Shown here piece after piece: positions 1-22,466 of a stretch of 22,466 nucleotides of DNA. The stretch is from positions 1 through 22,466 of the IMG/VR virus record IMGVR_UViG_3300005100_000017. One strand, given 5' to 3'. Source of the stretch: a virus. The number at the start of each line of letters is the position of its first letter. Within the stretch, counting starts at the first letter, position 1. The translations under genes and the position numbers were made by a program. The notes under the pieces are model-generated. The model did not search any database. It was not told where the DNA came from and worked only from the letters and a program-made list of their open reading frames with translations.

Positions 1-465
1 ATATACGATAATTATATCGGTGGTAATGTAGCTATGTCTATATATGATACGGACGTACTCAATTTATGGAATGTCACGAGCAGACCCGGACCGAATATCA
101 TAGGAGGTCCATTCATTGGCGGGAACTACTACACGGATTATACCGGTAGCGATACAACGGGTAACGGCTTTGGTGGATTCCCTTATTTCATAGAGAATGT
201 AGCTTCCGGGTCAGATGGTCATGATTACTTACCATTAACGACAGTCGGTGAACCAGATCCGGCAGTATGTGGTGATGTGGACTGTAATACTAATGTTAAT
301 ATAATTGATGTTATAGAAATTTATAAGCGCGTCTGTGATCCGGGATATTCACTCGAATGTGTTAACGAGGCGGATGTAAATTGTGACACTAACATAAATA
401 TAATTGATGTTATTGAAGTTTATAAGAGAGTGTGTGATCCGAATTATGTTCTGAATTGTTGTTGA
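1..465 (+). CDS. Beta-helix surface protein C-terminus with dockerin domain (5' partial)
   Basis: The frame is open from base 1, so the gene starts upstream of the window; about 154 residues are visible. The first half carries GGNYYTDYTGSDTTGNGFGG and a DYLPL motif, typical of the last turn of NosD-type parallel beta-helix (pectin-lyase fold) proteins of archaeal cell surfaces. The last ~60 residues hold two dockerin-type calcium loops, DVDCNTNVNIID and DVNCDTNINIID, each followed by a VIEIYKRV or VIEVYKRV helix, which together make one type I dockerin. Six or more cysteines flank the loops, suggesting disulphides outside the cell. A dockerin binds a cohesin domain, and one is encoded at the far right of the window (21520-22466). 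It is unclear whether this gene is viral or the edge of a host region. Confidence 0.8.
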   Translation: MYDNYIGGNVAMSIYDTDVLNLWNVTSRPGPNIIGGPFIGGNYYTDYTGSDTTGNGFGGFPYFIENVASGSDGHDYLPLTTVGEPDPAVCGDVDCNTNVNIIDVIEIYKRVCDPGYSLECVNEADVNCDTNINIIDVIEVYKRVCDPNYVLNCC

Positions 466-489
466 CTTTCAAAGTTTTGAGTCGTAAAG

Positions 490-497
490 TTTATAAG
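490..497 (+). promoter_or_regulatory. Possible archaeal TATA box
   Basis: TTTATAAG lies in the short gap after the dockerin gene and about 45 bases before the first tiny ORF of the next gene row. It resembles an archaeal TATA box, but the surroundings are AT-rich and chance is possible. Confidence 0.3.
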
Positions 498-525
498 CTA
501 TGACGTACAATATAGTATTATAGAA

Positions 526-552
526 CAGGAGACGACCAAAATGACAACCACA
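526..552 (+). repeat. 27-bp direct repeat, copy 1, covering RBS and start
   Basis: This stretch is identical to 682-708. It contains a Shine-Dalgarno sequence (CAGGAGAC), the spacer, the ATG at 541 and the codons for MTTT. The copy suggests duplication of a small gene head. Confidence 0.85.
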
Positions 553-660
553 ATCAGAGCAACCGTTAATTATGTAGAACAAATCGCAATTCTTGCGATG
601 CAAGGACGTACTGCGGCAATTGAAAGAATGATTGAAGAGAGGAGAAAAGTGACGGTTTAA
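541..660 (+). CDS. Tiny hypothetical protein (39 aa)
   Basis: This short open frame begins MTTTIRATVNYVEQ and ends RRKVTV. An AGGAG ribosome binding site sits 8 bases upstream of the ATG, and the gene is followed 36 bases later by a second gene with the same leader and first codons. The protein is predicted helical with a basic C-terminus (IEERRKV). I recognise no family. Small stacked genes of this kind are usual in early or accessory regions of viruses. The start is set by the ribosome binding site and by the duplicated leader. Coding is likely but not certain given the length. Confidence 0.55.
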   Translation: MTTTIRATVNYVEQIAILAMQGRTAAIERMIEERRKVTV

Positions 661-681
661 TACCGTCACGATATTCACATT

Positions 682-708
682 CAGGAGACGACCAAAATGA
701 CAACCACA
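682..708 (+). repeat. 27-bp direct repeat, copy 2, covering RBS and start
   Basis: Exact second copy of 526-552. It supplies the Shine-Dalgarno sequence, spacer and first codons (MTTT) of the gene at 697. The offset between copies is 156 bases. Confidence 0.85.
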
Positions 709-870
709 GACCAAAAGGATACGATGATCGACTATATAGACACCATGGCACAATCGGTTTATAATATACGGTATGCGGACATCTCGAAGCTGGAACGTGA
801 GAAACTACTGCGTGAAGTTGGAGACGATCTGTTTAATCTGAAAAATTATGTTGTAAACGAGGTGGTTTAA
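697..870 (+). CDS. Small hypothetical protein (57 aa)
   Basis: The ATG at 697 lies in the duplicated leader behind an AGGAG site. The protein begins MTTTDQKDTMIDYIDTM and has a helical, charged middle (ISKLEREKLLREVGDDL), consistent with a small coiled-coil or helical bundle protein. The stop at 868-870 abuts the ATG of the next gene, with a GAGGTGG sequence just before the stop that can serve as the next ribosome binding site. This arrangement supports real, co-translated genes. I recognise no family or function. Confidence 0.65.
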   Translation: MTTTDQKDTMIDYIDTMAQSVYNIRYADISKLEREKLLREVGDDLFNLKNYVVNEVV

Positions 871-1083
871 ATGACATTCGAAATACCGCCAGATCTGAGA
901 CCGACATCAGAGAAATTTATGCTTTCGTACCAGATAATGGAGCGCGCTATAACAGAGGAGGCATTCAGTGTTGCAGCAATACATGCGGAAGAAGTCAGTG
1001 AGTATCTTGAAACGCTGGAACGAGATGTGAGATATTTTATACATCACGATGAGTATGTCCTGGATGGAATAATAGACGAATAG
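871..1083 (+). CDS. Small acidic helical protein (70 aa)
   Basis: Starts at an ATG that directly follows the previous stop, with GAGGTGG (860-866) as ribosome binding site. The protein is acidic and mostly helical (MERAITEEAFSVAAIHAEEV, then EYLETLERDVRYFIHH) with no cysteines, signal peptide or membrane span. Length and composition resemble the many small intracellular proteins of archaeal and bacterial viruses. I do not recognise a family. Its position in a continuous row (541-1564) suggests transcription with purS. Confidence 0.7.
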   Translation: MTFEIPPDLRPTSEKFMLSYQIMERAITEEAFSVAAIHAEEVSEYLETLERDVRYFIHHDEYVLDGIIDE

Positions 1084-1088
1084 ATATC

Positions 1089-1247
1089 ATGTTATCGAAA
1101 GACGATGAGCCGCATTGTTTCGTGTATTGCGGGCATCTCGGCGGATATTGTAATGGGTATCCGTCAACTTGTCCACGATGTTATTATCAGGACGGTTTTT
1201 GGGGTCCCGATAGTGATAAAGATGAACTGATAAAACCGGGTTATTAG
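1089..1247 (+). CDS. Tiny cysteine-rich protein, possible zinc finger (52 aa)
   Basis: Begins at the ATG at 1089, five bases after the previous stop, and its TAG abuts the purS ATG. The sequence has five cysteines and two histidines arranged as HCFVYCGHLGGYC then STCPRCYY, so two CxxxC or CxxC-like pairs could bind one zinc ion. No close family is recognised. The weak point is the lack of a clear ribosome binding site, though translational coupling to the upstream gene is plausible. The cysteine pattern and the seamless join with purS argue for a real gene. Confidence 0.6.
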   Translation: MLSKDDEPHCFVYCGHLGGYCNGYPSTCPRCYYQDGFWGPDSDKDELIKPGY

Positions 1248-1493
1248 ATGATTAAAATAAAAGTAGTTCAATATTTGAAACCGGACATAAAAGATCCGGA
1301 AGGTGGCGAAGTAAAGAAAGCGTTGATCCGTCTCGGCTACCCGGTCGAGAATGTTAGTATAGGGCGCGAGATTATGGTAGATGTCGATGTCGTAAATATA
1401 GATGAGGCGAAAAAGTGTGTTGATGAGATGTGCCAGCGATTGTTGGTTAATCCAATCTTACATGATTACTCAGTGGAAGCGGTGTCGATATGA
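1248..1493 (+). CDS. purS: Phosphoribosylformylglycinamidine synthase subunit PurS
   Basis: This 81-residue protein matches the whole length of PurS, the small subunit that bridges PurL and PurQ in the FGAM synthase of archaea and Gram-positive bacteria (fourth step of purine synthesis). Family features visible are the opening strand (IKIKVVQYLKPDIKDPEG), the helix with VKKALIRLGY, the conserved VSIGREI strand, and the helix and tail EMCQRLLVNPILHDYSVE, which parallels the usual MCEKLLANPVIEDY ending. No purL or purQ is present nearby; a viral PurS would have to act with host partners or have another role. It is joined by zero-base spacing to the gene before it and overlaps a tiny ORF after it. 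The identification is from sequence pattern only. Confidence 0.87.
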   Translation: MIKIKVVQYLKPDIKDPEGGEVKKALIRLGYPVENVSIGREIMVDVDVVNIDEAKKCVDEMCQRLLVNPILHDYSVEAVSI

Positions 1494-1564
1494 ATGAAGA
1501 AATCAGACAATTCATTAAAGATATGCTCGAGGAGGATGTTGAAATCCTCGAGCTTTTAAGATAA
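1490..1564 (+). CDS. Possible 24-aa acidic peptide overlapping purS stop
   Basis: An ATG overlaps the purS stop (ATGA), giving MNEEIRQFIKDMLEEDVEIL and a short tail. The acidic helical composition is protein-like, but the second half of the frame coincides with a perfect hairpin (1525-1553) followed by TTTT. The hairpin may be the real function of this stretch. It also overlaps by nine bases the end of the decayed gene on the minus strand. Confidence 0.35.
   Translation: MNEEIRQFIKDMLEEDVEILELLR
1525..1557 (+). terminator. Hairpin plus T-run after purS
   Basis: A perfect 9-bp stem GCTCGAGGA / TCCTCGAGC with an 11-base loop is followed by TTTT. It closes the row of small rightward genes and faces the end of the leftward Fic/Doc remnant. 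It resembles an intrinsic terminator. Whether it works in the host depends on whether the host is archaeal. Confidence 0.55.
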
Positions 1565-1988
1565 ATTATCTTCTATGCAATGTTGGCAATAGTACCATAG
1601 TGAATTATGAGCTTCTGTTAAAATTGATGTCGGAAGCTCTTCGTATGTTGTATATATTTGATATCTTAATTTATAGATATCACGTTGATATTTAACTACA
1701 CATTCAGGATTCCATCTGAAGTTAATACTATTTTTATGAAAAAATAATCTGACTGCTTCAAGTGCGGTGGTTACCGTCGTTAAAACACTGTAAAATTATT
1801 AAATTTTTCATATAATACGATGCAACATGTAAGGATATTGTATTCGTTGGAGTTAACCGGATAAGTTCATCGAGCTTATCAGTACGTACATTGAATGCAT
1901 TAACGTGTTCAATTTTAGGATTATAATGTGACATATCATGAATCGTATTATTGATAGTCTTGATCTCGGGTACGGTTAAGTATTCCAT
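1556..1988 (-). pseudogene. Fic/Doc (Fido-fold) family gene, frame-broken and with catalytic His missing
   Basis: Reading leftward from the ATG at 1986-1988, the first 76 codons give MEYLTVPEIKTINNTIHDM and end at CFNDGNHRT then TGA. In the +1 frame the text continues from ALEAVRLFFHKNSINF and stays open for about 65 codons to the TAA at 1556-1558. Joined, the two parts read FNDGNHRTALEAVRLFF, which is the Fido core of Doc and Fic proteins (HxFx(D/N)(G/A)NxRTA), enzymes that AMPylate or phosphorylate target proteins. Total length (~143 aa) fits Doc. The residue at the position of the active-site histidine is glutamine (ILQCFNDGN). The break may stem from loss of one copy of a tandem ACCGC. 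No antitoxin was recognised beside it. Both defects suggest a dead toxin gene. Confidence 0.6.
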
Positions 1989-2009
1989 ATTATGTGTTTG
2001 TTTTCATAG

Positions 2010-2017
2010 TATATAAA
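2010..2017 (+). promoter_or_regulatory. TATA box candidate for the portal operon
   Basis: TATATAAA lies 48 bases upstream of the portal ATG in the 76-base gap between divergent genes. In archaea transcription would start about 25 bases downstream, giving a short leader with the GAGGT ribosome binding site (2052-2056). The site could also serve the leftward Fic/Doc remnant. Confidence 0.45.
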
Positions 2018-2064
2018 GGTTCTGGCGATTAAAATTAATAAAGTATTAATAGAGGTATAAAAAG

Positions 2065-3762
2065 ATGGCAAATCAAGGATATGTTTCTTATAATTCGTTA
2101 GGGGGACAATTAGGGAGATTATCACCAATCGAGATCAATCAGACTATGTTAAGTCCGATTCAATCTTTAGAATACACGGATGACAAGCAAATGCGTAAAT
2201 CGGTATTTACTGAGGATTTCTATGTACGTCCGGTCTTCGGACGTCCGAGACTTGGAATCTCATACGCTGAATTAGAGCCGTATGAAGATAACATAATTAT
2301 ACGAATGATAATCACCCACATCATCGATTCCGTTTGTTCAACAGATTTCAAGGTAGTTCCTATCGACGAAGAGGATGAGATATCTGATGCAATGCAGAAT
2401 ACTCTTGATGAGGCAACAGACTTTTTCGAATCTAAAAAATGGATGGAGTCATGGAACAATACAATCAGACGGATGTTACCAGATTTACTCATGTATGATT
2501 GTGGGGTCTTAATCAAGATATTTGGAAAAGAATGTTATGAAAAAGATGGAACGTTGAAGGAAAAAAATGAAACACCACCACTCGAGTTAAGCTCACGTGA
2601 TGGAAGAAGTTTCCTGATCGACTGCGACCCTTATGGTCGCATTCTAAAGTATTGGCAATATTCTTTTATGAATATACAATCAACGCCAATCGCATTCTCA
2701 AAAGATGAGATCATTTACATTATGGGACGACCGAAGTCCCGGTCTGTGTACGGTGTTGCGTCATTACAGATTGTAAAAGATGTAATGGATTACTTGACAG
2801 CTTCTATTGATGCAAACCGGGCATTTTGGGAAAACGGAATGTTTCCGGGAATGCAGATAGACCACCCGGATATTGTAGATCCAGATGAGTTAAAGGCACG
2901 CGCGCAACTTTACAAGGAAACGCTTAAGGGCGAGCACAATTACAACAAGGCACTTATCACGTCAGGCGGTACGAAGGTAACACCATTACAATTCACTAAT
3001 CAACAAAATCAATGGTTAGAGTCGTCTGAATACATGCAAAAGCTTGTATTTGCTTTGTTTAAGATATCACCATCACAATTAGGTTTTACTGAACAAACAA
3101 ACCGTGCAACAGCAATCGTTCAGAGTGAGAATTATAAACAAGAAGGCGTTAAGACAATTCTTACACTTCTCGAAAATTATCTTAATAGAGAAATAATTTG
3201 GAAGTATTTCGGTGAGGATATACTATTCAAATTCGATGATTCACTCGATCTTGCAGATGAAAAGCAACAGGTAGATATTGACCACATCAAACTTACGGAT
3301 GGCACTGCAACGATCAATGAAATTCGATCGCGTGATGGTGGCGAAGAATTCGCGGATGAGGAATGCAATGCACCATTTGCTCAAATGACACTACAAGATA
3401 AGCTGATGAAGTCGGGTATGGAAGAGGAAGAAGAAGGAGAATCCGGCGGTTGGGGTGGAGACGAGGATGAAGAGCCGGGTGAACAGCCAGGTGAAGAAAA
3501 AACTCCCGTAGAGGAAGCCGCACCTGAGACACCAGCCGAGAAGTTTGAAAAAGCTGTGACAGCAAGTGCTGCGATGGGAACTCCTGGTGCGGCAATGATC
3601 CCAGTTGTGATTGACGGAGCAGCTAAAAAGAAAAAGAAGAAAGAAGAAGAGGAGCAGGAAGAGAAAACTAAAGATTCACTCGATAAATGGTCTGTTGACA
3701 CACAGAAAGGTATTGAGAAAGAATTAAAACAGCTTTATAGAGATGGTAATACAAATGATTGA
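2065..3762 (+). CDS. Phage portal protein (HK97/SPP1-like)
   Basis: The portal is the dodecameric ring at the capsid vertex through which DNA is packaged. The 565-residue protein has the family's features: an N-terminal stretch with the first helices (EDNIIIRMIITHIIDSVCST at ~74-93), a central wing and clip region with KDEIIYIMGRPKSRSVYGVA (~213-232) followed by the long helix VKDVMDYLTASIDANRAFW, and the conserved crown and stem motif FKISPSQLGFTEQTNRATA (~332-350). After residue ~415 comes a low-complexity tail rich in Glu, Gly and Pro and then a Lys/Glu run (~526-535), unusual for a portal and perhaps a docking arm for neighbouring proteins. A GAGGT site sits 8 bases before the ATG. Its stop overlaps the start of the next gene by eight bases. 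No terminase gene precedes it here. Confidence 0.92.
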   Translation: MANQGYVSYNSLGGQLGRLSPIEINQTMLSPIQSLEYTDDKQMRKSVFTEDFYVRPVFGRPRLGISYAELEPYEDNIIIRMIITHIIDSVCSTDFKVVPIDEEDEISDAMQNTLDEATDFFESKKWMESWNNTIRRMLPDLLMYDCGVLIKIFGKECYEKDGTLKEKNETPPLELSSRDGRSFLIDCDPYGRILKYWQYSFMNIQSTPIAFSKDEIIYIMGRPKSRSVYGVASLQIVKDVMDYLTASIDANRAFWENGMFPGMQIDHPDIVDPDELKARAQLYKETLKGEHNYNKALITSGGTKVTPLQFTNQQNQWLESSEYMQKLVFALFKISPSQLGFTEQTNRATAIVQSENYKQEGVKTILTLLENYLNREIIWKYFGEDILFKFDDSLDLADEKQQVDIDHIKLTDGTATINEIRSRDGGEEFADEECNAPFAQMTLQDKLMKSGMEEEEEGESGGWGGDEDEEPGEQPGEEKTPVEEAAPETPAEKFEKAVTASAAMGTPGAAMIPVVIDGAAKKKKKKEEEEQEEKTKDSLDKWSVDTQKGIEKELKQLYRDGNTND

Positions 3763-4723
3763 AATAGATTTACGAAAACTTGAACGTGGTACAGGTACAG
3801 CACCCGTGAAGGTCACAAGGGGTGGTAAAACATTCTACCAACAGCGACGTGTTGGTCGGAAAGAAACGACGACGGATAAACCTGGTGCGATGGAAGACAT
3901 ATCTATTAATGATATGAGTGATGATGATATCGACGCAGCGTTTAAAAAGGGTAAACCATTACCACTTACTGTAGATAAGATAACTAAAGATGGTCATACC
4001 ACTAATATATCATTCAGTGAGCCGGGATGGCATGCAACGCTTACGACGCGAAGTATAACGAAAGAAAAGAAAGTTCCTGGTAGGACTATAGTCGAATGGC
4101 GTAAAAAATTCCAAGAAACTGAGATGGAACTCTGGAATGGCACTACTAAAAAGAGTAATTATGCGACAGCAGCCACTCGCGTTGACGTGGATGATGTTGC
4201 AACTGCTAAAGCTAAAGTTACTAAAGGTGCAGAATTAGTAAGGAAACGACTAAAGGGTTCTGTCGGGTTAGATATTGAATATGATTCTAATTATCATTCA
4301 TTCGATACCAAAGAAGAAATTCAACGTAAAGAGAAGGCATCCAGTGAAGTGAAGGCGAAAAAAGAAAGGATAGAACGTGAAGAAGAAGAACGGAAGAGTG
4401 GTGCGTCATCTGGAATTAAGGATATTTCCAAAGAATTAGCTGAGATAATTGAAAGTGGACAATTGAGTGATATATTTGCTAATAAACCTGAAATTTTGTA
4501 TAGTTTAACCGAAAGGATTGTCGCTAATAAGGATGAGGCTATGGGACATATCAAAGATACCAATTCTATCACTGGTGAACCGTCGGATAAAGCTGTGGCT
4601 TTAGGTAAAGCTAATAAATTATTAGCCATGTCTGCCGATGCTGCACACGAATATATAAAAGATCCCGGAAACAGAGCTGAAATTGGAAAATTATTAAATG
4701 TTTTCATGGGAGCTGTTAAGTGA
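3755..4723 (+). CDS. Unknown protein with N-terminal EIDL/GRKE module (322 aa), possible packaged effector
   Basis: I choose the ATG at 3755 (not the in-frame ATG at 3743) because it then begins MIEIDLRKLERG exactly like the next gene at 4747, and the upstream bases are also alike. Residues 1-37 form a module: MIEIDLRKLERG, then VKVTRGGKTFYQQRRVGRKE. After it come INDMSDDDIDAAFKKGKP, a beta-rich segment, a Lys/Glu-rich helix (~190-215, coiled-coil-like) and a helical C-terminus (ISKELAEIIESGQLSDI and onward). No enzyme motif is recognised. The gene overlaps the portal by eight bases, so it is probably co-expressed with it. The shared module and the neighbouring ADP-ribosyltransferase suggest a virion-associated protein; that is inference. 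Confidence 0.75.
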   Translation: MIEIDLRKLERGTGTAPVKVTRGGKTFYQQRRVGRKETTTDKPGAMEDISINDMSDDDIDAAFKKGKPLPLTVDKITKDGHTTNISFSEPGWHATLTTRSITKEKKVPGRTIVEWRKKFQETEMELWNGTTKKSNYATAATRVDVDDVATAKAKVTKGAELVRKRLKGSVGLDIEYDSNYHSFDTKEEIQRKEKASSEVKAKKERIEREEEERKSGASSGIKDISKELAEIIESGQLSDIFANKPEILYSLTERIVANKDEAMGHIKDTNSITGEPSDKAVALGKANKLLAMSADAAHEYIKDPGNRAEIGKLLNVFMGAVK

Positions 4724-4746
4724 TATTATAAAGATGTGGATATAAA

Positions 4747-5949
4747 ATGATTGAAATAGACCTTCGGAAGTTAGAACGTGGTAAGAAAAGTGAATGGCGT
4801 ACCGTTCATCGCGGTGGAAAAACGTTCCAACAACGGTTCAAGGTCGGTAGAAAGGAAACGTCGGAACGTGACATTCCACCAAGTAAGAAGATAATGGATA
4901 TCATAAGGACTGCTGTTGATAAAGGCGAAGAATATGGATTCACGAGTGTCACGGAAGATGGATCGGCAGGTTGGGATGATATCACTATTCCAGGTAGCTA
5001 CGAACCTGCTGTAACTCATATCGATTTTAAAGTGTCGGGTAATACCGTGACCAATATAGCCACCGGTAAAAGTGTGACACTTACAGATAAATTTTTAGAT
5101 TTATCAAGATTGGGTGATGAGATGAAAAGTGGCGCTCTCGGATTATTAGGCGATCTTGATATCAGTGAAGATTTAGGAGTTGCGAAAGATTATAATAAAT
5201 CGTTATCGGCGGACGTGGAAGATATTTCTGATTTTGTTCCAGAATATAGTGAACCTTCAGGAGATGCCGACGAAATGAAGGGTAAATATTCACCGAAAAT
5301 GGGTTTAAAATATTGTTCCAATATACCAACTTTTGGTGCCGAATCTTTAATTTCATCTTTTTGGTTAAGTGGCGCTCCTGAATATGGAAGTCTTATAGGT
5401 GAAAATGTTAGAGATATAATGAAAGGTGAATATAATAAAGATAACATATTACATTCACCATTGAAAGTATTAATGGAAACATCCAAAACAGTATCCAGTA
5501 AATATGGTTCGGATAATATATATCGTGGTGAGACTAATATAAATTCTGCGAAGTCGATAATTGAAGGTATCGATTCAGATGGTAGCGTACAATTATCAGA
5601 TAAGGTTTCAAGTTGGTCCGAAAATGAAAAATTAGCTAAATGGTATTCGTCTGTACATAAGCAACGAACACCGGGTTCACAAACTGAAACGAAATCACAT
5701 GTTATGCTCAAATTAGATAAAGATAACTATTCAGATAATGTCGTATTTGACTATCGTGCTTGCGGTAGTAAATATTATCCAGAACAAGAAGTTACAATTT
5801 ATGGTGGTGGCGTGAAACTTACTGGAGATAATGTGATGGTTAATACTAAAACTCCAAAACGTAAGACTAAGAAATGGATGACATTTAATCAATTTAAATC
5901 TGAAGGTGGGTCAACAGAAGAGTTTATAAACCAAATGAGGTACACATGA
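4747..5949 (+). CDS. Probable ADP-ribosyltransferase with N-terminal EIDL/GRKE module (400 aa)
   Basis: Residues 1-37 repeat the module of the previous gene (MIEIDLRKLERG, RGGKTFQQRFKVGRKE). The C-terminal ~200 residues fit the R-S-E class of ADP-ribosyltransferases, which move ADP-ribose from NAD to proteins: Arg260 in NIYRGETN, a serine motif VSSWSENEKLA (Ser289/Ser291), and the E-x-E motif PEQEVTIYGG (Glu346, Glu348) in the usual place before the last strand. Fold order and spacing match VIP2, C3 and Alt-like enzymes. Phage T4 packs its ART Alt in the head and injects it with DNA; the location beside the portal and the shared module make a similar role plausible here. The middle (~40-180) is unknown. 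It overlaps the next tiny gene by four bases. The target is not predictable. Confidence 0.75.
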   Translation: MIEIDLRKLERGKKSEWRTVHRGGKTFQQRFKVGRKETSERDIPPSKKIMDIIRTAVDKGEEYGFTSVTEDGSAGWDDITIPGSYEPAVTHIDFKVSGNTVTNIATGKSVTLTDKFLDLSRLGDEMKSGALGLLGDLDISEDLGVAKDYNKSLSADVEDISDFVPEYSEPSGDADEMKGKYSPKMGLKYCSNIPTFGAESLISSFWLSGAPEYGSLIGENVRDIMKGEYNKDNILHSPLKVLMETSKTVSSKYGSDNIYRGETNINSAKSIIEGIDSDGSVQLSDKVSSWSENEKLAKWYSSVHKQRTPGSQTETKSHVMLKLDKDNYSDNVVFDYRACGSKYYPEQEVTIYGGGVKLTGDNVMVNTKTPKRKTKKWMTFNQFKSEGGSTEEFINQMRYT

Positions 5950-6068
5950 TGGAACGGAAGAAAGTAGAAATATCTGATGAAGATGGACGAGACCGAATCA
6001 CCAAAGACGACTTACATTTATTCGATGAGATGTCGGATGATGAAGCCGAAGCGGTGTTTGGTGATTGA
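5946..6068 (+). CDS. Tiny acidic protein with MSDD motif (40 aa)
   Basis: The ATG overlaps the stop of the ART gene (ATGA), and the stop abuts the next ATG, an arrangement typical of translational coupling. The product is very acidic and ends LFDEMSDDEAEAVFGD. The piece EMSDDEAEAVF resembles DMSDDDIDAAF in the protein at 3755, so the two may bind the same partner. No family is recognised. Confidence 0.6.
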   Translation: MMERKKVEISDEDGRDRITKDDLHLFDEMSDDEAEAVFGD

Positions 6069-6272
6069 ATGGTCGTAGAAAAACGTGGGAATCAACATTG
6101 CACTATACACTGTCACGGTCCGGACAAGGGTAAAGTTATAAAGTGTTTTCCGACAGAAAAGGAAGCTAACGACCAACATCGTGCTATAATGGTGAATAAG
6201 ATGGTCAAACAGATCGAGATAGACCTTAATAAACTCGATGAGCGAGGAATCAATGACGATAATAATATATAA
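6069..6272 (+). CDS. Small protein with CHxxxHCHGPxKGK motif and C-terminal EIDL motif (67 aa)
   Basis: Starts directly after the previous stop. Residues 8-42 carry NQHCTIHCHGPDKGKVIKCF then TEKEANDQHRAIMVN. The pattern HCHG.(x)KGK.I.C(F/H).(T)K.EA..(H)RAI is one I recognise from small proteins or domains encoded beside viral head genes; its Cys and His residues could bind a metal. The C-terminal third contains KMVKQIEIDLNKLDERG, a copy of the IEIDLxKL motif found at the start of the two genes upstream. A minimal protein carrying this motif next to effectors could be an adaptor. Function unknown. Confidence 0.7.
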   Translation: MVVEKRGNQHCTIHCHGPDKGKVIKCFPTEKEANDQHRAIMVNKMVKQIEIDLNKLDERGINDDNNI

Positions 6273-6411
6273 AATAACTCCGAATAAAGCAATCGAGATA
6301 GATCGTTGGACTAATGGTAACTTCGAGGGACGTTTTTCTGAAAGGAAGATGACCGAAAAAGAGATTATCGACCAATTTAATCGTGGTTATTATAGAACGA
6401 GTGAAATTTAA
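6253..6411 (+). CDS. Small hypothetical protein (52 aa)
   Basis: This frame overlaps the end of the previous gene by 20 bases and begins MTIIIYKITPNKAIEIDRW, followed by FEGRFSERKMTEKEIIDQFN. It has a beta-strand start and a helical end, is protein-like in composition and fills what would otherwise be a gap. No clear ribosome binding site is seen; coupling to the upstream gene could serve. No family recognised. Confidence 0.55.
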   Translation: MTIIIYKITPNKAIEIDRWTNGNFEGRFSERKMTEKEIIDQFNRGYYRTSEI

Positions 6412-6438
6412 TTATAAATGTTGATGAAGGAGTATTAA

Positions 6439-6798
6439 ATGAGTGAATGGAATCAAAAACAACTATTCGGTCGCGTCCGGGATTCTGCGAGATCGATGGA
6501 CCCGGTACTTGGCACGACAGTTAATGCTGCCACTGAGATCATAGATCTCGATACGCGCCAGTTCAAGGACACAGAATTTATAATCGCTAATACGGGTTTA
6601 AATTCACTTTATTACTCCATAAGGGTTCGGAGTGAGTACGATGACGGCACTGATTTCGTACCATTCTCAAATACTATAGCAGCTGGTGAGTCGGATGAGG
6701 CAATACTCGTTAGACATGCCAGAGTTCTAATAGATATGAATTCTCACACAACAGATTCTCATACAACGTATTCAATCAGTGTAATAGGTGGAACATAA
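6439..6798 (+). CDS. Small beta-rich protein, probable virion component (119 aa)
   Basis: An AAGGAG site precedes the ATG by 7 bases. The protein has alternating strands (TEFIIANTGLNSLYYSIRVR, FVPFSNTIAAGESDEAILVR, TYSISVIGGT) without cysteines or a signal peptide, typical of small jelly-roll or immunoglobulin-like virion proteins such as head fibres, decoration or neck proteins. Its stop overlaps the start of the HNH gene that follows (TAATG). It resembles in length and composition the products at 7646 and 12675, which may be relatives in a structural set. Assignment to the virion is inference from composition and position. Confidence 0.7.
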   Translation: MSEWNQKQLFGRVRDSARSMDPVLGTTVNAATEIIDLDTRQFKDTEFIIANTGLNSLYYSIRVRSEYDDGTDFVPFSNTIAAGESDEAILVRHARVLIDMNSHTTDSHTTYSISVIGGT

Positions 6799-7646
6799 TG
6801 ACACTTGATTTACCAGAAGAAGAAATCTGTAACAAATATATCTCTGGGTTATCTACTGTAGATTTGGCGGAAGAATATAATTGCAGTAATGAGACTATAG
6901 GAAATAGATTAAGAAAGAATAATATAAAATTGAGAGATTATTCAGAACGTAATTATCAAAGACTTATTAATGATCCAACTATTAAGATGAGAACGAGTGA
7001 AAGTTTAAAACGATCGCATATTGATGATCCAACAATAGCGAAAAGGATATCGAAAGGTGTAATTCAGGCTCATATCAATGATCCAACAATAGCGAAAAAA
7101 ATGTCAAAAAGTACTATTCAATCTTATATTGATGATCCCACATATAGAGAAAGAATATCTAAAGGAGTATTAAAAGCTCATATTAATGATCCTACATATA
7201 AAGAAAGAATATCTAAAGGAGTATTAAAAGTTCATATTGACGATCCCACAATAGCAAAAAGGTTATCAAAAAGTACAATTCAATCATATATCGATGATCC
7301 TACATATAAAGAGAGATTATCAAAAGGAGCGTTCCGATCACATATTAATGATCCAACATTATCAGAAAGATCATCAGCGAGAATGCAAAATCAAGATTAT
7401 GATGCCGGAGAATGGACAGGATTTATAGATAGAGATAATCGCGATTACATCAATGATGAACGGAATTGTATAAAATTGAATAAACGTTTTAATGGGTGTC
7501 ACATGCATCATATAATGTCAAGTATTGTCATTTATATACCATCAGAATTACATATACATTATTTTCCACATAATATAAAAACAGGTTTAAATATGTATGA
7601 AATTAATATGGTGGCATTTCAATATATTAATAATGGTGATATATAA
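6798..7646 (+). CDS. HNH homing-type endonuclease with eight 18-residue repeats (282 aa)
   Basis: Residues 1-50 form a helix-turn-helix (IDxTVDLAEEYNCSNETIGNRL-like fold). Residues 57-200 hold eight tandem 18-residue units of the type I(N/D)DPT(I/Y)xxR(I/L)SKxxxxxxH, which resemble NUMOD3 DNA-binding repeats of homing endonucleases. Residues ~201-282 carry YDAGEWTGF and the nuclease core GCHMHHI (His235, His237, His238) with NMYEIN. Two more genes in the window (11812, 17455) share this core. The gene is more AT-rich than its neighbours and is joined by one-base overlaps at both ends (TAATG), so it looks like a precisely inserted free-standing nuclease. It would cut DNA lacking the insertion and spread itself. 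Confidence 0.85.
   Translation: MTLDLPEEEICNKYISGLSTVDLAEEYNCSNETIGNRLRKNNIKLRDYSERNYQRLINDPTIKMRTSESLKRSHIDDPTIAKRISKGVIQAHINDPTIAKKMSKSTIQSYIDDPTYRERISKGVLKAHINDPTYKERISKGVLKVHIDDPTIAKRLSKSTIQSYIDDPTYKERLSKGAFRSHINDPTLSERSSARMQNQDYDAGEWTGFIDRDNRDYINDERNCIKLNKRFNGCHMHHIMSSIVIYIPSELHIHYFPHNIKTGLNMYEINMVAFQYINNGDI
6966..7397 (+). repeat. 54-bp tandem repeats (8 units) inside the HNH gene
   Basis: Eight in-frame units of 54 bases encode the 18-residue DNA-binding repeats. Units 2-7 are close copies at the DNA level; the last decays into the linker. The number could vary between strains by slippage or recombination. Confidence 0.85.
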
Positions 7647-7999
7647 TGGCCAGATTTGTAGAGTTGACAACCAATGCGGATTCAGGCGATGGGTCTGGAG
7701 CGATTCCCGGATATACACCAGGGACTATCGGATCTGGCAGACAAACAGTGACATGGATAGGTGCTCGCGTTTCACTTGCGGCTTCTGAAGTAATAAGTGG
7801 TGTCATAATCGTAGCCGAATTGGACAATACTGGTGTCGTATGTGTTGGCGGTTCTGACGTTGTCGCAGCACAAGATACGAGAATGGGAGTTCCTCTGTAT
7901 GCCGGTGATGGTGTGATAATTACGATAGATGATATTAGTAAAATATATATAGATGCGACAGCAGGCGGCGATGGCGTTACATACACGACGGTGAAATGA
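7646..7999 (+). CDS. Small beta-rich protein, probable virion component (117 aa)
   Basis: The ATG overlaps the stop of the HNH gene. The protein is rich in Gly, Val, Ile and Thr with many short strands (RQTVTWIGARVSLAASEVIS, GVIIVAELDNTGVVCVGGS, GVIITIDDISKIYIDAT). This is typical of small structural proteins of tailed viruses; the wording around MGVPLYAGDGVIITIDDI resembles head-fibre or capping proteins, which I cannot name further. It lies directly ahead of the giant beta-helix gene and could be part of the same appendage. No signal peptide. Confidence 0.7.
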   Translation: MARFVELTTNADSGDGSGAIPGYTPGTIGSGRQTVTWIGARVSLAASEVISGVIIVAELDNTGVVCVGGSDVVAAQDTRMGVPLYAGDGVIITIDDISKIYIDATAGGDGVTYTTVK

Positions 8000-8000
8000 A

Positions 8001-9203
8001 ATGAAACTCGATTATACTAAAGCTCCGGATATGCCGCCGCAATATGTGGCATATGTTAGTCCGAATTTCCATTACGACACTTATAAACAGACATTCCCGA
8101 CTATACAAGAAGCCATCGATTTTATGTATGGTAAATATGGTTGGGTATTCGGCATGACTATAAATGTATATCCCGGCACATATAACGAGCAGATACATAG
8201 TTTTCCTATATTTTTCATAAAAGGAATTATACACAACGCACCTTCGAGTGAACAAAGGGTTGCAACGCTTTATAATACCGGTGCCGATCCCGATCATTAC
8301 CCATTACGTGCCAATGATGGCGATGGATATATGATTCATAATATGAATATAAAAACGGATGACGGTGGGACTTTTGGGAGACTCGGTAATGATCGATACG
8401 TTTCCTGCAATTTCTCAGGCGGGGCATTCATTGAATCGCTTCAAGACGTAACGATATTCGAATCGTGGGCTGATTGTTCATTTGTGAACTGTCCGGCATT
8501 TAATGTTACGGGTGTTGAGCCACAAGGTAGATATCTCGTATTCGAAAATTGTTGGTTTGGATGGTGGCAAACCATGAGGTTCGAATCCACACACACAGCC
8601 GGAAATGCTGTATTCGATATAGATGGTGGACATTTAGCATTTACGAAATTGTCACTTAAGGGTGACTGGTATCATTTTGCCAAAAATTATCATAGTTACG
8701 GTGCATACCGAACTGATTACGATACTACCAGAGGAATCGTTTATCGGAACGTTACAATCTCGAATGGTATTCATTTCTTTTCTGACCCGATGTCATTTAA
8801 GATGATAGGATGTGAGATGGAAGATGCTGCCGAAATGCCAATTCCTGATGATGAAGCCGACATTACGGCAGATGTTCCCATTACGGATGTTAATTTCCAG
8901 AATAACTCGATGCATAACGGTTTATCCGGCGAAATAGAGATTCAAGGTAAGATAAGGCATGTTGGTGGAACTGAGATAAATAAATATATATCTATACAAG
9001 ACGCTATAGATTCTTTAACTGCGGATGGTATAATTTTCCTACAACCCGGAACTTATGAAGAACAAATACATTCAAGAGCCGAAATTCTTATTCAAGGTAG
9101 GACGAACGAGGGTGTTCCGGCAGTAAAATCTACGATATTATATAATACTGGTGTTGATGAAGATCATTATCCGTTAGGTGATAATGATACATCACGTATT
9201 TAA
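8001..9203 (+). CDS. Beta-helix (pectin-lyase fold) appendage protein, N-terminal part; frame-broken
   Basis: The first 400 codons of what should be a ~1,120-residue protein. Repeated blocks begin with YISIQDAIDSL and LQPGTYEEQIHS, the opening turns of pectin-lyase-type parallel beta-helices found in viral tailspikes and surface proteins. A first, divergent block (~residues 25-325, PTIQEAIDFMYGKYG, NVYPGTYNEQIHS) is followed by the start of a second (from ~327). The frame ends at TAA 9201-9203, in the middle of the second block; the +1 frame continues exactly where the homologous third block would. Compared with the third block there is one extra base between 9180 and 9198. I see no signal peptide, consistent with a virion protein. 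Likely role: host-surface or glycan binding. Confidence 0.8.
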   Translation: MKLDYTKAPDMPPQYVAYVSPNFHYDTYKQTFPTIQEAIDFMYGKYGWVFGMTINVYPGTYNEQIHSFPIFFIKGIIHNAPSSEQRVATLYNTGADPDHYPLRANDGDGYMIHNMNIKTDDGGTFGRLGNDRYVSCNFSGGAFIESLQDVTIFESWADCSFVNCPAFNVTGVEPQGRYLVFENCWFGWWQTMRFESTHTAGNAVFDIDGGHLAFTKLSLKGDWYHFAKNYHSYGAYRTDYDTTRGIVYRNVTISNGIHFFSDPMSFKMIGCEMEDAAEMPIPDDEADITADVPITDVNFQNNSMHNGLSGEIEIQGKIRHVGGTEINKYISIQDAIDSLTADGIIFLQPGTYEEQIHSRAEILIQGRTNEGVPAVKSTILYNTGVDEDHYPLGDNDTSRI

Positions 9204-9840
9204 CATAAGTGATATAACGATTAAGACAGAGCCGGACGAAACCATAGGAAAACTCAGTGGAAGTAATTTCACCGGTGTTGTATTCCAGAACGGTTATTTT
9301 ATAGAAGCAACCACAGATCAAAATATGCTAATGGGTTTATCTGACTGTTCATTTGAGGACACGATGGCATTTAACCTTACAGGAGTTGGATCTGGCGGGC
9401 TCCGTGCAATGACTATTAATGGGTGTTATTTTAACGATTACGCAACACATTCGGTCATAGATTCAACGCATGATGCGACATTAGTTATTGTGAAAAATAC
9501 TATTTTTCATCAGTTTTATCCTGATGTCGGCGGCAATTGGAATGTTGAATATTCGAATTGTCATTCATTCGGAGTTAGTCGGAGTGTAATCAGCACAACA
9601 AATAAGATTGCATATATACAGTGCATATTATCAAATGGCTTACATTTTACGAGTAATCCTGATACAATTATACAATTGTCAACATTTAATGACGGTTGTG
9701 GATATGCGATAACCGGAGAAGACATTACAGCTGATGTAGTTGTCACTAATGTTGATTATGTCCAGAATGTTCAACAGAATGGAATAAGTGGGATGATTCA
9801 GACTGCGGGTGATGTGATAAACGTTGGTGGAGATTCTGTT
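8979..9840 (+). repeat. 861-bp tandem module, copy 1 (862 with extra base)
   Basis: Begins at the codon for N in NKYISIQDAID. It is homologous over its whole length with 9841-10701. The offset between copies is 862 before the frame break and 861 after, which locates one extra base at about 9180-9198. Confidence 0.85.
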
Positions 9841-11370
9841 AATAGATATTATTCGATTCAAGATGCAATTAATTCATTGCCTGATGGTGGTGTTATTTCT
9901 CTCCAACCCGGAATCTATGAGGAACAAATACATTCTACCGCTAATATTCTTATTCAGGGTAGAACAAATGAAGGTGTCCCAGCGGTAAAGGCTACAGTGA
10001 TATATAATACAGGTGTGGATTCGAATCATTGGCCATTAGGTGGAGATGATACTGACTTATTTAATATAAGTGATATAACAATTAAAACGGAGCCAGATGA
10101 GGTCATAGGGAAACTCAGTGGGAGCAATTTCACTGGAGTTGTATTTGAGAACGGTTATTTTATTGAATCAACTGCAGATCAGGGCATGTTAATGGGATTA
10201 GATGCGTGTTCATTTGAAAATTCAATGGCATTTAATCTCACAGGAATTGGCTCGGGTGGAATACGCGCAATGACTATTAATGGATGTTATTTCAACGATT
10301 ATGCGACTCATTGGGTGATGGATTCGACACATGATAACACATTAGTTATCGTGAAGAATACTATCTTTCATAATGCTTATCCGGATATTGGAGGTAATTG
10401 GAGAGTTGAATTCTCAAATTCCCATTCGTTTGGTCCGAGTCGAAGTTTGATAAGTACGACTGGTAGAATTGCATATATACAATGTATCATATCTAATGGA
10501 TTACATTTTACGAGTAATCCGGATACAATTATGCATCTTAATACGTTCACAGATGACTGTGGATATGCGATTACAGGTGCGGATATAACTTCCACGGTAG
10601 ATGTTACGGATGTTGATTATGTGCAGAACGTTCAGCAGAATGGTCTTGCAGGCGAGATTAAGATTCTCGACCCGATTAAGAATGTCGGCGCGAATGCTAT
10701 TAATCGATATATCAGTATTCAGGATGCCATAGATTCTATCACTACGAGCGGAATTGTTGATTTACATCAGTCGTTCACTGGATTAGATGAATTATTAATT
10801 CCTAATAATACAAAAGTGACAATTGACGGTAGAAGAGTGTACTCACTTGCTTTCACAGCCGATATCGTAGAATTAGGACTCGGAGAAGAGTTAATTTTCA
10901 ATAATCTATCAGAAATAACGGGCGGCAACGTTGAAATCAACGGCAATGATGCGAAATTCCACATGCATTCGTGTCCGTGCGGATCAAATACATTGCAGAT
11001 ATTAGCCACATCTGGAACGGGAACTATGGTGCATATACGTGATACTAATATAATGGGGGCTACGGGATGTTCGCCGTTACAGGTTAATTCATTAGATGTA
11101 TCATATCTACTATCATATTCGAGACTCACTGGTGCTATCGGTCAACCTGCAGTTGAATTTACGGTATTATCACTCGATAAGTTAAGGTCGCGATTCAGTA
11201 CGTTTGTGCATGGTGACGGAATTAATAATGCACCACTTACATACACCGGAGCCGGAAAAGTCAGTTTCGCTATGTATTCATGCGGATTGAATGCCGCGTG
11301 GAATCCGGCGAGCTTTACGAACACTATAGGATCAGCGAACAATACGACTGATCCGAATATAGACTTCTGA
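9178..11370 (+). CDS. Beta-helix appendage protein, C-terminal part (continues 8001-9203 in +1 frame)
   Basis: This frame opens at a GTG with no ribosome binding site, and the homologous text starts only at VFNISDITIKTEPDETIGKL (from ~9196), so it is best read as the continuation of the gene at 8001. It contains the rest of the second 287-residue block, a full third block (NRYYSIQDAINSL, LQPGIYEEQIHS, FNISDITIKTEPDEVIGKL), and a fourth block that begins like the others (NRYISIQDAIDSI) but then changes to a different end (~200 residues with GGNVEINGNDAKFHMHSCPC and a Gly/Asn-rich finish). Each block holds cysteine and asparagine-rich helical turns. The ending may be a distinct receptor-binding or trimerisation tip. 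If translated from the GTG alone it would give a truncated but still folded helix. Confidence 0.78.
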   Translation: MIMIHHVFNISDITIKTEPDETIGKLSGSNFTGVVFQNGYFIEATTDQNMLMGLSDCSFEDTMAFNLTGVGSGGLRAMTINGCYFNDYATHSVIDSTHDATLVIVKNTIFHQFYPDVGGNWNVEYSNCHSFGVSRSVISTTNKIAYIQCILSNGLHFTSNPDTIIQLSTFNDGCGYAITGEDITADVVVTNVDYVQNVQQNGISGMIQTAGDVINVGGDSVNRYYSIQDAINSLPDGGVISLQPGIYEEQIHSTANILIQGRTNEGVPAVKATVIYNTGVDSNHWPLGGDDTDLFNISDITIKTEPDEVIGKLSGSNFTGVVFENGYFIESTADQGMLMGLDACSFENSMAFNLTGIGSGGIRAMTINGCYFNDYATHWVMDSTHDNTLVIVKNTIFHNAYPDIGGNWRVEFSNSHSFGPSRSLISTTGRIAYIQCIISNGLHFTSNPDTIMHLNTFTDDCGYAITGADITSTVDVTDVDYVQNVQQNGLAGEIKILDPIKNVGANAINRYISIQDAIDSITTSGIVDLHQSFTGLDELLIPNNTKVTIDGRRVYSLAFTADIVELGLGEELIFNNLSEITGGNVEINGNDAKFHMHSCPCGSNTLQILATSGTGTMVHIRDTNIMGATGCSPLQVNSLDVSYLLSYSRLTGAIGQPAVEFTVLSLDKLRSRFSTFVHGDGINNAPLTYTGAGKVSFAMYSCGLNAAWNPASFTNTIGSANNTTDPNIDF
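9841..10701 (+). repeat. 861-bp tandem module, copy 2
   Basis: A 287-codon unit from NRYYSIQDAIN to just before NRYISIQDAID at 10702. It is the intact comparator for copy 1; many stretches are the same at DNA level (for example around GAACAAATACATTC and ATAAGTGATATAAC). Confidence 0.85.
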
Positions 11371-11388
11371 TAATAAGGTAATTATAAA

Positions 11389-11805
11389 ATGGTAAAATTA
11401 AAAATAGAAATCGATCTCGATGATCTCGGAGATATGAGTACCGATCCGATACCAGTTGATGAAGTTGAACCGAGATTTTTACCAACTGTCGATGCATCAT
11501 ATAATAACGAATGGATGAACAATGAAAAAGTTTGGTATAAGACATACACGAAGGGACAATATAGATGGGTCCGCATCGAAGGACGTGGTGAAGAACCATC
11601 AAAATGTAAAGATATAATCATAAGATTGTCGCCGGGTAATACCGATAAGTTACGAGATGAAGAACGAGGGTACGACTTAGAACATGGCGATGTTATTTAC
11701 GATGAGCATCCGGATAACTTATATATCCAATCAGAGAGATTATCTCAATTGAAGTTATTAGGATATGAAGAAAATGAAAATAATTTACCTAAGTTAATTA
11801 TTTAA
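11389..11805 (+). CDS. Unknown protein with N-terminal IEIDL motif (138 aa)
   Basis: Starts MVKLKIEIDLDDLGDMST, carrying the IEIDLxxL motif of the genes at 3755 and 4747. A second part, VWYKTYTKGQYRWVRIEGRG (~residues 49-68), lines up loosely with the W/RGGK/GRKE half of the module. The rest (DIIIRLSPGNTDKLRDEERG, ERLSQLKLLGYEE) is mixed and acidic. No enzyme motif is recognised. It sits between the beta-helix gene and an HNH gene. The module suggests a virion or packaging link, by inference. Confidence 0.7.
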   Translation: MVKLKIEIDLDDLGDMSTDPIPVDEVEPRFLPTVDASYNNEWMNNEKVWYKTYTKGQYRWVRIEGRGEEPSKCKDIIIRLSPGNTDKLRDEERGYDLEHGDVIYDEHPDNLYIQSERLSQLKLLGYEENENNLPKLII

Positions 11806-11811
11806 AATAAA

Positions 11812-12651
11812 ATGACATTAAATTTAAATTTAACGGAACTTATTAATAAATATATAGATGGAATGAATATAAAAGAACTTGCAATAGAATATAATTGTAG
11901 TTATTTAACAATTTTTCACCGTCTTCATGATGCTAATGTTAAGATTAGACCAAAAGGTGGCTCTAAAGAAAAATTAAATATTCCAGTTAATGATATTAAA
12001 TTACAATATTTGGGAGGAAAAACAGCAGCGGCTATTTCATTAAAATATAATTGTAGTAGTGATACAATTATTAGACGTCTCCGATCTGTTGGTGTTAAAA
12101 TTAGATTGGGTAGAAAACAGAGATTAAATATTCCATTAGATGAAATTAAATTGAAATATTTATCTGGAGAAAATAGTTACACAATAGCTAAACAGTATAA
12201 TTGTAGTGTTGATACAATTATTAACCGATTGCGTGAGGCTGGTATTGAAATTAGAACTGTAGGTATAATGCGAGGGTGTATTCATTCGGAAGAACATAAT
12301 CGAAATATGGGATTATCTAAACGAGGGTGTATTGTAACAGAGAAAACCCGTCAACATATATCAGCAACACAACAAGGTATATCGTATGATGAATGGGATC
12401 ATTTTAAATGGGAAGAAAATAATTGGCGAGATTGGTCTAAAGTCAATTACTTAAATGATTGGTTTAAAGGGTGTCATAGGCATCATATAACAAAAACAAT
12501 TGTAATCCATATACCAGCGGAATTACATGGTCATGTTCGACATTGTTTAAAGACAGATAAGAACATGAATGAAATAAATATATTATCATTACAGTTTATG
12601 GGCGGTTATTACGAAGAAGCCGAGAATAATTTCACAGAACTTATAGATTAA
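11812..12651 (+). CDS. HNH homing-type endonuclease with three HTH repeats (279 aa)
   Basis: The C-terminal core GCHRHHI (His222, His224, His225) with IPAELHGHV and NMNEIN matches the HNH genes at 6798 and 17455. In front are three tandem helix-turn-helix units of ~50 residues (9-46, 59-98, 109-148), each with the pattern IKLKYLSGxNSxTIAxxYNC then (S/V)xDTIIxRLRxxGxxIR. It differs from its relative at 6798, which has one such unit plus 18-residue repeats. The middle (RGCIHSEEHNRNMGLSKRGC) resembles a NUMOD3-like loop. The gene is AT-rich and starts six bases after the previous stop without a clear ribosome binding site. Likely a free-standing mobile nuclease. Confidence 0.85.
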   Translation: MTLNLNLTELINKYIDGMNIKELAIEYNCSYLTIFHRLHDANVKIRPKGGSKEKLNIPVNDIKLQYLGGKTAAAISLKYNCSSDTIIRRLRSVGVKIRLGRKQRLNIPLDEIKLKYLSGENSYTIAKQYNCSVDTIINRLREAGIEIRTVGIMRGCIHSEEHNRNMGLSKRGCIVTEKTRQHISATQQGISYDEWDHFKWEENNWRDWSKVNYLNDWFKGCHRHHITKTIVIHIPAELHGHVRHCLKTDKNMNEINILSLQFMGGYYEEAENNFTELID

Positions 12652-12674
12652 TAATTATAGATGGAGATAAATAA

Positions 12675-13053
12675 ATGGTAAAGAATAAATATCCTGCTGT
12701 GACGGTATATCCTACCGAAATGCAGATGCAGGAATTAATAGTAACAACGACGGACAACAGCCGATCTTACACCGACATCAGGTAAGAGAATCCGGGTGTT
12801 GGGCTTTTGTGCTTCACAACGAATCACCAGTGCTATTGACCTTGCGTCATCAGCAGCGGCGACATTGGCGTTTGATACATCTGGAGATGTGATGATTTCA
12901 TTTGATCTCGTTGCAGCTGGGACATTCGTGCAAGATAGTATGGATAATATCAATGTTGTGGGAGCAGTCGATGAGCTTGTGACACTTACAAATGCTACAT
13001 TCAGTGGTGGAACTGTTACAACGCAAGCGACAGTCTATTATATAGAGGAGTGA
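12675..13053 (+). CDS. Small virion-like protein, interrupted by a +1 frame change
   Basis: The frame from the ATG at 12675 reads MVKNKYPAVTVYPTEMQMQE then LIVTTTDN and stops at TAA 12783-12785. The +1 frame, closed just upstream by stops, opens at ~12744 and continues ADLTPTSGKRIRVLGFCASQ to VTTQATVYYIEE and the TGA at 13051-13053. Joined at about 12756-12760 they give a ~125-residue beta-rich protein of the kind seen as small virion proteins (TxDNxADLTPxSGKRIRVLG). A separate start at GTG 12796 is possible, with AGGT 14 bases upstream, but would drop the conserved first strand. So this is one gene with an extra base, or a recoded gene. It resembles the products at 6439 and 7646 in size and composition. 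Confidence 0.6.
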
Positions 13054-13058
13054 ATAAA

Positions 13059-13361
13059 ATGAATATGAAAACAATTTTAGTGGGACTATTAGTATTAGGT
13101 ATGGTAATGGGTACGGCATCGGCAATGGCAGCTATGAACATGAATGGTGAGATGAAGCAGGGTGAAGATGCACTGAGACTACAAGAACAGTCACGGGTTA
13201 ATCAAAGTGTGGATGACGACGTTTCGATTATGATGGATGCGGGAGACGAAGCACCAAAGCCAGATAATCAGTATGATGCGTGTGCTCAAAATACCGAACA
13301 CGAGACCGAGAGACTGAGACCTAATGGCACTGGTGATAACTGCCCGAAAGAAGATCCATAA
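13059..13361 (+). CDS. Small secreted protein (100 aa)
   Basis: The ATG at 13059 has a GAGGAG site 8 bases upstream and is preferred over the GTG at 13050. Residues 1-24 are a clear signal peptide (MNMKTILVGLLVLGMVMGTA, SAMAA cleavage region). The mature part is short, hydrophilic and acidic with two cysteines (DACAQNTEHE, GDNCPKEDP), and seems unfolded or linked through a disulphide. I know no family. Secreted or lipid-free surface proteins are unusual in a head gene cluster; it belongs to an island of envelope-related genes (13059-15029). Confidence 0.72.
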   Translation: MNMKTILVGLLVLGMVMGTASAMAAMNMNGEMKQGEDALRLQEQSRVNQSVDDDVSIMMDAGDEAPKPDNQYDACAQNTEHETERLRPNGTGDNCPKEDP

Positions 13362-13370
13362 GGTGAATAG

Positions 13371-13544
13371 ATGTTCGAATTCGCCAAAATATATATAAGA
13401 TCATTAATAGCTATTTGTGCTATTACTGTAATGATGTGTTATGGAATGTATCTTGGACAAATCACGCAAGATGCTATACTCGTATCATTGGGTATCATAG
13501 GGACATGTGCATTATTCGATAAACCCAAAATCGGTGAAAATTAA
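13371..13544 (+). CDS. Small membrane protein with two TM segments (57 aa)
   Basis: Two hydrophobic stretches (SLIAICAITVMMCYGMYLG and AILVSLGIIGTCALF) separated by a short loop QITQD make a membrane hairpin, with a basic N-terminus (FAKIYIRS) and a charged tail (DKPKIGEN). The size and shape fit holin-like or small viral membrane proteins, but no sequence family is recognised. AGGTGA lies 4-9 bases ahead of the ATG. It is followed 14 bases later by the receiver-domain gene. Confidence 0.65.
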   Translation: MFEFAKIYIRSLIAICAITVMMCYGMYLGQITQDAILVSLGIIGTCALFDKPKIGEN

Positions 13545-13558
13545 AAGGGGATGGATAT

Positions 13559-13963
13559 ATGAAGGAAATAAGTAATAAAATATTAATTATAGATGATTCT
13601 GTGGCATATTATAAATTACTGATGGCAGAAATGTGTATGCATGGCGATAAGTCGTTTATGGATAATATTTTGTTTGCAGAATCCGCAGAAAAAGGTCTTG
13701 AACTATATGTAATGCATCGTCCGATGGTTTGTCTTGTGGATGTTAGAATGCCAGGACGTTCAGGTATTGATGCGGCTAAAATGATTTGTGATTATGATGA
13801 ATCAGCTAATATAATGCTTGTCACAAATTATTCGAGTGATCCCGATGTCTCGAAGGCGATTTCGGATAAACTTGTATCTGGAGCACTCGATAAAGGCGTC
13901 GGAGTCGGCGTCATTGCAGGATTTATCTCTATATTACTCAAGACCGTGGGGAAATTAGTATGA
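13559..13963 (+). CDS. Single-domain response regulator (CheY-like receiver, 134 aa)
   Basis: All key receiver positions are present: the acidic pair Asp12/Asp13 (ILIIDDS), the phospho-acceptor Asp61 (CLVDVRMPGRSG), Thr89 (IMLVTN) and Lys112 (ALDKG). There is no output domain. AGGGGAT lies just before the ATG. Receivers take phosphate from a histidine kinase; this one is followed by a protein with a phospho-histidine domain (14045), so the two may form a partial relay. The C-terminus GVGVGVIAGFISILLK is more hydrophobic and glycine-rich than usual and may alter helix 5. Virus-encoded receivers are rare. Confidence 0.85.
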   Translation: MKEISNKILIIDDSVAYYKLLMAEMCMHGDKSFMDNILFAESAEKGLELYVMHRPMVCLVDVRMPGRSGIDAAKMICDYDESANIMLVTNYSSDPDVSKAISDKLVSGALDKGVGVGVIAGFISILLKTVGKLV

Positions 13964-14127
13964 CATCATTAAAGAAATCATTTAGAGATATCTACGGATA
14001 TGGATTGCTTTTAGATGTCGCATTATTAAAAGAGGAGTTAGCAGATGAAAGACGAAGAGAAATCGCCGGCACCATTAAACCGGTTCAGTACTACATTCCT
14101 GACGGAACTTCAGGAATTCCAGAATAA
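13960..14127 (+). CDS. Possible small protein overlapping the PocR-HisKA gene (55 aa)
   Basis: The ATG overlaps the stop of the receiver gene (ATGA) and the frame runs MTSLKKSFRDIYGYGLLLDV, a helical middle (KEELADERRRE) and IKPVQYYIPDGTSGIPE. It overlaps the next gene by 83 bases in another frame. A long overlap is uncommon, so either the product is a short coupling peptide or the frame is fortuitous; its composition is protein-like. Confidence 0.4.
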   Translation: MTSLKKSFRDIYGYGLLLDVALLKEELADERRREIAGTIKPVQYYIPDGTSGIPE

Positions 14128-14791
14128 ATTCTCTGAATATTTCAACGTCTCATCTATCATATTTGATAAGGATGGAAAGCAAGTTACGAATCCATCCGGT
14201 TTTAATAAATTTTGTGCTATAATACAGAAGGCGAAGGCGGAAGGCAAATTGTCATCCGATCCCACAAAAACGATAGATGAAATCCATACAAAGAAGTGTT
14301 CATTTTTTAGTAATATTGCTGAAACTGTAATACCGATTAAATATAAAAATGAAACTATATCAACATGGGCAGTCACTAAAAATCGTTTTGGTGATATTCC
14401 ACGAGAAGATATAGATGATGTTGCCGAGAAGATAGGTGCCGATCCCGATAAATTATGGGATGAATTACAAGATATACCAGTTACAACTCAAGAAGAGTTT
14501 GATAGGAGTGTTTATTTTTTACATGAAACAATAACAACACTCATGCGTATGCGCGAACAGGACGATGAATTAAAGGAAAATTTAGTTAAATTTGAAGAAG
14601 TCACGAAAGTGACAGCTCATGATATGCGGGAACATTTACGACTCATATTAGGTTTTATAGAGCTATTGAATGAGAAGTATCATTCGAAATTCGATGCAGA
14701 ATTTGATGCATATTTATATTATATCACAGATTCTGGTAATAAATTAAAAGATGTAGCCGATGATTTGATAGAAAAATGTGAGAAAAGGTAA
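14045..14791 (+). CDS. PocR sensor plus HisKA phospho-histidine domain, no kinase catalytic domain (248 aa)
   Basis: Residues ~15-160 resemble a PocR ligand-binding domain (LQEFQNKFSEYFNVSSIIFD, then DGKQVTNPSGFNKFC, KCSFFSN, VIPIKYKNETISTWAV), a PAS-like sensor common in histidine kinases of methanogenic archaea. Residues ~178-245 form a HisKA dimerisation domain with the H-box VTAHDMREHLRLILGFIELL (His192) and a second helix (YLYYITDSGNKLKDVADDLI). The protein stops there, with no HATPase N, G1 or G2 boxes, and the next gene follows at once, so the catalytic half is lacking by design or by old loss. GAGGAG lies 7 bases ahead of the ATG. It could sequester or rewire host kinases by hetero-dimer formation. 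Confidence 0.78.
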   Translation: MKDEEKSPAPLNRFSTTFLTELQEFQNKFSEYFNVSSIIFDKDGKQVTNPSGFNKFCAIIQKAKAEGKLSSDPTKTIDEIHTKKCSFFSNIAETVIPIKYKNETISTWAVTKNRFGDIPREDIDDVAEKIGADPDKLWDELQDIPVTTQEEFDRSVYFLHETITTLMRMREQDDELKENLVKFEEVTKVTAHDMREHLRLILGFIELLNEKYHSKFDAEFDAYLYYITDSGNKLKDVADDLIEKCEKR

Positions 14792-14795
14792 TTAA

Positions 14796-15029
14796 ATGAC
14801 TATAAAAATAACATCATACCATAGAAAACTCGCATCGGGGCTCCTGATAGTCGGTGGAACGTTCCTAATGTTGGAACATCTTTTCACATATGATAGGTTT
14901 GATTTGCTTGACTTTGTCGGGCATGAATATTATGGTTTAGGTATTATTACTATTGGTTTCTTAGTATCAATAGAATGGTCGCAGTGGAAATCTATGGATT
15001 TAAAACATTTTAAGAATTGGTTTAGGTGA
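14796..15029 (+). CDS. Small membrane protein with two TM segments (77 aa)
   Basis: Two hydrophobic segments (LASGLLIVGGTFLMLEHLF and YYGLGIITIGFLVSIEW) with a short acidic loop (DRFDLLDFVGHE) and a basic tail (WKSMDLKHFKNWFR). It starts four bases after the PocR-HisKA stop. The shape suits a holin or a membrane anchor for the signalling pair, but no family is recognised. Confidence 0.7.
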   Translation: MTIKITSYHRKLASGLLIVGGTFLMLEHLFTYDRFDLLDFVGHEYYGLGIITIGFLVSIEWSQWKSMDLKHFKNWFR

Positions 15030-15033
15030 TTAA

Positions 15034-17019
15034 GTGAATGAAAAACTAACAAAAGCTGAAATAGGGTTTATTGGACAACTTTTGACAGCAATAAGTGTTG
15101 AGAGTTTCCGAAAATTACTTACTGAACATATCTTGAATGCTTTTATTGCCAGCCATAATAATACTAATATAGAATTCAATTTTGGTGGATCGAAACCAGA
15201 TCCAAACACTATAGAATACATAAAAGAGCGCGAGATAATACTTTCAGATAAAACTGCAAGTAAACTCGAAGGCGACCTTAAGTATGAACTTATCACCGCA
15301 TTACAGAATAACGAATCGATAAGTCAGATCACGAAACGGTTAGATAAAATCTTTAAAGATATGATGCCATGGCAACTTGAAAGGATTGCAAGATCGGAGA
15401 TAATTGATGCTCAGAACGCCGGACGTATTTCGGCATATAAAGCGAGTGATGTTGTCGAATATAAGATGTGGATTGCCGCAAAAGGTGGCAAGGGAGAGCG
15501 TGTCTGTGGATTGTGTGCAAGTCTACATGGACAGGTTCAACCAGTTGATAAACCATTCGTCAACCCGAATAACCCCGCGGAATCATGGCAACATCCGATT
15601 TGTCATCCGAATGGACGGTGCACTACGGTGCCACTAACGGATTTACCGGATGATATAATAACAATTAATGGATTAACTTATGACTCGGATGAGAAGATCG
15701 GTAAAGTTGAGATCTCACTGGATTTATTAAAATCCCGACAGAAGAGAAAAGCATGGGTCGTCTTATTTGCTAACGGACATGCAGTTCAGTGTTTCGAGGA
15801 TGAAGTTGATGCCGATTATTTCATAACAACGAGTAATAAAAAGGATGCTGGTTGGTTTGACCTCAACAGTAAGACATATCGGGAACTCAAACCCGGATGG
15901 AAGATTCACAAGAGCGGAACCAAAAAAACATTTAAGACTGATGGCGAGAGTAGAAAAGCTGCTAAAATAGAGATTGATGTAGAACCACTGAGTAAAGGTG
16001 AAAAGCGTATCTGGATTAAGGAAACGGCTAAACGACAAGGTCATTATCGAAGAATAAAGAGCGCGAAATCTGAACCTGAGATTGTTGATCAGGTAGTTAT
16101 TCCTAAAGACTCGTTGCCGATGACGCCGGAGAATTTGAAGGAACTCAAGTCCTTTAAAGATTTAGGCATGTTTGGTGGTATGCATGAATCGGAATCGTAC
16201 TGTGCGAAATTCAATGATAATGCAAATGCAATGTATAAGGTGATAGATAAGGGTGCTATCGCAGGAGAGGTTTCAACTTATAATATTTCAAAGATATTAG
16301 ATTGGGATGTTATTCCAGAAACCATTAAAACCAATATCAAGAGAAAAGGTGATGGTTCATGTCAGAGATGGATAGAGGATGGACGCACGCCTTATGATGG
16401 TTCCGAGTATGTCGAGGATCAGCATGTAATGATAGGAGAGGATCATTTTGATGATTTATCAAAAATAGTTATTTTAGATATGGTGGTAGGAAATTATGAT
16501 CGTCATAGTGGAAATGTGATGATTGATAGTGACAACCGATGTTGGGGAATAGATAATGAGGATTGGGGTACTGCCGGAACGGCAGATGATTTCATAACTT
16601 CATTTGATGAGCGTGCAGGATTGTCAGACGTGGGTGGATTTTCACCGATGATAAGATGGTTAGATAAAAATCTTATAGGAACTGAGTATTTAGCATTACG
16701 AGAGAAGATAGTTGCTAATATGAAGGACGTCGTTGATAATAGAGTCGAGATATTAGATAATTATACTAAATATATAAGATTTGATGATTTCTTAATTGAT
16801 GATTCAATGTCTATAGATGAAGCGATTGGTAATGTCGCTACTAATTTGAAATATATAAAGAAATATTATAGTAAGGAATTAAATCTTGATAATCCAATAC
16901 CAGAATATGATGACCTCTGTCATGAATCAAATGTAGTACCAAATTATCTATTATCTGATGATGATATGAAATCGAAATCTGAAGAAATGTCAGAGAAACT
17001 AAAAAATAAGGACGAGTGA
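15034..17019 (+). CDS. MuF-type head morphogenesis protein fused to a PI3/4-kinase-like domain (661 aa)
   Basis: Starts at GTG behind AGGTGAT. Residues ~75-205 are a phage Mu gpF-like minor head domain: SISQITKRLDKIF, LERIARSEIIDAQNAGRISA, and the cysteine motif CGLC (158-161) with HPICHPNGRC (187-196). Two module copies follow, KVEISLDLLKSRQKRKAW (224-241) and KIEIDVEPLSKGEKRIW (311-327) with RQGHYRR. From ~380 to 610 lies a kinase of the PI3/4-kinase or HipA-like superfamily: Lys402 (MYKV), Glu412 (GEVSTY), catalytic loop GNYDRHSGN (Asp489, Asn494) and metal Asp507 (WGIDNED). MuF proteins in temperate phages often carry C-terminal effector domains, and this fits that plan. MuF acts in or near the head and portal, so the kinase could enter the cell with the DNA. 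The substrate, lipid or protein, is unknown. Confidence 0.85.
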   Translation: MNEKLTKAEIGFIGQLLTAISVESFRKLLTEHILNAFIASHNNTNIEFNFGGSKPDPNTIEYIKEREIILSDKTASKLEGDLKYELITALQNNESISQITKRLDKIFKDMMPWQLERIARSEIIDAQNAGRISAYKASDVVEYKMWIAAKGGKGERVCGLCASLHGQVQPVDKPFVNPNNPAESWQHPICHPNGRCTTVPLTDLPDDIITINGLTYDSDEKIGKVEISLDLLKSRQKRKAWVVLFANGHAVQCFEDEVDADYFITTSNKKDAGWFDLNSKTYRELKPGWKIHKSGTKKTFKTDGESRKAAKIEIDVEPLSKGEKRIWIKETAKRQGHYRRIKSAKSEPEIVDQVVIPKDSLPMTPENLKELKSFKDLGMFGGMHESESYCAKFNDNANAMYKVIDKGAIAGEVSTYNISKILDWDVIPETIKTNIKRKGDGSCQRWIEDGRTPYDGSEYVEDQHVMIGEDHFDDLSKIVILDMVVGNYDRHSGNVMIDSDNRCWGIDNEDWGTAGTADDFITSFDERAGLSDVGGFSPMIRWLDKNLIGTEYLALREKIVANMKDVVDNRVEILDNYTKYIRFDDFLIDDSMSIDEAIGNVATNLKYIKKYYSKELNLDNPIPEYDDLCHESNVVPNYLLSDDDMKSKSEEMSEKLKNKDE

Positions 17020-17026
17020 GGTATAA

Positions 17027-17161
17027 ATGAAAGGAAAACCTAAAAAAGACGGATCGGGTAAAGGCACACAGGAAAACCACAATCGCGGCGGATGTTACGA
17101 TGGTGAAGTGTGCGAAATCAGCGAAATGATTCGGCAGCAATACCGAGGACGTGATAAGTGA
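17027..17161 (+). CDS. Tiny basic protein with KDGSGKG and cysteine motif (44 aa)
   Basis: Begins MKGKPKKDGSGKGTQENHNR, then GGCYDGEVCEISEM. A KxDGSGKG(x)xxNxxRGGC pattern recurs in tiny proteins encoded by archaeal viruses and their hosts; I know of no function. GAGTGAGGT lies ahead of the ATG, and the stop overlaps the next start (TGATG), so it is likely co-translated with the MuF-kinase and the gene after it. Confidence 0.65.
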   Translation: MKGKPKKDGSGKGTQENHNRGGCYDGEVCEISEMIRQQYRGRDK

Positions 17162-17358
17162 TGCCAGAAGGACAGAAAGAAGCTGAAACGGCACAAACCT
17201 TTGATGCAGATGCATATAAAACTAATCTGATCGATAATGAAGATTATTCAGAGGAAACGGCTTCTGTTAAAGCTAAGAAAAAGAAAGAGCAATTAGAAGC
17301 ACAGGCGGAAAAGGGTCCGGTTGGTAAGATGCTTGAGATCGATTTGGGAAAACTTTAA
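17161..17358 (+). CDS. Small charged protein ending in an EIDL motif (65 aa)
   Basis: ATG at 17161 overlaps the previous stop. The protein is hydrophilic and helical, with a Lys-rich run (ASVKAKKKKEQLEAQAEK) and the C-terminus GKMLEIDLGKL, a bare copy of the LEIDLxKL motif found at the start of genes 3755 and 4747. A terminal copy on a small charged protein suggests a peptide tag that binds something common to all carriers. No family is recognised. Confidence 0.65.
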   Translation: MPEGQKEAETAQTFDADAYKTNLIDNEDYSEETASVKAKKKKEQLEAQAEKGPVGKMLEIDLGKL

Positions 17359-17376
17359 AGGTTTATAACCACAAGG

Positions 17377-17384
17377 TTTATATA
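17377..17384 (+). promoter_or_regulatory. TATA box candidate upstream of third HNH gene
   Basis: TTTATATA, the archaeal consensus, stands in the 96-base gap before the gene at 17455. The AAGGTTTATA around it is repeated 15 bases upstream (17358-17367). A second TATA-like site, CTTATATAAAA, is at 17432-17442. Confidence 0.45.
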
Positions 17385-17454
17385 GGATGGACACATATAG
17401 ATATACAGTGAGTGTATAGTGTGTGAACTTACTTATATAAAATTGGTAATATAA

Positions 17455-18228
17455 ATGATGATTAAGAATAAACCGGATCGGGAATTACTATATAAATTAT
17501 ACGTTGTTGATGAATTATCACCAATTGAGATATCTGATATGTATGGGTGTCACGCGTGTACTATTACTGAATGGATAAAGAATTATGGTATTCATTTTCG
17601 AAATCGTAAAGAAGCACATAATACGAAACGGATATTAAAGAAGAAATGTGATAGTGTGGTTGGTGATAAAAATCCAACGAAACGTAATGATATACAAATA
17701 AAAATGAGAAAACCGAAGTATAAAAACGATCCTATAAAACACAAGGAATTCTGTGATGGTTGTGCTCAACGAGCGAGTGAACATCATTATGAAGCGGGTT
17801 CAAACGTTGCAAAACAACAAGGTAATAAAATTCGCGGTGAAAATAATCCCGCGAAACGTCCAGAAGTTGGTATGAAAATAAGTGCAACAAATAAAGGACG
17901 CATCGGTGGCTTCCTTGGTAAAGAACATACAGATGAATTTCGTGAACGTTTATCAGCAATGAATCAGGATCAAGATTATGATGCCGGTGAATGGACGGGA
18001 TTTGTACCATCTGATAGACCACATCTTATCGATATAAATCAATGTATAAATTTAAATCCTTGGTTTGGAGGTTGTAATCAACATCATATTATGAGTGGTG
18101 TTATTATAAATATACCGGTGGATTTACATAAAAGTGTATGGCATAGAATGACTAACGGTGATAGAAAAGATAAAAATATGAAAGAAATTAATAAATTAGC
18201 ATTTAAATATTTATTAGGTAAATTATAA
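17455..18228 (+). CDS. HNH homing-type endonuclease with NUMOD3-like region (257 aa)
   Basis: Starts ATGATG (17455 or 17458). Residues ~7-45 form a helix-turn-helix (SPIEISDMYGCHACTITEWI). The middle (128-170) has GENNPAKRPEVGMKISATNK and GKEHTDEFRERLSAMN, typical NUMOD3-type DNA contacts. The linker DYDAGEWTGF is the same as in the HNH protein at 6798, and the core is GCNQHHI (His210, His211) with IPVDLHK and NMKEIN. This copy lacks tandem repeats. It is the only HNH gene here with its own AT-rich flanks on both sides (96 and 85 bases), which suits a separately transcribed mobile gene inserted between MuF and the protease gene. Confidence 0.85.
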   Translation: MMIKNKPDRELLYKLYVVDELSPIEISDMYGCHACTITEWIKNYGIHFRNRKEAHNTKRILKKKCDSVVGDKNPTKRNDIQIKMRKPKYKNDPIKHKEFCDGCAQRASEHHYEAGSNVAKQQGNKIRGENNPAKRPEVGMKISATNKGRIGGFLGKEHTDEFRERLSAMNQDQDYDAGEWTGFVPSDRPHLIDINQCINLNPWFGGCNQHHIMSGVIINIPVDLHKSVWHRMTNGDRKDKNMKEINKLAFKYLLGKL

Positions 18229-18253
18229 TTCAGTTAATTTTATATTTTTAATA

Positions 18254-18275
18254 AATAGTTATTAAATAAACTATT
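18254..18275 (+). other. AT-rich hairpin between HNH gene and protease gene
   Basis: A 7-bp perfect dyad AATAGTT / AACTATT with an 8-base loop lies in the 85-base gap. It is followed by T-rich sequence (CTATTTAATTTTATTTG), so it may end transcription of the HNH gene. The region is very AT-rich and the stem is weak. Confidence 0.35.
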
Positions 18276-18313
18276 CTATTTAATTTTATTTGATATATGG
18301 AGGAAATTATAAA

Positions 18314-19603
18314 ATGGAGAAAAATGAAGAAGATAATAATTTTGAATATATTTTGAATTTACAGAAACTTGAAACTGGAGATGATAACAGACTTATCATT
18401 GCGGGAATGTGTTCATCCGGTGACATCGATCATGATGGTGAACGTGTTGATATGGATTCACTTAAGTCACAGTTCCTTAAATACATGGAGAATCCCGTCT
18501 TACGGTATTTCCATGGAAAGGATAGTAGAAACCCGGACGCGATAGGTAAAGCGATACCTGAGTACACCGATACGTCAGGGAAAACATACAAGACGGAGTT
18601 TACGGATAACGGGCCGTTCATCGTGGCAGAGATATCGCAAGCTGACGACGTGGCATCAATTCGCACAAAAATCGTTGAGAAGAACTTAAGGGGACTTTCA
18701 ATCGGTGGGCGTGCAAAACGTGTAAAAGCGTGGGATGCAACACTTGGTAAAGATGTAAACAATGTTATTGTATCACGATGGAACGAAACGAGTGTTGTAG
18801 ATCTACCTGCATCAAAGACAAGCTACTTTGAAGTACTTAAAGCGGCTTGCACTGGTGATAATTGTCCTAATAATATAGAATTAATCGAGGAAACCGACCC
18901 AATTGTGGATCAGGCAGTTTTAAAATTTGAAGAGATAATTAATGAGAACGCAGAGATGAAAGACACGTTGAAAAAGCTTGAATCACATGTTCAAGCATTG
19001 AAACGTGCCAATGACCCCGTGACAGTCATTACGGGTGAGGAAAACGAAAATAATGATCACATTTCCACAATAAAAAAAGCGGAAGTGGTAGAAATCGGAG
19101 GTAACACTATGGAACAAGAAGATGGTATTGTAAGATTAGAAGTCCCGGAGCTTGAGGAGTTTATCAAGAGCACGGTTGACACGATGGTAGAAGAGCGTGA
19201 GACAGTTGAGAAACTTGAGGACTACGATAGACTCGTACGCGAAATCAAAGATATGCGAGCTAAAATCGAGGGTCTTGAGGCAGCGGCTAAAGCCAATGCA
19301 AAAGCACTACCGGAAGGTAAACAGACGGCTATGAAGTCTGAAGGCGATATCGAGGACGCTGAGGTTATCGAGAAGGCAGCTAAGAAGAAGAAAGAGCCTG
19401 AGAAAGAGTATGATGAGGATGGTAACGAGATCGTCGACCCGGCAGACATGAAAATGAAGAAAATAGAAGCCGAAATCGAAGAACTTAAGTCAAGTCCTCT
19501 TTACAAAGCGCAACAGGACGAAGTTATAGTCGAGAAATCCGAGGCTACTCCGGCAACTGGCGTACTTTCAGGCGTGATTGCGGCACATTACGGAGGTAAC
19601 TAA
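18314..19603 (+). CDS. Prohead protease fused to scaffold (429 aa)
   Basis: The ATG at 18314 with GGAGG 10 bases upstream is preferred over in-frame upstream starts. Residues ~20-180 match the HK97-type prohead protease (serine peptidase family U35/S78): His67 (LRYFHGKD), the glycine-rich GKA, Ser129 (RGLSIGGRAK) and WNETSVVDLPA. It would cleave scaffold and capsid N-termini during head maturation. From ~190 onward is a long helical, Glu/Lys-rich region (MKDTLKKLESHVQALKRAND; MKMKKIEAEIEELK) fitting an internal scaffold. Residues 10-22, FEYILNLQKLETG, weakly echo the EIDLxKL motif of other genes. The capsid gene follows after one base. An internal ribosome binding site and start (19097-19111) suggest a separate scaffold product. 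Confidence 0.88.
   Translation: MEKNEEDNNFEYILNLQKLETGDDNRLIIAGMCSSGDIDHDGERVDMDSLKSQFLKYMENPVLRYFHGKDSRNPDAIGKAIPEYTDTSGKTYKTEFTDNGPFIVAEISQADDVASIRTKIVEKNLRGLSIGGRAKRVKAWDATLGKDVNNVIVSRWNETSVVDLPASKTSYFEVLKAACTGDNCPNNIELIEETDPIVDQAVLKFEEIINENAEMKDTLKKLESHVQALKRANDPVTVITGEENENNDHISTIKKAEVVEIGGNTMEQEDGIVRLEVPELEEFIKSTVDTMVEERETVEKLEDYDRLVREIKDMRAKIEGLEAAAKANAKALPEGKQTAMKSEGDIEDAEVIEKAAKKKKEPEKEYDEDGNEIVDPADMKMKKIEAEIEELKSSPLYKAQQDEVIVEKSEATPATGVLSGVIAAHYGGN
19097..19111 (+). promoter_or_regulatory. Internal ribosome binding site and start in the protease gene
   Basis: GGAGGT is followed 6 bases later by an in-frame ATG. The leader, GGAGGTAACACTATGG, closely resembles that of the capsid gene, GGAGGTAACTAAAATGG. 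Such a strong site in the middle of an ORF at the protease-scaffold border is unlikely by chance. Confidence 0.65.
19109..19603 (+). CDS. Nested scaffolding protein from internal start (164 aa)
   Basis: In frame with the protease gene, the internal ATG gives MEQEDGIVRLEVPELEEFIK and the whole coiled-coil tail, without the protease domain. Nested scaffolds with their own start, as in phage lambda C/Nu3, are known for this gene pair. The product would be an acidic helical protein with KKKKEPEKEYDED and a C-terminus GVIAAHYGGN; scaffold C-termini often contact the capsid protein. Supported by the ribosome binding site and domain border only. Confidence 0.6.
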   Translation: MEQEDGIVRLEVPELEEFIKSTVDTMVEERETVEKLEDYDRLVREIKDMRAKIEGLEAAAKANAKALPEGKQTAMKSEGDIEDAEVIEKAAKKKKEPEKEYDEDGNEIVDPADMKMKKIEAEIEELKSSPLYKAQQDEVIVEKSEATPATGVLSGVIAAHYGGN

Positions 19604-19604
19604 A

Positions 19605-20654
19605 ATGGCAAAAGACGGATGGAATGGTGCAGGTGAAATTGATCACCAGAACCTATATAAAATGAGTTTCGGGGATCTCCCGGATGAAGCAATCTATGAT
19701 GACGGTATGAATCATATTCGAACTTTCGCAAAGGGCGAGGCTCTTGTGACAGAAACCGGTGAGGGCGAATTAGCAAAGGCAGTTAACGTTGGTGCGGCTT
19801 CTGGTGTCGCAGGATACGCATATACGCCTATCGTTTGGGATCAGGCAGTGGTTGATATCACACGTAAGATGACACCACTTTTAGGTCTTGTTCCGAAAGT
19901 AACAAATCAGGGTAAAGTAGCACAGTATTACCGTGTTACTGCACGCGGTGCAGCAACGTGGGGCGATGAGGATCCAAGTCTAAATGAGGCAGATGACACC
20001 AAAGAAGAGGCAAGCGCGCCTATCAGGTATCTACGTGTCACCGGACGTGTAACAGGTGTAGCACAGATCGCAGGCGCTCACTTCGAGAGTTCAATGCAGA
20101 GAGAAGTTCTCAATAAGACTCAGTCAGTAAATGAGGCAATTGAGGCGTCGATTCTTACTGGTAACAACGCAACAAATCAGTTCCAGCCAGACGGACTCCA
20201 GCAGGTTTTAACGTCTAATTCTTCACCTCAGGGTGGGGCTATTACTCTATCAGCAGTTAGAAAACTCGTTAGTGACTGTTTTGTCAATAAGGGCGCTCCT
20301 AACCTGATTATAACAGATCCGTATACCGCTGATGATCTTGTCGAGCAGATTATGGATTATACGAAATATGTGGATCCTAATATCACCGTAGCATGGGGTT
20401 TACAACTTCCAAGTGTCCAGACAGTAGTTGGAAGACTACCGATTCTTGCAAGTCAGTTTATGCCGGTTGCGACAACTGAGAGACGCCTATTCTGCGTCAA
20501 TACGAACTTCCTGCAACAGAGGGTTTTAAAGGATGTTTCGTTTGAGCGACTGGCGAAGACTGGGGACAGCGAGAAGTTCTTCCTATCAACGTATAGGACG
20601 TTCATCAATAAGTTCCCTGAGGGCATGGGACAGCTTACTGAGATAGCAGATTGA
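19605..20654 (+). CDS. HK97-fold major capsid protein (349 aa)
   Basis: GGAGGT lies ahead of the ATG. The protein has the features of HK97-type capsid proteins: an N-terminal arm, a strand-rich E-loop region (YRVTARGAATWGDED), the helix around NEAIEASILTGN with the ILTG motif typical of this fold, a P-domain and a C-terminal A-domain (ITDPYTADDLVEQI, GRLPILASQF, FFLSTYRTFINKFPEG). Position directly after the protease/scaffold gene is the usual order. It shows no long N-terminal delta domain, in keeping with a separate scaffold. Codon use and GC are higher than in the HNH genes, consistent with high expression. Confidence 0.9.
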   Translation: MAKDGWNGAGEIDHQNLYKMSFGDLPDEAIYDDGMNHIRTFAKGEALVTETGEGELAKAVNVGAASGVAGYAYTPIVWDQAVVDITRKMTPLLGLVPKVTNQGKVAQYYRVTARGAATWGDEDPSLNEADDTKEEASAPIRYLRVTGRVTGVAQIAGAHFESSMQREVLNKTQSVNEAIEASILTGNNATNQFQPDGLQQVLTSNSSPQGGAITLSAVRKLVSDCFVNKGAPNLIITDPYTADDLVEQIMDYTKYVDPNITVAWGLQLPSVQTVVGRLPILASQFMPVATTERRLFCVNTNFLQQRVLKDVSFERLAKTGDSEKFFLSTYRTFINKFPEGMGQLTEIAD

Positions 20655-20664
20655 GTATCTCATC

Positions 20665-20700
20665 GTATATATAATAGTTACAAATTACTATTATATATAC
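20665..20700 (+). other. Perfect 14-bp palindromic hairpin after the capsid gene
   Basis: GTATATATAATAGT is followed by an 8-base loop and its exact complement ACTATTATATATAC. It sits between the capsid stop and the next ribosome binding site, with no T-run. It could protect the 3' end of capsid mRNA, reduce read-through, or serve as a TATA-containing promoter or operator for the gene at 20728. Confidence 0.75.
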
Positions 20701-20727
20701 AAATTAATAATTAGGAGGTAATTTAAC

Positions 20728-21201
20728 ATGGCATTAATAGCAGGAACAGTTTATAACGTTTCACCAAATCTTGGTGGAAGCACGATGAAATTCGAGGCAC
20801 CAACAACGGCTTCGGGCGATCATATCATTTTCGATGATCCAATTGGCGCAGTTCAGGTGAACGGCGTTGATGGTACAGTCGGAACGACAGTATACGCAGC
20901 AGGTGCGGTAACAGCAACTACAGTAGCAACAGCAACACAGACCACGGTGGCTTACGACGGGATGACAGCAGCACAAATCCCTGCCGCTGGGTATGTTGGA
21001 ATCGGAACAGAGATTATAAAATATGCCGCAGGTGGCGCAGCTACGGCTGGTACGCTAACAGGTTGTTCACGAGGATGTTTCGGAACTACAGCCGCAACAC
21101 ACGCTGAGGATGCGGTAGTGTATGTTCTGAATACGATCGTTATAACGACTGCCGGTGTAGATGGACCAGTGCGCGGAATCGCAGATATAATTGGGGAATG
21201 A
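20728..21201 (+). CDS. Capsid decoration-like protein (157 aa)
   Basis: A strong AGGAGGT site precedes the ATG. The protein is Ala/Thr/Gly-rich and strand-rich. The N-terminal part (GTVYNVSPNLGGSTMKFEAP) and the part AAQIPAAGYVGIGTEIIKYA, with TGCSRGCFGTTAATHAEDA, resemble domains seen in head decoration and fibre proteins of tailed viruses (pattern IPxxGxIxIGTExIxY...TLTGCxRGxxGTxAAxHA). It lies directly after the capsid gene, the usual place for a decoration protein. Two cysteines are close together (Cys113, Cys117). A terminator hairpin overlaps its stop. Confidence 0.72.
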   Translation: MALIAGTVYNVSPNLGGSTMKFEAPTTASGDHIIFDDPIGAVQVNGVDGTVGTTVYAAGAVTATTVATATQTTVAYDGMTAAQIPAAGYVGIGTEIIKYAAGGAATAGTLTGCSRGCFGTTAATHAEDAVVYVLNTIVITTAGVDGPVRGIADIIGE

Positions 21202-21228
21202 GTGATTTATCACTCACCTTTTATTTTT
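21199..21228 (+). terminator. Terminator hairpin after the decoration gene
   Basis: TGAGTGA / TCACTCA form a perfect stem with a short TTTA loop, followed by CCTTTTATTTTT. The stem begins at the stop codon of the gene. It looks like a standard intrinsic terminator. Confidence 0.75.
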
Positions 21229-21244
21229 ATGGAGGTATAAAAAT

Positions 21245-21460
21245 ATGGATACGATAAGACTAAATCAGTTTCATGTAACTGATGTGAAAAGTCTCACTAT
21301 TAACGGTGGTGCATTATGTCTCGTAGACGCGGGCACACCTTCGACTCTACCGAGTTTTATAGGACAGACATATTATGACACAACTGGTGACGATCTTTAT
21401 ATCGCAATTGCTCAGACGGGCACTGCGGGTGACGATTGGAAGATATCATTTGTGGCGTGA
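21245..21460 (+). CDS. Small beta-rich protein (71 aa)
   Basis: GGAGGT lies 8 bases ahead of the ATG. The product (MDTIRLNQFHVTDVKSLTIN, then PSFIGQTYYDTTGDDLYIAI, ending DDWKISFVA) resembles short tail or head-fibre tip domains that display a sentence-like G(Q)xYYDTTxDxLYIA pattern known from phage tail fibres and fibre-associated proteins. It is flanked by hairpin terminators on both sides, so it is its own transcription unit or an attenuated one. Probably structural. Confidence 0.7.
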   Translation: MDTIRLNQFHVTDVKSLTINGGALCLVDAGTPSTLPSFIGQTYYDTTGDDLYIAIAQTGTAGDDWKISFVA

Positions 21461-21487
21461 GGGGTAATACCCTCACTATTTTGTTTA
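21457..21487 (+). terminator. Terminator hairpin after the 71-aa gene
   Basis: A 7-bp perfect GC-rich stem GTGAGGG / CCCTCAC with a 6-base loop is followed by TATTTTGTTT. It overlaps the stop codon of the gene. The same layout occurs at 21199-21228. Confidence 0.75.
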
Positions 21488-21519
21488 GATAGCATTTAAA
21501 TTAGGGGGAATAAAATAAT

Positions 21520-22466
21520 ATGATGAAGATAATTTTATTAGCGATAGCACTATTAATCGCATCGGTCGCTACAGTAGCGGCTGACGATGCACCTTCGATG
21601 TGGATGGTGCAGGATGGGGCTGACATTAGATTAATGGTCAACACGAGTGCGGATTCGATGTATATGCAGGCGGATATTAATTTCGATCCGGCGGCTATTA
21701 ATATAACAGATATTGACTTTACGGGTAGTCCGTGGACAGTATTATCAGGAACAGGTTGGTCAAATCAAGGGAATTATATTAGATTTGCATTAACGAATCT
21801 GGCCGATCCAGGTACGCCGGCGGGGGAGTATCAGATAGCACTGATGTCAGTCGATTGTATTGTGGCTGGAGATACGATTGTTGGAGCTACGGAAATATTA
21901 CCAGTTGATTTAGTTCCAGTCGATCTTACGTATACATGTCCAGACGTGGAGCCGCCAGCAACAGACGCGGTGATTGCGATAGGAGATGCGACGGGAATTA
22001 TTACATTACCGATCACGGTTGTTAATGCCGGCAGTGCAGGATCTTGTGATGTTACTCTGACGTATAATCCTTTATCAGTGACGGTAACCGAAGTGGCATC
22101 TGGGGACATGGATCACACTTATATGAATATCGCGAATATTGCTGATGGCTGGATAAGAGTAGGTGCGTTCCAAGGAGAATCCGCCGGGTTAGATAATTTC
22201 ACGATTGCGAACGTTGCGCTTGCACCGGTAGCAGGTGGATCAACATGTGCTCTCACGCTGACCGTGACAACCCTTACGGATGATACACCGGAATGTGTAG
22301 ATATAGCATACACGATATCATCAGGAACATATACCATAGTGACGGGTGGCGACGCAGATGGTGACGGTACTGTTGACTTTGGTGATGTTGTATATATAAC
22401 AGGATATGTTATTGGATTGCCGGGATATGAGACAATTAATGAGGACTTTGCAGATGTCAATGGTGA
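21520..22466 (+). CDS. Secreted cohesin-like protein with dockerin (3' partial)
   Basis: The ATG at 21520 follows AGGGGGA. The frame is open to the window end (315 codons). Residues 1-21 are a signal peptide (MMKIILLAIALLIASVATVA). Residues ~22-140 and ~148-273 are two beta-sandwich domains of cohesin type; the second shows VVNAGSAGSCDVTLTYNPLS, TVTEVASGDM, VGAFQGESAGLDNFTIANVA and IAYTISSGTYTI, closely following archaeal cohesins. From 277 starts a dockerin: GDADGDGTVDFGDVVYITGY with perfect calcium ligands, and the second loop (FADVNG) is cut by the window end. Cohesin and dockerin in one chain can self-assemble at a surface. It could also bind the dockerin protein at 1-465. It is separated from the head genes by a terminator. 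Confidence 0.82.
   Translation, partial: MMKIILLAIALLIASVATVAADDAPSMWMVQDGADIRLMVNTSADSMYMQADINFDPAAINITDIDFTGSPWTVLSGTGWSNQGNYIRFALTNLADPGTPAGEYQIALMSVDCIVAGDTIVGATEILPVDLVPVDLTYTCPDVEPPATDAVIAIGDATGIITLPITVVNAGSAGSCDVTLTYNPLSVTVTEVASGDMDHTYMNIANIADGWIRVGAFQGESAGLDNFTIANVALAPVAGGSTCALTLTVTTLTDDTPECVDIAYTISSGTYTIVTGGDADGDGTVDFGDVVYITGYVIGLPGYETINEDFADVNG

What the first reader, a model, noticed from the sequence alone, without database searches (positions are those of the whole stretch)
4747..5949. ADP-ribosyltransferase next to the portal, with the shared N-terminal module
Arg260 (IYRGE), the serine motif SSWSENEK and E346-x-E348 (PEQEVTIYGG) are in correct order and spacing for an R-S-E ADP-ribosyltransferase. 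It carries the putative docking module and lies two genes after the portal. T4 Alt shows that a head-packaged ART injected with DNA can reprogramme the host. An archaeal-virus counterpart would be new as far as I know.
Basis: partly seen in the sequence, partly recalled or inferred. Interest (0 to 1): 0.75.

Follow-up and report, generated by a model that had tools for sequence, protein, structure and literature searches.

The report
Tagged ADP-ribosyltransferase among viral head genes
A tailed virus that probably infects archaea carries, next to its portal gene, an enzyme predicted to attach ADP-ribose to host proteins; [quoted passage not shown]

Summary
The ORF at 4747-5949 (400 aa) has the R, SSWS and E-x-E motifs at the stated residues and an N-terminal module shared with its upstream neighbour. 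A homologue lies in a sister virus (41% identity; dN/dS about 0.31 over the ART domain). Profile comparison links the family to sister proteins that pass Pfam cut-offs for ADP-ribosyltransferases. An AlphaFold model of residues 185-400 (pTM 0.68) aligns almost only with ART-superfamily folds, at moderate scores.

The larger finding is the setting. In five related virus contigs, a short IEI[N/D]LxxL peptide, usually followed by a basic hairpin, sits at termini or domain junctions of many proteins in the head region. These include ARTs (four intact in one 73-kb virus), zinc peptidases, JAB-like peptidases, GNATs, PI3/4-kinase-like kinases, MuF and, at its C-terminus, the prohead protease. I propose a capsid-targeting tag for injected effectors, working like T4's capsid-targeting sequences. 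Packaging and catalysis are inferred, not shown.

'New for archaeal viruses' is not correct as stated: HVTV-1 gene 115, in the head cluster of a haloarchaeal virus, carries an ART domain, and its ART was listed in 2021. The new part is separate single-enzyme effectors sharing one tag. The host is probably archaeal but unproven.

The parts
4747..5949 (+). Tagged ADP-ribosyltransferase, 400 aa (P0001)
   Evidence: ORF; homologue P0002 at 41% identity; dN/dS about 0.31 over the ART domain
4747..4860 (+). N-terminal module, residues 1-38: IEIDLRKL peptide plus basic hairpin RGGKTFQQRFKVGRKET
   Evidence: Module HMM E=2e-20 for this copy; 24 rows in this virus group, about 22 distinct genes
4750..4773 (+). 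IEIDLRKL core, proposed capsid-targeting peptide
   Evidence: 7 motifs in window proteins against 0.19 expected
5299..5949 (+). ART domain, residues 185-400
   Evidence: hhalign 92.7% to the other ARTs; AlphaFold pTM 0.68; the top 50 VIA rows are ART-superfamily folds with few or no exceptions
5524..5526 (+). Arg260 codon (IYRGE), motif 1
   Evidence: YRG invariant in 7 of 7 ARTs; aligns with YRG of Vis
5608..5631 (+). SSWSENEK, motif 2 (Ser288-Lys295)
   Evidence: S-[S/C]-W-[S/T] in relatives; aligns with the TSTS of Vis
5782..5790 (+). Glu346-Gln-Glu348, motif 3 (E-x-E)
   Evidence: E-x-E aligned in 6 of 7 ARTs; aligns with E-x-E of Vis
3743..4723 (+). Tagged protein of unknown domain (P0006; start may be 3755)
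   Evidence: Module HMM E=6e-20; counterpart at the same place in G006, L036:423-1358
6069..6272 (+). 67-aa ORF: CTIHCHG domain ending in the tag IEIDLNKL with no cargo; in P0002 and P0011 the same domain is fused to tag plus ART
11389..11805 (+). Tagged 138-aa protein (IEIDLDDL)
   Evidence: homologue at L005:1642-2046
15034..17019 (+). MuF head protein with two tag cores and a PI3/4-kinase-like domain
   Evidence: PF04233 E=3.3e-11 and PF00454 E=2.2e-5; TIGR03843 E=9.2e-13
17158..17358 (+). 66-aa protein with the tag LEIDLGKL at its C-terminus
2065..3762 (+). Portal protein
   Evidence: PF04860 E=6.6e-31
18290..19603 (+). Probable prohead protease/scaffold; orthologues in sister viruses end in the tag
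   Evidence: Named from gene order and sequence similarity to the sister proteins; only weak phage-head profile hits of its own; C-terminal tags in orthologues
19578..20654 (+). Major capsid protein (SU10-like)
   Evidence: PF17236 E=4.6e-23; only haloarchaeal virus hits in phage records

Best explanation
The gene encodes an R-S-E-type mono-ADP-ribosyltransferase whose first 8-40 residues are a targeting module. Proposed mechanism: the protein is made late with the head proteins; the IEIDLxxL peptide binds a partner inside the procapsid (portal, scaffold/protease or capsid shell) and carries the enzyme into the head; on infection it enters the archaeal cell with the DNA and ADP-ribosylates a host protein, most likely on arginine given the E-x-E motif. 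It belongs to a set of effectors that use the same tag with different enzymes. Shown here by computation: ART relationship, module recurrence, gene position, co-occurring enzymes. Inferred: catalysis, packaging, injection, target.
For: ART: R260/E346/E348 invariant in three homologues; an HMM of these three hits the MuF-ART of L009 over the catalytic segment, E=5e-5, and that protein matches Pfam DRAT, E=1.3e-5; hhalign 92.7%, score 50.4 against a maximum of 19.7 in 200 shuffled profiles; sister ARTs at the same locus pass Pfam cut-offs (ADPrib_exo_Tox 1.1e-12, DRAT 2.8e-6 and 1.3e-6); motifs align to Vis; structure rows; BFVD hits to phage head proteins, E=2e-5. Packaging: gene lies in the portal-MuF interval, which is empty in Methanobacterium virus Drs3; the tag is in 10 of 45 proteins of the structural half and 0 of 58 elsewhere in G006, p=1.4e-4; the tag is on MuF and at the C-terminus of the prohead protease, both head-internal proteins in known phages. 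Precedent: T4 capsid-targeting sequences of 10-19 residues and head-packaged Alt (PMC9026906); 44% of phage ARTs lie in head contexts (PMC9503650).
Against: P0001 alone matches no Pfam, NCBIfam or PDB ART, and alone it does not reach the other ARTs. Foldseek against PDB gives nothing below E=0.1 and VIA Z stays under 8. The tag enrichment in G002 is not significant (p=0.26). One tagged gene lies in the neck/tail region (L020:7707-8411; L039:12607-13155), so the tag may mean 'structural assembly' more broadly. No virion data exist.
Confidence: 0.6

Rival explanations
1. An active ART made late in infection that acts in the producing cell and is not packaged, like T4 ModA/ModB. The tag serves another purpose.
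For: Known phage ARTs of this kind exist (PMC9503650). The gene is stand-alone and not fused to MuF.
Against: Position in the portal-MuF interval and a tag shared with MuF and the protease C-terminus; MuF-ART fusion in the related virus L009.
Confidence: 0.17
2. A MuF-type polymorphic toxin used by temperate viruses against competing cells, needing an immunity gene.
For: Enzyme repertoire overlaps that of MuF toxins (ART, metallopeptidase; PMC5576092), and MuF in this group carries variable C-terminal enzymes (window kinase, L024 zincin, L009 ART).
Against: P0001 has no MuF domain; I recognised no immunity gene or integrase in the window (not searched for specifically); several effectors per genome suggest takeover or counter-defence.
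Confidence: 0.12
3. A structural head or neck protein with a degenerate, inactive ART fold.
For: The serine motif is relaxed to S-C-W-[ST] in some relatives; the P0011 E-x-E is displaced; one sister copy (L040) is broken.
Against: The window copy keeps R, S and E-x-E; purifying selection, dN/dS about 0.31; position behind the portal is filled by different enzymes in sister viruses.
Confidence: 0.08

Closest known systems
Phage T4 Alt and the capsid-targeting-sequence system
   Same: ART predicted to be head-packaged; short N-terminal peptide; prohead protease encoded nearby; several internal proteins share a targeting peptide (PMC9026906)
   Different: No sequence similarity found to any phage record; tag sequence unrelated as far as tested; the tag occurs N-terminal, at domain junctions and C-terminal; a wider set of enzymes; probable archaeal host
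MuF polymorphic toxins / MuF-ART fusions
   Same: ART and other effector domains in the portal-MuF region; the related virus L009 has a MuF-ART fusion
   Different: Here the effectors are separate proteins joined by a short shared tag, not by MuF
Polyvalent proteins (Iyer et al. 2017, PMC5512222)
   Same: Similar repertoire: ART, GNAT, JAB/RadC, metallopeptidase, kinase
   Different: One enzyme per polypeptide; that paper reports a paucity of polyvalent proteins in archaea
HVTV-1 gene 115 (haloarchaeal tailed virus)
   Same: ART domain in the head cluster between MuF and protease
   Different: A 1313-aa zeta-toxin/ART protein with no module match; ART closer to ADPrib_exo_Tox

Membership tests
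R-S-E clade ADP-ribosyltransferase | Arg on the first core strand in a Y-R-G type motif | tested here: met
   R260; YRG invariant in 7 of 7; on model strand E73-78
R-S-E clade ADP-ribosyltransferase | S-T-S type serine motif on the second core strand | tested here: met
   SSWS at 288-291, aligned to TSTS of Vis, on model strand E103-107; relaxed to S-C-W in some relatives
R-S-E clade ADP-ribosyltransferase | [E/Q]-x-E catalytic glutamate motif | tested here: met
   E346-Q-E348, invariant in P0002 and P0008
R-S-E clade ADP-ribosyltransferase | ART fold | tested here: inconclusive
   pTM 0.68; VIA Z up to 7.7, top 50 rows ART superfamily with few or no exceptions; Foldseek PDB E above 0.1; model coordinates not available, so the cleft was not measured
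R-S-E clade ADP-ribosyltransferase | Passes a curated ART family cut-off | tested here: not met
   P0001 itself has no ART hit in Pfam or NCBIfam; sister ARTs P0009, P0010 and the L040 ART pass
R-S-E clade ADP-ribosyltransferase | NAD-dependent ADP-ribosylation | not testable with these tools
   Needs a bench assay
T4 Alt-type head-packaged ART | ART gene among head/late genes | tested here: met
   Second gene after the portal
T4 Alt-type head-packaged ART | Sequence homology to Alt | tested here: not met
   No phage-record match by tblastn; works-like claim only
T4 Alt-type head-packaged ART | Present in the virion, processed by the prohead protease, injected | not testable with these tools
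   No proteomics
MuF polymorphic toxin | N-terminal MuF domain in the same polypeptide | tested here: not met
   No MuF match in P0001; MuF-ART exists in L009
Polyvalent protein | Two or more effector domains in one polypeptide | tested here: not met
   Only one recognisable catalytic domain; residues 40-184 match nothing
Archaeal tailed virus | Core genes closest to archaeal viruses | tested here: met
   MCP hits only HCTV-2/HHTV-2; best MuF hit by bits and E-value is Methanobacterium virus Drs3; PolB of G006 is best in haloarchaeal viruses; RFC-like gene in G002. Portal hits are mixed
Archaeal tailed virus | Identified archaeal host (spacer or provirus) | not tested
   The only genome-collection hit to the MCP is a virus-like contig in a Planctomycetota bin

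The most novel reading that the evidence does not exclude
These viruses use a portable encapsidation peptide (IEI[N/D]LxxL), working at N-termini, domain junctions or C-termini, to load a changing set of single-enzyme effectors into the head. This would be a modular protein-injection system in archaeal tailed viruses, unrelated in sequence to the T4 targeting peptides.
Probability: 0.45. Interest if true: 0.83.

Novelty: new variant of a known kind. Interest (0 to 1): 0.67.

Why it matters
Head-delivered effectors are well known for bacteriophages but have been described as scarce in archaeal viruses. A shared short tag on ARTs, peptidases, acetyltransferases and kinases would show how archaeal tailed viruses arm their virions. 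It gives a direct test (does the tag load cargo into a head?) and a bait motif for finding further effectors, many with no recognisable family.

Tried and rejected
Single-sequence AlphaFold of the full protein failed (pLDDT 36). Searches with P0001 alone in phages, viral contigs, PDB, Pfam and NCBIfam found no ART. A scan of species genomes with the P0001/P0002 alignment found no relative. A profile of the window-type ARTs alone finds nothing in the PDB. The idea that module copies are more alike within a genome than between genomes holds only because of G006/L040 (p=1.5e-4 with them, 0.73 without), so I do not use it. The module finds no convincing match in 50,697 phage records or in HVTV-1 and Drs3. 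Papers naming the metagenomes were not found.

Full report
What was checked. The window is a 22,466-base IMG/VR virus record.

Evidence that it is an ART. Searching with the portal and the capsid protein found sister viruses. One (G001, L003:2690-4051) encodes a homologue, 41% identical over its length, with R260, S289, E346 and E348 all identical; the ART-domain codons show dN 0.46 and dS 1.47. A 73-kb sister (G006) encodes another, P0008. An HMM of these three hits the ART half of a MuF-ART fusion in a more distant relative, L009, with E=5e-5; that protein matches Pfam DRAT with E=1.3e-5. G006 carries three further tagged ARTs right behind its portal; two of them pass Pfam cut-offs (P0009, ADPrib_exo_Tox 1.1e-12; P0010, DRAT 2.8e-6), as does a broken copy in L040 (DRAT 1.3e-6); the third, P0011, scores 23.4 against a DRAT cut-off of 25. 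Profile-profile comparison of the window group with the other ARTs (no window sequence in the second set) gives 92.7% and score 50.4. Two hundred column-shuffled versions reached at most 19.7, and capsid and portal profiles 11.6. The window sequence alone does not reach significance (18.1), so the family alignment carries the argument. In the alignment to Vis, a solved arginine-specific ART (4xzj, E=0.006), YRG, the TSTS motif and E-x-E fall in register. That profile includes P0009, which is itself Vis-like (E=2e-9), so it is not independent evidence.

Structure. The ART domain was modelled with seven sequences: mean pLDDT 69, pTM 0.68, most of residues 61-216 of the model at 64-92 except the stretch before the E-x-E motif. 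R260 lies on the first core strand, S289 on the second, and E348 at the start of a later strand, after a low-confidence loop. VIA-align against the PDB gives Z up to 7.7; the 50 rows shown are tRNA 2'-phosphotransferases, Tre/HopU1/Vis-type toxins, cholera- and pertussis-type ARTs, SidE and similar, with at most an uncharacterised protein as exception. Foldseek gives no significant PDB match, but five BFVD matches have E below 0.001, among them a phage head-morphogenesis protein and an uncultured archaeal virus protein. This supports the ART fold without settling it.

The shared module. An HMM of the module finds 24 rows (about 22 distinct genes after removing overlapping reads of two genes) in the virus group with E below about 3e-14. 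It has two parts. The first is a peptide IEI[N/D/K][L/I]xxL. The second is usually a basic hairpin, RGGKxFxRxxxxG, replaced in some proteins by other basic segments. The core peptide alone occurs 7, 5, 11, 10 and 4 times in five contigs against 0.14-1.24 expected from shuffled proteins, and not at all in four more distant relatives. In 26 of 37 cases it lies within 25 residues of the N-terminus or 3 of the C-terminus; nearly all the rest lie where one domain ends and another begins. In G006 it is on 10 of 45 proteins of the structural half and 0 of 58 others (p=1.4e-4); in G002 the same contrast is not significant (p=0.26).

What carries it. Cargo in the window: the ART, an unknown domain (P0006), MuF fused to a PI3/4-kinase-like domain, and three small proteins. 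In sister viruses: ARTs (four intact in G006: P0008-P0011), GNAT acetyltransferases (G001, G002), JAB/JAMM-like proteins (G001, and L040 next to the hairpin part only; by motif), an HExxH-type zinc peptidase and a MuF-zinc peptidase (G006; both by motif, as Pfam gave no significant peptidase match), stand-alone kinases (G006), and a KptA-like protein (G002; E=0.016, tentative). The tag also forms the last residues of the prohead protease in G001, G002, G006 and L040. Methanobacterium virus Drs3 has the bare order terminase-portal-MuF-protease-capsid, so in this group the effectors fill the portal-MuF interval.

How it most likely works. MuF and prohead proteases are inside-head proteins in known phages. 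A tag that marks both, and marks a changing set of enzymes beside the portal, is best read as a head-targeting peptide, and the enzymes as cargo delivered with the DNA. T4 works this way: 10-19-residue capsid-targeting sequences load internal proteins, and the ART Alt is packaged and ejected (PMC9026906). The E-x-E motif predicts arginine as acceptor (general knowledge of E-x-E against Q-x-E ARTs). Target, packaging and activity are inferred. Rivals are a late non-packaged ART, a MuF-like toxin, and an inactive structural relic; each has a stated refutation.

Known or new. ARTs in head contexts are known: about 44% of phage ARTs, with MuF-ART fusions (PMC9503650), MuF polymorphic toxins (PMC5576092) and polyvalent proteins with ART, GNAT, JAB and peptidase domains (PMC5512222). 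For archaeal viruses, ARTs in HVTV-1 and HCTV-5 were listed in 2021 (PMC8651126). I find that HVTV-1 gene 115 lies between MuF and protease and ends in an ART domain. So 'first in an archaeal virus' does not stand. New here, as far as these searches reach, is a set of separate single-enzyme effectors joined by one short tag. The polyvalent-protein survey stressed how few such proteins archaea have. I therefore file it as a new variant of a known kind.

Host. The capsid protein finds only haloarchaeal viruses among phage records; the strongest MuF match is Methanobacterium virus Drs3; the G006 polymerase is closest to haloarchaeal viruses; G002 has an RFC-like protein. Against this, portal matches are mixed, and the only genome-collection hit is a virus-sized contig in a Planctomycetota bin. 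I put an archaeal host at about 0.8.

Noticed in passing
window 13559-13963 and 14045-14791: A response-regulator receiver (Pfam 1.1e-12) next to a PocR sensor with a HisKA segment (PocR 4e-23) and no matched ATPase domain, inside the head gene cluster; similar pairs at the same place in G001 (L018:7918-9174) and G002 (L005:4755-6011), judged by sequence. A signalling pair among virion genes is odd.
   Followed up: partly
window 15034-17019; L024:4588-5742, 5739-6596; L040:16437-17588: PI3/4-kinase-like kinases (TIGR03843-related), fused to MuF in the window and stand-alone with the tag in G006 and L040.
   Followed up: partly
L054:11730-14876 and 16123-20064 (HVTV-1 genes 113 and 115): In the isolated haloarchaeal virus HVTV-1, the portal-protease interval holds a 1048-aa protein with an HEMGHAF zincin-like motif and a zeta-toxin/ART protein: a possible culturable model for archaeal head effectors.
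   Followed up: partly
L019:154-615 (G002): Tagged 153-aa protein with LYHSTSLKNAEKISKEGF, weakly like RNA 2'-phosphotransferase (NCBIfam E=0.016): possibly a second class of ART cargo.
   Followed up: partly
window 6798-7646, 11812-12651, 17455-18228: Three HNH-like genes with repeated HTH-type segments inserted between head genes, probably homing endonucleases (by sequence appearance).
   Followed up: no
window 34-465; 8001-11370: NosD plus dockerin type I domains at the window start, and large repeated beta-helix-like proteins inside the head cluster, possibly for host surface or carbohydrate binding.
   Followed up: no
L040:12465-13337: A tagged ART copy truncated relative to P0010 by a frame disruption in one sister virus, which suggests turnover of effectors.
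   Followed up: partly
L038:1593-4370 (G006): Anaerobic ribonucleotide reductase NrdD interrupted by an intein with a LAGLIDADG domain.
   Followed up: no
L045:10182-12059: Portal gene of a relative that appears interrupted by an intein-like or homing insert.
   Followed up: no

Follow-up and report, generated by a model that had tools for sequence, protein, structure and literature searches.

What could a virus gain from a two-component pair whose kinase part is missing? The question is raised by IMG/VR virus record IMGVR_UViG_3300005100_000017, analyzed here over its whole length of 22,466 bases (the window). In it, a gene for a stand-alone receiver (REC) precedes a gene for a PocR sensor joined to the phosphotransfer and dimerization hairpin (DHp, the HisKA domain) of a histidine kinase. 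PocR sensing combined with a redirected host phosphoryl flow is, in our view, the most economical reading of this pair, and the evidence for it and for its rivals is weighed below.

Genomic setting and probable host

The sequence-only reading had placed the pair in a viral head cluster, and this setting holds. On the plus strand, the window carries a portal protein gene at 2065 to 3762 (PF04860, 6.6e-31; phrog_2662, 1.7e-41), a MuF-type head protein gene at 15034 to 17019 (PF04233, 3.3e-11), and an SU10-type major capsid protein gene at 19578 to 20654 (PF17236, 4.6e-23). The sole relative of the capsid protein in the annotated phage collection is the capsid of Haloarcula hispanica tailed virus 2 (HHTV-2), at 24% identity. 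The stretch between the portal gene, its upstream anchor, and the MuF gene, the downstream anchor of the cassette, is an accessory interval. The REC and PocR-DHp genes lie at its downstream end, inside the head-gene block and co-directional with the portal, MuF, and capsid genes. A scan for bacterial-type promoters gave no excess over shuffled sequences. Among the related viruses, the L003 record encodes a family B polymerase, an RFC-like AAA protein, and an ATP-dependent DNA ligase, and the L009 record encodes an anaerobic ribonucleotide reductase. Because of these replication genes, the reductase, and the HHTV-2-like capsid, the window probably derives from a tailed virus of an anaerobic archaeon, with a methanogen as a possible host.

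A complete receiver and a sensor without an ATPase domain

The receiver gene (13559 to 13963, plus strand) encodes 134 amino acids, with PF00072 as the sole domain (E=1.1e-12; 48.5 bits against a cut-off of 30.2). The protein has no output domain and carries the whole phosphorylation site, as had been claimed from the sequence: Asp12, Asp13, Asp61, Thr89, and Lys112 are present at these positions, the composition of an REC-only regulator. All five are invariant in the three viral copies known (see below), in which 43 of the 134 receiver columns are invariant, so that their joint conservation would have a chance probability of about 0.003. The PDB matches of the receiver include Spo0F and CheY.

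The second protein (14045 to 14791, plus strand, 248 amino acids) combines a strong PocR match over residues 20 to 169 (PF10114, 4.3e-23; 82.3 bits against a cut-off of 23.9) with a HisKA match over residues 186 to 242 (PF00512, E=9.4e-4) that falls under the Pfam cut-off in the window copy. The HisKA profile is matched by all three viral copies, the best at 2.6e-6, and His192, Asp193, and Arg195 are invariant among them. The PocR sensor and the H-box histidine proposed earlier are thus borne out, the latter by a weak profile match together with the three copies. The absence of an ATPase domain was confirmed as well: in a search of all frames, HATPase_c (PF02518) matched neither the window nor any of four related records (20 to 73 kb), and it matched in 14 of 14 control genomes. 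A catalytic domain hidden by a frameshift, which the earlier reading had named as a possible refutation, is ruled out for the deposited sequence, since none of the six frames gave a match.

An AlphaFold2 model drew on an alignment of ten related sequences and reached a mean pLDDT of 69.8; an earlier run on three sequences had given a pLDDT of 57, and the addition of cellular relatives raised it. The model contains a long helix (residues 149 to 215) bearing His192 and a second helix (218 to 247), which together form a complete DHp hairpin, and the protein stops one residue past the second helix. The modeled hairpin aligns to the DHp of GacS over 70 residues (1.8 Å, 23% identity) and also to those of CpxA and ERS1. 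Foldseek returned zero matches for the model at E<=0.001 against the PDB and BFVD, and we used the matches of DHp length alone, as helical-bundle matches are partly generic. Since the model helices align with known DHp hairpins, the truncation lies at the DHp/CA boundary and leaves the hairpin for phosphotransfer and dimerization complete.

The PocR-DHp protein has the DHp with phosphoacceptor histidine of an orthodox histidine kinase and lacks the HATPase_c domain. It shows the features of nonenzymatic histidine kinase-like proteins, namely, an N-terminal sensor, a HisKA with conserved histidine, and no HATPase. It has no C-terminal domain after the DHp, as a member of the Spo0B family would, and Spo0B chains are absent from the PDB matches of the PocR-DHp profile. 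The complete hairpin without a kinase domain suggests a likeness to Spo0B in working, and we do not claim family membership.

PocR domains are predicted to bind small hydrocarbon derivatives (Anantharaman and Aravind 2005, as cited in PMC9768040). Three cysteine positions of the domain are common to the cellular relatives and to the copies in L003 and L008. The window protein keeps two of them (Cys57 and Cys85), with Ser at position 70, and in this region lacks 6 residues present in L003 and L008. Because of the lost cysteine and the deletion, the ligand response of the window PocR may be altered.

Gene coupling and conservation among related viruses

Two small genes that the earlier reading did not include adjoin the pair. 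A micro-ORF of 55 amino acids (13960 to 14127, plus strand; motif DIYGYG.LLD) overlaps the receiver stop with its start (ATGA) and the PocR-DHp start with its end. Its homologues lie at 5156 to 5293 in L003 (44% identity) and, more weakly, at 8319 to 8441 in L008, such that a micro-ORF of about 40 to 55 codons, overlapping at both ends, stands between the two genes in all three viruses. As the micro-ORF overlaps both of its neighbors, the three frames are probably translationally coupled. The alternative that read-through fuses REC and PocR was considered and rejected: the two share a common frame in all three viruses, yet stops intervene (several in the window and L008, three in L003). Directly upstream of the receiver, a 57-amino-acid protein with two transmembrane segments is encoded at 13371 to 13544 (plus strand), with homologues in the same place in L003 (4456 to 4617) and L008 (7607 to 7774). 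Since L009 has this mini-gene (about 11087) without the pair, we treat it as a neighbor and not as a certain module member. The membrane ORF of 77 amino acids on the other side (14796 to 15029) was discarded as a module component, as L003 and L008 show no synteny for it. In the distant relative L010, a homologue of 50% identity occupies an unrelated position (20078 to 20350), which marks the ORF, by sequence comparison, as a mobile accessory gene.

Recurrence of the pair in related viruses was the test named beforehand, and the pair did recur. Among nine related virus contigs recruited by major capsid protein scans, L003 and L004/L008 carry both the REC and PocR-DHp genes in the same order, separated by the one small ORF and placed just upstream of the MuF homologue. 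Identity to the window is 67% (L003) and 39% (L008) for the receiver and 46% and 39%, respectively, for the PocR-DHp protein. Profile scans with the two families found, among viruses, the same two records and no others; scans with either protein alone, run against viral and genome collections, found nothing, and relatives of the PocR-DHp protein were absent from the phage collection. Neither a PocR domain nor a receiver is present in two long relatives (73 and 59 kb). The shorter L006 contig gave no receiver match, and a single small ORF separates its portal and MuF genes. The contigs L002, L005, L007, and L011 do not span this interval. In L010, a weak tblastn match pointed to a receiver candidate, which proved to be a different, HTH-like protein in a record without PF00072.

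As judged from these alignments, the pair is no accident, because two related viruses hold both genes in the same order and place with invariant phosphotransfer residues. Furthermore, its retention in the diverged L003 and L008 and its lack in other relatives indicate an accessory trait that belongs to one subclade and has outlasted considerable divergence.

The H-box favors phosphotransfer over phosphatase activity

The three viral H-boxes read HD[ML]RE[HSD]L. They retain the histidine, an acid at H+1, and a basic residue at H+3, and carry Glu at H+4 and His, Ser, or Asp at H+5, where a HisKA phosphatase would have Thr or Asn and Pro or Gly, respectively. In full-length bacterial relatives the H-box is HEIRTP, and plasmid-borne kinases of Azospirillum and Haloterrigena have HDLRAP and HDLQEP. 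Mutagenesis of CrdS showed that the acid after the histidine is needed for phosphorylation of the histidine by the kinase, that Thr or Asn at H+4 is needed for phosphatase activity, and that mutants without phosphatase activity transfer phosphate almost as fast as the wild type (PMC3510030). Similarly, the T221A and P222A substitutions abolish the phosphatase activity of VicK (PMC3582566). An acidic H+4 in CrdS (N375D) abolished kinase activity (PMC3510030), and kinases of the HDLQEP type also carry Glu at this position. Phosphotransfer by the viral DHp is therefore plausible from its residues, and phosphatase activity is disfavored because the residues for it at H+4 and H+5 are lost in all three H-boxes. 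The PocR-DHp protein cannot autophosphorylate, as it has no ATPase domain. These results refine the earlier proposal of a phosphate drain or decoy: its phosphotransfer part stands as plausible, and phosphatase action is disfavored.

Cellular relatives and comparable systems

Full-length cellular PocR-HisKA-HATPase kinases align over viral residues 18 to 243 at about 21 to 23% identity, and no closer candidate for a donor was found among the cellular kinases. The suggestion that the viral protein is the N-terminal half of a host kinase thus agrees with the extent of the alignment, whereas a donor is missing at this level of identity. In kinases from Lachnospiraceae (L014 to L021) and Azospirillum plasmids, PocR is followed by HisKA as in the viral protein; these kinases, however, continue into an ATPase domain (and into REC and Hpt domains in L014) where the viral protein stops, and have HEIRTP or HDLRAP H-boxes unlike the viral ones.

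Counterparts in kind exist in archaea. The literature describes both REC-only regulators and proteins with a HisKA and no HATPase from archaeal cells (Galperin et al. 2018, PMC5847659), and their roles are largely untested (PMC5847659). Such nonenzymatic proteins share with the viral one a sensor, a C-terminal HisKA with its histidine, and the absence of HATPase. They are cellular, mainly from Archaeoglobi and Methanomicrobia (PMC5847659), whereas the protein described here is viral, coupled to a receiver gene, and changed at H+4 and H+5 in all copies. AF_1472 of Archaeoglobus fulgidus (PMC5847659) has the same set of parts (receiver, sensor, HisKA, and no HATPase), but as a single fused cellular protein with PAS/GAF sensors instead of two proteins with a micro-ORF and PocR. 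In Bacillota, Spo0F and Spo0B likewise pair an REC-only protein with a DHp phosphotransferase without a working kinase domain, and Spo0B also has no Pro at H+5; it differs in having Asn in place of the viral Glu at H+4, a domain C-terminal to the DHp, and no PocR sensor. The presumed ancestor of Spo0B is a kinase that was stripped of its other domains (PMC12826061). We found no evidence for common descent of the viral pair with Spo0F/Spo0B.

Phage protein families include receiver-like and kinase-like ones. The phage protein PIT4 (PMC10714779) acts on host two-component systems, as we propose here, but it binds host histidine kinase domains directly and is not described as a HisKA/REC pair. 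In the literature searched, mostly outside subscription journals, no viral pair of a receiver and a kinase-less sensor-DHp protein was found. Consequently, a conserved and coupled viral pair with an H-box signature of its own looks new, and its kind is known in archaea.

Proposed function and rival explanations

We propose that the pair is a virus-borne phosphotransfer module without a kinase, similar in working to Spo0F/Spo0B and gated by PocR, which diverts or relays host signals; to this we assign an even chance. The PocR-DHp protein would form a DHp four-helix-bundle dimer, and His192 would take phosphate in trans from the ATPase domain of a host kinase or, alternatively, be charged in reverse from a phosphorylated host receiver. 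Phosphate would then pass between His192 and Asp61 of the viral receiver in a manner gated by PocR occupancy, and host two-component signaling would be diverted or relayed during infection. The proposal is weakened by the distribution of the pair, which is confined to three virus lineages and absent from at least two long relatives, by the loss of CrdS kinase activity with an acidic H+4, and by the degenerate cysteine position of the window PocR. Because the kinase part is absent and two distant relatives keep the pair in place, it probably taps host signaling and does not signal alone. A bolder reading, that archaeal tailed viruses keep such a pair among their head genes as a dedicated tap, which draws phosphate from host two-component networks and rewires them under the control of a host metabolite, is more tentative and somewhat doubtful at present.

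The hairpin might instead work without any phosphotransfer. Hetero-dimerization with host kinases is a serious rival: the viral DHp may enter or grip host kinase dimers and block or re-gate them in a dominant-negative way, and the receiver may merely compete for kinase docking. The complete dimerization hairpin in the model would allow it, the RetS/GacS DHp co-complex (7n0e) is a precedent, and PIT4 binds the kinase domains of several host kinases and inhibits motility (PMC10714779). However, this explanation accounts neither for the retention of His192, Asp193, and the five receiver residues in three viruses nor for the coupling to a receiver gene, and we consider it unlikely. Another reading is that the DHp dephosphorylates host or viral receivers in one PocR ligand state, a role suggested for cellular HisKA proteins without HATPase (PMC5847659); the DHp of EnvZ, moreover, shows phosphatase activity without its catalytic domain (Zhu et al. 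2000, as cited in PMC3510030). Nevertheless, all three viral copies carry the Glu at H+4 and the His, Ser, or Asp at H+5, and substitutions at these positions kill the phosphatase activity of CrdS and VicK (PMC3510030, PMC3582566), which makes it improbable. The Spo0F/Spo0B-like reading is preferred over it because the histidine, the acid, and the basic residue are kept and the phosphatase residues are lost.

The partner of the pair could also be the virus itself, as in an internal switch for, e.g., late-gene timing or assembly, fed with phosphate by a host kinase or by acetyl phosphate. The position among co-directional head genes is in line with this, as is a receiver without a DNA-binding output domain, whose output would be protein contacts. 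Against it, the pair is absent from long relatives that have the same head genes, and no viral target has been identified; such a switch is, in our judgment, quite unlikely. Finally, the pair could be a functionless passenger, the decaying remnant of a captured host kinase operon, as the missing ATPase domain and the deletion and lost cysteine of the window PocR might suggest. This is hard to reconcile with the persistence of one truncated form, with its frames intact and its sites unchanged, in three viruses whose receivers diverge down to 39% identity, or with codon position 2 changing far less than position 3, and it appears highly improbable. Under the preferred phosphotransfer reading, if true, a virus would plug into host phosphorelays and not bring a full two-component system. 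The viral pair also offers a small, separable test case for the function of kinase-less DHp proteins.

Other features of the interval and its relatives

The MuF protein of the window (15034 to 17019) carries at its C terminus a region that resembles PI3/PI4 kinases (PF00454, E=2.2e-5, below the cut-off). The MuF protein of L003 (263 amino acids) is without this region, and L009 has two adjacent separate copies of it (4864 to 5733 and 5748 to 6509). By eye, the MuF gene of L006 (5914 to 7701) shows an apparent intein-like insertion. An intein splicing domain is also present in the anaerobic ribonucleotide reductase encoded by the L009 record (L034, 3593 to 6370). Many proteins of the portal-MuF interval in the window, L008, L003, and L009 have in common a short motif resembling (M)IEI[ND]L..L, after which a stretch rich in K and R, W[VI]K.T.KR.GH.R.IK, often comes; the window sites are at 3743 to 5949, at 11389 to 11805, and around residue 311 of MuF. 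The motif is possibly a shared targeting or processing tag. At 8001 to 11370, two adjacent ORFs of the window (400 and 730 amino acids) both match a single L003 protein of 549 amino acids, which suggests a duplicated or rearranged gene. The window ends within a protein with a cohesin domain and a dockerin-like repeat (21520 to 22464, running off the end), which by eye resembles the product of 6528 to 7541 in L008.
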